A stretch of 64,000 nucleotides of DNA from Shinella sp. PSBB067 (GTDB lineage Bacteria > Pseudomonadota > Alphaproteobacteria > Rhizobiales > Rhizobiaceae). Shown here in pieces: positions 1-64,000 of this stretch. Under the pieces are notes generated by a model. That model was not told the DNA's origin. It saw nothing but the letters and a program-made list of their open reading frames with translations, and did no database searches. How positions within the stretch are numbered: position 1 is the stretch's first letter; the number at the start of each line of letters is the position of its first letter. A program made the position numbers and the translations under genes. The stretch is from positions 124,001 to 188,000 of the forward strand of contig NZ_CP069303.1 in the NCBI RefSeq assembly GCF_016839145.1. Reading direction: 5' to 3'.

Positions 1-26
1 CTCGAACGCAATGGGAGGAACCTGAT

Positions 27-557
27 ATGACGACGATCTACGAGCAGCGCCCGGGGCTTTCCCGCCGCGAGCTTCTGAAGCGCGGCACGATCGGTGCGGC
101 GCTCATCATCACGGGCAAGGCGGTGATCAGCCCCGACAAAGCCTGGGGCATGCAGACGACGGCCCTGAAGCCGGAAACGATGGCGACGCTGATCAGGCTC
201 GCCCGGGATATCTACCCGCACGATACGGTTGCCGACCGCTTCTACGCCATCGCCGTGAAAGGCCACGACGCCAAGGCCGGCACGGACGCCGCACACAAGG
301 AACTGATCGAGGCGGGCATTGCCGATCTCGACAGGCGAGCGGGCGAGGGCGGCTATCGCGGCCTCGGCTGGGAGGATGATCGCGTGAAGATCCTGCGCGA
401 CATCGAGACGACGCCGTTCTTCCAGGCGGTACGCGGCGACCTCGTCGTCTCCTTCTATAACCAGAAGGAGCTCTGGCCGCATTTCGGCTACGAGGGCGAA
501 TCCTATTCCAAGGGCGGTTACATCGCCCGGGGCTTCGACGACATCGAATGGCTTTGA
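27..557 (+). CDS. Tat-exported small subunit of a GMC-type dehydrogenase (gluconate 2-dehydrogenase subunit 3 family)
   Basis: A 176-aa protein with a twin-arginine leader (SRRELLKRG near residue 13, then a hydrophobic stretch ending around AWG). This predicts folded export to the periplasm. The rest resembles the small subunit that accompanies membrane-bound GMC dehydrogenases of the gluconate, sorbitol or fructose type; in these complexes the small subunit provides the Tat signal for the leaderless flavoprotein. The next gene is a GMC flavoprotein with no signal, which fits. The start follows a GGGAGG ribosome site. Only 26 bases precede it, so any upstream partner such as a cytochrome c lies outside the window. 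Substrate unknown. Confidence 0.75.
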   Translation: MTTIYEQRPGLSRRELLKRGTIGAALIITGKAVISPDKAWGMQTTALKPETMATLIRLARDIYPHDTVADRFYAIAVKGHDAKAGTDAAHKELIEAGIADLDRRAGEGGYRGLGWEDDRVKILRDIETTPFFQAVRGDLVVSFYNQKELWPHFGYEGESYSKGGYIARGFDDIEWL

Positions 558-634
558 CGGCGGTCTGACGGAACGCGCCGGAGGAGGCGCGCCCGCGGCC
601 TTGACGCCGACCGCACATGTTTCGGGAGGAAACC

Positions 635-2206
635 ATGGCAGCTCCTTATGATCTCAACGACGACAGCGTGGTCGTCATCATCGGCTCGGGTGCCGGTGGC
701 GGCACGCTGGGCAATGAACTGGCGCAGAAGGGCATCGACGTCGTGGTGCTCGAAGCCGGTGCGCGCATAGAACACGAGGATTTCATCAACGACGAGTGGG
801 ACAGCTTCGCCCAGCTCGCCTGGCTGGACCACCGCACCACCGGCGGCGGCTGGCGCGTCTCGAAGGATTTTCCGAACCTGCCGGCCTGGATTGTCAAGGC
901 CGTGGGCGGCACGACGACGCATTGGGCCGGCGCATCGCTGCGTTTTCAGGAGCACGAGTTCAAGACGCTCACCAACTACGGCAAGGTCGAGGGCGCCAAC
1001 CTGCTCGACTGGCCGGTGACGCTTGCCGAGCTCGAGCCCTACTACGCCAAGGCCGAAGACAAGATGGGCGTGACCCGCACCAACGGCATCGAGGGCCTGC
1101 CCGGAAACAACAACTTCAAGATCCTGAAGGCCGGCGCCGACAAGCTGGGCTACAAGGAATGTCACACCGGCAACATGGCGATCAATTCGGCCGACCGCGA
1201 CGACCGCATGAGCTGTCAGCAGACCGGCTTCTGTTTCCAAGGCTGCAAATGGGGTGCCAAATGGTCGACGCTCTATACGGAAATACCCAAGGGTGAAGCG
1301 ACCGGCAAGCTGGAAGTGCGGCCGAACTCCCACGTCGTCAAGATCGAGCATGATGACAGCGGCAAGGTGACCGCCGTCGTCTATGCCGACAAGGATGGCA
1401 AGCTGCAGAGCCAGAAGGCGCGCATCATCTGCGTCGCCGGCAACTCCATCGAAAGCCCGCGCCTCCTGCTCAATTCCGCATCGAGCAAATACCCGGACGG
1501 GCTTGCCAATTCCTCTGGCCAGGTCGGCAGGAACTACATGCGCCACACGACGGGCTCGGTCTATGCCGTGTTCGAAAAGCCGGTGCATTTCTACCGTGGC
1601 ACCACCATGGCCGGCATCGTGCGCGACGAGGCGAGACACGATCCGTCGCGTGGCTTCGTCGGTGGCTACGAGCTTGAGACGCTGGCGCTTGGCGTGCCCT
1701 TCATGGCGGCCTTCCTCGATCCCGGCGGCTGGGGAAGACCCTTCGCCTCGGCCATGGACAGCTACGCCAACATGGCGGGCCTCTGGATCGTCGGCGAGGA
1801 TATGCCGCAGGAACAGAACGCCGTGAAGCTGCATGGCGAACTGAAGGACAAATACGGTATGCCGATCCCGGACGTCTGGTTCACCGACCATCCCAATGAC
1901 GTCGCCATGCGCAACCACGCCTACAAGCAGGGCGAGGCGCTTTATGCGGCGGTCGGCGCGACACGCAGCTTCCCGACGCCACCCTATCCCTCGACGCACA
2001 ATCTCGGCACCAACCGCATGAGCGAGAAGGCGCGCGACGGTGTCGTCAACAAATGGGGGCAGACGCACGACATCAAGAACCTTTTCGTCTCGGACGGCAG
2101 CCAGTTCACGACCGGGGCGGCGGAAAATCCGACGCTGACCATCGTCACGCTCGCCATCCGCCAGGCCGACTACATCGCCAGGGAGATGGGGGCCGGCTCG
2201 ATCTGA
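635..2206 (+). CDS. GMC family oxidoreductase, large flavoprotein subunit
   Basis: A 523-aa FAD-dependent oxidoreductase. The dinucleotide-binding motif GSGAGG sits at residues 17-22, and the C-terminal block GAAENPTLTIVTLAIRQADY is typical of GMC enzymes. It would oxidise an alcohol, polyol or sugar acid and pass electrons to the respiratory chain. The start at 635 is chosen because a GGGAGG site lies just before it; an in-frame ATG at 617 lacks one. It has no export signal of its own and probably rides to the periplasm with the Tat subunit encoded 77 bases upstream. Family is secure; substrate cannot be read from the sequence. Confidence 0.85.
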   Translation: MAAPYDLNDDSVVVIIGSGAGGGTLGNELAQKGIDVVVLEAGARIEHEDFINDEWDSFAQLAWLDHRTTGGGWRVSKDFPNLPAWIVKAVGGTTTHWAGASLRFQEHEFKTLTNYGKVEGANLLDWPVTLAELEPYYAKAEDKMGVTRTNGIEGLPGNNNFKILKAGADKLGYKECHTGNMAINSADRDDRMSCQQTGFCFQGCKWGAKWSTLYTEIPKGEATGKLEVRPNSHVVKIEHDDSGKVTAVVYADKDGKLQSQKARIICVAGNSIESPRLLLNSASSKYPDGLANSSGQVGRNYMRHTTGSVYAVFEKPVHFYRGTTMAGIVRDEARHDPSRGFVGGYELETLALGVPFMAAFLDPGGWGRPFASAMDSYANMAGLWIVGEDMPQEQNAVKLHGELKDKYGMPIPDVWFTDHPNDVAMRNHAYKQGEALYAAVGATRSFPTPPYPSTHNLGTNRMSEKARDGVVNKWGQTHDIKNLFVSDGSQFTTGAAENPTLTIVTLAIRQADYIAREMGAGSI

Positions 2207-2445
2207 GGTTTGCCGCGATCCTCCCCGGTCGCCTTCGGACGGCCGGTGATCGCGCGGGGCTCCACCGAGCCACGCCACCTCCGGCCGGCCCCGGCCGGCC
2301 ACCTTTTGCCATCGTCAAACAGTGCGGACATGAACGCTATCGCCGTCCCCGCCTGCCTTTCGCTTCCCCCTGCCGACGAACGATTTAAGCTTGCTTTGAG
2401 CGCAAGTTAAAGATGACCGCGTGCCCTGCAACCAAATCAGCAAGC

Positions 2446-2480
2446 AAAAGCTCCGAGAGCCGAAAGGTCTCGGGGCTTTT
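2446..2480. terminator. Bidirectional intrinsic terminator between convergent genes
   Basis: A 13-bp stem (AAAAGC, T, CCGAGA paired with TCTCGG, G, GCTTTT; one T-G wobble) around a 9-base loop. The A-run on one side and T-run on the other give a U-tract in both directions. It lies in the 355-base gap between the GMC gene (plus) and the RidA gene (minus), where I see no gene. Confidence 0.8.
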
Positions 2481-2561
2481 GACGTTGTATGGAGCCGAAA
2501 AATATCGGACGCGTCAGGGTGCTGTCTGGCCATTCGGGGCGACGGCTGCGCTCGAAATCCT

Positions 2562-2951
2562 TCAAACGGCGGATTTCACCGCCATCGCCGTCACCTCGAC
2601 GCGCATGCCTTCGATGGCGAGGGCGCTGATGCCGACGGCGCAGCGGACCGGGTAGGGCTTCTTGAAGAAGCGGCAATAGACGTCGTTGAAACCGGGGCGG
2701 TCGGCCATGTCGGTCAGGTAGATCGTGAGATGCAGCACATCCTCGAGGCGGCTTCCGGCCTTTTCGAGGGAGGCCTTGAGGCTGGCGAGCGTGCATTCGC
2801 TTTGCGCGGTGATGTCGCCGAGCTCGATCGAGCCGTCCGGGCGCAGGGGGATCTGCGTCGTCACGAGCAGGTTTCCGATGCCGGATACATCCGAGGAGAT
2901 GGATTCCTCGTCGCTGTCGGGGATGAAGAAGGCGGCTGTGGTCTGGGTCAT
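2562..2951 (-). CDS. RidA family (YjgF/YER057c/UK114) imine/enamine deaminase
   Basis: A 129-aa protein of the small RidA family, with the usual length and the C-terminal segment RCAVGISALAIEGMRVEVTA that contains the family's conserved Arg. RidA proteins hydrolyse reactive imines and enamines made by amino-acid enzymes. The next gene downstream on the same strand start-to-end order is a DadA-like amine oxidase (start 4237, stop 2981), which would produce an imine; the two genes are 29 bases apart. The start at 2951 has an upstream AAGGAGACACC-type ribosome site. Probably the last gene of the 8877-2562 minus-strand set. Confidence 0.85.
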   Translation of the reverse strand: MTQTTAAFFIPDSDEESISSDVSGIGNLLVTTQIPLRPDGSIELGDITAQSECTLASLKASLEKAGSRLEDVLHLTIYLTDMADRPGFNDVYCRFFKKPYPVRCAVGISALAIEGMRVEVTAMAVKSAV

Positions 2952-2980
2952 CTTGGTGTCTCCTTGAGAGTGGGGAAGGG

Positions 2981-4237
2981 TCAGCGCCGGGGCGATAAGG
3001 CCTGAAGCAGGGCGGGCTCGGCGGTTCCGGCCATCATCTCGGCGACGACGGTGCCCGTCGCCGGGCCGAGGCTGAGGCCGAGCATGTTGTGGCCGGCGGC
3101 GATGAAGGTGCGTTCCCGGCCGGGCACCTTGCCGATGAAGGGGGCGCCGTCCGGGGTCATCGGGCGCGGGCCGACCCATTCGTCCTCGCTCGCCTCCCAG
3201 TCGATGCCCTGGAAATAGGGGGCCGCGGCGGCCTTGATCGCCGCGATGCGGCGGGGGTTGAAACGGTCGTAAGTGCCGTCGAATTCCATCGTCCCGGCGA
3301 ACCGCAGGCGGCCTTCGCCGAGCGGCGTGGCGCCGGCATGGGCGTCGCCCAGCGCGATCGCCCTTTGCGGCACGACGGCGGGCCGGACGGTGAAGCTGTA
3401 ACCCTTGCCGGGCACGAGGGGGAGATCAAGGCCGATCCGCCGCGCGAGGTCGCGCGACCAGGCACCGGCGGCAAGCAGGCATTTGTCCGCTTTCACCTCG
3501 CGCGCTCCGGCAATCACCCGCACGACGCGTCCATCCTCTACGATATCGGTGACGGCCGCGTCCTCGAGGATTTCCACGCCCTTGGCGCGCACGGCGGCGA
3601 TGAGCTCGTCCACCGTGACGGAAGGATTGGTGAAGGCTTCGCCCTGCTGCACGAAGCCCGCGCGGGCGGCACCCGCCAGAGCCGGCTCGAAAGCCCTCAG
3701 TTCACCGTCTTCCATCAATGGGCCCGGCGGCGGGCCGAGGCCGCGGCCGGCAAGGTCCGCAAGAAGGGCCCGGTCGGCGAGCGCCGCTTCCTTCGAGGCG
3801 AAGGCCCTGAGGATGCCGATCGGCGCGATGCGGGTCCCGACGCCTTTTTCCTTGAGGTCCCGGTAGAGCGTCTCCGTCCGGCGGTTCAGGAAATCGAGCC
3901 GCGCGAGGTTCTCGCGGAAGGCCTGTTCGGAGCATTGCCGAGCAAAACCGTAGAGAAAGCCGGCATTCTCCAGCAATGAGGACGGTTTGACGAAGAAGGG
4001 GCTGGTGCGGGAGAACAGCGTGCGCAGCGTATGGCCGAGCACGCCGGGGCCGGCGAGCGGCGTGCATTCCGTCCAGACGATGAGCCCGCCATTGCCGCGC
4101 GCCGCTCCGGATCCCGGCTGCTTGCGCTCCACGATGACGACGCTAGCGCCGCGCTCGGCCAGATAATAGGCGCTGAAAAGGCCGATGAGGCCACCGCCGA
4201 CAATGGCGATCCGTTGACCGTCGAGAATGTCTGCCAT
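2981..4237 (-). CDS. FAD-dependent D-amino-acid dehydrogenase / amine oxidase (DadA-like, DAO fold)
   Basis: A 418-aa flavoprotein of the DAO superfamily. The N-terminal Rossmann motif GGGLIG (14-19) is followed by an acidic strand end (VVIVERK). The C-terminus has the flavin-contacting segment GPRPMTPDGAPFIG and AAGHNMLGLSLGPATG, typical of DadA-like dehydrogenases. It would oxidise a D-amino or imino acid to the imine and pass electrons to quinone. It starts directly next to the stop of the ABC ATPase gene, so it is co-transcribed with the importer that likely supplies its substrate; RidA follows. Exact substrate unknown. Confidence 0.85.
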   Translation of the reverse strand: MADILDGQRIAIVGGGLIGLFSAYYLAERGASVVIVERKQPGSGAARGNGGLIVWTECTPLAGPGVLGHTLRTLFSRTSPFFVKPSSLLENAGFLYGFARQCSEQAFRENLARLDFLNRRTETLYRDLKEKGVGTRIAPIGILRAFASKEAALADRALLADLAGRGLGPPPGPLMEDGELRAFEPALAGAARAGFVQQGEAFTNPSVTVDELIAAVRAKGVEILEDAAVTDIVEDGRVVRVIAGAREVKADKCLLAAGAWSRDLARRIGLDLPLVPGKGYSFTVRPAVVPQRAIALGDAHAGATPLGEGRLRFAGTMEFDGTYDRFNPRRIAAIKAAAAPYFQGIDWEASEDEWVGPRPMTPDGAPFIGKVPGRERTFIAAGHNMLGLSLGPATGTVVAEMMAGTAEPALLQALSPRR

Positions 4238-4996
4238 TCAGATGCTCTTTCCAAGGAAAGCGGCGGTGCGCGGGTCGGACGGGGTGTCCAGCACGGTGCG
4301 CGGTGCGCCTTGCTCGATGATGCGGCCGCCCGCCAGCACGACGACGCGGTCCGCGACGTCCCGGGCGAAGGCCATTTCGTGGGTGACGACGATCATCGTC
4401 ATGCCGGTATCGGCAAGCTCGCGCATGACGCCGAGGACTTCGCCGACAAGCTGCGGGTCGAGCGCGGAGGTCGGTTCGTCGAAGAGCATCAGCTTCGGCC
4501 TCATGGCAAGGGCGCGGGCAATCGCCACGCGCTGCTGCTGGCCGCCGGAAAGTTGGCGCGGATAGCTCGGACCGCGCCCCTTGAGGCCGACCCGTTCCAG
4601 AAGGGCCTCCGCCTCCGCCGCGGCCGTGGCGGCATTCACGCCGAGAACCCGGCGCGGGCCGAGCATGATGTTTTCCGCCGCCGTCAGGTGCGGGAAGAGA
4701 TTGAAGCTCTGGAAGACCATGCCGGTCTGCCGGCGGCCGGCGCTGATCGCGGCCTCCTTCAACTCGTGCAGCCGCCCGTTGCGCTCCTCGTAGCCGACGA
4801 GCTTGCCGTCGACATGGATGCGCCCGGCGTCGATGCGTTCGAGATGGTTGATGCAGCGCAGGAAGGTCGACTTGCCCGAGCCGGACGGGCCGAGCAGGCA
4901 GACGACCTCGCCCTTTTCCACCGTGAGCGAGATGTCGTGCAGCACTTCGAGGCTGCCATAAGTCTTGTGGACATGTTCGGCGCGCAGGAGGCTCAT
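4238..4996 (-). CDS. Polar amino-acid ABC transporter ATP-binding protein
   Basis: A 252-aa ATPase of the GlnQ/HisP type. Walker A is GPSGSGKST (36-44), the signature is LSGGQ (149-153), Walker B is LMLFDEP (169-175) and the switch His is H206. It energises the adjacent permease. The start at 4996 overlaps the permease stop by four bases (ATGA), and its own stop abuts the oxidase gene, so importer and oxidase form one operon. A 20-residue insertion around 70-90, before the Q-loop, is common in this subfamily. Confidence 0.93.
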   Translation of the reverse strand: MSLLRAEHVHKTYGSLEVLHDISLTVEKGEVVCLLGPSGSGKSTFLRCINHLERIDAGRIHVDGKLVGYEERNGRLHELKEAAISAGRRQTGMVFQSFNLFPHLTAAENIMLGPRRVLGVNAATAAAEAEALLERVGLKGRGPSYPRQLSGGQQQRVAIARALAMRPKLMLFDEPTSALDPQLVGEVLGVMRELADTGMTMIVVTHEMAFARDVADRVVVLAGGRIIEQGAPRTVLDTPSDPRTAAFLGKSI

Positions 4997-5967
4997 TGGT
5001 GCGCTCCCCCGCCCATCCGGCGGCCGGTCCGGCCGAAGAGGGCACGAAGCAGGGGCGCGATGCCGGCGCGCGCGGGGCGGCGCGCGCCGCGGTCGAAGAA
5101 CCGTTCGAGATAGCCCTGGGCCACGGTGGCGAAGGTGGTCATGACGAGATACCAGATGCTCGCGACGATGAGCAGCTCGATGGTCAGGAAGTTCATGGCG
5201 TAGATCTGCTGGACCGAGGTGAGCAGTTCCTGCGCCGAGATGACGGAGACCAGCGAGGTGTTCTTGAGCATGCCGATCAGTTCGTTGCCGGTCGGCGGGA
5301 TGATGGTGCGCACGGCCTGCGGCAGGATGACGTAGCGCATCGACTGGCCATGGGTGAGGCCGATGGCGGCCGCTGCTTCCGACTGGCCGCGGTCGATGGA
5401 GATGATGCCGGCCCGCACGATTTCCGACATATAGGCGGCCTCGTTCAGCCCCAGCGCGATGACGGCGGCGATCAGCGGCGTGATGACCACGTTGGTCTCC
5501 ACCTTGATGCCGATGTCGGTCCAGGGAATGCCGAGGAAGATGTCCGGGAAAATGAGGCCGATATTGAACCAGAAGATGATCTGGATGAGAGCCGGCGTGC
5601 CGCGGAACAGCCAGATATAGGCGCCCGCGACGGATTTCAGCACGGGATTGGGCGAGATGGTCATCGTGGCGAGGATGATCCCGCCGACGATGCCGATCGC
5701 CTGCGCGGCGAAGGTGAGGACGATGGTCAGCCAGAGGCCGTTCAGCACCGCCTCGGCGGTGAGATATTCCGCCACCGCCGGCCATTGGATATGCGGGGAT
5801 TCGACGAAGGCGCGAGCCAGGAGGGCGACGAGGACGAGGCAGACGATCGCGCTCGCCCAGCGTCCCGGATAGCGGGCCGGAACGGCCTCCACCGGCAGAA
5901 GCGGGGTGGAAGGAAGCGGCGTGCCGCTTCCTTCGTCCTGCCCGTGCCCTGCCGCGCCGGGGCTCAT
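4993..5967 (-). CDS. Polar amino-acid ABC transporter permease (HisM/GlnP family)
   Basis: A 324-aa inner-membrane permease, longer than the usual 220-250 aa because of a roughly 40-residue N-terminal cytoplasmic extension and a basic C-terminal tail. Several hydrophobic helices and the EAA-loop segment EAAAAIGLTHGQSMRYVILP mark the binding-protein-dependent permease fold. A single permease gene is present, so the transporter is probably a homodimer. It overlaps the binding-protein gene upstream (ATGA at 5964-5967) and the ATPase gene downstream (ATGA at 4993-4996), showing tight translational coupling. Confidence 0.92.
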   Translation of the reverse strand: MSPGAAGHGQDEGSGTPLPSTPLLPVEAVPARYPGRWASAIVCLVLVALLARAFVESPHIQWPAVAEYLTAEAVLNGLWLTIVLTFAAQAIGIVGGIILATMTISPNPVLKSVAGAYIWLFRGTPALIQIIFWFNIGLIFPDIFLGIPWTDIGIKVETNVVITPLIAAVIALGLNEAAYMSEIVRAGIISIDRGQSEAAAAIGLTHGQSMRYVILPQAVRTIIPPTGNELIGMLKNTSLVSVISAQELLTSVQQIYAMNFLTIELLIVASIWYLVMTTFATVAQGYLERFFDRGARRPARAGIAPLLRALFGRTGRRMGGGAHQ

Positions 5968-6863
5968 TGCGCGTCCTGCTTGCCGCCGGCATTGACGGTG
6001 ATGGCGGTCAGCGCCTCGCCGCCCACGCCATACTTGTCCAGGATGGCCTTGTAGGCGCCGTCGGCGATCATGTCGGAGAGTACCAGCGCGACGGCGTCGG
6101 TCAGCGGCTTGTTGCGCTTGGCGACGACCATGCCGTAGAGCGCCTTGGTCGGGGCGAAGTCCGGCAGGACGTTCCGGTAGTGGGTCCTGCCCTGCTCGGT
6201 CGAGGCTTCGTAGGCGGACGAGATCGAGTCCATCGCGTGTGCGTCGACGCGCTTGCTGCGCAGAGCGAGCAGCCCGGCATTGTCGTCGGGGAACGGGTTG
6301 ACTGTCGTGCCGGCCGTGCCCTTGGCGGTGCATTCCTTCGCCAGCTCGCTGGCGATGCGAGAGGCGTCGGTGCCCTTGGCCGCGCTCAGCCGCTTGCCGC
6401 ACAGGTCGAGATTGGTCCGGTAGTCGGCCGTGTCCGTATTGGCGACGACGACGGAAACGCCGGTCGTCATGTAGTCGACGAAGTCCGCCTGCTTCTGGCG
6501 CTCGGGGAAGTCGCCGACCGATGCGGCGATCATCTCGAAGCGGCCGCTGTTGAGCGCCGGAATGAGGCCGTCCCAGTTCATGTTGACGAATTCGACCTTG
6601 AGGCCGATGCGGGTCGCGATCTCGCTCGCAAGGTCGACGTCCACGCCGGTCGGTGTCTTGCCGTCGTCGGCGAAGAATTCCATCGGCGGGTAGGGCAGGT
6701 TGGTCCCGACCCGCAGGACGCCCCGTTCCTTTATCTCTGCCGGCACCTGCGCGGCGGCTTCGGCATTGACGCCGGCGGCGGCCGCGATGGTGGCCGGCGC
6801 AAGGCCGATGGCGAGGGCCGTGGCGCTGGCCGCCAGGGTCATGCGGATCGTTCGTTTCATCAT
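5964..6863 (-). CDS. Polar amino-acid ABC transporter substrate-binding protein (SBP family 3)
   Basis: A 299-aa periplasmic binding protein. A Sec signal peptide spans about residues 1-29 and is followed by the typical start GVLRVGTNLPYPPMEF and the segment PTGVDVDLASEIATRIGL of family 3 binding proteins. It captures a polar amino acid or derivative for the permease encoded next. Two Cys (in NLDLCGKR and AKECTAK) could form the disulfide seen in some members. A GGAGAGCATG ribosome site precedes the start. The gene follows the GntR gene by 25 bases on the same strand. Confidence 0.92.
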   Translation of the reverse strand: MMKRTIRMTLAASATALAIGLAPATIAAAAGVNAEAAAQVPAEIKERGVLRVGTNLPYPPMEFFADDGKTPTGVDVDLASEIATRIGLKVEFVNMNWDGLIPALNSGRFEMIAASVGDFPERQKQADFVDYMTTGVSVVVANTDTADYRTNLDLCGKRLSAAKGTDASRIASELAKECTAKGTAGTTVNPFPDDNAGLLALRSKRVDAHAMDSISSAYEASTEQGRTHYRNVLPDFAPTKALYGMVVAKRNKPLTDAVALVLSDMIADGAYKAILDKYGVGGEALTAITVNAGGKQDAQ

Positions 6864-6888
6864 GCTCTCCTCCCGATGATTGAACTTC

Positions 6889-7614
6889 TCACGGCTCGGC
6901 GGGCCCGGCGAGACTGTGCCGCTCGCTCCAGGACTTGCCGATATTGACGATGGTGGACCGCAGGTGCCCGCGCAGCGCGGCCGCGCTCGCCGCGGGATCG
7001 CGCCGGGTGATGGCGGCAGCGATATCGCTGTGCTGCGACAGGGTGCCGGCCCGGTCCGGCCGGCGGCGCGAGGAGATGAACCGCGCCCGCCAGAGCCGGG
7101 CGTTGTATTGCCGGTGCGTCTCCATCAGCGGCGCATTGCGGCTCGCCTCGACGATGGTGCGGTGAAAGGCCATGTCGGTGCGGAAGAAGTCGAGCGGCTC
7201 CATCGTGTCGCTTCCGGCGAGCATGGTCTCGTTGAGGTCGTTGATGCGCGCGATCTCCGCATTCGTCGCGTGGACGCAGGCAAGTTCGCCGCACAGGCCC
7301 TCCAGTGCGCCGAGCACGGTCAGGTGCTGCTCCAGTTCGTCGAGCGAGGGATCGGCGACCCGCACGCGGCGCGTGGCGGTGAACTCCACCAGCCCCTCGA
7401 TCTCGAGCAGCCGCAGGGCCTCGCGCATGGGCGTGCGGCTGATCCCGAGCGCGTCGGAAAGCTCCCGCTCGGGGATCGCGGCGCCGGCGCCGATCTTTTC
7501 AAGGAGGATCAGCTCGCGCAGCCTGTCGGCGGCCTCCTTGGCGAGGCTGTCGCGCTTGGGCAAGGGTGCGATCTCATCGGACCAATCGTTCTGCTGTTCG
7601 ATCTGGCTATTCAT
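6889..7614 (-). CDS. GntR family transcriptional regulator, FCD (FadR-like) subfamily
   Basis: A 241-aa regulator. The N-terminal winged helix (about 28-95) includes ERELSDALGISRTPMREALR, the usual GntR recognition helix. The C-terminal all-helical FCD domain contains DMAFHRTIVEAS and HSDIAAAI, whose acid and His residues normally bind a metal and a carboxylate ligand. It lies between the importer genes and the enolase-superfamily gene, all on the minus strand, and is the obvious candidate to bind the palindrome at 8907-8922 upstream of 8877. Likely ligand: the imported acid or a catabolite. Confidence 0.88.
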   Translation of the reverse strand: MNSQIEQQNDWSDEIAPLPKRDSLAKEAADRLRELILLEKIGAGAAIPERELSDALGISRTPMREALRLLEIEGLVEFTATRRVRVADPSLDELEQHLTVLGALEGLCGELACVHATNAEIARINDLNETMLAGSDTMEPLDFFRTDMAFHRTIVEASRNAPLMETHRQYNARLWRARFISSRRRPDRAGTLSQHSDIAAAITRRDPAASAAALRGHLRSTIVNIGKSWSERHSLAGPAEP

Positions 7615-7704
7615 CGGCCGGCCTCCTGCGGTTTGTCCGAGGAGAGTTATGCCGCACCGTGGCGGTGCGGCAAAATCCGGCGCCGGTGAATATCCGTGCG
7701 CGCG

Positions 7705-8877
7705 TCATTCGGCGACCTCGAAATGCGCGAGGTGCTCGTCGCTGATCTCGATGCCGAGGCCCGGGCGGGTCTCGTCGAGATCGAGGAAGCCGTCCTTCGC
7801 CGCGGGGTCGCCCTTGAAGATATAGTAGAAGAGCTCGTTTCCGACCTCGACGTCATGGACCGGGAAATGTTCGGCGATCGGGCAGTTCGCGTTGGCCATG
7901 GTCAGGTGATAGTTGTGCATCTGCCCGGCATGCGGCACGACGGGCACCTGATGGGCTTCCGCGAGCGCATTGATCTTCTGCGCCGCCGTTATGCCGCCGA
8001 CGCGGTTCGTATCGTACTGCACGACGGAAACCGCCTTCATGTCGAGAAGCTGGCGGAAGCCGAAGAGCGTGAACTCGTGCTCGCCGCCCGAAATGGGGAT
8101 AGGTCCCCGGTTGAGCTCGGCATAGCCGTGAAGGTCGTCGGCGATGACCGGCTCCTCCAGCCAGCGCGGCTCCAGCCGTCCGAGCTTGGGCAGCATGCGG
8201 CGCGTATAGTCGAGGTTCCAGCCCATGTAGCATTCCAGCATCAGGTCGCGGTTCCAGCCGATCACCTCGCGAACCGCTTCGGCCCGCTTCAGGTTCTCGC
8301 GCATGCCGGCCATGCCGTCCTTCGGGCCGAAGCCGAAGCGGGACTTGACGGCGCTGTAGCCCGCATCCACGGCGGCCTGCGCCTCGCGCTGCATCGCCTC
8401 GATGCCATCGGCGTAGAGCTTGGAATAATAGACCGGGATCTTTTCCTTGGTGCGTCCGCCGAGCAGCTTGAAGACCGGCTTTCCGGTCAGCTTGCCCATG
8501 AGATCCCAGATCGCGATGTCGACGGCGCTGATCGCCGTCATGCCGACGCCCTTGCGGCCCCAGGCAAGCGAGCGGCGATACATCTTCTCCCAGAGATAGG
8601 CGTAGTCGAACGGATCCTCGCCGATGACGAGCGGAGCATAGTAGCCGTCGATCGCCTTCTTGACCAAGTCCGGCACCAGGGCCGCATTGCCGATGCCGAT
8701 CTCGCCCGTATCGGCCTCCACCTCGCAGGTCAGCCATTGATGAAAGCGAAAGCTCCCCATGGCATCGCCGCGCTCGTAGAGGACGTCGCTGGCATTGGTG
8801 CAGAAATGCGGCTGCGGCGGCACGACCGGCCCCTTCCAGCTCCAAACTCTTGTTCTTACGCGTACGATCCTGGTCAC
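7705..8877 (-). CDS. Mandelate racemase/muconate lactonizing (enolase) superfamily dehydratase, rhamnonate-dehydratase-like
   Basis: A 390-aa enolase-superfamily protein with the capping domain then a TIM barrel. Visible metal ligands are E215 (MLECYMGW), E241 or E242 (WLEEPV) and E266 (SGGEHEF). H316 (VPHAGQM) with D289 (QYDTN) forms the His-Asp dyad of the rhamnonate/mandelate branch; K178 and R180 occupy the position of the second-strand base. The arrangement GEH followed by PHAGQ resembles L-rhamnonate dehydratase, so abstraction of an alpha proton from an acid sugar or similar carboxylate is expected. Neighbouring amino-acid transport genes make a plain sugar-acid role uncertain. Confidence 0.8.
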
Positions 8878-8906
8878 GGCCTGCTCATGCTTTTATTGAA
8901 TTCAGG

Positions 8907-8922
8907 ATTTGGTATACCAAAT
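8907..8922. promoter_or_regulatory. Perfect 16-bp palindromic operator for an FCD-type GntR regulator
   Basis: ATTTGGTATACCAAAT is a perfect palindrome with the TGGT/ACCA core typical of FCD-GntR operators. It lies 30-45 bases upstream of the start of the enolase-superfamily gene (8877, minus), in the promoter position. The GntR encoded at 6889-7614 is the likely ligand-responsive repressor. Confidence 0.7.
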
Positions 8923-9636
8923 TATTTGAGAGATCAAGAGGGCGGGATCAGGGTCTCGCGACCGTGCCGTCACCTCTACCGAGGATCATCGGAAGCGTTT
9001 GCCGGCCGGGCTTGTGGGACCGGTAAAGGCAGACCACCTAAGCCCTTAGGCAAGCAAGGTCGGAATCGGGGATTCCTTTCGCGGAATTTCCCGGCTCTGT
9101 GATGCGCGGCAGCATGATCGTCACTACGAGCAAGTATCGATATGTCCGGCCGCACTTCCATGCATAAGGGGACTGCGGCACGTCCAGCAGAAGCCAAGCG
9201 ACGGAATAAGGTAACGAGCGCAGCAGACAAGGCGTTTGCGGACGGTTCGCGCCTCGTCTGCCCCTGCTTTCCGGCCTGCGCCGATCGCCGGAGAAGCTAG
9301 CACTCGCCGGCTTGGCGACGGCGGCAAGCCTCGGCGCGGCCGGAACGCTCGTCGAATGAGCGCTGCCTCTGCAATGGAGCCCGGAGCGAGGACTAGGTCG
9401 GATTCTCGCGTGCTTTCGCCAGATGGCTCACGCGCTGCAGTAGTGCGCGATCGTCGCGCTAAGTCGGTGTCCGGACCAAATCGGTGGCCCGCTGCATAAG
9501 AAGTTTTCATCCTATTAGCGTTCACTGTTCGATTATGCCGCAATCCCTTGCGGCTATTGAGTGGCGGGAATCGATAGCCCTGTGGGCAAACCGAAAAGGA
9601 GCTTGCATTGTATACAGAGTACAGTATGGTGAGTAC
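8923..9636. other. Divergent intergenic region, no gene seen
   Basis: About 710 bases between the minus-strand enolase-superfamily gene and the plus-strand GntR gene. Apart from the operator at its left edge and the TGTATACA site near its right edge I see nothing with coding character; open frames here lack ribosome sites and family resemblance. The long gap hints at lost genes or extended regulation. Confidence 0.5.
9608..9616. promoter_or_regulatory. Candidate GntR operator upstream of the second GntR gene
   Basis: TTGTATACA contains the palindrome TGTATACA (9609-9616), a common half-site pattern for FCD-GntR proteins, 21 bases before the chosen start at 9637. A partial repeat (TACAGTATGG) follows. 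Autoregulation by the adjacent gene is the simple reading, inferred from position only. Confidence 0.4.
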
Positions 9637-10323
9637 ATGGACATGAGCTACTCATATAAGCTTTCGGCGGGAATCGCGGACAACCTCGTTGCCGTGCTTG
9701 AGAATGCGATTGTCTTTCTGGAGCTCGCGCCAAGCGAACGTCTGACCGAGGAAGACGTGGCGGAGCGCTACGGCGTCAGCCGTTCTCCGGTGCGTGATGC
9801 GTTGCGTGCGCTGGAGCGCGACGGCCTCGTGTTGCGCGAGGCGCGCAAGGGCATATGGGTCACACCCATGTCGCTGCGGGATTTCGACGAGATCTACCGC
9901 TGCCGCATCGCTCTGGAGGCCATTGCGGCCGAGCAGGCGGCGCGCTCGGCCAATGCCGCCCTCAAGGAGCAGCTCTGGCAGGTACTCGATGGGATGAAGA
10001 AGGCGCGGGAGGCCGGCGATGCCCGGCTCTTCTTCACGCATGACGTGCGCGGCTCCGAACTGATCTACGAGATCGCCGACAACACCACGCTGCGCCGGCT
10101 GCTCAAAGGCCTGGAAAAGCAGGCATTGCGCTATCGCTATCACCTCTACCAGCGCGACCGGAGTGTCGTGGATCTCTCCTTCGACGATACGGCGCGGGTT
10201 TTCCAGGCGATCGTGGATGGCGATGCCGAGCGTTCCTATGCACTGGAGCACGACCTGATCGAGAAGATCTGGCGCGAGACACGCGATGCCATCCGTGCCG
10301 AGTTCGGAGAGGGTCGCAAATGA
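9637..10323 (+). CDS. GntR family transcriptional regulator, FCD subfamily
   Basis: A 228-aa regulator with an N-terminal winged helix (RLTEEDVAERYGVSRSPVRD as recognition region) and a C-terminal FCD ligand domain (RCRIALEAIAAEQAAR, later FFTHDVRGSELIYEIADN). The start at 9637 is preferred: it follows GGTGA by a few bases and gives the usual N-terminal length; an ATG at 9643 is possible. Upstream open frame to 9484 has no ribosome site and runs through the operator-like sequence. Its stop overlaps the start of the racemase-family gene (ATGA), so it is the first gene of the 9637-22048 operon and probably its regulator. Confidence 0.85.
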   Translation: MDMSYSYKLSAGIADNLVAVLENAIVFLELAPSERLTEEDVAERYGVSRSPVRDALRALERDGLVLREARKGIWVTPMSLRDFDEIYRCRIALEAIAAEQAARSANAALKEQLWQVLDGMKKAREAGDARLFFTHDVRGSELIYEIADNTTLRRLLKGLEKQALRYRYHLYQRDRSVVDLSFDDTARVFQAIVDGDAERSYALEHDLIEKIWRETRDAIRAEFGEGRK

Positions 10324-11312
10324 TCGGCGTCGAGGCGGCTTTTCCCTATATCGACACCCATACGGCCGGGCATCCGACTCGCGCCGTCCTGGGGGGGATT
10401 CCGCCGCTTCGAGGGCGCAGCGTTCTCGAAAAGCGCGAGGACTTCGAGCGCCGCTTCGATCATCTCCGTCCCGCCCTCCTGCACGAGCCCCGCGGCCATG
10501 CAGCCATGGTGGGGCTCATTCCGGTTTCCTCCGAAGTGGCGGATTTCGGTGCGATTTTCATCTCGTCTTACGTCTATCTCGGCATGTGCGGCCACGGCAC
10601 CATCGGCTTTGCCAAGACGCTGGCCTTCACGGGCGCGATTTCGCCGGCAACCGGCGACCGGTTCACGCTGGAAACACCGGCCGGCGTGGTCGATGTCCGG
10701 CTGGGATGGGACGGGGAGGGCCGTCTCGGTGAGGTCTCCTTGAAGAACGTGCCCGCCTATATGGGCATCGAAGGTCTGGAGGTGGAGGTTCCGGGGCTCG
10801 GTACGATCCGCACCGACATCCTCTATTCCGGCATGTGGTATGCGATGGTGGATGCCGACCCGCTGGGGTTGGCGCTCACGCCCGAAAACGCCTCGGCCGG
10901 CCTCGCGCTCGGCTGGAGGATCAAGGAAGCCATTGCGAAGGCCACGGACGGGCGGCCCGAGATGCGCGGCCTTCCTGCCCCCTCGGTCCTGTTCCACAGC
11001 GATCTCGGCAGGGGTCACTCGCGCCAGTTCCTGGTGCTCGCACCCAACAAATACGACCGTTCGCCCTGCGGCACCGGCACCTGCGCCCGAATGGCGCAGC
11101 TGCTGATCCGCGGTGAACTGTCGGAGACCGATGCCTATCGCGCCGAGAATATTTTCGGCGTGTCCTTTACCGCGGAACTCGCCGAGAAGAGCGAGACCTG
11201 CGGCACGACGGGTTATGCCGTCATCGTCCGGGGAGAGGCTCATGTCGCCTCCCAGGGCACGCTATACCTCGAAAAGGGTGATCCGCTTTCCGGGGGGTTC
11301 CTGAGCCGGTGA
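10320..11312 (+). CDS. Proline racemase family, 4-hydroxyproline 2-epimerase-like
   Basis: A 330-aa member of the proline racemase family. Both catalytic cysteines are present: C90 in MCGHGT and C250 in SPCGTGTCA. This predicts racemisation or epimerisation; the related dehydratases replace the first Cys with Thr. 4-hydroxyproline 2-epimerase is the best-known two-Cys function beside amino-acid importers and DadA-like oxidases, as here. It overlaps the GntR gene by four bases and precedes an importer operon. The D-imino acid product would suit the oxidase at 17870-19129. The exact epimer (proline, 4-hydroxyproline or another imino acid) is not decided by sequence alone. Confidence 0.85.
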   Translation: MIGVEAAFPYIDTHTAGHPTRAVLGGIPPLRGRSVLEKREDFERRFDHLRPALLHEPRGHAAMVGLIPVSSEVADFGAIFISSYVYLGMCGHGTIGFAKTLAFTGAISPATGDRFTLETPAGVVDVRLGWDGEGRLGEVSLKNVPAYMGIEGLEVEVPGLGTIRTDILYSGMWYAMVDADPLGLALTPENASAGLALGWRIKEAIAKATDGRPEMRGLPAPSVLFHSDLGRGHSRQFLVLAPNKYDRSPCGTGTCARMAQLLIRGELSETDAYRAENIFGVSFTAELAEKSETCGTTGYAVIVRGEAHVASQGTLYLEKGDPLSGGFLSR

Positions 11313-11357
11313 AACGCGCCGCGCTCGATCGTTGAAAGAAAATCAGGGAGAGTTGAA

Positions 11358-12197
11358 ATGTCATTTTTCGGAAACATCCTCCGGGCCTGCGCCCTGGGGG
11401 CGGCGGTAGCTATTGCCGCATGGAACCCGGCGACCGCCCAGGAAAATCCCTCGGCGGTGATCGATGAGATCCGCGCCAGCGGCGAACTGAAGATCCCGGT
11501 CATGGTGGGCGAAGAGCCCGGCTACATTAAGGACCCGGCCACCGGGACCTGGAGCGGCTTCTACGTCGACTTCCTGACGGACGTCGCGAACGAACTCGGC
11601 GTCAAGGTTACGCCGGTCGAAACCACCTGGGGCAACCTTGCGGCCGACTTCCAGGCCAACAAGATCGACGTCGCCATCGGCGTGAACCCGAACCCCAAGC
11701 GCGGCCTCGTGATCGACTATCTCTGGGAGCCGATCTTCACCGATGCCTGGGGCGTCTTCTCGCCCAAGGGCAAGCCGGTCGCCACCTGGGCGGAGATGAA
11801 CACGCCTGAAAAGACCGTCGTCGTCCAGAAGGGCTCGACGATGCAGATCGTCGCCGAGGCGCTTCTGCCCAAGGCGAAGATCACCGTGGTCGAGGACCGC
11901 AACCTCGCGATCATGGAACTGCAGGCCGGTCGTGCCGATGCCATGATCCAGTCGATCTTCGACGTTCTCCAGATCTCCAAGCAGGTCAATGGCGAGGTTT
12001 CCGTGCCCGAGCCCATGCTGCGCAATCCGGCCACGCTCGCCGTCGCCCGCAAGCCGGGCAATGCGGGCTTCATCAACTTCCTGACCAACTGGATTCAGCA
12101 GCAGCGTTCGCTGGGTCTTGCGCAGGGACGTCTTGCCAAGTCCTGGGAAGACCGGGGCATCGATCTGTCGATCCTCCCCAGCAACTTCAGCTTCTGA
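11358..12197 (+). CDS. Polar amino-acid ABC transporter substrate-binding protein (SBP family 3)
   Basis: A 279-aa periplasmic binding protein. A Sec signal of about 27 residues ends near ATAQ. The mature part has the family 3 pattern, with TWSGFYVDFLTDVANELGV and DVAIGVNPNPKRGLVIDY. It starts after AGGGAGAG at normal spacing. It probably captures the imino or amino acid processed by the downstream enzymes. A strong stem-loop (12207-12236) follows the stop, which usually stabilises binding-protein mRNA and gives it higher expression than the permease. Confidence 0.9.
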   Translation: MSFFGNILRACALGAAVAIAAWNPATAQENPSAVIDEIRASGELKIPVMVGEEPGYIKDPATGTWSGFYVDFLTDVANELGVKVTPVETTWGNLAADFQANKIDVAIGVNPNPKRGLVIDYLWEPIFTDAWGVFSPKGKPVATWAEMNTPEKTVVVQKGSTMQIVAEALLPKAKITVVEDRNLAIMELQAGRADAMIQSIFDVLQISKQVNGEVSVPEPMLRNPATLAVARKPGNAGFINFLTNWIQQQRSLGLAQGRLAKSWEDRGIDLSILPSNFSF

Positions 12198-12206
12198 TCC
12201 GCCAAG

Positions 12207-12236
12207 GGACCTGCCGGGGCCGTATTCGGCAGGTCC
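12207..12236 (+). promoter_or_regulatory. Intercistronic stem-loop after the binding-protein gene
   Basis: GGACCTGCCG pairs perfectly with CGGCAGGTCC around a 10-base loop. No T-run follows, so it is more likely an mRNA 3' stabiliser or partial terminator between binding protein and permease than a full stop. Confidence 0.65.
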
Positions 12237-12287
12237 TCATACCTCGCGCCCGTGCGGTGCCGGTCGAACCAGCCTGGAGTCACGCAT

Positions 12288-12944
12288 TTGTTCGATATTT
12301 CCGTCATTCAGCAGAACTGGCCGCTGTTCTGGAACGGGCTGCTGGTCACGCTGTTCTATTCGGCGATCTCCATCGCCGCAGGTCTCGTGATCGGATTGGT
12401 CGTCGGATTGATCCAGCTCACCGGTTCACGGGCCCTGTCCGTCCTCGGGCGGGTCTATGTCGAGATTTTCCGCAATATCCCGCTTCTGGTGATCCTGCTG
12501 TGGATCTACTACGCCTTCCCCATTTTCGCGGGCCTGGCCGTGACCAAGTTCTGGGCCGGCTTTGCGGGCCTCAGCCTCTATGCCGGCGCCTTCTATGCCG
12601 AAATCCTTCGGGCCGGCGTCCAGTCGATCGACAAGGGCCAGACCGATGCCTCCACCGCGCTCGGCATGACCTACGGCCAGCGCATGCGCCGCGTGATCCT
12701 GCCGCAGGCCTTCCGACGCATGATCCCGCCGCTTGCCGGGCAGTCCATCATCCAGATCAAGAATACCACCCTCATGTCCATGATCACCGTGCCCGACCTG
12801 CTCTACCAGGCTAGCTATGTCAGCTCCTTCACCTACCGGCCGATGGAAGTCTACACCATGGTCGGCGTCATGTTCCTCGTCCTGCTCGTGCCGCTGACAT
12901 TCCTGTCGCGCAAGCTGGAGACCATCTCGGAGCGCGTCAAATGA
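12288..12944 (+). CDS. Polar amino-acid ABC transporter permease, TTG start
   Basis: A 218-aa inner-membrane permease of the HisM family, of normal length, with an EAA-loop segment ([20 protein letters not shown]). I choose the TTG at 12288: GGAG lies eight bases upstream and the protein then begins [12 protein letters not shown], matching family N-termini. The GTG at 12252 would add twelve unlikely residues (MRCRSNQPGVTH) and lies close to the stem-loop. The stop overlaps the ATPase start by four bases (ATGA). One permease gene suggests a homodimer. Confidence 0.9.
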
Positions 12945-13753
12945 GCAAGTCCGATCCGCTTCTGAAAATCGAGGGGCTGCGGCTGAAATTCGGCCAGCGC
13001 GAGGTACTGAGGGGCGTCGACCTTTCGGTGGAGAAGGGCGAGGTCGTGGTGCTGATCGGCGCTTCCGGCTCGGGCAAGACCTCGCTGCTGCGCTGCATCA
13101 ACCTGCTCAACATGCCGTCCGCCGGCCGCATCACGATCGGCGGCGAGGCGATCTACGATGCCGACCCGGCCGGCCGCGACGGCAATGGCGTGCCGGCCAA
13201 GACCGTCAACCGGATCCGCTCGCAGACCGGCATGGTGTTCCAGCAGTTCAATCTCTTCCCGCATATGACCGCCCTTGAAAACGTCATGGAGGGGCCGGTC
13301 ACGGTGAAGGGGGCGAACGTCGAGGCGACCCGCAAGGAGGCACTCGACCTTCTGGCGCAGATGGGCCTGCAGGAGCACGTCGGCAAGCATCCGCGCCAGC
13401 TCTCGGGCGGTCAGCAGCAGCGTGTCGCCATTGCGCGTGCCTGCGCCATGCACCCGCAGGTCATGCTCTTCGACGAGCCGACCTCCGCGCTTGATCCGGA
13501 GCTTGTCGGCGAGGTGATGAAGGCCATGGTCGATCTCGCCCGCACCGGCATGACCATGGTCATCGTGACCCACGAGCTCGGCTTCGCCTTCGAGATCGCC
13601 GACCGGGTGATCTTCCTCGACCTCGGCACCATCGCCGAGGACGGGCCGCCGAAGGACGTGCTGCTGCGCCCGACCCATCCCCGGCTGAAGAGCTTCGTCG
13701 GCCGTTTCCACGAGACCGCCGACCTCTTGCGCCCCTTCCTCGAAGGCGGCTGA
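12941..13753 (+). CDS. Polar amino-acid ABC transporter ATP-binding protein
   Basis: A 270-aa ATPase. Walker A is GASGSGKT (40-47), the signature LSGGQ is at 154-158 and the Walker B acids are D178 and E179 in LFDEP. It overlaps the permease gene by four bases. A C-terminal tail of about 20 residues ([15 protein letters not shown]) is longer than in most GlnQ-type ATPases. It energises import for the catabolic genes that follow. A GC-rich hairpin at 13793-13811 separates it from the aldehyde dehydrogenase gene. Confidence 0.92.
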
Positions 13754-13792
13754 TCCGGAACGATCGGCGCATTGCCGAACCGCATCCAGAGC

Positions 13793-13811
13793 GCCGGCCC
13801 CCGGGGCCGGC
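13793..13811 (+). promoter_or_regulatory. GC-rich intercistronic hairpin
   Basis: GCCGGCCCC and GGGGCCGGC face each other around one base, giving a very stable stem between the transporter genes and the catabolic genes. There is no T-run. It may dampen read-through or mark an mRNA processing point. Confidence 0.45.
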
Positions 13812-13856
13812 CGGTTTCCTGCGTCCCGTCGCGGGCAGATATGAAGGTAGAATAGC

Positions 13857-15335
13857 ATGTCCCTCAGCTTCAATCCCGATACCGTCACCATCCCCTCGGG
13901 CCACCATATCGGCGGACGTTTCGTCGAGTTGCCCGGGGAGGAGATCACCGTGCTGCGCCCTTCCGACGAGCAGCCGATTCGTCCCATCACCGATGGCGGC
14001 AAGGAGGCGGTCGATATGGCCGTCGCCGCTGCCAGATCGGCGCTCGCCGCCTCCGGCTGGGCGCGGATGAACCCACGCGACCGGGCGAAGGTCCTGTTCC
14101 GCTTCGCCGAGAAGATCGAGGAGAAGGCCGGGTATCTCGGCCGGCTGGAAGCCATGGGCTCGAGCCGGCTGGTGGCGGGCACGATCACCGGCGACGCCAT
14201 CCGCACCGCCGGCGTCGTGCGCTATTTCGCCGAATATTGCGACAAGCTGGAGGGCATCGTCACCGCGACCAAGGCGGACACGCTGAGCTATACGCGCCGG
14301 GAACCCTACGGCATCTGCGGTGCGATCGTGCCGTGGAACTTCCCGATGATCACCGCCGCGTGGAAATTCGCCCCGGCGCTCGCGGCCGGCAACGCCGTCG
14401 TGATGAAGACGTCGGAGCTGACGCCGCACAGCCTGCTGGCGCTCGCCGAATGTGCCGCGGAAGCGGGACTGCCGGGCGGCCTCCTCAACGTGCTGAACGG
14501 CTGGGGGCATACGACGGGCGCGGCCATCGTCGCCCATCCGGACATCGGCATCGTCTCCTTCACGGGCTCCACGAAAACCGGCGCGGCGGTCATGACGCTC
14601 GCTGCGCAGTCCGGCATCAAGCCCGTCGTTCTGGAGCTCGGCGGCAAGAGCCCGCAGATCGTCACCCGCAATCCGGGCGACATGGATGCCGTGGCAACGC
14701 GTGTCGCGAACGCTTTCATGGTCAATGCCGGCCAGGTCTGCACGCTCGCCTCGCGGCTGATCGTCGACCGCTCGGTCGCGGACGAACTGGTCGACCGTGT
14801 CCTTGCGAGGACGAAGGAGATCAAGGCCGGCCCCACCTGGGACGAGGCCACCACCTTCGCCCCGGTGATTTCCGCCCGGCAGTTCGAGCGGATCGACACG
14901 CTCGTGCAGGAGACGGTGAAGCAGGGCGCCGAGGTGCTGACCGGCGCGTCGCGTCTCGAAGGTCCCAACCAGGGCAACTTCTATGCCCCGACGGTGCTGG
15001 CCAACGTCTCGCGCGCCAATATCGGCTTCACGGAGGAGTATTTCGGTCCGGTCATGTCGGTGGCGACCTATGACGAGATCGAGGAGGCCATCGCCGAGGC
15101 GCAGCACCCGATCTACGGCCTTGCCGCCTCCGTACACACGCAGGACCTGAAGCTGGCCATGAAGGTCGCCGACTCCGTCGAGGCCGGCATGGTCTGGGTC
15201 AACCAGCACGGGCGCGATCCCGAATTCACCTATGCCGCCGGCGGCTGGAAGGGCTCGGGCTTCGGCAAGGACATGGGCCGCGCCGGCATCGAGGAATTCA
15301 CCCGGCAGAAGGCCGTGTGGATCAACTATCTCTGA
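13857..15335 (+). CDS. NAD(P)-dependent aldehyde dehydrogenase
   Basis: A 492-aa aldehyde dehydrogenase with all catalytic residues: N161 (PWNFP), general base E260 (LELGGKSP) and nucleophile C295 (NAGQVCTLASR). It oxidises an aldehyde to its acid in the cytoplasm. The next gene is a GMC alcohol oxidoreductase twelve bases away, so the pair may convert an alcohol to an aldehyde and then an acid. It resembles betaine- or gamma-aminobutyraldehyde-type dehydrogenases more than the alpha-ketoglutarate-semialdehyde enzymes of hydroxyproline breakdown, but substrate cannot be fixed. Confidence 0.85.
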   Translation: MSLSFNPDTVTIPSGHHIGGRFVELPGEEITVLRPSDEQPIRPITDGGKEAVDMAVAAARSALAASGWARMNPRDRAKVLFRFAEKIEEKAGYLGRLEAMGSSRLVAGTITGDAIRTAGVVRYFAEYCDKLEGIVTATKADTLSYTRREPYGICGAIVPWNFPMITAAWKFAPALAAGNAVVMKTSELTPHSLLALAECAAEAGLPGGLLNVLNGWGHTTGAAIVAHPDIGIVSFTGSTKTGAAVMTLAAQSGIKPVVLELGGKSPQIVTRNPGDMDAVATRVANAFMVNAGQVCTLASRLIVDRSVADELVDRVLARTKEIKAGPTWDEATTFAPVISARQFERIDTLVQETVKQGAEVLTGASRLEGPNQGNFYAPTVLANVSRANIGFTEEYFGPVMSVATYDEIEEAIAEAQHPIYGLAASVHTQDLKLAMKVADSVEAGMVWVNQHGRDPEFTYAAGGWKGSGFGKDMGRAGIEEFTRQKAVWINYL

Positions 15336-15346
15336 GGGTTCCGCAA

Positions 15347-17038
15347 ATGATCTACGATTACGTCATCGTCGGGGGCGGTTCGGCCGGCGCGACGCTTGCG
15401 GGCCGCCTGTCCGAGAACCCTGCCAAGCAGGTGGCGCTGCTGGAAGCAGGTCCCGACACCCCGCCTGACAATGTGCCGGATGTGATTTCCGACAGTTATC
15501 CGGGCCTTTCCTATTTCGATCCGGCCTTCCACTGGACGAAGCTCAGGGTCTTTGCCCGAAACCCCCGTTCCAATTCCGAGGTCGTGCCCCCGACCCGCCT
15601 GGAGCAGGCGAGGGTGATGGGTGGCGGATCGTCGATCAACGGCCAGTTCGCCGTGCGCGGGCTTCCCGCCGACTACGATGAATGGGAGGCGATGGGCGCC
15701 GCCGGCTGGAACTGGGAGGGAATGCTGCCCTATTTCCGCAAGCTGGAGCGCGATCTCGATTTCGACGGCCCGCTGCACGGCAGGGAAGGCCCGATGCCGA
15801 TCCGCCGCGTCTTCCCCGAGGACTGGGCGGGCTTTACCAAGTCGGTACTCGCCGTCACCGAGAAGGACGACCCTTACAGCGAGGACTACAACGCCTCCTT
15901 CGACGACGGTTCCTTCCCGCTCCCTTTGGCCAACGAGAACGACCGTCGTGTCTCGACCGCGATCGGCTATCTCACCCGCGAGGTGCGGGCGCGCAAGAAC
16001 CTGCATATCTTCGCCAATACTCAGGTCGAGGGGCTGGAGATCGAGGGCAGGCGCGTCACCGGCGTCAATGCCCGTACCGCAGACCGGCCGCCGGAACTCT
16101 GGCGGGCGCGCGAGGTCATCCTGTCTTCCGGCGCGCTGCACACGCCGCCGATCCTGCTGCGCGCCGGCATCGGCCCGGCCGCGGACCTTCGCGCGCTCGG
16201 CATTCCGGTCGTCGCGGACCTGCCCGGTGTCGGCGCCAATCTGATGGATCACCCGCATCTTTCCGTGGGCGCGCATTTCAAGCGTTCCGCGCGGCTCAAG
16301 CCCGGCCAGCGCCGCCACATCTTCCTCGGCGTGCGCTATTCCTCCGGCTACGACGGCTGTTCGCCGTCCGACATGCTGCTGATGCCGGTCAACCGCGCCG
16401 GCTGGCATCCGCTCGGCAAGGCGATGGGCGCGCTGAACGTCTGCGTGAACAAGTCCTATTCCCGTGGAAGCGTGACGTTGAAGACGGCTGACTGGCGCGA
16501 CGAGCCGGTGGTCAATCTCAACCTCGGTGGCGATGAGCGCGACCTGATGCGCCTCGTCGACGGTTTCGAGAGGATATACCGCATCATGGAGGACCCGCGC
16601 GTGCAGGCGCATGTGAATACGTGGTTCCTCGCCGGCTATACCGAAGAAGCGCGCTCGCTCTCCGTCCGCAAGCTGTCGAACTACGTCAAGACCGGGACGG
16701 CGGCGCTGCTTTTCGATTATGCGCCCTTCTTCCGTGAGACGCTCCTGCGCCACAAGTTCGGCACCACGGAACGGATGCACCAGATGATGCAGAACCGCGA
16801 CCTGATCGTCGATTGGGCGAAGAAGGCGGTCTGGTCGGGCTGGCATGTCTCCTGCAGTTGCCGGATGGGCGGCGACGACGATCCGATGGCCGTGCTCGAT
16901 AACGAGTGCCGGGTGCGCGGTGTCGAAGGCCTGCGCGTGGTCGACGCGTCCGCCATGCCCTCCGTCATCGCGGCCAACACCAATATCACCACGATCGCGA
17001 TGGCCGAGAAGGCCGCCGATCTGATCCTGAATTCCTGA
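15347..17038 (+). CDS. GMC family oxidoreductase, choline-dehydrogenase-like
   Basis: A 563-aa flavoprotein. The FAD motif GGGSAG lies at residues 9-14, GMC signature 1 is near ARVMGGGSSINGQFAVRG, and signature 2 is SSGALHTPPILLRAGIGP. The C-terminal region has WHVSCSCRMG with the catalytic His and the final block ANTNITTIAMAEKAADLI. Such enzymes oxidise alcohols to aldehydes. The start at 15347 follows TGAGGG and sits twelve bases after the aldehyde dehydrogenase stop, consistent with consecutive steps. No signal peptide is seen, so it acts in the cytoplasm or at the inner membrane face. Confidence 0.87.
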   Translation: MIYDYVIVGGGSAGATLAGRLSENPAKQVALLEAGPDTPPDNVPDVISDSYPGLSYFDPAFHWTKLRVFARNPRSNSEVVPPTRLEQARVMGGGSSINGQFAVRGLPADYDEWEAMGAAGWNWEGMLPYFRKLERDLDFDGPLHGREGPMPIRRVFPEDWAGFTKSVLAVTEKDDPYSEDYNASFDDGSFPLPLANENDRRVSTAIGYLTREVRARKNLHIFANTQVEGLEIEGRRVTGVNARTADRPPELWRAREVILSSGALHTPPILLRAGIGPAADLRALGIPVVADLPGVGANLMDHPHLSVGAHFKRSARLKPGQRRHIFLGVRYSSGYDGCSPSDMLLMPVNRAGWHPLGKAMGALNVCVNKSYSRGSVTLKTADWRDEPVVNLNLGGDERDLMRLVDGFERIYRIMEDPRVQAHVNTWFLAGYTEEARSLSVRKLSNYVKTGTAALLFDYAPFFRETLLRHKFGTTERMHQMMQNRDLIVDWAKKAVWSGWHVSCSCRMGGDDDPMAVLDNECRVRGVEGLRVVDASAMPSVIAANTNITTIAMAEKAADLILNS

Positions 17039-17062
17039 ACCAGATACCAAGAGGAGCCCGAA

Positions 17063-17845
17063 ATGCGAGAGAACAAGGTCAAGACCCTTTGGTCCAAAGG
17101 CGAATGCGCCGTCACCGGCTGGCTGGCGATCCCCTCCGGCCTTTCCGCCGAGATGATGGCACAGCAGGATTTCGATGCGGTCACGGTCGATATGCAGCAT
17201 GGTTGCGCGGACTATTCCGACATGCTGTCGATGCTGCAGGCGATTTCCACCACCGACAAGACGCCCTTCGTGCGCGTGCCGTGGAACGATCCGGCGATCA
17301 TCGGCCGGGTGCTGGATGCCGGCGCCTATGGCGTGATCGTGCCGATGGTCAATACCGCCGCGGAATGCCGCGCCTTCGTCGAGGCCTGCCGCTACTATCC
17401 CGAGGGCGGCCGTTCCGTCGGCCCGATCCGCGCGGGCCTCTACGGCGGTGCGGACTATTTCGCCAATGCCAACAAGACGGTCATCACCATGGCGATGATC
17501 GAGCATAAGGACGGCGTCGCCAATCTGGACGAGATCCTCGCCACGCCGGGCCTCGATGCGATCTTCGTCGGCCCGTCGGACCTTGCCGTGTCCATGGGAC
17601 ACACGCCCGGCTTCGATCCGAAGTGGGACGACGTCAACGAAGCGATCGCGCTGATCGCCGACCGTTGCATCAAGGCCGGCGTCGTTCCGGGCATCCATGT
17701 CGGCTCGGTCGAGTACGGGCAGAAGATGCGCGACCTCGGCTACAAGTTCATCGCCTATCTCTCGGATTTCCGCATGCTGCAGATCGCCTATGCACGCGCG
17801 CTGCCGGCCTTCCGCGCTGGCAAGCCGGCGCCGGACGCGCCCTGA
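17063..17845 (+). CDS. HpcH/HpaI family class II pyruvate aldolase
   Basis: A 260-aa member of the HpcH/HpaI aldolase family. Visible motifs are VTVDMQHG (usual DxEHG position), MAMIEHKDGV with the metal-binding acid, and IFVGPSDLAVSMG. These enzymes cleave 4-hydroxy-2-oxo acids to pyruvate plus an aldehyde with a divalent metal. In this operon it could split a hydroxylated 2-oxo acid formed after deamination, and the aldehyde dehydrogenases nearby could take the aldehyde. It starts after AGAGGAG, 24 bases from the GMC gene. Confidence 0.85.
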   Translation: MRENKVKTLWSKGECAVTGWLAIPSGLSAEMMAQQDFDAVTVDMQHGCADYSDMLSMLQAISTTDKTPFVRVPWNDPAIIGRVLDAGAYGVIVPMVNTAAECRAFVEACRYYPEGGRSVGPIRAGLYGGADYFANANKTVITMAMIEHKDGVANLDEILATPGLDAIFVGPSDLAVSMGHTPGFDPKWDDVNEAIALIADRCIKAGVVPGIHVGSVEYGQKMRDLGYKFIAYLSDFRMLQIAYARALPAFRAGKPAPDAP

Positions 17846-17869
17846 GGCTGGCAGGAAGGGAGCGGGAAG

Positions 17870-19129
17870 ATGACCCAGTCGCGTCGCAGCGAAAAAGTGA
17901 TCGTCATCGGCGCGGGCATCATCGGTGTCTGTGCGGCCAACGCGCTTGCTGACGAAGGCTTCGCGGTCGAGGTTGTCGACCCGCTCGATCCCGGCAGTCC
18001 GGGACAATGCTCCTATGGCAATGCGGGAGGGCTTTCACCGGGCTCCTGCATTCCCAATGCCATGCCCGGCATCGCAGCCCAGGTGCCGGGCATGCTGCTC
18101 GATCCGGAGGGGCCGATCGGGCTGCGTCTCCTCGATCTTCCCCACGCCCTGCCGTGGCTCCTCCGCTTCCTCGCCAATTCCCGTCTCTCGCGCGTGAAGC
18201 GCATATCGGACGGGATGATCGCGCTGAACCGGCTCACGCTCGCCTGCTACGAGCCGCTGGTGAAGGAAGCGGGCTGCGAGGACCTGATCCTGCATCGCGG
18301 CCAACTTTTCGCCTACGAGAACCCGAAAGGCCCGGAAGGCAGCGCGCTCTCCATCGCCATGCGGCGCGAACGCGGCGTCAGGGTCGAAATCCTCGATGCC
18401 CGCCAGATGCGGGAGCTGGAGCCGGCCATCTCGCCGGCCTATCGCGCCGGCGTCTTCCTGCCGGAGCAGGGCCAGTGCCCCAATCCGGGCCGGCTCGTTT
18501 CCGCCATCGCGCGGCTTGCGTCGGGCAAGGGCGCGATCTTCAACCGCCAGAGCGCAAGGGCGCTCGTGCTGGAGAGGGGCAGGGTGGCGGGCGTCGCGAC
18601 CGAGGCCGGCGTGATCCCGGCCGACAAGGTGGTGATCGCCGCCGGCGCATTTTCCGCGCCCTTCGCCCGGCAGGTCGGCGTGCGCGTTCCGCTGATCAGC
18701 GAGCGCGGCTATCACATCATGCTGCCCAACGCGGACACGGGCCTGAAGGTCAACGTCAACGCCGCCGAGCGCAAGTTCGTCGCCGCGCCGATGGAGGGGG
18801 GACTGCGCCTGTCCGGCACGGTGGAATTCGCCCGGCCGGAGGCTGCGCCGAACTGGCGGCGTGCGGATATCCTGCTCAGCCAGGCACGCCACATGTTCCC
18901 CGGCGCCGACCTCGGCGGCATGGAACGCTGGATGGGCAACCGTCCCGGCACGCCGGACAGCATCCCGGTCATCGAGGTTGCCCCGCGTCACGACAACGTC
19001 ATCCTCGCTTTCGGCCACGGCCATCAGGGCCTGATGGGCGGATCGGTGACGGGCCGCCTGGTGGCGGAGCTTGCCGCCGGTCGGCCGACCTCCATCGACA
19101 TATCGCATTTCCGCTCGTCCCGGTTCTGA
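17870..19129 (+). CDS. FAD-dependent D-amino-acid / hydroxyproline dehydrogenase (DadA-like)
   Basis: A 419-aa DAO-superfamily flavoprotein with GAGIIG at 14-19 and the C-terminal flavin segment GNRPGTPDSIPVIEVAP followed by FGHGHQGLMGGSVTG. Homologous enzymes oxidise D-amino acids or cis-4-hydroxy-D-proline. The operon's two-Cys epimerase would supply a D-imino acid, and this oxidase would yield the pyrroline carboxylate. It is a distinct paralogue of the oxidase at 2981-4237, which is linked to RidA. Ribosome site GGAAGGGAGCGGGAAG precedes the start. Confidence 0.85.
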   Translation: MTQSRRSEKVIVIGAGIIGVCAANALADEGFAVEVVDPLDPGSPGQCSYGNAGGLSPGSCIPNAMPGIAAQVPGMLLDPEGPIGLRLLDLPHALPWLLRFLANSRLSRVKRISDGMIALNRLTLACYEPLVKEAGCEDLILHRGQLFAYENPKGPEGSALSIAMRRERGVRVEILDARQMRELEPAISPAYRAGVFLPEQGQCPNPGRLVSAIARLASGKGAIFNRQSARALVLERGRVAGVATEAGVIPADKVVIAAGAFSAPFARQVGVRVPLISERGYHIMLPNADTGLKVNVNAAERKFVAAPMEGGLRLSGTVEFARPEAAPNWRRADILLSQARHMFPGADLGGMERWMGNRPGTPDSIPVIEVAPRHDNVILAFGHGHQGLMGGSVTGRLVAELAAGRPTSIDISHFRSSRF

Positions 19130-19176
19130 TCGGGCCCGCGCGGCAACACGGCCATGCGCCGGACAAGGAGAAACCG

Positions 19177-20610
19177 ATGTATGAAGAAACAATCGACCTG
19201 CTGATCGACGGCGTTTTCCGCAAGGGCAGCGAGGCCAAGAGCCAGCCGCTCGTAAATCCCGCGACCGGCGAGGAGATCGCCACGGTGCCGCATGCCTCGG
19301 CCGCCGACCTCGACGCAGCACTCGCCGCCGCCGATCGCGCATTCGGCCCCTGGAAGGCGCTGCCGGCGGTCAATCGCTACAAGATCATGATGAAGGCCGC
19401 CGACCTGATCGACGAGCGGCTGGAGACCATCGCCCGCGTCCTGACCATGGAGAATGGCAAGCCGCTCGCCGAGGCGAGGGGCGAGGTTGCCTTCTCGGCG
19501 GAAGCGACGCGCTGGTATGCCGAGGAAGGCAAGCGCGCCTATGGGCGCATCGTGCCGGGCCGCGTTCCGGGCCAGCGCCAGATGGTCTACAAGGAGCCGG
19601 TGGGCGTGGTCGCGGCTTTCGCGGCCTGGAACTTCCCGGCCTCCAACGTGATCCGCAAGATATCCGGCGCGCTCGCCGCCGGCTGCTCGATCATCCTCAA
19701 GACCGCCGAGGAAACCCCCGGCACGGCCGTGGCCTTCGCCCGCTGCTTCCAGGACGCCGGCCTGCCGAAAGGCGTGCTGAATCTCGTCTTCGGCGTGCCG
19801 GACGAGGTCTCGCTCCATCTTCTCGCCTCGCCAATCCCCAGGAAGGTGTCCCTTACCGGTTCCACTGCCGTGGGCAAGCTCCTGCAGAAGCGGGCCGCCG
19901 ACACGCTGAAGCGCACGACGATGGAACTTGGCGGCCATGCCCCGGTGCTGGTCTTTTCGGATGCCGACGTGGACCACGCGGTGGCGACGCTCGCCGCCGC
20001 CAAGTTCCGCAATGCCGGGCAGGTCTGCACCTCGCCCACCCGCTTCTTCGTGCATGAGAGCATCGCCGGTACCTTTGCCGCCGGCATGGCCGCGAAGGCT
20101 GCCGCGCTGAAGCTCGGCAACGGGCTCGATCCCGAAACACAGATGGGACCGATGATCGCCCCGCGCCGCTGCGACGCCATCCAGTCGCTGGTCGACGATG
20201 CCGTCGGCAAGGGGGCCGAACTGCTTGCCGGAGGCCAGCGTCTGGACCGGCCGGGCAATTTCTATCCGCCGACCGTGCTTTCCAACGTGCCGGAAAGCGC
20301 CCGGATCATGTCCGAGGAACCCTTCGGCCCCGTCGCCTCTATCGTGCCGTTCTCGACCTTCGATGAGGTTATCGCCCGGGCGAACGCTCTGCCCTACGGC
20401 CTTGCCTCCTTCGTCTTCACGAAGGACGGGGCGACCGCGCGCGATGCGGAAATGGCGCTGGAAGCCGGTCTCGTCGGCGTGAACCACACGATGATCTCGA
20501 CGCCCGAGACGCCGTTCGGCGGCGTCAACGAATCCGGCTTCGGTTCCGAGAGCGGTATCGAGGGGCTGGAGGCCTTCCAGCGCACCAAGTTCGTCTCCGA
20601 ACTGTTCTGA
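19177..20610 (+). CDS. NAD-dependent aldehyde dehydrogenase, succinate-semialdehyde dehydrogenase family
   Basis: A 477-aa aldehyde dehydrogenase of the GabD type. Catalytic residues are N152 (AWNFP), E250 (TMELGGHAP) and C284 (NAGQVCTSPTRF). The TSP after the Cys is typical of semialdehyde dehydrogenases. The ATG at 19177 follows AAGGAG, and the protein begins MYEETIDLLIDG as family members do. A semialdehyde of succinate, glutarate or ketoglutarate from the imino-acid pathway is the likely substrate. It is the second aldehyde dehydrogenase of this operon. Confidence 0.87.
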   Translation: MYEETIDLLIDGVFRKGSEAKSQPLVNPATGEEIATVPHASAADLDAALAAADRAFGPWKALPAVNRYKIMMKAADLIDERLETIARVLTMENGKPLAEARGEVAFSAEATRWYAEEGKRAYGRIVPGRVPGQRQMVYKEPVGVVAAFAAWNFPASNVIRKISGALAAGCSIILKTAEETPGTAVAFARCFQDAGLPKGVLNLVFGVPDEVSLHLLASPIPRKVSLTGSTAVGKLLQKRAADTLKRTTMELGGHAPVLVFSDADVDHAVATLAAAKFRNAGQVCTSPTRFFVHESIAGTFAAGMAAKAAALKLGNGLDPETQMGPMIAPRRCDAIQSLVDDAVGKGAELLAGGQRLDRPGNFYPPTVLSNVPESARIMSEEPFGPVASIVPFSTFDEVIARANALPYGLASFVFTKDGATARDAEMALEAGLVGVNHTMISTPETPFGGVNESGFGSESGIEGLEAFQRTKFVSELF

Positions 20611-20662
20611 AATATCCCGACGAAACGGTGGGGCGCCCCACCGCTTCGCGGCAGGAGGAAAG

Positions 20663-22048
20663 ATGACCGACAGGACCACGCCCAGGATATTGATCGTCGA
20701 TCTGGTGGGCCTTGCCATGGGCCCGGACGGGCTTCCGGACCATTCCGTCGTCAAGGCGCATGTCGAGGCCCGGGGCGACGTTTTCCATGAAGGCTCGGCG
20801 CGGGCCATACCGGCTCCCGAGCCCGGAAGGGCGCACTTCTATTATCAGCCTATGCTTTCCACCGAGGCCGAACTTCTGGCCGAGGCGGGAGACGGTCTCT
20901 ACGATGCCGTCATTGCGGCGGCGACGTTCCTGCCGAAGGGCACGCGCTTCGATCTCGGCGGCGTTCGGATCGGCACCGGAACCGGCAATATGGGGTCCGC
21001 GAGCTGGGGCGGCGGCGATGGCCGGGGCGGCATCGCCCCGCTGATGAACACGCCCGGCATCAATGCACGCGCCACCGCGCAGATGGTGATGAACGCGCTG
21101 CTCAGGGTGCGCCCCGACCTGCCGGTTGACGAGATGAATGCACTGGTGGCTGCGGGCCGTTTCGACACGGGGACCGATCTGGTCCGCTTTCCGACCGCCA
21201 AGCTGGAGGGTCGGACCTTCGCGGTGCTCGGCTACGGCAATATCGGCCGGGAAGTGGCGAAGCTCGCCCGGGCTTTCGGGATGACGGTGCGCATCTTCGC
21301 CCGCCCGCGCCATAGGGCGTGGATCGAGAGCGAGGGCTTCATCCATGCGGCCAGCCTCCTTGAAGCCGCGGCCGAGGCGGACGTGCTTTCCGTCCATGTC
21401 GGCCTCGGGCCGCTCGGGCCGGAAGGCCACGCCAATGCCGGGCTGATCGGCGCGGAGGTGCTGTCGGCGCTCGCCGAGGGGGCCGTGCTCATCAACTATG
21501 ATCGCGGCGAGCTGGTCGATGTCCCGGCTCTCGCCGCCGCCCTTTCCTCAGGGCGGGTCTCCCACGCAGCCATAGATGCCGATCTCTTTCGGGACCCGTC
21601 GAGCGGCGCGCTGTCCGGCCCTATGGCTCCGTATCTGTCCATCGTCCCGGCGCATGGCGCCAGGCTGTCGCTGCTGCCCCACGCCGCCGCGGATACGGAT
21701 CACCCGACCCGCGTGGTGGGAGCGATACAGGCGGTCGATCAGATCCTCGACGCCATCGAGCGGCGCGTCGTCCGCAATCTCAAGGGTGACCTGCCCGAAG
21801 GCTACACCGACGCCGGAGCCCGCACACCAGCTGGACTTGGCGGCATGACCGCGGGCGATCTGGAGGAACTGCGTTGCGACGAGGCCCGAATGGAAGCGCT
21901 GCGCACCGCCGCGCAAGGCCTTCTCGCAGCGCTCGACAGATTGGCGAATGAAGGTGCACGGACAGCGGGTGGCGATCTGTTGCTCCAAAGCAATATCCTC
22001 GCCACGCTGCTGCGTGCGCAGTCCCTGGAAGGACCCTTTCAAGGTTGA
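20663..22048 (+). CDS. Divergent D-isomer-specific 2-hydroxyacid dehydrogenase with C-terminal extension
   Basis: A 461-aa protein. The central NAD-binding domain is clear: GYGNIG at 190-195, then VLINYDRGELVDVPALAAAL with R281 in the position of the catalytic Arg, and H340 in LLPHAA. I do not find the usual catalytic Glu in the EP motif after the Arg; the segment is DADLFRDPSSG. Family members are about 310-330 aa; here residues 350-461 form an extra, mostly helical tail. The first 130 residues are also weakly conserved. It is the last gene of the 9637-22048 operon. It may be a reductase for an unusual 2-oxo acid or have lost hydride-transfer activity. Confidence 0.7.
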   Translation: MTDRTTPRILIVDLVGLAMGPDGLPDHSVVKAHVEARGDVFHEGSARAIPAPEPGRAHFYYQPMLSTEAELLAEAGDGLYDAVIAAATFLPKGTRFDLGGVRIGTGTGNMGSASWGGGDGRGGIAPLMNTPGINARATAQMVMNALLRVRPDLPVDEMNALVAAGRFDTGTDLVRFPTAKLEGRTFAVLGYGNIGREVAKLARAFGMTVRIFARPRHRAWIESEGFIHAASLLEAAAEADVLSVHVGLGPLGPEGHANAGLIGAEVLSALAEGAVLINYDRGELVDVPALAAALSSGRVSHAAIDADLFRDPSSGALSGPMAPYLSIVPAHGARLSLLPHAAADTDHPTRVVGAIQAVDQILDAIERRVVRNLKGDLPEGYTDAGARTPAGLGGMTAGDLEELRCDEARMEALRTAAQGLLAALDRLANEGARTAGGDLLLQSNILATLLRAQSLEGPFQG

Positions 22049-22344
22049 TCAGAGCCGGTTCAGGAACTGAAAGCCGTCCGGTCCCGCTGACAGGAATGTC
22101 GCGGGGGGCAGGCGACGATAGCCGCAGCGCCGCCTTTGGCTGGCCAGTTTTTTAGCCTTTGTACGGATCGTGAATGCATCGCCTTCTTCACGGCCCGGTT
22201 CACGGCATCCTCTCAAACCGAGGCCATTCCGGGAGGGCACGTCAAGTGAATCGCAGGTCACGGCAGGCCGGAATCCCGATCTGGTCAGATGCGACATGCT
22301 TCAGCCGCGACACGGGAAGATGTCTGCCATTGACCGGGACGGAA
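22049..22344. other. Intergenic region between convergent genes, no gene seen
   Basis: About 300 bases between the 2-hydroxyacid dehydrogenase gene and the terminator of the minus-strand outer-membrane protein gene. I see no ribosome site with a plausible frame and no strong structure besides the terminator listed separately. Confidence 0.5.
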
Positions 22345-22369
22345 AAGCGGCCCCGGCCAGGGGCCGCTT
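22345..22369 (-). terminator. Intrinsic terminator of the outer-membrane protein gene
   Basis: A perfect 10-bp stem (AAGCGGCCCC with GGGGCCGCTT) and 5-base loop, followed on the minus strand by TTTTCC. It begins six bases after the stop of the gene at 22376-23290. Confidence 0.8.
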
Positions 22370-22375
22370 GAAGGG

Positions 22376-23290
22376 TCAATTTCCGAACGGAACGGTGAAG
22401 TTCAACCAGAGCCGATTGCCGCCGAGAGTGTTCCGGTGGATCACGTCCCTGGTATAGATGAGGTTCGCCTGCATCGGCCCGAACTGCCGCGTCACGCCTA
22501 GGCCGAGCCCGAGCTGCTCCGCCTTGCCGGCGATGGTTCCGCCGAAGGCGAGACCTTTGTTGTCGTCGTTCGTGACCTGCTTGCGGTAGTAGCCAACAGG
22601 GCCGATGCTCCACCCGTCGAAGTCCTTCATTGCCGTCATGTGCAACTGGATTTCATCGCCCGATCGATAGTCGTTGTCCTCGTTGCGCGTGTTCGTGAAG
22701 TAGATCGCATTGAGCGAAAGGTTCCATCCGTCGCGAAGGTGGCTGAAGCCCAGGCTCGGTGCGAAGGTCCAGAAATTGCCCTGCGTGTTGACCGGCTTCG
22801 TCGCATCCCAGCTCCCGGTCGGGGCGAAGACGCTGAAACCCGTGCTGACGAAGGTTCCCGGCGCGACCTGCCAGGAGAGATCGAACGGATGGACCTCGAT
22901 CTGGCCGAGGGAGAGCCGATCTGCCGTTCCCGTTCCGAAGGGCGGCGAGAGCGTCTGATCCAGGTCGAGTACCGGGACGGTCACGAACGCCTTGTATTGC
23001 CCGCCCCAGAGATTGAGTTCGGGCACCCAGAGAAACTGCAGGGCGGTGTCCTTCACCGTGACGTCGGCGCCCAGCCGGTTGCCGTCCCCGTCGTAGAGGC
23101 TGAGGTCGGCATACCCGCTGCGACTGCTGAAATACAGCCCAGGCGGCGGCGATGCGCCGACGGGCACCCCCATGCTCGCGCCCGGGGGCATCGAGGTCGG
23201 GACGCCGGGCTCGCGCGCCGCGACGGGTGTGGATAGGGCGACCATACCGCTCAGAAGTGACGCGCGAAGGGTTTTGGACAGCGTTCTCAT
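22376..23290 (-). CDS. Outer-membrane protein of the phenol/meta-pathway degradation family (SphA-like, COG4313)
   Basis: A 304-aa exported protein. A Sec signal of about 24 residues (MRTLSKTLRASLLSGMVALS, then TPVAA) precedes a mature part rich in alternating aromatic strands (GYADLSLYDGDGNRLGADVT, LWLNFTVPFGN at the end), a beta-barrel pattern. The family is often found in aromatic-degradation clusters and is thought to help hydrophobic or aromatic substrates cross the outer membrane. The start at 23290 has GGGAGGAAAA before it. The gene lies divergent from nothing but next to the AraC gene, and its upstream region shares an element with the AraC promoter (23403-23430). Confidence 0.75.
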   Translation of the reverse strand: MRTLSKTLRASLLSGMVALSTPVAAREPGVPTSMPPGASMGVPVGASPPPGLYFSSRSGYADLSLYDGDGNRLGADVTVKDTALQFLWVPELNLWGGQYKAFVTVPVLDLDQTLSPPFGTGTADRLSLGQIEVHPFDLSWQVAPGTFVSTGFSVFAPTGSWDATKPVNTQGNFWTFAPSLGFSHLRDGWNLSLNAIYFTNTRNEDNDYRSGDEIQLHMTAMKDFDGWSIGPVGYYRKQVTNDDNKGLAFGGTIAGKAEQLGLGLGVTRQFGPMQANLIYTRDVIHRNTLGGNRLWLNFTVPFGN

Positions 23291-23402
23291 TTTTCCTCCC
23301 CTGGACGAGAACTGCACCCGCCCTGTTCGACCCGTCGGGTCGGGAGGGCGGGCAACGATCACGGCAGTAGAGCGGGAGGGTTCAAAGTTGTCCTGCAACT
23401 AT

Positions 23403-23430
23403 GTGCACGACAGATGCCAGTTTTGTGCCC
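23403..23430. repeat. Copy 2 of GTGCAC-N-TTTTGTGC element, upstream of the outer-membrane protein gene
   Basis: GTGCAC, a 12-base spacer and TTTTGTGCCC. The same arrangement occurs at 24655-24683 with a 13-base spacer. It sits about 115 bases before the start at 23290, so it could be an operator for the adjacent AraC-type regulator. Confidence 0.55.
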
Positions 23431-23628
23431 ATTCAAGGTGTCAGTGGATGAATCCTGCACCCGTTCCTTCACCATTCAACATCTGTCTTCCATGCGTTTC
23501 CGCCCGGACAGCCAACAGCAGGAGGCTGAGGCGTCGCGGAGGGCGAAACCCGCAAGCGGGGGCAGCGGCACAGCCATTCGGAATTCCCGGATGGAAGCCT
23601 GCTCGCCCGCCAATAGCGAGGCGCAGTT

Positions 23629-24573
23629 CTAGGGACAGTTCTCGGTTCTGACCTGACTTGGGCTCCTGCCGTATTTCTTGCCGAACCGCTGGCTGAAATA
23701 GCCCGAGTCGTTAAATCCATTGCTGAAGGCAATGTCCTGCACGGTACGATGTCGATGGTTGGGGTTTTTCAATGCCTGATAAGCCCGGTCCAGGCGCTCG
23801 TTTTCAATCCACTTGTGCAGCGTGGTTCCTGTCGAGCCAAATATCCTGTGAATGTACCTGACCGAAATACCGGCTTTCTCGGCAATCTGCGAAACCGACA
23901 TGTCGGGATCCGCGAGATTCTCCAGGACGATCATGCGGATGCGTCTGAGTATCTGGTCATTCGACCTGGTCGTCTGGGCCTTGGCGCCGTCTTCGCTTTC
24001 CGCCTCCGAAATCAGATCCAGCATCGCGGAAGCAAGGGAATGCCCGATTTCGGGGAAGCTGTCGGCCTTTTCACTTTGAAGGGCGCGCACGATCCGTGAA
24101 ACGAGACCGCTCGTGCCGCTTTCACCGTTGAAGATACGCCCGCAAACGGTGTCGGTCAGCATGCCCCGACGCAAGAACTCTTCTTTCGGAAAGCGCAGTA
24201 CAATTCGCTGAACCGGGCTATCCACCTCGATAGAATAGGGAAGCGCGCTATCGAAGATAGAGTAGTCTCCGGGCTTCAGGCGCATGTCCCGTCCCAGGTG
24301 ACGAACGGTGCCTATGCCCGCAACTTGCAGGGCGAGAAAGTAGTCATTCCCCTTGTCGCGCTCGATGTTGGACAAGCCGCGTTCGATGATGACTGGATCG
24401 CTGTCTATGAATGAGCACTCGACCAGGCCGATCCGTGCGATCTGGATCTTGGCGTTGAAAGGCCTGCTGTCCAGGCGATGCGCCGTGAGATCGGCAATCC
24501 TGCGGATTGCCTTGCTGAAGATGCCGAACTGAGCGGACGGAGCAACGTGCTCCGTGGATAGAATAGTGATCAT
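23629..24573 (-). CDS. AraC family transcriptional regulator
   Basis: A 314-aa regulator. The C-terminal 100 residues carry the two helix-turn-helix motifs, with MSVSQIAEKAGISVRYIHRI and VQDIAFSNGFNDSGYFSQRF, the latter the AraC signature. The N-terminal 180 residues form an AraC-binding-like sensor domain (GRDMRLKPGDYSIFDSALPY). The start at 24573 follows GGGAGGTG; an upstream in-frame ATG at 24660 would cut into the inverted repeat. It is divergent from the aromatic operon starting at 24947 and sits beside the outer-membrane protein gene, so it most likely activates both. Confidence 0.87.
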   Translation of the reverse strand: MITILSTEHVAPSAQFGIFSKAIRRIADLTAHRLDSRPFNAKIQIARIGLVECSFIDSDPVIIERGLSNIERDKGNDYFLALQVAGIGTVRHLGRDMRLKPGDYSIFDSALPYSIEVDSPVQRIVLRFPKEEFLRRGMLTDTVCGRIFNGESGTSGLVSRIVRALQSEKADSFPEIGHSLASAMLDLISEAESEDGAKAQTTRSNDQILRRIRMIVLENLADPDMSVSQIAEKAGISVRYIHRIFGSTGTTLHKWIENERLDRAYQALKNPNHRHRTVQDIAFSNGFNDSGYFSQRFGKKYGRSPSQVRTENCP

Positions 24574-24654
24574 GGCACAGCGCTTCACCTCCCGCTCGAA
24601 AGCGTAAACGAGGCCCTGCCGCCTTGCAAGGCCACCGCTTCCATGGCCAGCAGA

Positions 24655-24683
24655 GTGCACAAAGTTCAGAGCGTTTTGTGCAC
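24655..24683. repeat. Copy 1 of GTGCAC-N-TTTTGTGC element: inverted repeat in the divergent AraC/operon promoter region
   Basis: GTGCACAAA (24655-24663) and TTTGTGCAC (24675-24683) form a perfect 9-bp inverted repeat with 11 bases between. It lies 82 bases before the AraC start and about 264 before the operon start. The remainder of the 373-base gap (24574-24946) holds no gene I can support. Confidence 0.6.
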
Positions 24684-24946
24684 CAACATGCAGGACTCGC
24701 CATGCGCGATTTGCTTATATCGGGCCGTTAACCGAGTGCAGAAGGCACCGAAAAACGTCGGGGGAAGAAGACATGACGAGTGGGGCCAGGACTTAGGCAA
24801 ACGGATTCTTGCAAGGCTCAAGTTGCGCCGTGCTTGCCGGTGAAAAGCATCGCTCGGCATGTCGAGCGGGGTTCGCTCATGCGCTTCATGATCTGAGCAG
24901 CGCACGTCAGCAAAATGAAACACGACATCAAACAGGGAGGATACTC

Positions 24947-25375
24947 ATGGACGTCAGTTTGGGTGCGGTAACGGTCGAAGAGGGCTTCAAGGCTCAGAAG
25001 TGGGATATCCTGGGGCAGATCTACACCCCGCTGCACGTCACGCAGACCTCCTTCGCCATCCATGCGGTCTTTCCTGCCGGAACCTTCGTTCCGCGCCATA
25101 TCCATGACACGCAGGACGAGTTCTTCCACATGCTGGAAGGAACGATGGTTTTCGAACTCGACGGCAAGGAGATCACGGCCGGCCCGGGCACTCATCTGAC
25201 GATGCCCATGGGCGTTCCTCACGCCATCTACAATCGTTCCGACAGAGATGTGGTCGCGCTGGTCGTCGTCTCCCCGACCCGTCGCTTCTACGAATACATG
25301 CAGAGGATCGACGGGATGACCGACCGGGACGAGATGGCCCGCCTTGCTGCGCTGCATGAGGTTCCCTTCGTCTGA
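24947..25375 (+). CDS. Single-domain cupin protein
   Basis: A 142-aa one-domain cupin. Metal-ligand candidates are H51 and H53 (PRHIHDTQDEFF), E58, and the His in PMGVPHAIYN of cupin motif 2. Small cupins in aromatic clusters act as dioxygenases, isomerases, cyclases or binding proteins; this one cannot be assigned. The start at 24947 follows GGGAGG. It is the first gene of a tightly ordered run to 31287 controlled from the divergent AraC promoter region. Confidence 0.8.
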   Translation: MDVSLGAVTVEEGFKAQKWDILGQIYTPLHVTQTSFAIHAVFPAGTFVPRHIHDTQDEFFHMLEGTMVFELDGKEITAGPGTHLTMPMGVPHAIYNRSDRDVVALVVVSPTRRFYEYMQRIDGMTDRDEMARLAALHEVPFV

Positions 25376-25419
25376 AGGACTGCCGCGTCGCAATCGACCG
25401 AAATCAACGGGAGGAACCA

Positions 25420-25839
25420 ATGAGCGTCAAGGACGCAATCGAAGGCTTCTGGGCCGCCCATAAAGCGGGCGACCATGAAGCGCTCAAAAAGGTCCTGGAC
25501 CAGGATTTCACCTGGACGGTGGTCGGCCGGACGTGTCCCATCGCCAAGACCTATCACGGCTGGGATGGATTCCTGGGGGAGCTTCTGGGTGGTCTCGCGA
25601 CCGCGTTCAGGCCGGGCAGCCTGAACATGAAACTGCTGGGCAGCTATGCGGACGAAGCGCAAGGGGTCGGCATCCTGCACCTTTTCGAGACCGCGACGAC
25701 GCAGGGCGGCGTCGATGTCGAGCACGAGATCGTCGACATCTTCCAGGTGCGCGACGGCAAGATCGTCGAAGTGCGTGAAATCATGGATCTGGCCGAGGTT
25801 AACAATGCCTTCGGCTTCGGCAACGGGGAACAAGAATGA
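25420..25839 (+). CDS. SnoaL-like / NTF2-fold polyketide-cyclase-type protein
   Basis: A 139-aa protein of the NTF2-like superfamily. The N-terminal helix pair (IEGFWAAHKAGDHEALKKVL), the sheet (DFTWTVVGRTCPIAKTYHG) and the final DIFQVRDGKIVEVREIMD are characteristic. Members are small isomerases, hydrolases or cyclases that use a cone-shaped pocket. Its stop overlaps the flavin monooxygenase start by four bases (ATGA), suggesting that it acts on the monooxygenase substrate or product. No more precise role can be read. Confidence 0.8.
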   Translation: MSVKDAIEGFWAAHKAGDHEALKKVLDQDFTWTVVGRTCPIAKTYHGWDGFLGELLGGLATAFRPGSLNMKLLGSYADEAQGVGILHLFETATTQGGVDVEHEIVDIFQVRDGKIVEVREIMDLAEVNNAFGFGNGEQE

Positions 25840-27026
25840 ACATCCTGGACAAGACTCTGGCGACCGATGAGCTGGTCGCACGCATCCACGGCATCGGGCC
25901 GCTGCTGCGCGAGAACGCCGCCAAGGCGGACCGCGAACGGCGCGTCCCCGATGAATGCGTCGAGGCGCTGACCTCGATCGGAGCGCTGAAGATCAACACG
26001 CCCAAGCGCTTCGGGGGCCATGAGGGCGGAGCGCGGATGCTGCTGGAGGCGGCCAGCACCATCGGTTACTACTGCACGAATGCCGCGTGGATCAGCGTCA
26101 TCTCGAACGTCTCGGTGATGTTGCCGCTGCGCTTTCCCGAAGCGGTGATCGAGCGGCTGTGGGCCGGTGGCGGGCCGCTTCGGATGGCCTCGGTAATCGT
26201 CACCCCCGGCAGCACCGCCGTGCGCGAAGGGGATGGCTATCGCGTCAGCGGTGAATGGCCCTTTGCGTCGAACATTTTCCATGCGAATTGGGCGCTCGGC
26301 GTGGTCTCGATCAAAGAGACGCCCGACGCAGAGCCTGAGCTCGGTTACGCCATCCTGCACAAGGACCAGTACACGATCAAGGATACCTGGTACACGATCG
26401 GGATGCGCGGCACCGGCAGCAACACATTCGCTGCCAAGGACCAGTTCGTTCCGGCCGATCAGGTGGTGCGGGCGGGCGCGATGCTGGGTCCGGACTTGGA
26501 AGCTTCGGCCGATGCCTCGTTTCTGCAGAGGCTTGCGCCGGTTTCGATGTTCCCGACGGTGATCGTCTCCGGTCCTCTGGGAGCGGCGCGTGCGGCGCTC
26601 GACCTGACCATCGAGGCTGCGTCCAGACGGCCGGTGACCTATTCGAAATACGCCCCCCAGAACACGTCGGGCGCTTTCGCCCAGGGGATCGGCGCGGCCA
26701 GCGCCAAGATCGACACCGCAGCGATGTTCCTGCGCCGCGCCTGCGACACCATTGACGTCGCCGCGCGCGGGATCGTGCCGATGTCGCGCGATGCGCGCGC
26801 GGGCATCCGCAATGACATCGCCCATGCCACCAAGAACCTGTCCGAGGCGATGGACGACATTGCCTGGCTGCATGGCACCGCGACCTTCGCGGACGCCAAC
26901 CCGATCGGCCGGCTGTACCGGGACGTCCAGACCGGGGTGCGCCACGCCATGGCCGCCGCGCCGCTCGGCTACGAGATCGGCGGGGCTGCGTTGCTCGGTG
27001 TCGAGCCGCCGACGCCGCTGGTCTAA
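25836..27026 (+). CDS. Acyl-CoA-dehydrogenase-fold flavin-dependent monooxygenase, oxygenase component (group D)
   Basis: A 396-aa protein with the acyl-CoA dehydrogenase fold but in the branch of two-component flavin monooxygenases (HsaA, HpaH-C2, DszC, indole-oxygenase-like). Recognisable segments are RVPDECVEALTSIGALKINT at the N-terminus, WPFASNIFHANWALG in the middle and MRGTGSNTFAAKDQFVPADQ. It would use reduced flavin supplied by the reductase encoded at 28566-29135 to hydroxylate an aromatic compound. It overlaps the SnoaL gene and is followed after 11 bases by an esterase. With gentisate-type ring cleavage downstream, a hydroxybenzoate or phenol-like substrate is inferred. Confidence 0.82.
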   Translation: MNILDKTLATDELVARIHGIGPLLRENAAKADRERRVPDECVEALTSIGALKINTPKRFGGHEGGARMLLEAASTIGYYCTNAAWISVISNVSVMLPLRFPEAVIERLWAGGGPLRMASVIVTPGSTAVREGDGYRVSGEWPFASNIFHANWALGVVSIKETPDAEPELGYAILHKDQYTIKDTWYTIGMRGTGSNTFAAKDQFVPADQVVRAGAMLGPDLEASADASFLQRLAPVSMFPTVIVSGPLGAARAALDLTIEAASRRPVTYSKYAPQNTSGAFAQGIGAASAKIDTAAMFLRRACDTIDVAARGIVPMSRDARAGIRNDIAHATKNLSEAMDDIAWLHGTATFADANPIGRLYRDVQTGVRHAMAAAPLGYEIGGAALLGVEPPTPLV

Positions 27027-27037
27027 GGAGACGTAAC

Positions 27038-28501
27038 ATGTCGGATTCCGTCGGAACGCGCATTGCGCGAACGGGAGAGGCTGTGCCGTCCGTTGCCCAG
27101 GGGAACCCGCTCGTTCGCGGGCCGTGGGTGGGCGAATTGCGCGACGCAGTCGCCTGCTATTACGGAATCCGCTACGCGCGGCTGTCGGATGCGAAGCGTC
27201 CGCGTTCGAAGGCGACCGCCGCATCGGGGCAACTCGATGTGGCGGGCCTGACGGACGTGCCGATCTTCCGGCAGCTTCCCAGCCGGCTGGAAATCGTCAC
27301 GGGTCCCGCCGGCCGTATCAATCCCCAGGACGATGAGGCCTTCTACCTCAATGTGTGGGCGCCGGAGGGAGCCGAAGGCCTTCCGGTACTGGTCTTCGTC
27401 CATGGCGGGGCCTGGGCGAGCGGCGGGGGTGCGATGCGCTGGTATCGCGGCGAACGGCTTGCCCGCGAAGGAATTGTCGTTGTCACCGTGAACTACCGGC
27501 TTGGCCCGGCAGGTCACCTCGCTCCCGACGATGATGCCGACCAGGACCACCGGCCATTCGGAGATCTTTTGCAGGCCCTGCGATGGGTCGGGCAGAACAT
27601 CGCGGAGCTTGGGGGCGATCCGGATCGGGTGACACTCGGCGGGCAGTCGGCGGGTGCCTGGTATGCCTGGGCCCTGGCCAGCCTGCCGGAGGCCAGAGGT
27701 CTGTTCCGCCAAGCGGCAATTCTCAGCATCCCGCAAATCAAGGCGTGGACGTCTGGCTATCGCGTGGCCTTCACGAACCGGGTTGAGGCAATCCGGCGCG
27801 AATCCGGAGCCGCGCCGGGGAGTAAGAGCCTGCTGCGTGCGGCCGCGCAGGTGTTGAGCGAAACGCCGCGTATCGCCGGCGCCATGCCGCCGATGTACCT
27901 CCCCATGCTGTCGGGGGAAGCGGCCGGCATTCTGGAAAGTGCGACCAGCGCGGCTGAGCACCTGCATGCCGACGCGCTCTACGTCCGCATCACCCGGCAT
28001 GAAATGTCGGTGTTCCTGCCGCCGCTGGAGCCTGGATCGGCGGCGGGCGACACCCTCATGGAAGCGTTGCGGGCGCGTTGCCGAGGGGAGGCCGTTCCGC
28101 ACCATCCGGCTCCCCGGCACTGGGATTCTCGTTATGCCGAGGCCGTTGAACTGTCGTCTTGGCTGGAGTTCGGCCGCTTCGCCAACGAGATAGCGGCGCA
28201 GGCCCGCAAGCGCGGTCGGCCCGTCATCTCGCGCGAGTTCGATGTGGAGGCCGGGCAGCCCGGTTTCGGCGCGGTCCACTGTATCGACCTGCCGTTCCAG
28301 TTCGGCAACCGGGCGGACTGGGATGACGCGCCGATGCTGGCGGGATGGCAAGGCGGAGCTTTCGAAGAGATCAGCCGCGAATTGCGCGGCGATCTCGCGG
28401 ATTTCGTCCGGGGTCGGCACGACAGTTCGCATCGTGTCTTCTCGGCAGCGAGGCATGTCACGCACCCGACAGACGGGAACGACGACACATGCGCTCGATG
28501 A
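27038..28501 (+). CDS. Type-B carboxylesterase
   Basis: A 487-aa alpha/beta-hydrolase of the carboxylesterase/lipase type B family. The oxyanion-hole motif is HGGAWASGGG (from 122), the nucleophile is S204 in GGQSAG, and the catalytic His is in AVHCIDLPFQFG near the C-terminus. No signal peptide is seen, so it is cytoplasmic. It separates the monooxygenase from its reductase, so it is part of the pathway operon. A likely role is removal of an ester or carbamate group from an aromatic substrate before or after hydroxylation. Substrate unknown. Confidence 0.85.
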   Translation: MSDSVGTRIARTGEAVPSVAQGNPLVRGPWVGELRDAVACYYGIRYARLSDAKRPRSKATAASGQLDVAGLTDVPIFRQLPSRLEIVTGPAGRINPQDDEAFYLNVWAPEGAEGLPVLVFVHGGAWASGGGAMRWYRGERLAREGIVVVTVNYRLGPAGHLAPDDDADQDHRPFGDLLQALRWVGQNIAELGGDPDRVTLGGQSAGAWYAWALASLPEARGLFRQAAILSIPQIKAWTSGYRVAFTNRVEAIRRESGAAPGSKSLLRAAAQVLSETPRIAGAMPPMYLPMLSGEAAGILESATSAAEHLHADALYVRITRHEMSVFLPPLEPGSAAGDTLMEALRARCRGEAVPHHPAPRHWDSRYAEAVELSSWLEFGRFANEIAAQARKRGRPVISREFDVEAGQPGFGAVHCIDLPFQFGNRADWDDAPMLAGWQGGAFEEISRELRGDLADFVRGRHDSSHRVFSAARHVTHPTDGNDDTCAR

Positions 28502-28565
28502 TCGTCGCAGGAGCAAGCCGGGACTTGGCAGTCCGGATTTCGAAACCAGCCAACGGGAGAGGCAC

Positions 28566-29135
28566 ATGTCCTATTGCTCTACCATAGCCGCGCCGCCGTC
28601 CTCGAACGAGCAGGTCTGGGGCAACATCGATCTGCAGTCGCGTACCCTGCGCAACCTTTTCGGCAGCTATCCGACGGGTGTGGCGATCGTCACCACGCGC
28701 GCCCCCGACGGGAGGCCGGTGGGGCTGACCATCAGTTCCTTTGCGTCGCTGTCTCTCGAGCCGCCGCTTGTACTGTGGAGTCTCGGCGTCCAATCCTCGA
28801 ACCTCGATGTGTTCCGTGATTGCGAGCACTTCACGATCAACGTCCTGGACCGGCGTGATGAGGAATTGGCGCGTCAGTTCTCGAACTCGCGGATCCAGGA
28901 CAAGTTCGCCGGCGTCGATATCGACGAAACGCCCGAGGGTGTTCCGGCCATCGCGAGCGCCCTGACGATACTTGTTTGCGCGCATGACGACAGCCGCATC
29001 GTCGGAGATCACCTCCTGATGATCGGGCGGGTGGTGCGTACGGCAAGCCGACCGGGCGAGCCGCTCGTCTTCCACGCCGGCCGCTTCACGACCCTGCCCG
29101 CCGTGGAAGGGACGGGTTCCTCCGGCCGCCAGTGA
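28566..29135 (+). CDS. Flavin reductase, partner of the two-component monooxygenase
   Basis: A 189-aa flavin reductase domain protein (FMN-binding split barrel; HpaC/HsaB type). Typical segments are YPTGVAIVTTRAPDGRPVGL, TISSFASLSLEPPLVLWSL and the FHAGRFTTL end. It reduces free FAD or FMN with NAD(P)H for the oxygenase encoded at 25836-27026. The start at 28566 follows CGGGAGAG; the long upstream open frame overlaps the esterase gene and has no family resemblance. Confidence 0.87.
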   Translation: MSYCSTIAAPPSSNEQVWGNIDLQSRTLRNLFGSYPTGVAIVTTRAPDGRPVGLTISSFASLSLEPPLVLWSLGVQSSNLDVFRDCEHFTINVLDRRDEELARQFSNSRIQDKFAGVDIDETPEGVPAIASALTILVCAHDDSRIVGDHLLMIGRVVRTASRPGEPLVFHAGRFTTLPAVEGTGSSGRQ

Positions 29136-29239
29136 GCGGCGCCCCGCCAGGCGAAGCCAGCTTCGACGCAACCAGATCGTCCCGAGGTTCACCACCGACC
29201 AGGAACCCGTAGGACGCCCAACAGAAGATGGAGATACCG

Positions 29240-30364
29240 ATGTCCAGACTGAGAGAGAACTACCGCGAAGACGTGGCCGGCCGCGCCAACGTCGAGGATA
29301 CCCCCGAGCTCCTCGCCTATTACGAAGAGCTGGAAAAGCTCGAAGCCGGCGCGCTCTGGACCGTCGCCAACAAGATCGAGCCATGGGAGCCCAAGTCCGA
29401 CTCGGTTCCGGTCCTGTGGCGCTACAGGGACATGCGCGAGCTCGTGCTGCGCTCCGTCAGCATGGTGACGCCCGAGAAGGCGGGTCGAAGGGTGGTTTAC
29501 CTGAACAACCCGGGCCGGCGCGAATACTCCGCCGCCGTGGGCTGGCTCTTCTCGGGTCTTCAGATCATGCATCCGGGCGAGCGGGCCTCGGCCCATGCCC
29601 ATTCGGCCTCGGCGCTGCGCTTCATCATGGAAGGGGCAGGAGCCTATACCATCGTCGACGGCCGCAAGCTGACGCTGGGCGCGAACGACTTCGTGATCAC
29701 CCCCAACGGCTGCTGGCACGAGCATGGCGTGGTCGAGGACGGCAAGCCCTGCATCTGGCAGGACGGGCTGGATATCCCGCTGACCAATGCGCTGGAGACC
29801 AATTTCTATGCGGTGCACAAGGACCTTACCCAGGTCGTGACTCATCCGGTCAACCACTCGGTCGCAGCCTGGGGCAATGCTGGCCTGCGGCCCTATGGCG
29901 AGGAGTGGAACAATCCCTATTCGCCGCTGCTGAAGTTCGAGTGGGCCCCGACCTATGAGGCGCTGGTGAAGTACAGCAAGGTCACCGACGGCTCGCCCTA
30001 CGACGGAATCCTGATGAACTACGTCAACCCGCTGACCGGCGGCCCGGTGATGCAGACCACCGGCGCGGCGATGCAGCTTCTGCGGCCGGGCGAGCACACC
30101 AGGGCCCACCGCCACACCGGATGCGCGGTCTATCAGGTGTCGAAGGGCAAGGGCTATTCGATCATCAACGGCAAGCGCTTCGACTGGCAGGAGCGTGACA
30201 TCTTCTGCGTCCCGGCCTGGGCGTGGCACGAGCACGGCAACGCCTCGAACAGTGAGGACGCGTGCCTGTTCAACTTCAACGACTCGCCGACGATCAATGC
30301 CCTCGGCCTCTATCGCGAGCAGGCGTTCGGCGAGAACGACGGCCATCAGCCGATCCTGACCTGA
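29240..30364 (+). CDS. Gentisate 1,2-dioxygenase family ring-cleaving bicupin
   Basis: A 374-aa bicupin. In the N-terminal cupin the Fe ligands H119 and H121 (SAHAHSASALRF) and H160 (GCWHEHG) are present; EGAGAYTIVDG and the motif LDIPLTNALETNFY are typical of gentisate and related salicylate or hydroxynaphthoate dioxygenases. It would open the ring between the carboxyl- and hydroxyl-bearing carbons, giving maleylpyruvate from gentisate. I use the ATG at 29240, which has GGAGA at good spacing; the ATG at 29228 has none. The next gene encodes a FAH-family hydrolase, as expected for this pathway. Confidence 0.85.
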   Translation: MSRLRENYREDVAGRANVEDTPELLAYYEELEKLEAGALWTVANKIEPWEPKSDSVPVLWRYRDMRELVLRSVSMVTPEKAGRRVVYLNNPGRREYSAAVGWLFSGLQIMHPGERASAHAHSASALRFIMEGAGAYTIVDGRKLTLGANDFVITPNGCWHEHGVVEDGKPCIWQDGLDIPLTNALETNFYAVHKDLTQVVTHPVNHSVAAWGNAGLRPYGEEWNNPYSPLLKFEWAPTYEALVKYSKVTDGSPYDGILMNYVNPLTGGPVMQTTGAAMQLLRPGEHTRAHRHTGCAVYQVSKGKGYSIINGKRFDWQERDIFCVPAWAWHEHGNASNSEDACLFNFNDSPTINALGLYREQAFGENDGHQPILT

Positions 30365-30375
30365 GGTAGATCGTC

Positions 30376-31287
30376 ATGCGTCTTGTCACTTATCGCAGCA
30401 ATGCCGAGGCGGAAGCCCGTCTCGGTGTCCTCGACGGCGATCTGGTCGTCGATGCCCAACGCCTGGGCGCGCAGGCGGGTTTTCCCCTGCCGTCCCGGAT
30501 GCTCGACCTGATCGACCTGGGGCCGGCCGCACTGGCCGTGCTGGGGACGGCGCTGGCCGACACGCGCGGCCGCTGGCAGGCCGGCGTCGCGGTGCCGGCC
30601 GGAAACGTGAAGCTGCTCTCCCCGATCCCGCGGCCGCGGAAGAACATCTTCGGCATAGGCCTGAACTATGTCGAGCATGTCGCCGAATCCGCGCGCACGC
30701 TCGATACCTCGAAGGAGTTGCCGAAGCAGCCGGTGATCTTCTCGAAGCCGCCGACGACGGTCGTCGGCCCGGGCGACGCCATCGAGCACAACGCCAGGAT
30801 CACCCGGCAACTGGACTGGGAGGTCGAGCTGGCGGTGATCATCGGCCGCACCGCGCGCCGCGTCACCGAGGCGGACGCGCTGTCCTGCGTCTTTGGCTAC
30901 AGCGTGATGATCGACATGAGCGCGCGCGACTGCCGCCGGGCGGGCCAGTGGATCTATTCCAAGGGCCAGGACACGTATGCGCCCTTCGGCCCCTGCATCG
31001 TCACCGCCGACGAGATCGCCGATCCCCACAGCCTCGACCTGTGGCTGACAGTCAACGGTGAGGTGAAGCAGAAGTCGAACACCCGTCACATGCTGTTCAA
31101 GGTTCCTGCGCTGATCGCCGACATCAGTGCCGGCATCACGCTGGAGCCCGGCGACATCATCGCCACCGGGACGCCGGACGGTGTGGGGGCAGGGCGCGAT
31201 CCGCAGGAATGGGTCTGGCCCGGAGACGTGATCGAAGCTGGTGTCGACGGTATCGGCAGGCTCCGTCACTCGGTGGTCGCTGTCTAG
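30376..31287 (+). CDS. Fumarylacetoacetate hydrolase family protein, probable maleylpyruvate hydrolase
   Basis: A 303-aa FAH-family enzyme. The metal-binding acids are E149 and E151 (DWEVELAVIIG) and D180 (MIDMSARD); the C-terminal block LEPGDIIATGTPDGVG is standard. It lies eleven bases after the gentisate-type dioxygenase gene. With maleate isomerase in the same cluster, hydrolysis of maleylpyruvate to maleate plus pyruvate is the best fit, since no glutathione-dependent maleylpyruvate isomerase is present. A role on fumarylpyruvate cannot be excluded. Confidence 0.82.
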   Translation: MRLVTYRSNAEAEARLGVLDGDLVVDAQRLGAQAGFPLPSRMLDLIDLGPAALAVLGTALADTRGRWQAGVAVPAGNVKLLSPIPRPRKNIFGIGLNYVEHVAESARTLDTSKELPKQPVIFSKPPTTVVGPGDAIEHNARITRQLDWEVELAVIIGRTARRVTEADALSCVFGYSVMIDMSARDCRRAGQWIYSKGQDTYAPFGPCIVTADEIADPHSLDLWLTVNGEVKQKSNTRHMLFKVPALIADISAGITLEPGDIIATGTPDGVGAGRDPQEWVWPGDVIEAGVDGIGRLRHSVVAV

Positions 31288-31300
31288 GGATCGCAACCGG

Positions 31301-31328
31301 GGCGCAGGCCGCAGGCGCGGCCTGCGCC
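31301..31328 (+). promoter_or_regulatory. Strong stem-loop after the FAH gene
   Basis: GGCGCAGGCC pairs perfectly with GGCCTGCGCC around an 8-base loop, 14 bases after the FAH stop. GTCTTCT follows rather than a T-run. It may act as a partial terminator or 3' stabiliser, so the nitrilase and isomerase genes may be transcribed at a different level. Confidence 0.55.
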
Positions 31329-31360
31329 GTCTTCTCGGCAACCCAGAAAGGAAGAGGTCG

Positions 31361-31633
31361 ATGTGCTGGTTTGGTTCCGTCTCTCGGGACATGCGGCTTC
31401 TGGACGAGAGCACTTGCCATGAAGCCGTTCCCGAGCCCCAGGTGAAGCATTCCGTCGAGGACCGGCCTGTTCCGATCTGTGCCGCGGCCGCAAGCGGTCA
31501 ACGATGCGAAGGATGCCGGAATGCCCCGAGGCCGGACATTTCGGCAGGGCAGAACCAGTTCACCGACATGAGGTCTCCGTCGTCGGGTCATGACCTTGTC
31601 GCGGCAATGGTCCCGGGATCGGGAATAGTGTGA
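31361..31633 (+). CDS. Possible 90-aa hypothetical protein in the FAH-nitrilase gap
   Basis: An open frame in the 450-base gap. It starts after an excellent AAAGGAAGAGG ribosome site and begins MCWFGSVSRDMRLLDE. It has four Cys in the N-terminal two-thirds, including a CEGC motif, but no recognised family, signal or membrane segment. Codon usage is less GC-biased at third positions than in neighbours. It may be a real small gene or a chance frame; the rest of the gap shows nothing else. Confidence 0.3.
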   Translation: MCWFGSVSRDMRLLDESTCHEAVPEPQVKHSVEDRPVPICAAAASGQRCEGCRNAPRPDISAGQNQFTDMRSPSSGHDLVAAMVPGSGIV

Positions 31634-31737
31634 GGCCCACGAAAATCAGGCGGCTTTTCTCGAACGGGAGCGAACTTGCCCTCGTCCGCGAGAACAGGTC
31701 TCCACCCCAACACCCGAGCCCGATTGGAGGCATGTTC

Positions 31738-32757
31738 ATGCTCGATCTTCCCCGTTTCAAAGCTGCGGCCGTTCAGGCTGCACCGGTTTTTCTGAACACC
31801 GAGGCGACCGTCGACAAGGTGTGCGCCTTGATCGGAGAGGCGGCCGGCAACGGCGCTCGACTGGTCGCCTTTCCCGAGGTCTTTGTCTCGGCGTATCCCT
31901 ATTGGAGCTGGGTCATGAACCCGGTTGAGGGTAGCCCCTGGTTCGAAAAGCTGGTGCGCTCGGCCGTTCACGTTCCAGGCCCCGAGATCGCCAAGATCGC
32001 CGAGGCCGCCGCGCGCCACCGGATCAACGTCGTGATCGGCGTGAACGAGCGCAGCCGAAACGGGATCGGCACGATTTACAACACTCTGGTCACCATCGCC
32101 GATGACGGTCGCATCCTCGGCCGGCACCGCAAGCTGGTCCCGACCTGGGCCGAGAAGCTGACCTGGGCACCGGGCGATGCCTCGGCGCTCAAGGTCCATG
32201 ACACCAGCATCGGCCCGCTGGGCGCCCTGGCCTGCGGCGAGAACACCAACACGCTGGCGCGCTTCTCGTTGCTGGCGCAGGGCGAGCTCGTGCATGTGGC
32301 CAGCTACATCGCCCTGCCGGTCGCGCCCGCCGACTACGATATGGCTGAGGCGATCAAGGTCCGCGCCGCGGCGCACTGCTTCGAGGGCAAGGTCTTCACG
32401 ATCGTCTCCTGCTCGACCGTCTCGCAAGAGATCGTCGAAGCGATGTCGGCCTCGCATCCCCAGGCGCGCGATTTGCTGGCACGGCGCAACAGCGCCTTTT
32501 CCGGCATCCTCGGTCCGGACGGGCGGGTGATCGGCGAACCGCTGATTGACGATGAAGGCATCGTCTATGCCGAGATCGATCTCGCACGCTGCATTCAGCC
32601 ACGGCAGATGCATGACATTACCGGCCACTACAATCGCTTCGACGTTTTCGACCTCCGCGTGAACCGCAGGCCGCTCCAGCCGGCCCGCTTCGACGACGGC
32701 GACCTCGATGCGAATTTCGAATCCCTTTCCGAAGCCAATCTGGAGACCGACCAATGA
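31738..32757 (+). CDS. Nitrilase (carbon-nitrogen hydrolase superfamily)
   Basis: A 339-aa nitrilase-branch protein. The catalytic triad is E47 (FPEVFVSAYPYW), K132 (RKLVPTWAEK) and C166 (ACGENTN). FVSAYPYW and the CGEN motif are typical of true nitrilases that hydrolyse nitriles to acids and ammonia, not of amidases. The start at 31738 has GGAGG seven bases before it; the ATG at 31732 is too close to that site. Its stop overlaps the maleate isomerase start by four bases. In this context it could convert an aromatic nitrile to a benzoate that feeds the pathway. Confidence 0.85.
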   Translation: MLDLPRFKAAAVQAAPVFLNTEATVDKVCALIGEAAGNGARLVAFPEVFVSAYPYWSWVMNPVEGSPWFEKLVRSAVHVPGPEIAKIAEAAARHRINVVIGVNERSRNGIGTIYNTLVTIADDGRILGRHRKLVPTWAEKLTWAPGDASALKVHDTSIGPLGALACGENTNTLARFSLLAQGELVHVASYIALPVAPADYDMAEAIKVRAAAHCFEGKVFTIVSCSTVSQEIVEAMSASHPQARDLLARRNSAFSGILGPDGRVIGEPLIDDEGIVYAEIDLARCIQPRQMHDITGHYNRFDVFDLRVNRRPLQPARFDDGDLDANFESLSEANLETDQ

Positions 32758-33512
32758 GCGCCGCGCGCCTGATCCGTGTGGGGCAGATCGTCCCGTCCTC
32801 GAACACCACCATGGAGACCGAGATCCCGGCGATCCTGAGAGCCCGCGAAGCGAGCCAGCCCGAACGCTTCACCTTCCATTCCAGCCGCATGCGGATGAAA
32901 AGGGTGACGAAGGAAGAACTGGCGGCGATGGACTGTGACAGCGACCGCTGCGCACTGGAGCTGTCGGATGCCCGCGTCGATGTGCTCGGCTATGCCTGCC
33001 TCGTCGCCATCATGAGCATGGGGCTGGGCTACCACCGCGTATCTCAAGAGCGCCTGCACAAGGTCACCGCCGACAACGGTGCTCCAGCGCCCGTGGTGAG
33101 CAGCGCCGGGGCGCTGGTCGACGGCCTTCATGCAATCGGAGCCAGGAAGATCTCCCTGCTCGCGCCCTACATGAAGCCGCTGACCAAGCTCGTCATCGAA
33201 TATATCGAGAACGAGGGGATCGAAGTGGTGGATAGCATCTCGCTCGAGATTGCGGACAACCTGGAGGTGGGACGCCAGGATCCGCTGGCGCCGGCAGAGA
33301 TCACGAAGCGGCTGGACATCAACGGCGTCGACGCAATCGTCGCCTCGGCCTGCGTGCAGATGCCGTCTCTCGGCTCGATCCAGTTGATCGAAGACCGAAC
33401 CGGGCTTCCCGTCATCTCCTCGTCCGTAGCAACGACATACATGATGCTCAAGCAACTCGGCCTGACCACGGCTGTTCCCGGCTTTGGTTCGCTGCTGTCG
33501 GGCAAGTTCTAA
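32754..33512 (+). CDS. maiA: Maleate cis-trans isomerase
   Basis: A 252-aa protein of the Asp/Glu racemase superfamily that closely matches known maleate isomerases through its length: QIVPSSNTTMETEIPA, RFTFHSSRMRMK and VDVLGYACLVAIMSMGLGYH. The two catalytic cysteines are C82 (GYACLV) and C200 (ASACVQM). It converts maleate to fumarate, which enters the TCA cycle. The gene overlaps the nitrilase gene (ATGA). In many bacteria maleate isomerase belongs to nicotinate degradation; here no nicotinate genes are present and a gentisate-type ring cleavage plus FAH hydrolase supply maleate. Confidence 0.92.
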   Translation: MSAARLIRVGQIVPSSNTTMETEIPAILRAREASQPERFTFHSSRMRMKRVTKEELAAMDCDSDRCALELSDARVDVLGYACLVAIMSMGLGYHRVSQERLHKVTADNGAPAPVVSSAGALVDGLHAIGARKISLLAPYMKPLTKLVIEYIENEGIEVVDSISLEIADNLEVGRQDPLAPAEITKRLDINGVDAIVASACVQMPSLGSIQLIEDRTGLPVISSSVATTYMMLKQLGLTTAVPGFGSLLSGKF

Positions 33513-33602
33513 CGCGAAACGGGTCTCATCCAAATTCGTGGCGCGAACGTGGGGCGGCCTTTCGACCGCAAGCGTCGAAAACGGTGTAACGGGGCTGGAA
33601 AA

Positions 33603-33636
33603 ATGGCGGCGGTCTTTCCCTCTGCGAAACCGCCAT
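33603..33636. terminator. Hairpin between convergent maleate isomerase and transglutaminase-like genes
   Basis: ATGGCGG faces CCGCCAT, with TTTC facing GAAA inside. It lies in the 140-base gap between two convergent genes. The stem is imperfect and T-runs are short, so this is a tentative call. Confidence 0.4.
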
Positions 33637-33652
33637 GCAGGAGCCGCCGCTA

Positions 33653-34459
33653 TTATGCCAGCTCTTCCGTCACGACTTCGAACCGCTTCAGGAGGGCCGG
33701 GCCGAAGGCGGTGGACAGGGCGACGTCGGTCGCATCGCGTCCCGTCGCCATCAATATGCGGCCGATGCGGGGCGTGTTGTGGCGGGCATCGACCGTGTAC
33801 CAGCGTCCGCTGAGGTACACTTCGAACCAGGCGCTGAAATCCATCGGATGCGGATCCTTGGGAACGCCGATATCGCCGAGATAGCCGGTGCAATAGCGGG
33901 CAGGAATATTCATGCAGCGGCAAAGGGCAATCGCCAGATGCGCGAAATCGCGGCAAACGCCGATACGGTCGGTGAACCCGCCATAGGCCGTCCGGAGCGG
34001 ATCGGCTTTCTCATAGTCGAAGGTCATGTGGGCGTGGACGAAATCGACAATCGTCTGCACGCGCGGCCCGCCGAACGGCGTGGCGGAAAATCTCTTCCAG
34101 GCGAAATCGGCCAGGCGATCCGTATCGCAGTAGCGGCTGCCGAGCAGGAAGACCAGCACGTTGTCGGGCAGATCCTTGATATCGTGCTGGACGGCGTTTT
34201 CCGGAACGGGATCCGGCAGGCCGCTGTCGTAGATCTCGAACCGGGTGGAGATCGTCGTCAGGCCGGCCGGTGCCGATATCCGGCTGCAGGCGTTGCCGAA
34301 GGCGTCGAGGTATCCCCAGGCCTCGATCGGCCGGTCGAAGGTCAGGGTGTGTTCTGTGAGCAGATCCGCGCGCCGGCCGGGATGGATGCTGAGAACAAGC
34401 AGCATCGCCGTCTCGTTCTCGCATTCGTAACCGATGTCAAACCCGGCGCGTATTTTCAT
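33653..34459 (-). CDS. Transglutaminase-like domain protein (cysteine protease-type fold)
   Basis: A 268-aa protein of the bacterial transglutaminase-like family. An N-terminal beta domain is followed by the core with C169 (IGVCRDFAHLAIALC). In this family a His usually follows the DFH/DA motif; here the segment is PMDFSAWFEVYLSGRWYTVD, with S209 where many members have His. The later DARHN could supply a His. I believe a rhizobial subgroup shares this Ser, but cannot check. Function unknown; proteases or peptide cross-linkers are known relatives. Cytoplasmic, as no signal is seen. Confidence 0.8.
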   Translation of the reverse strand: MKIRAGFDIGYECENETAMLLVLSIHPGRRADLLTEHTLTFDRPIEAWGYLDAFGNACSRISAPAGLTTISTRFEIYDSGLPDPVPENAVQHDIKDLPDNVLVFLLGSRYCDTDRLADFAWKRFSATPFGGPRVQTIVDFVHAHMTFDYEKADPLRTAYGGFTDRIGVCRDFAHLAIALCRCMNIPARYCTGYLGDIGVPKDPHPMDFSAWFEVYLSGRWYTVDARHNTPRIGRILMATGRDATDVALSTAFGPALLKRFEVVTEELA

Positions 34460-34558
34460 GGTGCTCCCTGGACGAGCCGTGATCAGGCCGCTCGACCAGC
34501 AACGCTTTCGCGCACACGACGTTCCGGTCGGGGTAAACGGATGGCCCCGGGGGCAAGT

Positions 34559-34939
34559 CTATGCCTGCCTGGCTTTTCTGTTGGCGTAACGCAGATCGCG
34601 TGCGGCCTTTCGCGCTGCCTCGTCCTCGATCACGCGCGCGACACGAGCCTTTTCGGCGCCCTCGCGAGCCTCCGTTTCGGCAAGCGCCGCCGCATGCGCT
34701 GCGGCCTGCAGTTCGGCTGCCTCGGCTTCGATCCGTGCCTGCTCTTCCGTTTTCGCCCGCTCGCGCTCGAGGCGCCGCTCTTCCCGCGCCGCGGCGATGA
34801 GGGCTCGCTCCGCCTGGCGCGCCGCTCTGGCGGGGGCCGCGGTAGCCTGGGCCGCACGGTAAGCATTCAACAGCGCCGACTTCGCATCGGCTGATGCCGC
34901 GCGGCGGTCGGAAAGCTGGTTGTCTCTGGCGTTTTTCAA
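34559..34939 (-). CDS. DUF6481 family protein, Ala/Arg/Glu-rich helical
   Basis: A 126-aa highly charged protein dominated by Ala, Arg and Glu, predicted to be one long helix or coiled coil. The N-terminus MKNARDNQLSDRRAASADAK matches a family that is common in rhizobia and annotated DUF6481. It lies 33 bases downstream of another small charged gene and near the cold-shock gene on the same strand. Function unknown; the neighbourhood suggests a stress or RNA-related role, which is inference. Confidence 0.75.
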   Translation of the reverse strand: MKNARDNQLSDRRAASADAKSALLNAYRAAQATAAPARAARQAERALIAAAREERRLERERAKTEEQARIEAEAAELQAAAHAAALAETEAREGAEKARVARVIEDEAARKAARDLRYANRKARQA

Positions 34940-34972
34940 ATCGTCGTCCTGTCTATTGTGGTGGGAAGGTGG

Positions 34973-35197
34973 TCAACGCGCGCCGGTGCGCTTGGCGAGG
35001 AGGGCGGACGTGGCGGACGCGCGGTCCTTCAGTTCCTTGGCAAGGCGTGCTTCCCGAAGCCGCTGGGTCTTGGCCTCACGGGATTGGGTGATGGATTCAA
35101 GCTCCTGCACCGCCTCGTCCTTTGCGAAGAACGGCGCCTGGATGGCGCTGAACGCAATCTCCGCCTTCTGGCGCGACATGCTGTATTTTTCTGTCAT
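34973..35197 (-). CDS. Small charged conserved protein of the cold-shock locus
   Basis: A 74-aa protein that starts MTEKYSMSRQKAEIAFSAIQ and ends in a basic helical stretch. I recognise it as a small rhizobial hypothetical type, without known function. The start at 35197 has CGGAA before it; an ATG at residue 7 is an alternative. It lies between the cold-shock gene terminator and the DUF6481 gene, all on the minus strand. Confidence 0.6.
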   Translation of the reverse strand: MTEKYSMSRQKAEIAFSAIQAPFFAKDEAVQELESITQSREAKTQRLREARLAKELKDRASATSALLAKRTGAR

Positions 35198-35239
35198 GGA
35201 AATTCCGGTGGTAAGGCCCGGCAAGCGAGCGGAAAACAA

Positions 35240-35264
35240 AAGGCCAGGCGATTTGCCTGGCCTT
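35240..35264 (-). terminator. Intrinsic terminator of the cold-shock gene
   Basis: A perfect 10-bp stem (AAGGCCAGGC with GCCTGGCCTT) and 5-base loop. On the minus strand it is followed by TTTTGTTTTCC. It ends the cold-shock transcript. Just upstream lies a 25-base sequence (minus strand, about 35284-35308) repeated exactly at about 40147-40171. Confidence 0.85.
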
Positions 35265-35328
35265 GCGTGGTTGGCGTGCTTCCGGCAGTGCCAGTACATC
35301 CGTGGTCAAAGGAAAGCACGAGACCCGT

Positions 35329-35538
35329 TCAGGCGGCCTGGAGATTGCAGGCCGACATCTTGCCCGACTTGTTGTCGCGCTCCAGCTCGAAACCGATCTT
35401 CTGGCCTTCGACAAGCTCGCGCATGCCTGCCCGCTCGACGGCGGAGATGTGGACGAACGCGTCGGCGCCGCCATTGTCAGGCTGGATGAAGCCGAAGCCC
35501 TTGGTGGAATTGAACCATTTAACTGTGCCGGTGGTCAT
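35329..35538 (-). CDS. Cold-shock protein (CspA family)
   Basis: A 69-aa single cold-shock domain. RNP1 is KGFGFIQP (13-20) and RNP2 is DAFVHIS (26-32), with W8 and F9 also conserved. It binds single-stranded nucleic acid and works as an RNA chaperone. The start at 35538 follows AAAGGG; longer frames upstream are not part of the fold. The C-terminus MSACNLQAA is compared below with two decayed relatives. The upstream 5' region is long, as is usual for csp mRNAs. Confidence 0.93.
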
Positions 35539-36134
35539 GATGAACCCTTTCATAGCAACAATGAGAGACCGCCGCGCCAAGGCGTTGCGGATGATGATAG
35601 CGACTTTGAAAGGAAAGGTTCGTTCAGAACGCGGTGCCAACGCGTGACAAGCAAAGCTCAGCAAGCAAATTCGATGAGGATGTGTATCGCTTCCAAGTCT
35701 CTGCGTCAACCATTAGTTTTTCAATGCTTCGCCTCGACAAAAAGTTGTGCTCGCATGCACGCCTTGCTTTCCTCGCAATCGAGGCGCATGAATAAGTTGT
35801 TCGATTTTAGCCGGTTTGGCCTCGCGATGTCAGAGACGTGCGTCTTTTCTTGATTCTTCGATAGCGACGATATGCGCCGATGGCGCGGTATGCCGTTCCA
35901 GCCGATGCATTGGAACGGGCGGACGCGGCTCGGGCGAGCGGCGGGACCGCACCTCGGCACGGCCCACCGTAACCGACCGCACGGCGTAGATCATCGTGCA
36001 TTTCTTCAGAACGCTTCTGGCTTGCATGGCGCCGGATCACGTCCTTCCCCTCCATCTTCCGGTGCCGGTGTTCACGGCGCGGCCCATCAGATGGCTCCGA
36101 TCCATTCCGCCGACCTTGAAAGGGACACCCGGAC
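35539..36134. other. Intergenic region upstream of the cold-shock gene
   Basis: About 600 bases between divergent genes. The right half contains a possible 54-aa minus-strand frame at 35830-35994 (begins MIYAVRSVTVGRAEV; weak GAAGAA ribosome site) for which I recognise no family and give little weight. The left part should hold the csp promoter and 5' untranslated region. Confidence 0.4.
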
Positions 36135-36437
36135 ATGACGAACATCCAGACCATTTCCCAACGCGCCTCACGCCAGGCCCGCCCGGATACGGCGCGGCAT
36201 CTCTACGCCGTGGGGCAGGCTGTGCGGCTGAAGGGCGGGTTCCGATCGCAGCTTGCGGCCGACGACATCTATCGCATCACCGGCACCCTCCCGCCGGCCG
36301 GCGCGTTCCCGCAATACCGTATTCGCAATGACGACGAACGTCACGAACGGGTGACGACACAGGACATGCTCGCGCCGGTGAACACCGCATCGGGCGGGAG
36401 AACCACTCTTATCGAAAGGACCTTCGGCAATGGCTAA
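36135..36437 (+). CDS. Conserved hypothetical protein (rhizobial)
   Basis: A 100-aa protein that starts MTNIQTISQRASRQARPDTA. It has a central SH3-like beta pattern (VGQAVRLKGGFRSQLAADDI, YRITGTLPPAGAFPQYRI) and no signal or membrane segment. I recognise it only as a small conserved rhizobial type. It is the first of five closely packed small genes on the plus strand; its stop overlaps the next start (ATGGCTAA). Confidence 0.65.
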   Translation: MTNIQTISQRASRQARPDTARHLYAVGQAVRLKGGFRSQLAADDIYRITGTLPPAGAFPQYRIRNDDERHERVTTQDMLAPVNTASGGRTTLIERTFGNG

Positions 36438-36573
36438 GGGACAGAAACGCAGCAATCGCGAGACCAGGAAACCCAAGCAGGAAAAGGCCGCACCCAAGCC
36501 CGACGCATCGTTCGCCGGTCAATTGAAGCTCGCCGCAAACAGCAATGCGCCGCGTACCAAGGACAAGGCCTGA
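36430..36573 (+). CDS. 47-aa basic conserved protein
   Basis: A very short Lys/Arg/Gln-rich protein that starts MAKGQKRSNRETRKPKQEK and ends RTKDKA. This N-terminus is a recurrent small-protein type in rhizobia and other alphaproteobacteria, of unknown function; the charge suggests nucleic-acid or ribosome contact. The ATG lies inside the last codons of the preceding gene, a strong sign of translational coupling. Too short for most gene finders. Confidence 0.7.
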   Translation: MAKGQKRSNRETRKPKQEKAAPKPDASFAGQLKLAANSNAPRTKDKA

Positions 36574-36606
36574 CGGCGGCGATTGTCCGGGAAGGGCGGG
36601 ACGGCG

Positions 36607-36846
36607 ATGAAGTTCGTGATCGCGTTCTACCGGACCCGGGCAACGGACGCTGCCCATGCCGTCATCGGCCGTGAAACCGTGGATGCCATCGACCTCGCCA
36701 GCGCGATCGAAATCGCCCATCAGCTTTCGAAAACCCTTGCCTTGCCGCAGAAACCCGACGGGCTGTACCTGAGCGATCCAGACGGAAACAGTCTCTACGC
36801 GGGTGACATCCGCGCGGGAACTCCGGACGAAAGGTCAAAACCATGA
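36607..36846 (+). CDS. 79-aa hypothetical protein
   Basis: A small acidic protein that starts MKFVIAFYRTRATDAAHAVI. Strand-helix-strand pattern; no signal. The start at 36607 follows GGGCGGGACGGCG. Its stop overlaps the next gene (ATGA at 36843-36846). Family not recognised. Confidence 0.6.
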   Translation: MKFVIAFYRTRATDAAHAVIGRETVDAIDLASAIEIAHQLSKTLALPQKPDGLYLSDPDGNSLYAGDIRAGTPDERSKP

Positions 36847-37121
36847 ACATTCATGTCGAACGCAGGCGACGGGCGCTCAGGATCGAGGTTTGGGAGAACG
36901 AAGGCGGGGCCGTGGCTACCGACGTGCCCGACCATCAATACGGAAGGAGGATAGAGAGGGATCGGACCTGGACCATATACCATGTGTTCACGGGCGTCCC
37001 GGCGCGGATCGATGGCTGCACGTTGACGGACCTCAGCATATCGGACGCGACCAATGGCATGCTGCGGCTCAACCGGCGCAACGCTCGGCGCAGAAACGAA
37101 CGCGACGGGTGCCAGCCATGA
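36843..37121 (+). CDS. 92-aa hypothetical protein
   Basis: A basic protein with many Arg (MNIHVERRRRALRIEVWENE at the start, NGMLRLNRRNARRRNERDG near the end) and a middle beta pattern (RTWTIYHVFTGVPARIDG). It overlaps the preceding and following genes by four bases each, so it belongs to one transcript. Family not recognised. Confidence 0.6.
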   Translation: MNIHVERRRRALRIEVWENEGGAVATDVPDHQYGRRIERDRTWTIYHVFTGVPARIDGCTLTDLSISDATNGMLRLNRRNARRRNERDGCQP

Positions 37122-37399
37122 CGCTGGCTTTCCCCAACCCGGCCCGCAGTTTCGACGAGGTGCGCAATGCCGTGCGCTTTTTCGGCCATGACGGCATGTT
37201 CGAGATCCGGTTTTTCGTCGAGGCGGAGGCGCTTGCCGAGGGGAGGGCGCGGGCGGCGGGCATGTCGGAAGCGCAGTGCCTTTCGGCTTTCGATGCCATG
37301 CGCGCGCCCATCTACGATGCCGCAAGGAAGGTGTATGCCAAGCACCGGCGCAATTCGAACACGCTGACGGCTTCCGACTTCGGCCGCGCTCGCGGCTGA
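37118..37399 (+). CDS. DUF1488 family protein
   Basis: A 93-aa protein that fits DUF1488: MTLAFPNPARSFDEVRNAVR, then FEIRFFVEAEALAE and a helical C-terminus with YAKHRRNSNTLTASDF. Function unknown, though the domain is widespread in proteobacteria. The start overlaps the stop of the previous gene (ATGA). It ends the five-gene run 36135-37399. Confidence 0.8.
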   Translation: MTLAFPNPARSFDEVRNAVRFFGHDGMFEIRFFVEAEALAEGRARAAGMSEAQCLSAFDAMRAPIYDAARKVYAKHRRNSNTLTASDFGRARG

Positions 37400-37484
37400 C
37401 CTTTTGCCGATGCGGCGGGGCACCTCGAATTGGCCTTAATTGAATCCTTGCCAATGGCCTGGGACAGGCTCACACTTGCCTCTT

Positions 37485-37553
37485 CAGCAGCCATGATCAC
37501 GGGCACTGCTGTTTGAGGGTTGGTTACCCTGGCCCCAACCAAAGGAGGACGAC
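37485..37553 (+). promoter_or_regulatory. Leader A: structured 5' region shared with leaders B and C
   Basis: Contains CAGCAG and CTGCTG facing each other, then AGGGT and ACCCT facing each other, then GGCCCCAA and the ribosome site AAAGGAGGAC before ATG 37554. Leader B (39867-39933, minus) repeats almost all of this, including two stretches of 14-16 identical bases. In leader A, GGTTGG can also pair with CCAACC just before the ribosome site. Confidence 0.6.
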
Positions 37554-37952
37554 ATGTCTTCCGATGCCGGAATTCCCGAGATTTCACCGCATGAGATGGA
37601 AATGATCCGCTCCGTGCTGCGCACGGCGGGCTACAGCCCGGATGGCCTGGTCGAGGATGGGCACCAATTCAACACAGCCACCCGGCTGCTGATGCAGTTG
37701 GTCCTTTCCGGCGAAGCCTCGCCGCGCGCGCTGGCGGAGCAACTGGAACAGTCTTTCGGCCGCCCGGTGAAGTCGAAGGTGCTCTTCGCCCCCCTTCTGC
37801 CCCGATACGCCATCCAGGGCCTGCCGCTCGTTCGCAGGACGGCGTTTCGTCCGATCCGCGTGCCCCTGCGATCCGGTGAAGGCGATCTGCAGGAATGGGA
37901 AAATGAAGGCGGGGCCTCGAACAAGGCTCCACCCCGTGGATCCGTCCACTGA
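37554..37952 (+). CDS. Conserved hypothetical protein, paralogue of the gene at 42015-42242
   Basis: A 132-aa protein that starts MSSDAGIPEISPHEMEMIRS. It shares an N-terminal pattern (MSS...I..P......L..AGY) with the 75-aa product of 42015-42242, and the two genes share the leader just upstream. The C-terminal third is basic then Gly/Asn-rich (EWENEGGASNKAPP). A fragment matching its middle (LSGEASPRALAEQLEQSFGR) is seen out of context near 42434-42495. No known function. Confidence 0.7.
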   Translation: MSSDAGIPEISPHEMEMIRSVLRTAGYSPDGLVEDGHQFNTATRLLMQLVLSGEASPRALAEQLEQSFGRPVKSKVLFAPLLPRYAIQGLPLVRRTAFRPIRVPLRSGEGDLQEWENEGGASNKAPPRGSVH

Positions 37953-38086
37953 CCAAGGTCTTTTCGGCAGGCACCGGAGAATCCATTCAAATTTTCAAGG
38001 TGGATGGGCTCGCACAATCCGAAGCCGCGACGACGTTCGGCCGGCGGAAAAAAATCCATGCACCGCCCTTGGCGCCGAAGCCGGCC

Positions 38087-39172
38087 TCACTTCATCAAAC
38101 CTGCGGAACGCAGCGCGTTCTCGATCACCGACTGGATGCCGTTGCCGGAGCCGCCGGACAGGGGCTGCTGCGCTGCCGCTCTTTCTGCCGGCGGCGAGGC
38201 ACGCGGTCGGTCGCGGCGCTCGAAGGAGGCGGCAAGGCCCCAACTTCTTGCAATCTGCACCGTCGAGGACATGCCGACGTCGAGCATGAAGGGTGCGGCC
38301 CTTCCATAGCCACTGGACGTGTCGATCGGCGTGCCGTGCCCCATGCCGGAAATCCTGTAGAGCTCGATTGCCTCCATGCCGCGGTCGTCGCGCCATACGG
38401 ATCGTGAATGCCGATCGATCGCCTCGACCTCCGTCGGCTGGTCGGCAACCGCATGGACGCCGCGCCATTGCGCGACGATCGCGGACGCATTGTCCGGAAC
38501 CACCGTGTTGTCGCCCGTGCCGTGCCAGACGGAAACCGTCGGCCAGGCGCCGTCATGTCGCGAGGCGGCGCGAAGGCTTGCCTGGAGGCGGCCCGCGCCG
38601 GGAAGACCTTGGCCGCGCATGCGGTCGAATGCCTCGGGAACGGTCGAGGCGGCGGCATAGGGCAGGCCGGCGATGATGGCGCCGCCGGCAAAGACCTCCG
38701 GGTAGCAGGCCAGCATGGCGTTTGCCATGGCGCCCCCGGCGGAAAGGCCGGTGATGTAGATCCGGCGCTCATCGATGCCATGGTCGGCGACGACAGAGGC
38801 GATCATCTGCCGGATGGAGCGCGCTTCGCCCTGGTCTCGTCGGGTGTCCGCGGCATTGAACCAGTTGAAACACAGGTTCGCATTGTTCTGCCTGTTCTGT
38901 TCGGGAAAGAGCACCACGAAGCCGTAGTCTTCCGCAAGCGCCGACCAGCCGGAGCCGGCATCATAACCGGCGGCGGTCTGCGTGCAGCCGTGCAGCACGA
39001 CCACCAGGGGCGGTGCCGCCGGCAATTGCTTCGGGACATGCTGCCACGCCGCCAAAGCGCCCGGGTTGTCTCCGAAATGATCGAGCGTCCTCAGGATGGA
39101 GCCGGCCGGCGCGGCGGGTTTGATCGAGCGCAGCCGCGCGAGCCGTTCGAGTGTATCGGATAGGGATCTCAT
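38087..39172 (-). CDS. PHB depolymerase family esterase (LpqC/type 1 catalytic domain)
   Basis: A 361-aa alpha/beta-hydrolase of the polyhydroxybutyrate depolymerase/feruloyl-esterase-like family. HGCTQTAAGYDAGSGW (61-) is the oxyanion-hole region, S144 in TGLSAGG is the nucleophile, the Asp is in WHGTGDNTV and the His in GMGHGTPID. No clear signal peptide is seen in the first 25 residues (MRSLSDTLERLARLRSIKPA), so export by Sec is doubtful. It may hydrolyse short-chain polyester or an aromatic ester inside the cell. It stands alone, with leader A's gene convergent. Confidence 0.85.
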   Translation of the reverse strand: MRSLSDTLERLARLRSIKPAAPAGSILRTLDHFGDNPGALAAWQHVPKQLPAAPPLVVVLHGCTQTAAGYDAGSGWSALAEDYGFVVLFPEQNRQNNANLCFNWFNAADTRRDQGEARSIRQMIASVVADHGIDERRIYITGLSAGGAMANAMLACYPEVFAGGAIIAGLPYAAASTVPEAFDRMRGQGLPGAGRLQASLRAASRHDGAWPTVSVWHGTGDNTVVPDNASAIVAQWRGVHAVADQPTEVEAIDRHSRSVWRDDRGMEAIELYRISGMGHGTPIDTSSGYGRAAPFMLDVGMSSTVQIARSWGLAASFERRDRPRASPPAERAAAQQPLSGGSGNGIQSVIENALRSAGLMK

Positions 39173-39421
39173 GGGGGACTCCGGGTGGTGCGCCGGACTG
39201 GCGCATACACTTTAACCCTTCGATTGCGATAAGGTTGCTGCGCTGCACAATAATTCTGTGCTGCGGGATCGAAAACCATCCCGTACAGCTTCGGCCGAGA
39301 TGGAACAGGACGCGCGCACCAGGGGCGTTTCAGGCCGCCATCTGCCACGTTTCTCCGCCGGCAGGGTATGGACGTGCCGTCGTCACAACAGCGCGTTGGC
39401 GATGCGCGATCAATCCTGTAG

Positions 39422-39709
39422 TCATGGAATGTTGCGTGGGCCGACTGCCATGAATGGCCCATCGCGTGCCAATGCCTCGTCGATCTCCGCCGGTGACACC
39501 TGAAGGAACTGGCGTCTTGCCATCGCGACGGAAATCGCGGGAATCTCAAGGTGGGTCGCCACCCTCCGATACGCGGTAAAGCTCAGGCCTTCTATCAGTT
39601 CCTCGTCGACGACCAGACGATATGTGCCCGCTTCCAGGGGCTCCGAAAGGGACTCCAGGCGAAACGGATGCGTGAATGTGATTTCGGTTTCCGTGGTTCT
39701 CTCGGTCAT
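39422..39709 (-). CDS. 95-aa conserved hypothetical protein
   Basis: A small acidic protein that starts MTERTTETEITFTHPFRLES, with GTYRLVVDEELIEGLSFTAY and the helix RRVATHLEIPAISVAMARRQ. I recognise it as a type frequent in rhizobia but not by function. It lies 40 bases downstream of the 38-aa membrane-protein gene on the same strand and is probably read from leader B. Confidence 0.65.
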   Translation of the reverse strand: MTERTTETEITFTHPFRLESLSEPLEAGTYRLVVDEELIEGLSFTAYRRVATHLEIPAISVAMARRQFLQVSPAEIDEALARDGPFMAVGPRNIP

Positions 39710-39749
39710 CTTGAACGCCGCTTTCCCACCGTCCTGTCGTGGAGGCTCA

Positions 39750-39866
39750 TCATAGCCATCCCTCGACCAGAATATAGGCGATCATCGCAAGGCTCGTTGC
39801 GGACAAGAGGTAACCCGCCAGGGTCGCAAGATCGTATTTCTTCGATTGGTGAAATAGGGAAGACAT
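39750..39866 (-). CDS. 38-aa single-span membrane protein
   Basis: A very short product: MSSLFHQSKKYDLATLAGYL, then LSATSLAMIAYILVEGWL. One membrane helix spans about residues 14-34, with a basic N-terminus on the cytoplasmic side. It has a perfect GGAGGAC ribosome site and is preceded by leader B, which is shared with two other MSS-starting genes. This makes it credible despite its size. Function unknown. Confidence 0.65.
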   Translation of the reverse strand: MSSLFHQSKKYDLATLAGYLLSATSLAMIAYILVEGWL

Positions 39867-39933
39867 GCCGTCCTCCTCGCTTGGGGCCAGGGTAATGAAC
39901 CCTCAAACAGCAGCGCCCGTAAGATGGCTGCTG
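39867..39933 (-). promoter_or_regulatory. Leader B: structured 5' region shared with leader A
   Basis: On the minus strand it reads CAGCAGCCAT, CGGGC, CTGCTGTTTGAGGGTT, TTACCCTGGCCCCAA and then GAGGAGGAC before the ATG. Both inverted repeats of leader A (CAGCAG/CTGCTG and AGGGT/ACCCT) are conserved, though the loop bases differ, which points to selected RNA structure. Confidence 0.6.
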
Positions 39934-40049
39934 GAACAAGCACAGTGGACCCATTCCCCTCCTTTGGCAACACATCATTTCGCTGGCTTCCAGGTGTGGA
40001 GCGAAGATCGGCCGCAGTTCGAAAGTAAGAATACCGCATGAAGCTTGTT

Positions 40050-40189
40050 TTCGACACGGCGGCTGCCCATATGTCGTCCATAGGCATTGCTGATGAGCGC
40101 TGGAAAAACTCTGCCGCTCGCAATTGCCGCCATCGCTTCACGCTTTTGACCACGGATGTACTGGCACTGGCAGGCAAGCGATTGTGAAG
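40050..40189 (+). pseudogene. Probable decayed cold-shock gene remnant 2
   Basis: The bases ahead of the terminator at 40190 include a 25-base run (about 40147-40171) identical to the 3' region of the intact csp gene. Further upstream, segments around CGTCCA, GAGCGC and GCAAT...GCCGCC can be lined up with csp codons for FVH, ER and NLQAA, in broken frames. A frame at 40038-40187 exists but reads through this remnant. The coding match is weak; the 3' match is clear. Confidence 0.4.
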
Positions 40190-40217
40190 AAGGCCGGTGC
40201 GGTATCGCCCCGGCCTT
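40190..40217 (+). terminator. Intrinsic terminator of the csp-remnant 2 region
   Basis: AAGGCCGG pairs with CCGGCCTT around a 12-base loop and is followed by TTTTGTTCG. It has the same design as the terminator of the intact cold-shock gene. No intact plus-strand gene lies upstream. Confidence 0.75.
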
Positions 40218-40278
40218 TTTGTTCGCTGGCGAGGGCGAGGATGCCGCAACCCGGTTTGCCAGTCAGCCTGCCGGCTTT

Positions 40279-41301
40279 TCAATCGAAATCACTTTGGATC
40301 TGAATTTTCGCGAGCGGGAACTCGGCAAGGAGGACGAACCCCTCCTGCCTGTAGGAAACGCTCGCCTCGCCGAAGGCTTGCAGGCTGGAAACGATGAGGC
40401 GCGAGCCAAACCCCTTGCGGTCCGGTTCGGAATTCGCGATGCGCGGACCGCCGATCTCCCGCCAGCATGTGACGAGCGTCTCCGCGGCATCGCGGCGCTC
40501 GATGCCCCACGTTATCTCGACATGCCCCTTTGCATTCGACAAGGCTCCGTATTTCGAGGCATTCGTGAGAAGTTCGTGAAAAACCATCGCAAAGGATAAG
40601 GCCGCCTGGGGCCCGAGGTGCACTTCAGGCCCGCTCCACCTGATCCGGGAACTCCCGTCCAACCCGATGTTCGTTTTGGCGGCCGCCACGACGTCAGCCA
40701 GCGTTGCGCTTACCCAGTCCCTCTGCAACAGGATTTCATGGGCCTTGGCATAGGCTGCGATACGCAACTGGAGCTTGTCGGTCGCGTCGCCCAGCGAAAC
40801 GGCATTCCGCAGGGACTGTGTCACGATCGCCTGGACGACGGACAGCGTGTTCTTCATGCGGTGAGCGAGCTCGTGCATGAGGAGGCGCTCGCGCTCCGCC
40901 CGCTCGCGTTCCCCGGTTCTGTCGCGAAGGATTTTGATGAAGCCGATGGTCTTGTCGTCGGGCGCCCGCAAAGCCATCATCTCGCCGGAGGCCCAGAACA
41001 TCGTGCCGTCAGCGCGCAGATGCCATCGCTCGTCATTTCCCCGGCCGCGGTTGAGGGCGGCCGTCATCTCCTTTTGCGGAACGCCATTTTCCCTGTCTTC
41101 CTGCGTGAAGAAAACCGTGGCCGGTTTTCCGATCATGTCCTCGGCTTCCCAGCCCAGTATCTTGACAGCGCCTTCATTCCAGCTCGTCACGAGGCCGTCG
41201 AGGTCCATGGATATGATGGCGTAATCGATCGCGCTCTGCACGATCGCTTCAAGGAAGCGCTCTCGTGATGAAATCGTTTCGTCAGCGCCGGCGATCTTCA
41301 T
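40279..41301 (-). CDS. PAS-domain sensor histidine kinase, HWE family
   Basis: A 340-aa soluble kinase. A PAS domain spans about 15-130 (DYAIISMDLDGLVTSWNEGA, the PAC part RWHLRADGTMFWASG). The dimerisation motif ELAHRMKNTLSVVQAI carries the phospho-accepting His, H147. The ATP-binding part has MVFHELLTNASKYGALS and the WxE motif (CWREIGG) that defines HWE kinases. These are typical of rhizobial light, redox or general-stress signalling. A single-domain response regulator gene lies 90 bases upstream on the same strand and is the likely partner. Confidence 0.9.
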   Translation of the reverse strand: MKIAGADETISSRERFLEAIVQSAIDYAIISMDLDGLVTSWNEGAVKILGWEAEDMIGKPATVFFTQEDRENGVPQKEMTAALNRGRGNDERWHLRADGTMFWASGEMMALRAPDDKTIGFIKILRDRTGERERAERERLLMHELAHRMKNTLSVVQAIVTQSLRNAVSLGDATDKLQLRIAAYAKAHEILLQRDWVSATLADVVAAAKTNIGLDGSSRIRWSGPEVHLGPQAALSFAMVFHELLTNASKYGALSNAKGHVEITWGIERRDAAETLVTCWREIGGPRIANSEPDRKGFGSRLIVSSLQAFGEASVSYRQEGFVLLAEFPLAKIQIQSDFD

Positions 41302-41391
41302 GAAGGTCCCTCGAATTCGGCCCTACACGTTATGCCACGGATCATGTCGCTTGCGCAGCCATATATGTGCCGGCGGGAGCGCAGCCGAAAT

Positions 41392-41745
41392 CTAGCGGGG
41401 CTGCATTTCCTTCAGGCACGCGATGATCTGGTCGAAGCGAAACGGCTTTGCGAAGAACTTCGCCCCGGGCGGCAGATCCGCGCTCGCTGGCTGTATCCGG
41501 CCGGATGCCACGACGATTCCGGCCTCGGGAAACCGCTCGGCAACCCTTTGGGCGAGATCGAGGCCCGTCAGCTTGCCCGGCAACTGGATATCGGTGAAAA
41601 GAAGGTGGATCGTCTGCTCGTTTATGATCTCGACGGCTTGGTCTGCCGAGCCGGTATCAACGACGTCGAAGCCCGCCTCGTGCAGTGCGTCAACCAATGT
41701 CAGGCGGATCAGCACTTCGTCTTCCACTACCAGGACTTTGCGCAC
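41392..41745 (-). CDS. Single-domain response regulator (receiver)
   Basis: A 117-aa receiver domain. The acidic pocket is E8-D9, the phospho-acceptor is D52 (LLFTDIQLPG) and the conserved Lys lies in FFAKPFRFD. There is no output domain, so it acts by protein contact or as a phosphate sink or shuttle. It is followed on the same strand by the HWE kinase gene. Such pairs are common in rhizobia; target unknown. Confidence 0.9.
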   Translation of the reverse strand: MRKVLVVEDEVLIRLTLVDALHEAGFDVVDTGSADQAVEIINEQTIHLLFTDIQLPGKLTGLDLAQRVAERFPEAGIVVASGRIQPASADLPPGAKFFAKPFRFDQIIACLKEMQPR

Positions 41746-42014
41746 GGGGTTCTCCTGTCAAACCTCACCAACCCCTGGGACCGCGCAACGTTCCTTCTTT
41801 GATCCGAGATGCCGTGTCATTGAGGCGCGCGCTTTATCGCGCACTGCGTGAGGATCTGAGCCGAGCACGATAGAACAGCCGTCGCTGACGCGGTGCGGCA
41901 GATAAATCCCGCGAATTTCCCGCCGGTGTGGGCGGCCATGAGCCGGTGATTGATCTTGTCGGTTGAAGCGCGTTGCAAGGTCCTCATGGCCCGGCGAGCG
42001 GGCCATCAAGGGCT

Positions 42015-42242
42015 CTAGGCGCGGCCGAACGCGAAGACGCAGTGCGGTTCGCGGGGCGTGCCGGTAGCGCCGTCGCGCATAACGCCAGACATGAAACGGA
42101 CGAGTACCGCTTTGGATTGCCGCGCGAGGGGACCCGCCAGCGGCTGCATCCTGGCGGTGACGTAGCCCGCCTTGTGAAGCATCTGGTTGAGAATGCGGTT
42201 GCAGGCTGGATTGAAATCGATGGCGGAGACTTTGGAAGACAT
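42015..42242 (-). CDS. 75-aa conserved hypothetical protein, paralogue of 37554-37952
   Basis: Starts MSSKVSAIDFNPACNRILNQ and continues with MLHKAGYVTARMQPL. It can be aligned without gaps with the N-terminal 60 residues of the 132-aa product of 37554-37952 (shared MSS, I, P, L, AGY). It lacks the C-terminal half, so it is a truncated paralogue or a short form. The ribosome site AAGGAGG lies inside a hairpin (42248-42275). Confidence 0.6.
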   Translation of the reverse strand: MSSKVSAIDFNPACNRILNQMLHKAGYVTARMQPLAGPLARQSKAVLVRFMSGVMRDGATGTPREPHCVFAFGRA

Positions 42243-42247
42243 GCCGT

Positions 42248-42275
42248 CCTCCTTCCATATTGCGGGCGAAGGAGG
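42248..42275 (-). promoter_or_regulatory. Hairpin that would hide the ribosome site of the 42015-42242 gene (leader C)
   Basis: On the minus strand CCTCCTTC, 12 bases, GAAGGAGG: a perfect 8-bp stem whose 3' arm is the Shine-Dalgarno sequence, ending six bases before the ATG. Upstream bases (GGGCGCTGCC) resemble leaders A and B. Such pairing suggests control of translation by temperature, a ligand or a small RNA. Confidence 0.55.
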
Positions 42276-42433
42276 TTATCCTACAAGCGGCAGCGCCCGT
42301 GTCGATGGCCACCGAAGCCCGGACAATGCGCCCCATGCGCAGATTTAGCAACCAATCAATCAAGGTCATCGCAAGGCTGGCGCCGGACAACGCCCTCCGA
42401 GGGCCGCAATCCTGGACGTGCCCCACTCAGCGC

Positions 42434-42495
42434 TGTCATTGTCCGCCTCTCCGTCTTCCCCCGCGCTGGCAGCGCACCCGGAGCAGTCTTTCGAC
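42434..42495 (+). pseudogene. Fragment resembling the middle of the 37554-37952 gene
   Basis: Plus-strand reading LSLSASPSSPALAAHPEQSF lines up with the segment of the 132-aa protein that contains LSGEASPRALAEQLEQSF. The DNA around GCTGGC and CAGTCTTTCG, then CCGCCCGG, matches as well. No start or full frame remains. It lies in a 343-base gap that otherwise shows no gene. Confidence 0.45.
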
Positions 42496-42585
42496 CGCCC
42501 GGGTGAAAACCGGTCTGCCGGAATGGAAGGTGAAGGCCTGGCGCCGATAGCCGGTTCGCGCCGCAGGCTTGTATGGCCGGCGGGA

Positions 42586-42825
42586 CTACTGCTTGCCCAG
42601 CTTCGCCCGTCCCGCCCCCTTGATCGAAAGAGACGAGTCCGACGAGAGGGCGACAAGTCCAGCGCCAATCGCCGCTTCGACGGTCTCGGTGTAGTCCTTT
42701 CCCGCCAGGCCATACTTCTTGGAATGGTTTTCGACGGCACCGAGCAGTACGGACGGGGACACGCCATATCGAGCGCTATGGAAAGCACTCAAGATAATGA
42801 GAAATTTTTCATCCAGGGTCTTCAT
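42586..42825 (-). CDS. 79-aa hypothetical protein
   Basis: A small helical protein that starts MKTLDEKFLIILSAFHSARY, with SPSVLLGAVENHSKKYGLAG and the C-terminal SLSIKGAGRAKLGKQ. It may be a small winged-helix-like fold, but I do not recognise a family. No clear ribosome site; the start is the first ATG in frame. It lies 71 bases downstream of the desaturase gene on the same strand. Confidence 0.55.
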   Translation of the reverse strand: MKTLDEKFLIILSAFHSARYGVSPSVLLGAVENHSKKYGLAGKDYTETVEAAIGAGLVALSSDSSLSIKGAGRAKLGKQ

Positions 42826-42896
42826 TGTCTAACCTCGATCTATGCGGTGATGGGGACGGCGGCAGGCCGCCAAATTGCTGTACCGGTTTCCGACCA

Positions 42897-43943
42897 TCAC
42901 CCTGCGCTCGCGGCGGTGCGGCGTGCTCCTGCGTCGCGAAACGACAGCATTTGGCGCGACGCTTCATCCCAGAGGACGAGCTTCACGCAGCGGAGGCTTT
43001 CCCTGATCGTGATGCGCCCCAGGTCCGCCAGTTCAGGATGGTCGCGCAGAACCTCCGGAAGTCTGTAGAAGGGAACGCGGCTCGACAGGTGATGGATATG
43101 GTGCATGCCGATATTGCCGGTTATCCAGCGCAACGGCCGGGGTAGGTCGTAATGCGAGGCGCCATGCATGGCCGCGTATTGGAACGTCCACTCCGGAGGC
43201 CGGGACCAGTGGGTGTCTTCGAACTGGTGCTGGACGTAGAACAGCCAGACGCCTGCCGCTCCGGCAAGCAGTACGATCGGCAGGTGGACGACGAGGAACG
43301 GAACGGCGCCGACCGCCCAGACAAGAAGGGCGGCGAGCGCGGCGATGGCGGCATTCGTTGCCATCGTCGAAACCCACGGAAGGGCGCCGGACCGCATCAT
43401 GCCGAACGGCAGACGCTGCTTGAAGAGAAAGAGCCAGGCGGGACCGATGCCGAACATGACGAGCGGGTGCCGGTAAAGGCGGTAGCCGAGCCGCCCCCGA
43501 GGCGTCAGGGCCTCATATTCGGTGATGGTGAGCGTCGTGATGTCACCGACGCCGCGTTCGTCGAGGTTCCCGGCCGAGGCATGGTGTTCGGCATGGGCCC
43601 TTCGCCAGTAGTCATAGGGTGTCAAGGTCAGTACGCCGATCGCGCGGCCCGCCCAGTCGTCCAGGCGGCGCCGGCCGAAGAAGGCGCCATGACCGCAGTC
43701 ATGTTGCAGCATGAACAGGCGCAGGAGGAACCCGGCCGCCGGCACGATGAGGACCAGGCCGAGCCAGTAGCCGAAGTGCACCGATGCCCAGGCGCTGGCC
43801 CACAGGAGAACGAAGGGCACGAGGGTTACCGCCAGTTCGAGCGTGCTTCGGCCAATATGGGGCTTGCGATAGGCGGAGAGGATTTTCAGCCAGGCTTTTT
43901 CACGATCGGCGCCGCTGGGGGCAATTGCGTTTGTCGGGGTCAT
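42897..43943 (-). CDS. Fatty acid desaturase (membrane-bound, type 1 family)
   Basis: A 348-aa integral membrane desaturase. All three His boxes are present: HDCGH (81-85), HAEHH (117-121) and HHIHH (281-285), which bind the di-iron centre. Hydrophobic helices span about 38-75 and 195-236. The pattern resembles acyl-lipid omega-6/delta-12-type desaturases, which adjust membrane fluidity. Start at 43943 is the ATG that gives the normal N-terminus (MTPTNAIAPSGADREKAW); longer frames upstream run into the csp remnant terminator. A role in cold adaptation fits the cold-shock neighbourhood but is inference. Confidence 0.88.
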   Translation of the reverse strand: MTPTNAIAPSGADREKAWLKILSAYRKPHIGRSTLELAVTLVPFVLLWASAWASVHFGYWLGLVLIVPAAGFLLRLFMLQHDCGHGAFFGRRRLDDWAGRAIGVLTLTPYDYWRRAHAEHHASAGNLDERGVGDITTLTITEYEALTPRGRLGYRLYRHPLVMFGIGPAWLFLFKQRLPFGMMRSGALPWVSTMATNAAIAALAALLVWAVGAVPFLVVHLPIVLLAGAAGVWLFYVQHQFEDTHWSRPPEWTFQYAAMHGASHYDLPRPLRWITGNIGMHHIHHLSSRVPFYRLPEVLRDHPELADLGRITIRESLRCVKLVLWDEASRQMLSFRDAGARRTAASAG

Positions 43944-44052
43944 CGGTAACTGTGGCGTCCTTCCGGTTTCTTGTTGCGGGCAGAAGCTTGCTGCCCGGCA
44001 ATGCCTCCTGCCATGAAGCCTGCGCGCGCAATTCGCTACGGGCGCACGAAAC

Positions 44053-44080
44053 AAAAAGGCCGGGCATACCCCCCGGCCTC
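44053..44080 (-). terminator. Intrinsic terminator of csp remnant 1
   Basis: AGGCCGGG and CCCGGCCT form an 8-bp stem with a 7-base loop; on the minus strand TTTTTGTTT follows. It lies after the decayed cold-shock gene at 44143-44255 and has the same design as the terminator of the intact gene. Confidence 0.75.
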
Positions 44081-44142
44081 TTCGTCCCCCGCCGTCTTTG
44101 CCGCCAAGTTCCATTCGTGGTCAGCAAAGAGGCGCATGAATT

Positions 44143-44255
44143 CTATGCGGCGCGCATGTTGTCTGCGAGGTTCCGGCCGTCTTGTGGTCCCGCGCCACGC
44201 CGTAGCTCACCTTGCGTCCCTCGGGTGAGAAAAACTTCACTATGCCTGAATTGAC
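44143..44255 (-). pseudogene. Cold-shock gene remnant 1 with internal deletion and frameshift
   Basis: Minus-strand reading NSGIVKFF is a cold-shock N-terminus but lacks an ATG. It joins directly to SPEGRKVSYGVARDHKTA, which is the C-terminal third of a cold-shock domain, so the RNP1-RNP2 core is missing. After that the frame shifts: the next frame gives NLADNMRAA then a stop, like the ending of rhizobial cold-shock proteins. A csp-type terminator follows at 44053-44080. Confidence 0.7.
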
Positions 44256-44600
44256 AGCGATATTTCTTTTATCTTCATAGAGAAAACCGACGCCAGAGTG
44301 CGCGCAGATAAATCGACGATGATAAGAAATATGGCAAAGCCAATGAGGCAAAGACAAGCTTCAAAGCAGGTTTCTTCTTTTGGTATATGTCTTCTGAAAA
44401 TTACACAAGGGTGCGCAGATGGATAAGTGAAATTCTGGAGCGGATATCGGATTTTCCTCTGAAGAAACATCAAATATTGGCGAATGATATTTTTTCGGGC
44501 AGCTCCTGTCGCTCGCCGCTACCGGCTTTTCGGATCCTGCATCATCGATGCAGACCCGCAGGGCATCGCCACCTGTTGCCGGCGCGGCGTTCATGTCCCT
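44256..44600. other. AT-rich intergenic stretch, no gene seen
   Basis: About 345 bases between the csp remnant and the sulfurtransferase stop. It is clearly more AT-rich than the surroundings (for example around 44370-44500), with no credible frame. It may hold the old csp promoter and upstream region. Confidence 0.5.
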
Positions 44601-45464
44601 TCAAGAACCGCTTCGTTCTTTCACCAGCTTCGGGACGTCCTCGCGTTGGCCCCATTCATGCCAGGAGCCGTCATAGAGACGCCAGTGCGGATTGCCTAGC
44701 TGCTCGACCATGAAGCCCAGGATGCAGGCGGTCACGCCCGAACCGCAGGTCGTGATGACATCGCCGGAAATGTCGGCGCTCGCATCCTTGAAGACCGTGC
44801 GTGCCTTTTCGGGCGAGACGAACTCGAAATTTCTGTCGGCATCGAAGAAGCGGGCCCAGGGCGTGTTGATGGCGCCCGGCATGTAGCCGGAAGCGACGCC
44901 GGGGTAACCCGAGCCCTCCAGCCCGTCGAAACGCGCCGCCGTCCGCGCATCCACGATCGTCGCGCCGCCATTGTCGATGGCGGTGCGGACATCATCCAGC
45001 GTCGCGACCCGCCCGGGAACCAGGCGCGCCGTGAAGGTGCGCGCTTCGGTCGGGAGGCTTTCGCCGGTTTCGATCGGCCGGCCTTCGGCTTTCCATTTTC
45101 GCCAGCCGCCGTTCAGGATGCGGACGCGGTCGTGGCCGAAAACGCGGAACATCCACCATAGACGGCAGGAGACGTATCCCCCGTCGTAGATGATGACATC
45201 GGTTTCGTCGTCGATCCCGAGCCGGCCGACCTGAGCCGCGAAGAGACCGGCGGCGGGCAGCATGTTCACATAGGGCGAATCCGGGTCCGATATGTCACCG
45301 AGGTCGATGAAGCGTGCACCGGGGATGTGCCCCGCGGCGAAGTCGTCCTTGGCATGCTTGCCGGCTTCGGGCAGATACCAGGAGCAATCCAGGACGACGA
45401 CATTGTCGGGCCGGTTTTCCAGGAGAGCGGCGAGTTCTCCTGTTTGGATGAGCCAGTTGGTCAT
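44601..45464 (-). CDS. sseA: 3-mercaptopyruvate sulfurtransferase
   Basis: A 287-aa tandem rhodanese. The active Cys C240 sits in CGSGVTA, the motif of mercaptopyruvate sulfurtransferases; thiosulfate sulfurtransferases differ there. Other marks are HIPGARFIDLGDISDPDSPY in the N-terminal domain and GYMPGAINTPW in the C-terminal domain. It moves sulfur from 3-mercaptopyruvate to acceptors such as cyanide or thiols. The start is 36 bases after the SDR gene stop on the same strand, so they may be co-transcribed. Confidence 0.9.
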   Translation of the reverse strand: MTNWLIQTGELAALLENRPDNVVVLDCSWYLPEAGKHAKDDFAAGHIPGARFIDLGDISDPDSPYVNMLPAAGLFAAQVGRLGIDDETDVIIYDGGYVSCRLWWMFRVFGHDRVRILNGGWRKWKAEGRPIETGESLPTEARTFTARLVPGRVATLDDVRTAIDNGGATIVDARTAARFDGLEGSGYPGVASGYMPGAINTPWARFFDADRNFEFVSPEKARTVFKDASADISGDVITTCGSGVTACILGFMVEQLGNPHWRLYDGSWHEWGQREDVPKLVKERSGS

Positions 45465-45500
45465 GACGATCCTTCTTCTTGAAGTCTAGGGGAGGGGCGG

Positions 45501-46316
45501 TCAGGGATAGGCCGAAGGACGGCCTTGCTTTTCGACCCATGAATCTCCGGAGAGCACGCCACCGTCGACCACGACGCTTCTGCCCGTGATATAGCGCGAA
45601 GCCGGGGCCACAAGGCTGAGCGAGGTGGTGATCAGGTCTTGCGGCACGGCGAGATGCCCGGCCGGGATATAGTCGGCGAACCAGCGGCTCCTGTACTCGT
45701 CGTCCCAAAGCGGTCGCGTGAACTCGGTCTGGACGAAGCCCGGCTCGATGGCATTGACCTGTATATTGTCTGCGGCCCATTCATGCGCCATTGAGCGGGT
45801 CAGCGATGTGACGGCTGCCTTCGTCGCAGCATAGACCGAGATCGTGTCGAAGGAGATGTTGGCCGACAGCGAGCTGAAATGCAGGATCTTGCCGCCGCCC
45901 TGGGCCTTCATGACGGGCTGGACGGCGCGCGACAGGAAGTAGACGCTTCGAAAGTTCACCGACGTGATGACGTCGAAATCGTCCTGCGTGACATCCACGA
46001 TGGGCTTGCGGCGGTTCGTGCCCTGCAGGTTGACGAGAATGTCGAGCCGGCCCGTTATCCCCCGCGCCTGAGCCACCAGATTGTCGCAGGCCGCAGCGGA
46101 ATCCAGGTCGACCTGTAGCCCATGGAAGGACAGGTTCTCAGCCTCGAAGCGTTCCTGCAAGCCTGCGAGGCGGTCGGCGGATAGATCATGGACGATGACA
46201 CGGGCACCCGCCCTGGCAAAGGCCTCCGAGATCGCCGAACCGATGGCGCCGGCGCCGCCCGCGATCAGGGCTGTCTTGCCCTCGAGCGAAAAGAGGGAGG
46301 AAAGATAGTGGGACAT
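45501..46316 (-). CDS. Short-chain dehydrogenase/reductase (gluconate 5-dehydrogenase/KduD-like)
   Basis: A 271-aa classical SDR. The cofactor motif is AGGAGAIG (19-26), the catalytic residues are S149, Y162 and K166 (SVYAATKAA), and the C-terminal substrate loop reads EPGFVQTEFTRPLW. It resembles sugar-acid dehydrogenases. The start at 46316 follows AAGGAA. It is divergent from the sugar ABC transporter operon across a 284-base promoter region, so it could belong to the same sugar regulon; that is inference. Confidence 0.85.
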   Translation of the reverse strand: MSHYLSSLFSLEGKTALIAGGAGAIGSAISEAFARAGARVIVHDLSADRLAGLQERFEAENLSFHGLQVDLDSAAACDNLVAQARGITGRLDILVNLQGTNRRKPIVDVTQDDFDVITSVNFRSVYFLSRAVQPVMKAQGGGKILHFSSLSANISFDTISVYAATKAAVTSLTRSMAHEWAADNIQVNAIEPGFVQTEFTRPLWDDEYRSRWFADYIPAGHLAVPQDLITTSLSLVAPASRYITGRSVVVDGGVLSGDSWVEKQGRPSAYP

Positions 46317-46416
46317 CGTATTCCTTTCGAAGGAGAGAGCAGGCCGCGCGCTCTCTGGCTCTTCCTGCTGTTGGCGGCATTCGCATGCCTGTGGGAGGCG
46401 TAAGCAGCTGATATAA

Positions 46417-46430
46417 TTGGCGAATGCCAA
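46417..46430. promoter_or_regulatory. Inverted repeat TTGGC-N4-GCCAA in the divergent promoter region
   Basis: TTGGCGAATGCCAA is a 14-bp near-palindrome of the type bound by LacI/GntR-like sugar regulators. It lies 101 bases upstream of the SDR and 171 upstream of the binding-protein gene. No regulator gene is nearby. Confidence 0.45.
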
Positions 46431-46515
46431 GGGCGCCCAAAATACATCTTATCCATAAAATTAGTAGATAATTTTTGCCAATCGCGTTCGCACGGTCGCG
46501 TTTAATTTTCTATTT

Positions 46516-46525
46516 TTCTATAGAA
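46516..46525. promoter_or_regulatory. TTCTATAGAA palindrome upstream of the apiose-type binding-protein gene
   Basis: A perfect 10-bp palindrome in an AT-rich stretch 76-85 bases before the start at 46601. Related CTATAGA sequences occur before ssuA and ssuD. It may be part of a promoter rather than an operator. Confidence 0.3.
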
Positions 46526-46600
46526 TTTAGTGATTTTGCCTTTGGCTCGGGCGCTTGTCACCGTTAGCTTCTCCCCATCAACACAAGGAAGCCTAACGAC

Positions 46601-47572
46601 ATGTTTCGCAAGACAATTTTGACAGCCGCCTCCGGTATTCTCCTTTTCGCCGCCAGCGTTTCGGCGCTTCATGCCGAGCCCAAGGGCAAGGATGCCCCGG
46701 TGACGGTATTCGTATCGCCGCTGACTTTCGCCTTTACCCACTTCGTGTTCCTGACCGACCAGTTGGAAGACGAAGCGAAGAAGATCGGCGGCGTCACCAT
46801 CGTCAAGGCGGATGGCCAGCTGTCCGCGCCGAAGCAGATCGCGGACATCGAGGCGGCCATCGTTCAGGGCGTCGACGGCATCATCCTGGCACCGGTGGAG
46901 GCGGATGCGCTAGCACCGGTCGTCAAGCAAGCCATTGCGGCAGGCATTACGGTTGTCACCGTCGACCGCCCGGTCAATGGCGTGCCGGAGGTTCTGGCCA
47001 ATGTGGCGGCCGACAATTTCAAGGGCGCTGAATCGCAGGGCGAGGCCGTCGTGAAGGACTTTCCTAACGGTGCGAAGGTCGTGAACCTCCAAGGTATTCC
47101 AGGCGACAAGACCGCCAACGATCGCAGCGGCGGCGTCCACAAGGTGCTTGATGCTGCCGGCGGCAAGTATACGTTCGTTTCCGAGCAGGCAGCCAATTTC
47201 TCCCGCGACAAGGGCCTGGCCGTCACCGAAAACATCCTGACGGGTCTCTCCGAGGTTCCGGATGTCATCGTCGCGGGCAACGACGACATGGCGCTGGGTG
47301 CCGCTCAGGCGGTGGAAGCGCGTGGTCTGAAGGGCAAGATCAAGATCTACGGCTATGACGGCTCGGAAGATGCGCTGAAGGCCGTCAAGGACGGCAGCCT
47401 TGCCGGCACCGTGGACCAGTTTCCGGGGCAGCAGGGTCGTGTCGCCATTCGCACGCTCGTGGACTTCATCCGCGAAGGAAAGAAGCCGGCAACCAGCGAC
47501 GTGCTTGTCGACCCCGTCGCCATCACGCCCGCAAACCTCGAGCATGCCGAGCGCGTGGGACTCATCAACTGA
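46601..47572 (+). CDS. Sugar ABC transporter substrate-binding protein (ribose/RbsB type), probable D-apiose binder
   Basis: A 323-aa periplasmic binding protein of the pentose class. A Sec signal of about 25 residues (MFRKTILTAASGILLFAASV) is followed by the two-lobed fold, with KQIADIEAAIVQGVDGIILAPVE and VDRPVNG near the hinge and GNDDMALGAAQAVEARG in the second lobe. Linkage to ApsD- and ApnL-like genes makes D-apiose the expected ligand. Its stop and the ATPase start share bases (TGATG). Confidence 0.88.
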   Translation: MFRKTILTAASGILLFAASVSALHAEPKGKDAPVTVFVSPLTFAFTHFVFLTDQLEDEAKKIGGVTIVKADGQLSAPKQIADIEAAIVQGVDGIILAPVEADALAPVVKQAIAAGITVVTVDRPVNGVPEVLANVAADNFKGAESQGEAVVKDFPNGAKVVNLQGIPGDKTANDRSGGVHKVLDAAGGKYTFVSEQAANFSRDKGLAVTENILTGLSEVPDVIVAGNDDMALGAAQAVEARGLKGKIKIYGYDGSEDALKAVKDGSLAGTVDQFPGQQGRVAIRTLVDFIREGKKPATSDVLVDPVAITPANLEHAERVGLIN

Positions 47573-49140
47573 TGACCGTACATCCGCGTCCGGTTATCGT
47601 GGATGTCGAGACGTCGGGGCGCGCTGAGCGCCCCGCACCTTTTGTAGCTGCGTTCGGTCTCGTCAAACGCTTCTTCGGGGTAACGGTCCTTGACGGCGTC
47701 TCGCTGTCCCTGGGAGCCGGCGAGGTGCGCGCGCTGCTTGGCGAAAACGGTGCTGGAAAATCCACCGTCATCAACCTTCTGTCGGGCGTGTTCGCCCCCG
47801 ATTCCGGGACAATCGAGGTCGACGGCCTGCCCGCCGCTTTCGGCGGGCCGCGTGATGCAGACAAGGCCGGTATCAGCGTCATCCGCCAGGAGCTGTCGCT
47901 GTTTCCCGATCTGTCTGTCGCCGAGGCGATCTTTGCCGGGCACCTGCCGGTGACAGGTCTTGGCCTGGTCGACTGGAAGCGCGTCCGGGAGGCAGCCCGC
48001 GAGGCGTTACGGCAACTCGGCGTCTCGTCGCTCGACGTCCGCCGCCCCGTAGCCGGCCTTTCCATCGCGCAACAGCAGATGGTGGAAATCGCCCGGGCGC
48101 TGACCCGCAAGTCGCGTCTCGTCATCATGGACGAGCCGACGGCATCGCTGTCTCCCGAAGAGGTCGGCCATCTCGGCGAGATCATTGCGCGCCTGTCGCG
48201 GGAGGGTGTTGCAATCCTCTATGTGAGCCATCGGCTCGATGAGATCAGGGCCTTCTGCCAGAGCTACACCGTCCTGCGGGACGGCAAGATGGTCGAAGAG
48301 GGCGACGTGGTCGCCGTCGACAATGCGCAGTTGATTCGCGCGATGGCCGGCCGCGATGTCGAGATCGGCGGGAGACGGCAGGCCACGTCGCCGGGCGGGG
48401 TTGCGCTCTCGGTGCGCGATCTCGCAGCACCTGCATCGGCGCGCGCACCGGCCCGTGTCGTGGGCGTGAGCTTCGATGTTCGTGCCGGCGAGATCGTCGG
48501 TTTGGCAGGCATCGTCGGCGCGGGGCGGTCCGAGACCGCCCGCATGATCTTCGGTGCCGATCCGATCGGCGCGGGCGAAATCCGTCTCGGTGGGCAAGCC
48601 TTCTCGCCGACCTCTCCGATCGAGGCCATGCGGGCCGGCATCGGCCTCGTGCCGGAAGACCGCAAGGGACAGGCAATCCTGCCGCAGCGGGCCGTCGTGG
48701 AGAACTTCGCGCTCGCCGGCGTCCGCCCGCCACGCTATCGCTGGGTCAACGACCGGGCAGGGGAAAAAGGCTTGTTCCGCGGCTTCGTGGAGCGGCTCGG
48801 CATCCGCGCGAGTTCGCTGGGCGCGCCCATCGCGACGCTTTCGGGAGGAAACCAGCAGAAGGTCATCCTTTCCCGCTGGATCGCGCGCAAGCCGAAGGTG
48901 CTGGTCGTCGACGAGCCGACGCGAGGTATCGACATCGGTGCGAAGGAGGACGTGCACACGCTTCTGCGCGACATTGCGGCAGAGGGCGTCGCGGTTCTCG
49001 TCATCTCCTCAGACCTTCCGGAACTGATGGCGCTGTCCGACCGCATCGTCGTCCTGCGCGAAGGCCGTTCGGTGTTCGAGACCGACGCCGCATCGGCCTC
49101 GGCCGAAGATCTGATGACCAGGATGACCCCGCACGGCTGA
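47572..49140 (+). CDS. Sugar ABC transporter ATP-binding protein (RbsA/MglA type, tandem ATPase)
   Basis: A 522-aa protein with two ATPase modules. The first has GENGAGKST, a variant signature LSIAQQQ and MDEPTASLS. The second has the degenerate Walker A GIVGAGRSE, the signature LSGGNQQK and VDEPTRGIDIGAKE, the usual pattern in this family. It powers the permease encoded next. Coupled to the binding-protein gene by TGATG. Confidence 0.92.
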   Translation: MTVHPRPVIVDVETSGRAERPAPFVAAFGLVKRFFGVTVLDGVSLSLGAGEVRALLGENGAGKSTVINLLSGVFAPDSGTIEVDGLPAAFGGPRDADKAGISVIRQELSLFPDLSVAEAIFAGHLPVTGLGLVDWKRVREAAREALRQLGVSSLDVRRPVAGLSIAQQQMVEIARALTRKSRLVIMDEPTASLSPEEVGHLGEIIARLSREGVAILYVSHRLDEIRAFCQSYTVLRDGKMVEEGDVVAVDNAQLIRAMAGRDVEIGGRRQATSPGGVALSVRDLAAPASARAPARVVGVSFDVRAGEIVGLAGIVGAGRSETARMIFGADPIGAGEIRLGGQAFSPTSPIEAMRAGIGLVPEDRKGQAILPQRAVVENFALAGVRPPRYRWVNDRAGEKGLFRGFVERLGIRASSLGAPIATLSGGNQQKVILSRWIARKPKVLVVDEPTRGIDIGAKEDVHTLLRDIAAEGVAVLVISSDLPELMALSDRIVVLREGRSVFETDAASASAEDLMTRMTPHG

Positions 49141-49161
49141 CGAACTTCCAAGGAAAGAACA

Positions 49162-50169
49162 ATGTCCAGCATTTCCCTCACCACGACGCACCGTGCGCAG
49201 ACCTTTGCCATTCTCGGCAGGATCGCGCCGCTCATTTTCCTCCTGGCCCTGGTGCTGCTCTTCGCCATCCTGCAGCCGCGCTTCCTCACGCCGCTCAACC
49301 TGTTCAACATCCTCAGGCAGGTTTCGATCTACGGCATCATAGCCGTGGGGATGACCTTCGTGATCCTGGCGCGCGGCATCGATCTGTCCGTCGGCTCCCT
49401 CGTGGCCATGTCCGGGCTGGTGGCGGCCGTTGTCGCGAAGGGCGGCATAGACGGGCGGTTTCTGCTGAGTGCGGATGGCGCCGGTTATGCATGGCCGCTC
49501 GCCGCCCTCGCGGCAATCGCCGCGGGCACCCTTGCCGGCTATCTCCAGGGGCTTGCCGTCGCGCGTCTTTCCGTACCGGCCTTCGTCGTCACCCTGGGCG
49601 GGATGACGGTGTTCCGCGGCGTGGCGCTTACGATAGGCAACGGTGGCCCCGTCTCGGGCTTCGACGAGGCTTTCGGCTGGTGGGGACGTGGCATGATCGG
49701 ACCCGTGCCGGTTCCGGTCATCCTGTTTCTCATCGTGGCGCTGCTCGCGCATTTCGTGCTGACCCAGACGCGCTTCGGCCGTGCGGTCTATGCCGTCGGG
49801 TCGAACCCCGATGCGGCGTGGCTGTCCGGTATCAACACGACCCGCGTGACGACGGCCGTCTATGCCGTGATCGGCTTCTGCTCGGGTCTCGGCGGCTTCG
49901 TGCTCGCATCCCGGCTGAATTCGGCCGAGGCGGTCGCCGGCTCGGGTTATGAACTGACGGCGATTGCCGCGGTCGTGATCGGCGGAACCAGCCTGCAGGG
50001 CGGTACCGGCTCCATCGTGGGCACGGTCATCGGCGCCCTGCTGACAGGCGTGCTGCTGAACGGTCTCGTCATCCTCAACGTCTCCCCCTACGTGCAGCAG
50101 ATTCTGGTCGGCCTCATCATCGTCGCTGCCGTAGCCTTCGACAGTTTCGTGAAAAGGCAATCCCGATGA
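49162..50169 (+). CDS. Sugar ABC transporter permease (RbsC type)
   Basis: A 335-aa inner-membrane permease with about 8-10 hydrophobic helices, including PLIFLLALVLLFAILQPRFL at the N-terminus and the conserved GMTFVILARGIDLSVGSLVA. The C-terminal block AAVVIGGTSLQGGTGSIVGT is characteristic. It starts after AAGGAAAG and overlaps the next gene (ATGA at 50166-50169), which ties sugar import to the lactonase. Confidence 0.92.
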   Translation: MSSISLTTTHRAQTFAILGRIAPLIFLLALVLLFAILQPRFLTPLNLFNILRQVSIYGIIAVGMTFVILARGIDLSVGSLVAMSGLVAAVVAKGGIDGRFLLSADGAGYAWPLAALAAIAAGTLAGYLQGLAVARLSVPAFVVTLGGMTVFRGVALTIGNGGPVSGFDEAFGWWGRGMIGPVPVPVILFLIVALLAHFVLTQTRFGRAVYAVGSNPDAAWLSGINTTRVTTAVYAVIGFCSGLGGFVLASRLNSAEAVAGSGYELTAIAAVVIGGTSLQGGTGSIVGTVIGALLTGVLLNGLVILNVSPYVQQILVGLIIVAAVAFDSFVKRQSR

Positions 50170-52103
50170 AACCTTCCGTCATCCTGACAGGCACCGCTAT
50201 AGAGGAACCGGCAAAGCGGGTTCTCAAGGCCGGCGCGCTCGAGGCGACACTCGATGCGGGAGCGTTACGCTGGATACGCTGGAACGGCGTGGAGGTCATC
50301 CGCGGCATCGGTTTCCTGCTGCGCACACCCGGCTGGGGCACGCCGTCTCCCGTCATCGGTAATCTGCAAGTCGATGAGGACGCACGGAGCTTTCATATCG
50401 GCTATGAAGCCTGTTTCGGCGGGGCCGGGAACGGCGTTCTCGCGAAGATCGATTTCACTGCGCATGCAGAGGGGCATATCGAGGCGACGGCCGACATTCG
50501 CGCGGATGTCCCGTTCAGCACGAACCGTACCGGCTTCGTCATCCTGCATCCCCTGCTCGGCTTCGCGGGCAGGGAGGCGGAGGTCGAGCATGCCAGCGGG
50601 CAGCATGAGAGGCTGACGATACCGCTGCACATCAGCCCCGGCCAGCCGGTTTTCGACATTCGGGCGATTGCGCACCGTCCCCATGCGGGGCTCTGCGTAT
50701 CCACCCGCTTTGCAGGGGACGTCTTCGAGATGGAGGATCATCGCAACTGGTCCGATGCCTCGTTCAAGATCTATAGCCGTCCCATCGGCTTGCCCTATCC
50801 CTATCTTCTGGAGCCGGGCGTCCCTGTGGCGCAGTCTGTCACCATCGAAATCACCGATGACGGTACTGGCGGCATCGTGGAGGACCCCGTTTCCACGCCG
50901 CCTCCACATGGTCAGCTTCTGCCTGACTACGCCCTGCCGCTCGACCGTCTGGACGACGTCACGGAAGCGCTCCGTTTCGCCGATGTGCTGGCCGAGGTGA
51001 AGCCCGCCCGGCTTCTGCTACGCTACGACACGGCACAGGGCGACACGATGGCCTCGGCTGAAGGGCTCGCCGATCTCATGAGCCGCACCGGCGCGTCTCT
51101 GGAAGTGCAGGCCGTTCTCGGTGGCGTTGATGACGCCGCTGCCCGGAGGGCGCTCGATGAGCTCGCGCGCGCCTTCCGGCAGGCGGGCATTGCCGTCGCT
51201 GCCATCACCGCCTTTGCGAAAACAGACGAACAGTCGTTCCAGCCGGGGGAGGCGCGCCCGCCGCACCTTTCCGAGGCGCAACTGGCGGCCGCGCTTGCCG
51301 CGGCGTTTCCGGAAAGCCGTCGCGGTGGCGGCACGCCGGCCTTCTTCACCGAATTCAACCGCAAGCGGCCCAACCCCGCCGTGGCCGAATACCTTGCCTT
51401 CGCGACCACCCCGGTGGTGCATGCGGCTGACGACGCCTCCGTGCTGGAGACGTTGCAGTCCCTGCCGCATATCCTGCACTCGGCTCGGGCGCTGTCGGGC
51501 GGCCATCCACTGGCGATCGGGCCTGTCGGCATCGGTGCGCGGCTGAACCCGTACGGTCGCGCGCCGGTCGACAATGCGCCGGAGGAGCGCATCGGCATGG
51601 CGGCTCGCGACCCCCGCCAGCGCGGGCTTTTTGCTGCTGCCTGGCATGTGGGCTATTTCGCGCAGATCGCGCCTTGGGGTATAGAGCGCTTCTCCTTCGG
51701 AGCGCCGACAGGGGCTTTCGGTCTTATCGCCTCGCGCCAGGCCCATGCGCGCGATGGCTGGGATCACTGGCCGGATGGTGCGGTCTATCCACTCTATCAC
51801 GTCGCGCGCTGGATTGCGCACGCTGCGGGCGGCGCGGTGATCTCGGCCGGTATCGACGGCTCCCTGGCCCATGTGAGGTGGGAGAAGGATGGCCGCAGGG
51901 CAGCGCTTCTTGCCAATCTTCGGCCCGAGCCGATGGTCTTCGACCTCGCGGGAGAAACCTCCAGCGGCCACTTGCTGGATGAGCAAAGCTTCGAGGTGGC
52001 CGCGCTCGACCGCGCCGCTTTCGATACGCCGCGGGAATTTGCGGGCGCCGTGCGCATCGGCGGCTATGGCGTTCTTCATCTGGTCGATGGAGATGCCCGA
52101 TGA
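50166..52103 (+). CDS. apnL: Probable D-apionate lactonase
   Basis: A 645-aa cytoplasmic protein. Its N-terminal third is beta-rich (LDAGALRWIRWNGVEVIRGI), and the middle and C-terminal part look like a TIM-barrel-type hydrolase (PAFFTEFNRKRPNPAVAEYL). Length, overall pattern and position beside a Gfo/Idh/MocA dehydrogenase and pentose importer fit D-apionate lactonase, which opens the lactone made by D-apiose dehydrogenase. I assign this from memory of the family and from context; no catalytic residue can be named with certainty. Overlaps both neighbours by four bases. Confidence 0.7.
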   Translation: MKPSVILTGTAIEEPAKRVLKAGALEATLDAGALRWIRWNGVEVIRGIGFLLRTPGWGTPSPVIGNLQVDEDARSFHIGYEACFGGAGNGVLAKIDFTAHAEGHIEATADIRADVPFSTNRTGFVILHPLLGFAGREAEVEHASGQHERLTIPLHISPGQPVFDIRAIAHRPHAGLCVSTRFAGDVFEMEDHRNWSDASFKIYSRPIGLPYPYLLEPGVPVAQSVTIEITDDGTGGIVEDPVSTPPPHGQLLPDYALPLDRLDDVTEALRFADVLAEVKPARLLLRYDTAQGDTMASAEGLADLMSRTGASLEVQAVLGGVDDAAARRALDELARAFRQAGIAVAAITAFAKTDEQSFQPGEARPPHLSEAQLAAALAAAFPESRRGGGTPAFFTEFNRKRPNPAVAEYLAFATTPVVHAADDASVLETLQSLPHILHSARALSGGHPLAIGPVGIGARLNPYGRAPVDNAPEERIGMAARDPRQRGLFAAAWHVGYFAQIAPWGIERFSFGAPTGAFGLIASRQAHARDGWDHWPDGAVYPLYHVARWIAHAAGGAVISAGIDGSLAHVRWEKDGRRAALLANLRPEPMVFDLAGETSSGHLLDEQSFEVAALDRAAFDTPREFAGAVRIGGYGVLHLVDGDAR

Positions 52104-53149
52104 CCGAGATTCTGAAGGGATTGCTGATCGGCTGCGGCTTCTTTGCCCGCAACCAGCTTCATGCATGGACGGAAACCGAGGGCGCGGCGATCGTCGCGGT
52201 GTGTGACCGCGATGCGCAGCGTGCGCGCCGCCATGCCGATGAGTTCGCCATCCCCGCATGGCACGATACGGCGGAGGTCCTGTCGTCCGGCGCCTTCGAT
52301 TTCGTCGACATCTGCACCACGATGGAAACGCACGAGGAGCTTGTGGCCCTGGCGGTGCGGCACCGCGTGCCCGTCATCGTCCAAAAGCCGTTTGCCCCGG
52401 ATATCGAGACGTGCCGTCGCATCGTGACGCATGCAGCGACGGCTGGCGTGCCTGTGATGGTGCATGAGAATTTCCGCTTCCAGAAGATCTTCCGGCGTAT
52501 CCGCGAGATCCTCGACAGCGGGGAGATTGGCGAACTGACCTTCGGGCGTCTTTCCTGGCGCAATGCGATCGACGTCTATTCGAACCAGCCCTATCTTCTG
52601 AAAACGAGGCGTTTCATGATCATGGATGTCGGCATCCACATGCTGGACCTCGCCCGCTTCCTGTTCGGCAATGCGGGCGGCGTCTCGTGCTTTACCCAGT
52701 CCGTAAAGCCAGGGCTTGCCGGGGAGGATGCGGCGACGATCCTTCTGCGCCACGAAAACCAGGCGACTTCCATCATCGATGTCAGTTACGCCTCCCACCG
52801 TTTTCCCAATCCCTTTCCCCAGACGCTGGGTGAGATCGAGGGACGGCAGGGCACGATCCAGATCCTGGAAGATGAGGTTCTCGTCGTCCATTCCCGCGGC
52901 GAACAACGACGCGAACGGATAGAAGCCGACGATCGCGGCTGGACTGCGGCGCCGTGGACGCAGATCCAGGACAGCGTGCCCCGGACCCAGCAGCATTTCA
53001 TCGACGCGCTTCGCAGCGGAAGCGATTTCGAGACATCTGCCGAAGACAGCCTGAAAACCTATGCCCTGGCGGAGGCGGCCTATCGCTCCGCCGAAACGGG
53101 CCGCGTGATTGACGCCAGAACCCTTTGGGACACATCGCATGCAGCTTGA
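52100..53149 (+). CDS. apsD: Gfo/Idh/MocA family dehydrogenase, probable D-apiose dehydrogenase
   Basis: A 349-aa protein with the N-terminal Rossmann motif GCGFFA (11-16). The family's EKP motif appears as QKP (95-97, PVIVQKPFAPD), keeping the catalytic Lys K96. The D/H pair is D176 and H180 (MDVGIHMLDLARF). It would oxidise D-apiose at C1 with NAD to the lactone, which the overlapping upstream gene product then opens. The call rests on gene context and resemblance to D-apiose dehydrogenase in length and sequence; other aldoses are possible. Confidence 0.75.
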   Translation: MTEILKGLLIGCGFFARNQLHAWTETEGAAIVAVCDRDAQRARRHADEFAIPAWHDTAEVLSSGAFDFVDICTTMETHEELVALAVRHRVPVIVQKPFAPDIETCRRIVTHAATAGVPVMVHENFRFQKIFRRIREILDSGEIGELTFGRLSWRNAIDVYSNQPYLLKTRRFMIMDVGIHMLDLARFLFGNAGGVSCFTQSVKPGLAGEDAATILLRHENQATSIIDVSYASHRFPNPFPQTLGEIEGRQGTIQILEDEVLVVHSRGEQRRERIEADDRGWTAAPWTQIQDSVPRTQQHFIDALRSGSDFETSAEDSLKTYALAEAAYRSAETGRVIDARTLWDTSHAA

Positions 53150-54170
53150 TACAACAAGACGAGTCGGCCAGACCGGCCTCCATATCCCCGTTCTGGGGCT
53201 TGGAACCTGCCCGCTTGGTGGGGTCTACGAGGCGGTCGGCGAAACGGTGGCGCGGGCGACTTTCGACGCGGCTTGGGATTCCGGCTTGCGGCTCTACGAC
53301 ACCGCCCCCTGGTACGGCCTCGGGCAGGCCGAACATAGAACCGGCCGTGCGCTGTATGAAAAGGACCGTAGCTCCTATGTTCTGACGAGCAAGGTGGGCC
53401 GTGTGCTGAAGGCGCCGCGCGACCGCACCGCCTTCAGGCCCGCGAACTGGAAGGGCGCGCTGGCCTTCGAACATCATCACGTCTTCACCTATGACGCCAT
53501 CATGCGATCCTACGAGGACAGCCTGCAGCGCCTCGGCATAAACCGCGTCGACGCACTGTATATCCACGACCTCGACAGCGGCTATTTCCGCAGCGAGGAG
53601 GAACTGAGCGCCCGTCTCGGCGATCTGGAAAAGGGTGGCTATCGCGCATTGGAGGAGTTGAAGCGGAGCGGCGAAATCAAGGCCGTCGGCGCCGGCGTCA
53701 ACGAAAGCGGCATGATCGATCGTTTCCTCGACCGTTTCGATCTCGATGTCTTCCTGGTCGCCTCACGCTACACGTTGCTGGAGCACGATATCTATTTCGA
53801 TGAGGTCGCCCGTGCCGGCAAGCGGGGGGCGAGCCTCGTGGTGGGTGGGGTGTTCAACTCGGGCATTCTGGCGACGGGTGCCGTCGAAGGCGCGAAATAC
53901 GAATATGGCGCGGCGTCGCCGTCCGTCGTCGAGCGGGTTGGCAAGCTTGCGGATGTGGCCCGGGCGCATGGCGTTTCCCTTCCCGCCGCCGCCCTGCAGT
54001 TTCCCCTGGCGGCGCCTGTGGTGGCCTCCGTGGTGTTCGGGGCGGTCAAGCCTGCTGAAATAGAGGCGAATGTGGCGCATTTCACGAGCAATATCCCGGC
54101 CGCATTCTGGTCGGATCTGCGCGCGGAGCGCCTGGTGCACCCTGACATTCCGCTCCCGGCAGACGCATGA
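53139..54170 (+). CDS. Aldo/keto reductase, aldose 1-dehydrogenase-like
   Basis: A 343-aa aldo-keto reductase. Catalytic residues are D54, Y59 and K85 (RLYDTAPWYG, VLTSKVG), with the His in DALYIHDLD. It resembles the L-fucose / D-threo-aldose 1-dehydrogenase branch. The ATG at 53139 (MQLDTTRRVGQTGLHIPVLG) lies inside the end of the apsD-like gene and has TTGGGA before it; a frame from 53109 lacks a ribosome site. It may oxidise the same sugar, handle the linear form or reduce a pathway aldehyde. Confidence 0.85.
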   Translation: MQLDTTRRVGQTGLHIPVLGLGTCPLGGVYEAVGETVARATFDAAWDSGLRLYDTAPWYGLGQAEHRTGRALYEKDRSSYVLTSKVGRVLKAPRDRTAFRPANWKGALAFEHHHVFTYDAIMRSYEDSLQRLGINRVDALYIHDLDSGYFRSEEELSARLGDLEKGGYRALEELKRSGEIKAVGAGVNESGMIDRFLDRFDLDVFLVASRYTLLEHDIYFDEVARAGKRGASLVVGGVFNSGILATGAVEGAKYEYGAASPSVVERVGKLADVARAHGVSLPAAALQFPLAAPVVASVVFGAVKPAEIEANVAHFTSNIPAAFWSDLRAERLVHPDIPLPADA

Positions 54171-54541
54171 TCAGAGCCCAGCTCCTGGCTGCCGGGCGCT
54201 GGATCGTAGCGTTTGCGGTTATTTTCGTGGCATGGGCGGCGGGTGAGGCCATCTCGACCGGTTTGCATCTGCCGGTGCCGGCTGCCCTCATCGGGCTGGC
54301 GATGCTTTTCGTCGGCTTCCGGCTTTCGCCGTCCCTGGTGGTCGCCACCGAACCCGCCGGGCTTACGCTGCTGCGCCAGTTTCCATTGTTCCTCTATCCG
54401 TTGGGCGCCGGCTTCCTCTCCCTTCACGGGCTCGGCGCCATGGTCCTCCTGAAAATCGTCCTTGCCGTCTTCGTGTCGCTTGTGCTGTCGCTCGTCGTTG
54501 GCGTCCAGGTCTTCCGTCTCTTCAAGAACAAGCATGGCTGA
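54167..54541 (+). CDS. LrgA/CidA family membrane protein
   Basis: A 124-aa integral membrane protein with four predicted helices, for example IVAFAVIFVAWAAGEAI and IVLAVFVSLVLSLVVGVQVF. The motif LPVPAALIGLAMLF is the LrgA/CidA hallmark. It overlaps the aldo-keto reductase gene by four bases and the LrgB gene by eight. LrgA and LrgB form one carrier; in plants a fused LrgAB protein carries glycolate and glycerate, and in Bacillus a pair carries pyruvate. Here it may move a small organic acid made from apiose. Confidence 0.85.
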   Translation: MIRAQLLAAGRWIVAFAVIFVAWAAGEAISTGLHLPVPAALIGLAMLFVGFRLSPSLVVATEPAGLTLLRQFPLFLYPLGAGFLSLHGLGAMVLLKIVLAVFVSLVLSLVVGVQVFRLFKNKHG

Positions 54542-55235
54542 AATTCTCCTCACGGCCGCCTGGCTGGCGGTGACGATCCTGATCTGGTGGATCAGCCAGC
54601 GCCTGGCGGAGAGAATCTGTATCCCGGCGCTGCGCAATCCCCTGTTCTTCGGTATCATTGCGCTCTGCATTCTTCTGTCCTTGCTGGGTATCGACCCGGG
54701 CGACTATCTCGCGCATGTCCAGCCGCTGACCTTTCTGGTTGGCCTGGCGACGGTGGCACTGGCTTTGCCGCTCTGGCAGCAGCGCAGGCTGATCGTCGCC
54801 AATGCACGGGCGATGCTTTTGTCGACGCTGGCATCGACCGTGACGGGCATTCTGGCGGCCGTCGCGATCGGTTGGCTGCTTGGCCTGGACCGGCCGTATC
54901 TGGCGAGCATCGGCCCCAAGATGACGACGCTCGCCGTCGCCCTGCCATTGTCGCGGTTGACAGGCGGATGGGATAATCTCGCCATGCTCTGCGTCATGTG
55001 CAACGGCGTCGGCGGCTCCTTCATTTCGAGCGCGCTCTGGAAGGCCCTTGTCCCGAAAAGCGGCCCCGAGGAGCGTGCCTTCTCCCTCGGCCTTTCCTCG
55101 CACGCCATGGGGATCGCCCGGACGCTGGCAATCTCGCCGGATCATGTCTCGCTCGCCAGTTGCGGCATGTTGCTGAGTGCGCTCATGGCGGCGGCCCTTT
55201 ACGGGCTGGCCCTGGTCGCGGTGGCGAGTGCATAG
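54534..55235 (+). CDS. LrgB/CidB family membrane protein
   Basis: A 233-aa integral membrane protein. Family motifs include PLWQQRRLIVANARAMLLS, GPKMTTLAVALPLS, GVGGSFISSALWK and SSHAMGIARTLAIS. It partners the LrgA-like protein encoded just upstream, with which it overlaps by eight bases (ATGGCTGA). It is the last gene of the operon that begins at 46601. A small-acid exporter or importer is the best guess (see findings). Confidence 0.87.
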   Translation: MAEILLTAAWLAVTILIWWISQRLAERICIPALRNPLFFGIIALCILLSLLGIDPGDYLAHVQPLTFLVGLATVALALPLWQQRRLIVANARAMLLSTLASTVTGILAAVAIGWLLGLDRPYLASIGPKMTTLAVALPLSRLTGGWDNLAMLCVMCNGVGGSFISSALWKALVPKSGPEERAFSLGLSSHAMGIARTLAISPDHVSLASCGMLLSALMAAALYGLALVAVASA

Positions 55236-55365
55236 CGGGAGGACAGCCGCGCGCCCGTTCAAAAAGAGGATGATCCCCATCGTATCGGGATGGGCGGCCG
55301 ATTCATGCCCCTTGGCGGCAGGGTGAGCGCAGCCTCGCCCGGTGGGCTTGATTTTCAGGAAAATA

Positions 55366-55384
55366 TTCTATTGTTTTAGTAGAA
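55366..55384. promoter_or_regulatory. TTCTA-N9-TAGAA inverted repeat upstream of the FAD protein gene
   Basis: A short AT-rich inverted repeat 77-95 bases before the start at 55461. Similar TTCTA/TAGA motifs are near other promoters of the sulfur cluster. Tentative. Confidence 0.3.
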
Positions 55385-55460
55385 AATGCTTTGTCGCCAC
55401 TCGTCGCACAGGACGAGTTCCTGGAAGCCGCCCGCACGCCGTGCAGGAAAGGAACCATCG

Positions 55461-56843
55461 ATGACGCTTGTGCCCGCCCATTTCCTTCCGCAATCGCAGG
55501 ACGCCGACACGCTCGCGCGGATCGCCATCGTCGGCCGTGGTTTCACCGGCCTCATGACGGCGATCGCGCTGTTGAAGACTGTCCGCAGCCCGTTCCACCT
55601 CGTGATGTTCGATCCCTATCCGAAAATCGACGGCGGTGAAGGCATTGGCCGTCCGGCCTCCGAACTGTTGAACAGCCGCGTCCGCGATCTCTCGGTCGAT
55701 CCGGCGGCGCGCGACGATTTTCGCCATTGGCTGGAGGCTCGCGGCGACTGGCGCGACCGCGATCTGGTGCTCTCCGATGTCGCTCATGCCTTCGTGCCGG
55801 GAGAGGTGTTCAGCGCCTACGTCTATCAGCGCTTTTCCGAAGCGCTGCGCGAACGGGCCGATGTCATGGTCCAGGTGCGCGCCGAGAGTGTCGCGGCCGT
55901 CGCGCGCCACCCGCGGGGCGGTCTTTCGGTGACTGCGGGCGAGGAAGATCGGGCGCGATTCGATGCGGTTTTCCTGGCGACGGGCTACGGCCTGCGCGAG
56001 ATTGCCGATAGCGATGCAGGCCTCACCGGTGCAAGGGAGGTGCAGGTCATCGGCGGCGGCGTTCATGCCGTCGACCGTGCGCTGCGGCTGCTTGCGGCAG
56101 GGGAGGCGGCCCATGTCACGCTCATTTCCGCGTCCGGTTTCCTGCCGCAGCCGCATGCGCCGTCGGCCGTCGGCTCCGTATCGTCCGATCGTCCGTTTCC
56201 GAACACGTTGCGCGGCGCCTTCCGTCATCTGCGCGAGGCGGCGAACCGGGCGGCACTGGAAGGCACGGGCTGGCAGGGGATCATGAACGATTTCCGCCTG
56301 CGTGCCCGTAAGCTCTGGCAGGGCCTGACGCCGGAGGAACGGCGCCGCTTCAAGCGCCATGTCAAACCAATCTACGACAGTCACCGCAACCGTCTCCCGC
56401 TCGGCCAATACGAGCGGCTGCGCCAGGCAATCGACAGCGGGGCGATCACAGTGCACAAGGGCAAGGTCGAGCGCATTGCGACCAACGGCGTGCTGCTTTC
56501 CGGCGCGGGCGGGCTGCAGGTTCTGCCGGCGGACCGGACGATCGATTGTCGTGTCCGGATGACCGATCTCGATTCCCCGCTCTTCCGTTCGCTCCTGTCG
56601 GCGCATCTTGCGCGACGGGACGAACTCGACCTCGGCATCATCGTCGACGGTGACGGCCGGGTCTTCTCGCAGGCGGGGGCATTTGAAGGCCTCTTCGCGA
56701 TGGGGCCGCTTGGTCTTGGAAGCCTGCCGGATATAGACCTCGTCCCGCAGATCGTCGTCCAGGCCCACGCGGCGGCGGACGCCCTCGGGGCTTGGCTTGC
56801 GGAAGCTTTCAGCGGCAAAGCCCAGGAGTCTCGCTTGCTCTAG
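55461..56843 (+). CDS. FAD/NAD(P)-binding protein (HAAAP/FAD-NAD(P)-binding domain family)
   Basis: A 460-aa flavoprotein. The N-terminal motif GRGFTG (25-30) is a GxGxxG dinucleotide-binding motif. GEGIGRPASELLNSRVRDLS and FLATGYGLREI fit the FAD-NAD(P)-binding family (COG4529 type). A second Rossmann motif (VQVIGGGVHAVD) follows at mid-length. The start at 55461 follows GGAAAGGAACC; a longer frame begins in AT-rich DNA. Function unknown. It is the first gene before a sulfonate uptake cluster, so a redox step on an organosulfur compound or supply of reduced flavin for SsuD is possible. Confidence 0.75.
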   Translation: MTLVPAHFLPQSQDADTLARIAIVGRGFTGLMTAIALLKTVRSPFHLVMFDPYPKIDGGEGIGRPASELLNSRVRDLSVDPAARDDFRHWLEARGDWRDRDLVLSDVAHAFVPGEVFSAYVYQRFSEALRERADVMVQVRAESVAAVARHPRGGLSVTAGEEDRARFDAVFLATGYGLREIADSDAGLTGAREVQVIGGGVHAVDRALRLLAAGEAAHVTLISASGFLPQPHAPSAVGSVSSDRPFPNTLRGAFRHLREAANRAALEGTGWQGIMNDFRLRARKLWQGLTPEERRRFKRHVKPIYDSHRNRLPLGQYERLRQAIDSGAITVHKGKVERIATNGVLLSGAGGLQVLPADRTIDCRVRMTDLDSPLFRSLLSAHLARRDELDLGIIVDGDGRVFSQAGAFEGLFAMGPLGLGSLPDIDLVPQIVVQAHAAADALGAWLAEAFSGKAQESRLL

Positions 56844-56860
56844 CTGCTTGCTTTGCCGGC

Positions 56861-57196
56861 CTAGCGGGGCAGCAGGGCCTGTTCGTAGATCTTCGTCGAG
56901 CGGGTGCCGGAGCGGCAATAGGCCAGGATCGGCCGGGGAAGGTCGTCGAGCGCCCGGACCATGCTGCCTACCGCCTCGTCCGTCAGTCCCGTGGAAAGGA
57001 CGGGGATGTGCCGTACCTCGATACCGAGCTGCGCAGCGCGGCCGGCGATCGAGGAGAATGCCGGCTGGTCCGCCTGCTCGCGGTCGGGACGGTGGCAGAC
57101 GATGGACCGGAACCCCAGCAGGCTGACGATGTCGACGTCCTCTGCCTCGATCTGCGGCGAAACCGAGTAATCCTCGTCGATCTTGCGGATGTCCAT
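56861..57196 (-). CDS. Beta-lactamase-hydrolase-like / TIGR01244 family phosphatase-rhodanese protein
   Basis: A 111-aa protein of the DUF442/TIGR01244 family. The loop YCRSGTRS (93-100) has the Cys and Arg of Cys-phosphatase and rhodanese-like enzymes; C94 would be catalytic. Related domains are fused to or lie near sulfide-oxidising and persulfide-handling enzymes, which suits a sulfur cluster. It is convergent with the FAD protein gene, 17 bases away. Ribosome site AAGGAATT precedes the start. Confidence 0.8.
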   Translation of the reverse strand: MDIRKIDEDYSVSPQIEAEDVDIVSLLGFRSIVCHRPDREQADQPAFSSIAGRAAQLGIEVRHIPVLSTGLTDEAVGSMVRALDDLPRPILAYCRSGTRSTKIYEQALLPR

Positions 57197-57246
57197 GCTT
57201 GTAATTCCTTTGTCGTTCTGGCGAAGGCGCGCTGCCCTTCGGCATG

Positions 57247-57360
57247 TCAAGAAAAGCCCAGCGTCCGCGCCGACAGGCCGAGCCACAAGGCGGCGGTGAC
57301 GAGCGCCACGGCGGCGGCCGCCCCGACGAAAAACCAGGCCAGTTCGCCCGACGGTCTCAA
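57247..57360 (-). CDS. Possible 37-aa single-span membrane protein
   Basis: A TTG-start frame after GGGAG: LRPSGELAWFFVGAAAAVAL, then VTAALWLGLSARTLGFS. One strong hydrophobic helix. Tail ends 50 bases before the TIGR01244-family gene on the same strand. The unusual start and tiny size make this tentative. Confidence 0.35.
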   Translation of the reverse strand: MRPSGELAWFFVGAAAAVALVTAALWLGLSARTLGFS

Positions 57361-57550
57361 GGCTGGCTCCCGGTGGGCTTGCGGCGAATGTCACGCCGCA
57401 TGGTGGACATCCTTGCCGAAGGCCGGAAAAAGGTCGGACAGGTTCGACACAAAGGTGTCGACACGCCCGGTGAGCGCCTGGGTTCCTGACGGCCTGTTGT
57501 CGCTGCCTGTGCTGGCAAGCCTGGATATCGGCATGGCATCCTCCGCTGCG

Positions 57551-57579
57551 ATCGATAATTCTCTATAAAAATTATCGAT
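57551..57579. promoter_or_regulatory. Perfect 10-bp inverted repeat in the promoter region of the sulfur genes
   Basis: ATCGATAATT and AATTATCGAT with a 9-base AT-rich spacer. It lies in a 560-base gap between the minus-strand small genes and ssuA. The geometry fits a dimeric regulator such as a LysR-type activator. Apart from this and the element at 57876, I see nothing in the gap. Confidence 0.55.
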
Positions 57580-57875
57580 TAAAGCAAAAACGCGCTATTT
57601 TCTCCGCGCCCGGAGAAAAGAACACCCATAATCCCGTAGCCTTCCCGGCGCTGGCGGCGTTGCTTGCCTTAGGGGGGAATACCTGTCTCCCGGATAACGG
57701 GGGATTTTCCGCGATACGATGGTGCGTGCCGGAACGGTCCTGCGATGCCAAGCCGGCGCGGGCACCAGGCATTCGCCTGCCTGCGGTGCCGATGTCCGGT
57801 GAAGCCGGCGCCATAGGAGAAAAAACTACGCGGGCCGGGAACGTTGGAATGGGCGCCCTCGAAATCAATTATTTT

Positions 57876-57884
57876 CTATAGATT
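57876..57884 (+). promoter_or_regulatory. CTATAGATT element upstream of ssuA
   Basis: The 9-mer lies 36-44 bases before the ssuA start and is repeated in the same orientation 45-53 bases before ssuD (63874-63882). It may be part of a common promoter or operator. Confidence 0.4.
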
Positions 57885-57919
57885 ATATGAGCTAATTGAT
57901 CTTGACCCAGGGGAACGCC

Positions 57920-58873
57920 ATGACGATTTCACGCCGCTTTTTCTCGACGGCTCTTGCCGCCCTGCTCGCCCTGCCGCTTCTTGGCGGCGGACCGGCACAT
58001 GCCTCCGACAAGACGGTCCGCATCGGCTACCAGAAATACGGCACGCTCGTCCTGCTCAAGGGCAAGGGCCTTCTCGAGGAGAAGCTGGAGAAGATCGGCT
58101 ATACGGTGACCTGGACTGAGTTCCCCGCCGGCCCGCAACTGCTGGAGGCGCTCAATGTCGGCGCCGTCGATTTCGGCACGACCGGCGAAACGCCGCCGAT
58201 CTTCGCGCAGGCCGCCGGCGCCCCGCTCGTCTACATCGCCCACGAACCGCCGGCCGCGCGCGGCGAGGCCATCCTCGTGCCCAGGGACAGCCCCATCAGG
58301 ACGGTGGCGGATCTCAAGGGCAAGACGGTCACGCTCAACAAGGGATCGAACGTTCACTACCTGCTCGTCAAGGCGCTGGAGGAGGCGGGTCTCCAATACA
58401 GCGACATCAAGACCTCCTTCCTGCCGCCGGCCGATGCCCGCGCCGCCTTCGAGCAGGGCGCGGTCGATGCCTGGGTGATCTGGGATCCCTTCCAGGCGGC
58501 CGCGGAAGTGGCCATCGAGGCGCGCGAGCTGCGCAACGGCGAAGGCATCGTGCCGAACCACCAGTTCTATCTCGGCGCCAAGACCTTCGTGGAGAACAAT
58601 CCCGAGGCGGTCGACGTGGTGATCGAGGCCGTTGCCGAGATCGACGAATGGGCGAAGGCCAATACCGCCGCGGCCGCCGCCGAGCTCTCGCCCTCCGTCG
58701 GAATTCCCGAGGACGTGCTCGCCGTCGCGCTGGAGCGCCAGTCCTATGGCGTCAAGGCGATCGACGAGAGCGTCGTCAGGCAGCAGCAGTCGATCGCCGA
58801 TACCTTCTTCGATCTCGGCCTGATCCCCGAGAAGATTTCGATTGCGGACGTCGTGCGCAAGGGTGGTGCCTGA
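57920..58873 (+). CDS. ssuA: Aliphatic sulfonate ABC transporter substrate-binding protein
   Basis: A 317-aa periplasmic binding protein. A Sec signal of about 28 residues (MTISRRFFSTALAALLALPL, ending AHA) is followed by the SsuA-type body: VRIGYQKYGTLVLLKGKGLL, GPQLLEALNVGAVDFGTTGE and PNHQFYLGAKTFVENNPEAV. It captures alkanesulfonates. The start at 57920 has GGGGAAC before it. Its stop overlaps the permease start (TGATG). Confidence 0.9.
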   Translation: MTISRRFFSTALAALLALPLLGGGPAHASDKTVRIGYQKYGTLVLLKGKGLLEEKLEKIGYTVTWTEFPAGPQLLEALNVGAVDFGTTGETPPIFAQAAGAPLVYIAHEPPAARGEAILVPRDSPIRTVADLKGKTVTLNKGSNVHYLLVKALEEAGLQYSDIKTSFLPPADARAAFEQGAVDAWVIWDPFQAAAEVAIEARELRNGEGIVPNHQFYLGAKTFVENNPEAVDVVIEAVAEIDEWAKANTAAAAAELSPSVGIPEDVLAVALERQSYGVKAIDESVVRQQQSIADTFFDLGLIPEKISIADVVRKGGA

Positions 58874-59709
58874 TGGCGGAGACGTCGGTGGCCGGTTATG
58901 CTGCCGGCGAAACCCGCAGGTTCGATCTCAGGGGCCTGGGCGGCGCGCTGGCGCCGTGGTTCCTTCCCCTCGCGCTGCTGATCGTCTGGGAGGTCGCGGC
59001 GCGCACCGGCCTCGTCACCGCCCGCCTCATGCCGGCGCCGACGACCGTCGCCATCGCCTTCTGGCGATCGCTGCTGAACGGCTCGCTTCTCGTCCACACG
59101 CTCGCCTCCACGCAGCGCGCGCTGATCGGCCTTCTCATCGGCGGCGGGCTCGGCTTCGTGGCGGGCGTCGTCAACGGGCTGTGGAAGCCGGCCGAGACCT
59201 TGCTCGACAGCACGCTCCAGATGGTGCGCAACATCCCGCATCTTGCGCTCATCCCCCTCGTCATCCTCTGGTTCGGCATCGACGAGACGGCGAAGATCTT
59301 TCTCGTTTCCATCGGCGTCTTCTTCCCGATCTACATCAACACCTTCCACGGGGTGCGCACGATCGATCCGCAGCTCGTCGAGATGGCGTCGGTCTACGGG
59401 CTCGATCGCGGGGCGCTGATCCGGCGCATCATCCTGCCCGGCGCGCTGCCCTCCATCCTCGTCGGCCTGCGCTATGCGCTCGGCTTCATGTGGTTGACGC
59501 TCATCGTCGCCGAGACGATCTCCGCCACCAGCGGCATCGGCTACATGACGATGAACGCGCGGGAATTCCTGCAGACCGACATCGTCCTGCTTGGCATCAT
59601 CGTCTATGCCCTTCTCGGCAAGCTCGCGGACGTGGCGACCCGCGCGATCGAAAAACGCGTGCTGGCCTGGCATCCCGCCTACCAGGCCGGGCAGGGGGAA
59701 GAGCGATGA
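58873..59709 (+). CDS. ssuC: Aliphatic sulfonate ABC transporter permease
   Basis: A 278-aa inner-membrane permease of the SsuC/TauC family, with helices such as PWFLPLALLIVWEVAARTGL and the EAA segment MASVYGLDRGALIRRIILPG. RNIPHLALIPLVILWFGIDE is characteristic. Translationally coupled to ssuA (TGATG) and ssuB (ATGA). Confidence 0.92.
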   Translation: MAETSVAGYAAGETRRFDLRGLGGALAPWFLPLALLIVWEVAARTGLVTARLMPAPTTVAIAFWRSLLNGSLLVHTLASTQRALIGLLIGGGLGFVAGVVNGLWKPAETLLDSTLQMVRNIPHLALIPLVILWFGIDETAKIFLVSIGVFFPIYINTFHGVRTIDPQLVEMASVYGLDRGALIRRIILPGALPSILVGLRYALGFMWLTLIVAETISATSGIGYMTMNAREFLQTDIVLLGIIVYALLGKLADVATRAIEKRVLAWHPAYQAGQGEER

Positions 59710-60449
59710 GCGCCGCCGTTTCCTACGTGCCGGACAGCGCGGCCGGCCTGCCCATCTCGCTGTCGCGGGTGGAGAAGTCCTTCGGCCGGCTGAACGTGCT
59801 TGCAAACGTCAACCTGGAGATCCCGGCGGGCCAGTTCCTTGCCGTGGTCGGCCGGTCGGGCGGGGGCAAGTCGACCTTGATGCGCCTCATCGCCGGCCTC
59901 GACGCGCCGGGCAGCGGCCGCGTGGAGATCGGCGGGCGCAAGGTCGGGCGCCTTCATCCTTCCGTGCGCCTGCTGTTCCAGGAGGCGCGTCTCGTGCCGT
60001 GGCAGCGCGTCATCGAGAATGTCGGCATTGCCCGCGGCCCGGACTGGCGGGAAAAGGCAAGGCGCACGCTTGCGGATGTCGGGCTGGAGGGCCGCGGGGG
60101 CGATTGGCCGAGCGTCCTTTCCGGCGGGCAGCGGCAGCGCGTGGCGCTCGCGCGTGCGCTGGTCAGCGAGCCGCAGATCCTGCTGCTCGACGAGCCCTTC
60201 GGCGCGCTGGACGCGCTGACGCGCATCGAGATGCATCGCCTGTTGGAAGGGATCTGGGCGGGCCGCGGCTTTACCACGGTTCTGATCACCCACGACGTCG
60301 CGGAAGCCGTCGCGCTGGCCGACCGGGTCGTCGTGCTGCGCGAGGGCGCCGTCGCCCTCGACATCGGCATCGATCTCGACCGTCCCCGGCGCGAGCTCGC
60401 CGATCCGCGCGCCGTCGACCTGCAGCGGCAGATCCTGGACGCGGTGTAG
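59706..60449 (+). CDS. ssuB: Aliphatic sulfonate ABC transporter ATP-binding protein
   Basis: A 247-aa ATPase. Walker A is GRSGGGKST (49-57), the signature LSGGQ is at 138-142, and Walker B is LLLDEPFGALD. VRLLFQEARLVPW is the Q-loop region of SsuB/TauB proteins. The start at 59706 overlaps the ssuC stop by four bases. It energises sulfonate uptake. Confidence 0.92.
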   Translation: MSAAVSYVPDSAAGLPISLSRVEKSFGRLNVLANVNLEIPAGQFLAVVGRSGGGKSTLMRLIAGLDAPGSGRVEIGGRKVGRLHPSVRLLFQEARLVPWQRVIENVGIARGPDWREKARRTLADVGLEGRGGDWPSVLSGGQRQRVALARALVSEPQILLLDEPFGALDALTRIEMHRLLEGIWAGRGFTTVLITHDVAEAVALADRVVVLREGAVALDIGIDLDRPRRELADPRAVDLQRQILDAV

Positions 60450-60556
60450 GCCCCGGGGTTCATGCGCCGGCGCGGTCGCGCGCCGGTTGAAATTCCGCCT
60501 GCCGGGGTCGTTCCAGAGCCCGGTTGGCGGCGATCAATCTCATCGAGGAGCATTCC

Positions 60557-61597
60557 ATGACCATCCATGCCAAACCGGTCCATCTGCCGACGATCGACTT
60601 CTCCCGCTTCTATGGCGCCCCGGAGGAACGCGCCGCCTTCATCGGGGACCTGACCCGCGTCCTGCACGATCACGGTTTCTTCTATCTTACCGGCCATGGC
60701 GTGCCGCAAAGCCTGATCGACGACGTCCTTGCCGCCTCCAGGCGCTTCTTCGCCCTGCCGGAGGCGGACAAGCTGTCGATCGAGATGGTCAAGTCGCCGC
60801 ACTTCCGCGGCTATAACCGGGCCGGCTACGAGCGCACGCGCGGCGAGCAGGACTGGCGCGAGCAGCTCGACATCAACACGGAAGGCGCACCCGTCGAGGC
60901 CGGGCCGGAGACGCCTTGGAACCGCCTCTACGGGCCGAACCAGTGGCCGCAGGCCTTGCCGGAACTCAAGCCGTTGCTGCTGCGCTATCAGGCCGAGGTC
61001 ACGCGCATCGGCATCGATGTGCTCAAGGCCATCGCCCTTTCGCTCGGCCAGCCGGAGAACGCCTTCGCCGAAATCTACGAGCCGTCGCCCTCGCAACTGC
61101 TCAAGATCATCCGCTATCCCGGCCGTGAGGCTGCCGGCAGCGATCAGGGCGTGGGCGCGCACAAGGACGGCGGCTTCGTCACGGTGCTCCTGCAGGATAC
61201 GACGCCGGGCCTGCGCATCCGCACCGAGGATGGCGTCTGGATCGAGGCGCCGCCGGTGCCGGGCACCTTCATCATCAACAGCGGCGAGCTCCTCGAACTC
61301 GCCACCAACGGCTTCGTGCGCGCCGACGTGCACGATGTCGTCACCCCGCCGGCCGGCACGGAACGCTTCTCCGTCGCCTTCTTCCTCGGCGCGCGCTACG
61401 ACGCGACCATCCCGGTCATCCCGCTGCCGGAGGAGCTGAAGCGCGGCGAGCGCGGCGTGACGGTCGACCCGCTCAACCCGATCTTCCGCGAGGTCGGCAT
61501 CAACCACCTGAAGAGCCGCCTGCGCTCCCATCCGGATGTCGCGGCCAGGCATCACCCCGATCTGCTGCACCTCCTGGAAAAGCCGGCCAAGGCCTGA
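60557..61597 (+). CDS. 2-oxoglutarate/Fe(II) oxygenase of the isopenicillin N synthase-like family
   Basis: A 346-aa enzyme with an N-terminal DIOX_N part (PTIDFSRF, HGFFYLTGHGVP) and the C-terminal double-stranded beta helix. Fe ligands are H202 and D204 (GAHKDGGF) and H259 (ADVHDVV); R270 and S272 (ERFSVAFF) would hold 2-oxoglutarate. It is not of the TauD family that usually oxidises sulfonates. Located between ssuB and a serine acetyltransferase gene, it may hydroxylate an organosulfur compound to release sulfite, but that is inference. Confidence 0.82.
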   Translation: MTIHAKPVHLPTIDFSRFYGAPEERAAFIGDLTRVLHDHGFFYLTGHGVPQSLIDDVLAASRRFFALPEADKLSIEMVKSPHFRGYNRAGYERTRGEQDWREQLDINTEGAPVEAGPETPWNRLYGPNQWPQALPELKPLLLRYQAEVTRIGIDVLKAIALSLGQPENAFAEIYEPSPSQLLKIIRYPGREAAGSDQGVGAHKDGGFVTVLLQDTTPGLRIRTEDGVWIEAPPVPGTFIINSGELLELATNGFVRADVHDVVTPPAGTERFSVAFFLGARYDATIPVIPLPEELKRGERGVTVDPLNPIFREVGINHLKSRLRSHPDVAARHHPDLLHLLEKPAKA

Positions 61598-61601
61598 TCC
61601 C

Positions 61602-61626
61602 GGCGCCCGCCCTCGGGGCGGGCGCC
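61602..61626 (+). promoter_or_regulatory. 11-bp intercistronic hairpin between the oxygenase and serine acetyltransferase genes
   Basis: GGCGCCCGCCC and GGGCGGGCGCC pair perfectly around TCG, four bases after the oxygenase stop. No T-run follows; it may stabilise the upstream message or reduce read-through. Confidence 0.55.
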
Positions 61627-61649
61627 ATTCCCGCGCAGGAGACCGAGCC

Positions 61650-62498
61650 ATGCCCGGACACGAAAGCAACGTCGTTTCCCTTCCCGTCGAGGACGCCGCC
61701 CGTGGCGCGGTCACCGCCCTGTGGGATACCTTGCGCAAGGAGGCGGCCGCGGCGGCGCAGCGCGACCCGGCGCTGGCACGCGCCATGAATTCGGCGGTGC
61801 TGATGCATGCCAGCCTCGGCCATGCGCTCTCCCATCGCCTCGCTATCAAGCTCGCCGACCACGATGTCGACCGTGACGAGCTGCTGGCGCTGATCTACGG
61901 CGCCTACACGGACAAGCCGGGCCTGCTCGGGGCGGCGGCGGCCGACCTCCAGGCGGTGAAGGACCGCGATCCCAGCAATGGCGAGGTGCTGACGCCGTTC
62001 CTCTACTTCAAGGGCTTTTCCGCATTGCAGGCCTATCGTGTCGGCCATTGGCTCTGGACGACGGGTCGCCGGCATCTTGCCCGCCACATCCAGAGCCGGA
62101 TTTCGGAAACCTTCGCGATCGACATTCACCCCGCCGCCGTGATGGGGCGCGGCATCATGCTGGACCACGGCAGCGGCCTCGTCATCGGCGAGACGGCGGT
62201 CGTGGAGGATGACGTCTCCATTCTCCAGAACGTGACGCTCGGCGGGACCGGCAAGGAAACCGGCGACCGCCATCCGAAGGTACGGCGCGGCGTGCTGATC
62301 GGCGCGGGGGCCAACATCCTGGGAAACATCGAGGTGGGAATCGGTGCCAAGATCGGCGCCGGCAGCGTCGTCGTCGGTCCCGTCGCGCCCTATACGTCCG
62401 TCGTCGGCGTTCCGGCAAGGCCGGTGGGCAAGCCGCACACGGCCCTGCCGGGCGTGACCATGGACCAGACCCTGAGCGAGCCGGAATACATCATCTGA
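61650..62498 (+). CDS. cysE: Serine O-acetyltransferase
   Basis: A 282-aa enzyme. The N-terminal helical domain (WDTLRKEAAAAAQRDPALAR) is followed by the left-handed beta helix of hexapeptide repeats (IDIHPAAVMGRGIMLDHGSG, LIGAGANILGNIEVGIGAKI). The catalytic H and D lie in MLDHGSG and IDIHP. It makes O-acetylserine, the acceptor for sulfide in cysteine synthesis. Placed here, it would supply the acceptor when sulfonate is the sulfur source; a housekeeping copy is expected elsewhere. Start at 61650 after AGGAGACCGAGCC. Confidence 0.9.
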   Translation: MPGHESNVVSLPVEDAARGAVTALWDTLRKEAAAAAQRDPALARAMNSAVLMHASLGHALSHRLAIKLADHDVDRDELLALIYGAYTDKPGLLGAAAADLQAVKDRDPSNGEVLTPFLYFKGFSALQAYRVGHWLWTTGRRHLARHIQSRISETFAIDIHPAAVMGRGIMLDHGSGLVIGETAVVEDDVSILQNVTLGGTGKETGDRHPKVRRGVLIGAGANILGNIEVGIGAKIGAGSVVVGPVAPYTSVVGVPARPVGKPHTALPGVTMDQTLSEPEYII

Positions 62499-62554
62499 AC
62501 GGTCGAAGCCGGAGCCAGTCGGGCCAACGCCGGCAAGGTCAGCGAATGACCCTG

Positions 62555-62587
62555 CGCGAGGGCCGGGCTTTGCGACCGGCCCTCGCG
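62555..62587. terminator. Bidirectional hairpin between convergent cysE and ssuD
   Basis: CGCGAGGGCCGG and CCGGCCCTCGCG pair perfectly (12 bp) around a 9-base loop. It lies midway in the 161-base gap between convergent genes. T-runs are absent, so strength as a terminator is uncertain. Confidence 0.6.
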
Positions 62588-62659
62588 GCTTTGCGTCCGG
62601 AATTGCGTAAAAACAAAAGGATGGAGCATTTTCGCGATTCGGAGAAAAGCGGAAATGCG

Positions 62660-63829
62660 CTAGGAGGCGGAAGTCAGCCTGACATTGCCGCCATGGCCGC
62701 CGCCGCCGAAGACCTGGCGGTCGCCGAAGGACGCGCGGAGCTGGTTGCGGGGTCCGGGCAGGCCGAGCTCGGGGAAGAGCAGTTCGGAGACGCGATAGGC
62801 CTCCTCGACATGCGGATAACCGGATGCGATGACCGTATCGATGCCGAGCGCCTGATATTCGCGAAGGCGCGCGGCCACGGTCTTCGGCGAACCGACAAGC
62901 GCGGTGCCGGCGCCCGAGCGAACGAGGCCGATGCCGGCCCAGAGATTCGGCGAGACTTCCAGTTTGTCGCGTCGGCCGTTGTGCAGGGCCACCATGCGGG
63001 CCTGGCCGACGGAATCGGAGTTTTTCGTCAGCACGTCCTGCGCCGAGGCGATGGCCTCGTCCGAGAGCCTCGAAATGAGGCGGTCGGCCGCTTCCCAGGC
63101 TTCGTCGTCCGTTTCGCGCACGATGAAATGCAGGCGGATGCCGAAGGTGGCTTCCCGCCCCCTGGCGGCGGCGGCCCGGCGGGCATGGGCGATCTTTTCC
63201 GCCACCTGCGCCGGCGGTTCGCCCCAGGTTAGGTACTTGTCGACGATGCCGCCGGCAAAATCGATGGCGGCATCCGAGGAGCCGCCGAAATAGATTGGCG
63301 GTCGCGGCTGCTGGACGGGCGGCAGGCCGAGCCTCGCATCGACCGCCTTGATGTATTTGCCGTCGAGCGTCGAATGGCCCGTCTCGATCAGCTCGTTGAA
63401 GACCTTGAAGAATTCGGCCGCATGATCGTAGCGCTCGTCATGCGGCAGGAAGATGCCGTCGCCGGCCAGCTCCTGCGCGCTGCCGCCGACGACGATGTTG
63501 AGCAGCAGGCGGCCGTTCGATACCCGGTCGAGCGTGGAGGCGAGGCGGGCGTAGTAGGCCGGCGTGGCGGTGCCGGGGCGGATCGCCACGAGGAACTTGA
63601 GCCGCTCCGTGCGGGCGGCGAGATCAGCGGCCAGCACGAAGGACTCCTCGCAGGCCGCGCCGACGGGAATGAGCACGCCCGAATAGCCGAGCCGGTCGGC
63701 CGCAACGGCGATCTCGCGGAAATAACCCGGATCCGGCGGGCGGCTCAGTTCGTCCGAACCGAGATAGGCACCGTCGCCGGAACTGGGGATGAACCAGAGG
63801 AAATCAAGAGGCTTGTCGGTTTCGCTCAT
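62660..63829 (-). CDS. ssuD: FMNH2-dependent alkanesulfonate monooxygenase
   Basis: A 389-aa luciferase-like (LLM) monooxygenase. [20 protein letters not shown] at the N-terminus, [20 protein letters not shown] and [20 protein letters not shown] identify SsuD. It uses reduced FMN and oxygen to cleave the C-S bond of alkanesulfonates to an aldehyde and sulfite. No ssuE-like reductase gene is in the window, so reduced flavin must come from elsewhere. The C-terminus is Gly-rich ([16 protein letters not shown]). It is divergent in orientation from the rest and has its own promoter with CTATAGATT. Confidence 0.92.
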
Positions 63830-63873
63830 GCGCTGTCTTCCGATTGGGAATGAAATCCCGCTCAGAATAATAA

Positions 63874-63882
63874 AATCTATAG
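63874..63882 (-). promoter_or_regulatory. CTATAGATT element upstream of ssuD
   Basis: Minus-strand copy of the 9-mer found before ssuA. It sits in AT-rich DNA 45-53 bases before the ssuD start. The last 100 bases of the window carry no gene. Confidence 0.4.
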
Positions 63883-64000
63883 TTTGAGTAAGGAATTATA
63901 TTCTCTTGTACGGCCGCCGACGGGTTATTCCTTGCGTGATGTGGCGGAGGTGCCGCCGGCCGGTGCCGGTCCTGCCCCGCCGCCTGCCAGCCGCCGTTCG

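Follow-up and report, generated by a model that had tools for sequence, protein, structure and literature searches.

A recurring dioxygenase, hydrolase, nitrilase and isomerase gene core in Shinella sp. PSBB067 and its putative role in hydroxyanthranilate breakdown

The 64,000-nucleotide stretch of Shinella sp. PSBB067 DNA analysed here (the window) holds eleven genes at 22376..33512, and four of them form a widespread core: those for a gentisate-type cupin ring-cleavage dioxygenase (GDO), an FAH-family hydrolase (FAH), a nitrilase-superfamily enzyme and a maleate cis-trans isomerase. On balance, the core probably handles 5-hydroxyanthranilate or a close relative in a nitrogen-releasing lower pathway of the gentisate type, with an upper module feeding it. 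The direct basis of this proposal is gene content, homology, catalytic residues and recurring gene order and partners, from which we infer every substrate, product and reaction. A place for the nitrilase after ring opening, where it would free the nitrogen of an anthranilate-like compound, is more likely than action on a nitrile entering the pathway. If the proposal is true, a widespread nitrilase clade, annotated merely as 'carbon-nitrogen hydrolase' in the plasmid records examined, gains a physiological role, and it becomes possible to test in many Proteobacteria where the nitrogen goes when indole, indole-acetate and tryptophan are broken down.

Genes of the window cluster

Searches with Pfam and NCBIfam profiles and against PDB sequences found all eleven genes where a sequence-only reading had placed them, with the families and catalytic residues it had expected (Table 1). 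Its description of a cluster running nearly all in one direction holds as well, nine of the eleven genes lying on the + strand and only the SphA-like and AraC genes on the - strand. The SphA/MetA-like ORF is read from a TTG, and its real start is probably further inside. The block at 10320-22048 upstream, with genes for proline racemase, amino-acid ABC components, aldehyde dehydrogenases and FAD oxidoreductases, looks like a separate hydroxyproline-type cluster.

Table 1. Genes of the cluster, with window positions, strand and principal match
Gene product	Position	Strand	Match
SphA/MetA-like outer-membrane protein	22376..23398	-	Pfam Phenol_MetA_deg 130 bits
AraC-family regulator, divergent from operon	23629..24660	-	Pfam HTH_18, AraC_binding_2
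Small cupin protein	24944..25375	+	Pfam Cupin_2 59 bits
SnoaL-like protein	25420..25839	+	Pfam SnoaL_2 33 bits
Group D-type flavin monooxygenase, oxygenase component	25836..27026	+	PDB 5lvu (XiaF)
Type-B carboxylesterase	27038..28501	+	Pfam COesterase 142 bits; top PDB 8wdm E 6.5e-38
Flavin reductase	28560..29135	+	Pfam Flavin_Reduct 131 bits
Gentisate-type cupin ring-cleavage dioxygenase (GDO)	29228..30364	+	PDB 3bu7 E 1.2e-168
FAH-family hydrolase	30376..31287	+	Pfam FAA_hydrolase 238 bits
Nitrilase-superfamily enzyme, C-G-E clade	31735..32757	+	PDB NitA 6zby E 2.8e-65
Maleate cis-trans isomerase	32754..33512	+	PDB 4fq7 E 6.9e-102

The GDO is homologous over its full length to a solved gentisate dioxygenase (residues 13-376 of 378 aligned to PDB 3bu7). 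Its score with the NCBIfam gentisate_1_2 equivalog model (TIGR02272), 301.8 bits, is below the cut-off of 442.1, which marks it as a member of a divergent clade. The 3bu7 enzyme, named gentisate 1,2-dioxygenase, is reportedly active on gentisate, which may therefore also be what the GDO cleaves in nature. The 5-aminosalicylate dioxygenase model gave 274.4 bits, close to the gentisate score, as might be expected if the ring nitrogen sat at another position (5-aminosalicylate type), the FAH protein released maleamate and the nitrilase acted on it. We consider this route improbable, since the score is far under that model's cut-off of 650 and the recurring neighbours described below point to anthranilate, not aminosalicylate. 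The FAH protein is a putative maleylpyruvate or maleamylpyruvate hydrolase; it matches the maleylpyruvate hydrolase 6jvv at E 2e-39, with seven other PDB sequences scoring higher.

In the nitrilase, the Glu-Lys-Cys set lies within the CN_hydrolase domain (Pfam 130 bits) as E48, K133 and C167, counted from the ATG at 31735; the sequence-only reading had named the right residues with a different numbering (E47-K132-C166). The window enzyme lacks the C-W-E motif that many nitrilases have at the catalytic Cys. A C-G-E motif (Gly168 after the catalytic Cys) is present in 87/87 aligned members of its clade, and Trp follows the catalytic Cys in all 16 other aligned nitrilases (7 NIT4-like, 3 Tistrella type, 6 others). 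The C-W-E motif is not universal among nitrilases, as PDB 6zby has Ala after the catalytic Cys. From its sequence and setting, the window enzyme is a putative maleamate (or cis-3-cyanoacrylate) hydrolase. Its sequence relatives are nitrilases and none is a known amidase, which counts against the maleamate role.

The isomerase has C82 and C200 at the catalytic places, exactly as numbered in the sequence-only reading, and is similar over its full length to the solved maleate isomerase 4fq7 (343 bits). With that score in hand, two other assignments were rejected: EutA (92.4 bits against a cut-off of 318) and arylmalonate decarboxylase (65.5 against 225). The nitrilase and isomerase genes share 4 bp, ATGA. 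The FAH and nitrilase genes are separated by 447 bp that hold a 12-bp perfect inverted repeat, so their co-transcription is not certain.

Recurrence of the core and its partners

We retrieved 80 loci from alpha-, beta- and gammaproteobacteria via the nitrilase; counts refer to the retrieved flanks. GDO and FAH genes were found together in 74/80 and the isomerase in 59/80, accompanied by a salicylyl/anthraniloyl-CoA hydroxylase (CoA hydroxylase; 52/80), thioesterase (51/80), IorB (50/80), IorA (47/80) and isatin hydrolase (18/80). The commonest order, IorA-IorB-thioesterase-CoA hydroxylase-GDO-FAH-nitrilase-isomerase, occurred in 27 of the 80. Since the core recurs in dozens of other genomes and twice in the Shinella genome, its grouping exceeds chance. 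Isatin hydrolase and IorAB adjoin the second Shinella core, on C3, where the cyclase-family gene is related to isatin hydrolase (PDB 5nna, E 9.8e-100). Among the genes around the window's own core, isatin hydrolase, IorAB and CoA hydroxylase were all absent, which counts against the proposal.

These recurring neighbours, being of indole, isatin and tryptophan type and predicted to form or act on anthranilate, suggest a nitrogen-bearing ring of the anthranilate type rather than gentisate. Of the gentisate route proposed in the sequence-only reading, the gentisate-type dioxygenase, the FAH hydrolase, the close maleate isomerase relative and a plausible maleate to fumarate end are supported. The indole degrader Cupriavidus sp. 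IDO carries the core with IorAB, thioesterase and CoA hydroxylase, and has in addition a StyA-like monooxygenase and a homologue of isatin hydrolase. The IorA relative scored 284.8 where the cut-off is 650.9, which leaves its substrate conjectural. In locus L109, GDO-FAH-nitrilase-isomerase directly follows genes for an alpha/beta hydrolase, a relative of tryptophan dioxygenase (311 bits, under the cut-off of 390.7), a kynureninase (270.5, over the cut-off of 246.4) and a relative of amino-acid permeases; no CoA hydroxylase was detected there. The product of kynureninase retains the ring nitrogen. Kynureninase homologues were found in 1/80 nitrilase loci and tryptophan dioxygenase in 2/80, with neither in 29 further loci, a scarcity that weighs against the proposal. 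A 771-residue fusion in locus L052 scored 1294.7 with the salicylyl-CoA 5-hydroxylase model (cut-off 1078); the window's genome has a 58% homologue of it away from the window core, in a stretch of C2 that also encodes tryptophan dioxygenase, kynureninase and a benzoate-CoA-ligase-family protein.

Genes for Rieske oxygenase-like, CoA-ligase-like and isatin-hydrolase proteins adjoin the core in Alcaligenes and Paenalcaligenes, an arrangement that would suit entry by indole-3-acetonitrile, the nitrilase making indole-3-acetate for adjoining indole-acetate/isatin genes to degrade. Such an entry seems unlikely: homologues of that Rieske oxygenase occur in merely 9/80 nitrilase loci, the nitrilase is also present in the kynureninase-bearing L109, and six loci have the nitrilase and isomerase without GDO and FAH.

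In 47 of the 58 loci with nitrilase and isomerase on one strand, the stop codon of the nitrilase shares bases with an in-frame start codon of the isomerase (ATGA 42, GTGA/TTGA 5), so the overlap for which the sequence-only reading had proposed a neighbourhood search does recur. The two genes are predicted from this sequence arrangement to be translationally coupled. Together with the six of 80 loci in which the pair stands without GDO and FAH, the recurring overlap suggests that the product of the nitrilase may be the substrate of the isomerase.

The nitrilase is not obligatory near GDO, given that among 18 genome loci selected by GDO and having an adjacent FAH gene, ten were without a nitrilase-type gene in the retrieved flanks; three of the ten carry IorA (L178, L180 and L182). 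This count, and the gap preceding the nitrilase in the window, would agree with the nitrilase being a passenger with a general role, gentisate passing through maleylpyruvate and maleate to fumarate without it. We give that account a small probability, because the 47/58 overlap with the isomerase speaks against it, as does the occurrence of three nitrilase types in such loci: the C-G-E clade, a NIT4-like type (34% identical to that clade) and the Tistrella type.

Proposed pathway and nitrogen release

We propose that the GDO would open the ring of 2-amino-5-hydroxybenzoate (5-hydroxyanthranilate), or of a close analogue, at the bond that joins the carbon with the carboxyl group to the carbon with the amino group, leaving the former amine as a carboxamide. 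Cleavage of the ring-fission product by the FAH protein would then give maleamate and pyruvate. The nitrilase-fold protein would release ammonia from maleamate by hydrolysis, and the isomerase would convert the resulting maleate to fumarate. In a variant that we rate as rather improbable, the GDO would turn the amino-bearing carbon into a nitrile, FAH would yield cis-3-cyanoacrylate and pyruvate, and a true nitrilase would give maleate. The nitrilase-type genes in core loci, including NIT4-like ones, fit this variant; if it is true, aromatic breakdown would here proceed through a nitrile of the pathway's own making.

No isochorismatase-type amidase was found near GDO in 14 related genomes, searched with nitrilase-type and isochorismatase queries only, a result that would also fit the nitrile variant. 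In line with the main proposal, genome G644 has one isomerase adjoining the nitrilase and a second (66%) some 2 kb away from a gene of the isochorismatase family, an arrangement like that of the maleate isomerase NicE with the maleamate amidase NicF.

The sequence-only reading had made the nitrilase the entry enzyme: hydrolysis of a hydroxylated aromatic nitrile or ester would be followed by hydroxylation to gentisate and then by cleavage of a ring that no longer carries nitrogen. In its favour, the nitrilase is nearest in sequence to true nitrilases, the dioxygenase is nearest an enzyme named gentisate dioxygenase, and the esterase is present with its Ser, Glu and His aligned with those of solved carboxylesterases. 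The nitrilase, however, belongs to the lower core, recurring with GDO, FAH and isomerase and overlapping the isomerase gene, whereas the upper modules vary among core loci, and the partners are of indole, isatin and tryptophan type. We therefore do not retain nitrile entry and judge this route as a whole to be unlikely.

The upper module and comparison with known systems

The five upper genes (cupin, SnoaL, monooxygenase, esterase and reductase) with the divergent AraC gene would form a module supplying hydroxyanthranilate, most likely by oxidation of an indole-type or anthranilate-ester compound. The monooxygenase has the indole hydroxylase XiaF as its nearest solved relative (PDB 5lvu, E 3.6e-72, vs 1.5e-37 for the next), and scored 179.1 bits with HsaA (NF045629), below the equivalog cut-off of 450. 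It combines an acyl-CoA-dehydrogenase-type oxygenase with a separately encoded flavin reductase, as in group D; the reductase, FerA/HsaB-like and below NCBIfam cut-offs, is its likely partner. The module is rare. Besides G000 itself, 1/396 genomes in the order of G000 had relatives at E 1e-60 (35%); in the order of G062, none of 398 genomes yielded a relative besides A. faecalis; and 44/72,556 plasmid records had them at E 1e-40 (best 38%). Alcaligenes faecalis has a 48% monooxygenase homologue beside a 39% esterase, a flavin reductase and a NicX relative. The link to pyridine-diol cleavage that this suggested was rejected, no NicX being noticed in the window; the single NicX homologue found in the window's genome (49%) is in another module. 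In the window the core is combined with this rare module, which offers a starting point for finding its substrate.

One variant of the gentisate lower pathway cleaves maleylpyruvate hydrolytically. The core resembles it in its gentisate-family cupin dioxygenase, FAH-family hydrolase and maleate as the likely end product, but differs in the nitrilase-fold enzyme placed between FAH and isomerase, in the use of maleate isomerase and in a dioxygenase that scores under the gentisate equivalog cut-off. The nicotinate pathway ends with NicF and NicE, and here too a 4fq7-related isomerase goes with a C-N hydrolase whose product would be maleate. Unlike NicF, the window hydrolase is nitrilase-fold rather than isochorismatase-family, and its maleamate would derive from a carbocyclic, not a pyridine, ring. 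Catabolic clusters for indole, isatin and indole-acetate are named iif, ind and iad; homologous cores likewise adjoin isatin hydrolase, IorAB, Rieske or StyA-like genes, and the window monooxygenase is nearest XiaF, but the window operon is without isatin hydrolase, IorAB and CoA hydroxylase and has its rare upper module.

On the Ruegeria pomeroyi DSS-3 megaplasmid (SPO_RS20365-20415), nitrilase, GDO, FAH and isomerase genes also stand together, though in the order nitrilase-GDO-FAH-isomerase and with IorAB, thioesterase, two MarR genes and a tricarboxylate transporter. The GDO of this R. pomeroyi core operon and 3bu7 show no difference in an alignment of 374 residues. If our proposal is true, gentisate may not be the natural substrate of this crystallised 'gentisate dioxygenase'.

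Gene content of the window

All eleven genes listed in the sequence-only reading are present in the window, each with a Pfam or NCBIfam family match, and nine of them share the + strand. The nitrilase triad (E48-K133-C167) and the isomerase cysteines (C82 and C200) are also there. The observation itself was sound. In PDB sequence searches, the isomerase matched 4fq7, a maleate cis-trans isomerase of known crystal structure (E 6.9e-102), and the gentisate-type cupin dioxygenase (GDO) matched 3bu7 along its length (E 1.2e-168), while scoring under the NCBIfam gentisate cut-off (301.8 vs. 442.1 bits). The FAH protein falls in a wide family with a maleylpyruvate hydrolase among its members, but its best PDB match is another protein. 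For the nitrilase, the nearest PDB sequence is NitA (6zby), and its gene overlaps the isomerase gene by four bases. The interpretation of the nitrilase as the entry enzyme for an aromatic nitrile, ahead of gentisate, maleate and fumarate, is probably wrong; the GDO-FAH-nitrilase-isomerase core is a widespread version of the gentisate route and most likely deals with ring nitrogen.

Locations of features in the window (G000:C2:124001-188000), elsewhere in its genome (G000, 5.77 Mb) and in locus L109
Feature	Location	Strand	Remarks
AraC regulator and SphA/MetA-like protein	window	-	
Remaining nine cluster genes	window 24944-33512	+	
FAH-nitrilase gap	window 31288-31734		447 bp
GTG ORF	window 31241-31633		spans the gap
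Perfect 12-bp inverted repeat	window 31301-31312/31317-31328		just 3' of FAH stop
ar35 match	window 40080-40224	+	126.9 bits, gathering score 45
ar35 match	window 35233-35369	-	45.4 bits, gathering score 45
Second core	about G000:C3:343480-347329		
NicX-like module	G000:C2:3908319 onward		L149, L150
Tryptophan dioxygenase locus	L109:3303-11787		alpha/beta hydrolase, tryptophan dioxygenase, kynureninase, permease, then GDO-FAH-nitrilase-isomerase

Distribution of the core

A nitrilase scan gave at least 572 confirmed loci, of which the best 80 were retained and their neighbours scored by tblastn in flanks of up to 10 kb, shorter on some contigs (nitrilase 80/80 by construction). GDO and FAH were each found in 74 of these 80 and the isomerase in 59; the other partners scored were a salicylyl/anthraniloyl-CoA-type hydroxylase (52), a thioesterase (51), IorB (50), IorA (47) and isatin hydrolase (18). 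The commonest order, in 27/80, is IorA-IorB-thioesterase-CoA hydroxylase-GDO-FAH-nitrilase-isomerase. The nitrilase-isomerase overlap, for which a neighbourhood search had been proposed, recurs: an in-frame isomerase start overlaps the nitrilase stop in 47 of the 58 loci with both on one strand (ATGA in 42, GTGA/TTGA in 5). The Ruegeria pomeroyi operon encodes the very protein of structure 3bu7. Six of the 80 loci (L083, L084, L086, L101, L105 and L069, the last with an FAH fragment left) pair nitrilase and isomerase with both GDO and FAH below the thresholds used; in L086 the pair adjoins Rieske oxygenase-like and 3-hydroxybenzoate-6-monooxygenase-like genes, both under cut-offs. Could the same C4 compound have a different origin there?

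Searching instead by the dioxygenase (E 1e-100) matched 7/399 genomes in the order of genome G061 and 19/397 in that of G000, both counted. All 24 other matched loci (L178-L201) were examined, and 18 were kept (GDO at least 60% identical, FAH adjacent); six were left out, all lacking FAH and four of them also with GDO at only about 50% identity. Of the 18, eight carry a nitrilase-type gene in their flanks (five of the window clade, two NIT4-like, one of a Tistrella type), and the fetched flanks of ten show none, although one of these loci, L192, is just 4.5 kb long; in another, from genome G410, a 38% relative lies 11.5 kb away. The NIT4-like type shares 34% identity with the window nitrilase and matches plant NIT4 (E 5.5e-105). 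Among 15 matching plasmid records, eight were examined. Three from the earlier locus set (L143, L145, L146) all carry a nitrilase-type gene; of five added for the reverse test, L203, L205 and L206 carry one, and none was found in L202 and L204. This reverse test weakens a simple story: within the flanks covered, the nitrilase is a frequent, not an obligatory, partner. In G000 and the 14 other genomes searched, no isochorismatase-family gene shared a contig with the dioxygenase at a distance of 30 kb or less.

Probable handling of ring nitrogen, and partner genes

Gentisate-type fission between C1, bearing the carboxylate, and C2 would keep the C2 substituent attached to the terminal carbon formed by the cut. 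An amine at C2 would then yield an amide, which FAH cleavage would turn into maleamate and pyruvate; in a bolder version the amine would yield a nitrile, and FAH would give cyanoacrylate and pyruvate. A C-N hydrolase would be required ahead of the isomerase, a place the nitrilase could fill. The residue right after its catalytic Cys is Gly in 87/87 window-clade nitrilases (at least 60% identity) and Trp in 16/16 other aligned nitrilases, so the pocket may be unusual; in 6zby it is Ala.

IorAB and isatin hydrolase would together suit a route from isatin through isatinate to anthraniloyl-CoA. The CoA hydroxylase passed the salicylyl-CoA 5-hydroxylase model (1294.7 vs. cut-off 1078), and the IorA relative fell below its own (284.8 vs. 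650.9). The second core in G000 (identity to the window's GDO 69%, FAH 73%, nitrilase and isomerase 72% each) lies next to an isatin-hydrolase relative (PDB 5nna, E 9.8e-100), with IorAB and thioesterase homologues and two MarR-like regulator genes, judged by eye. Another isatin-hydrolase homologue (Pfam Cyclase, 61% identical to the first) lies ~15 kb off, among CoA-ligase, thiolase-like and SDR genes. Among 60 relatives of G000 the best other nitrilase match reached 39% identity, which means that neither the genus nor its kin generally carry the core.

In G000 the genes for tryptophan dioxygenase, kynureninase and a protein of the benzoate-CoA-ligase family share a stretch with a 58% homologue of the CoA hydroxylase. 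In L109, where no CoA hydroxylase was detected, the kynureninase is above cut-off (270.5 vs. 246.4), the tryptophan dioxygenase is divergent (311 bits vs. 390.7), and the alpha/beta hydrolase, at 147.8 vs. 320 for the NCBIfam family 'hormone-sensitive lipase', is by position a putative formamidase. This set would fit 5-hydroxytryptophan as source, making it a possible 5-hydroxytryptophan operon. Kynureninase occurs in 1/80 and tryptophan dioxygenase in 2/80 nitrilase loci, and neither in 29 further loci.

In four loci, from Aminobacter and three genomes of the window's family (L145, L183, L185, L194), a NicX-like, acyl-CoA-dehydrogenase-like and alpha/beta-hydrolase module adjoins GDO-FAH, with a NIT4-like nitrilase in three; G000 carries the same module near tryptophan-to-anthranilate genes.

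The upper module and other window features

The window monooxygenase scores 247 bits against XiaF, vs. 133 against HsaA and 80 against C2 hydroxylase (PDB chains), and the esterase Ser, Glu and His align with those of solved carboxylesterases. The monooxygenase is rare among the genomes and plasmid records searched, with no homologue in the 80 nitrilase loci (tblastn, flanks up to 10 kb). In Alcaligenes faecalis its best relative (48%) is likewise paired with an esterase (39%), and the pair lies with a flavin reductase and a protein related to 2,5-dihydroxypyridine dioxygenase. The upper module may oxidise an indole-type ring or, slightly less probably, 5-hydroxylate an anthranilate freed from an ester. 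A StyA-like monooxygenase shares the fetched stretch with the core in four of the 80 nitrilase loci, all from Cupriavidus (L061, L068, L073, L075), perhaps as an indole-oxidising upper module.

Of the 75 nitrilase-selected loci in which FAH was matched, 59 have 250 bp or less between FAH and the nitrilase, measured from the ends of the alignments. A Pfam search with the ORF across the longer window gap gave no match. Both ar35 matches belong to an alphaproteobacterial sRNA family. Window 10320-22048 encodes a proline racemase, an amino-acid ABC transporter, aldehyde dehydrogenases and GMC and DAO-type oxidoreductases, and looks like a hydroxyproline-type cluster.
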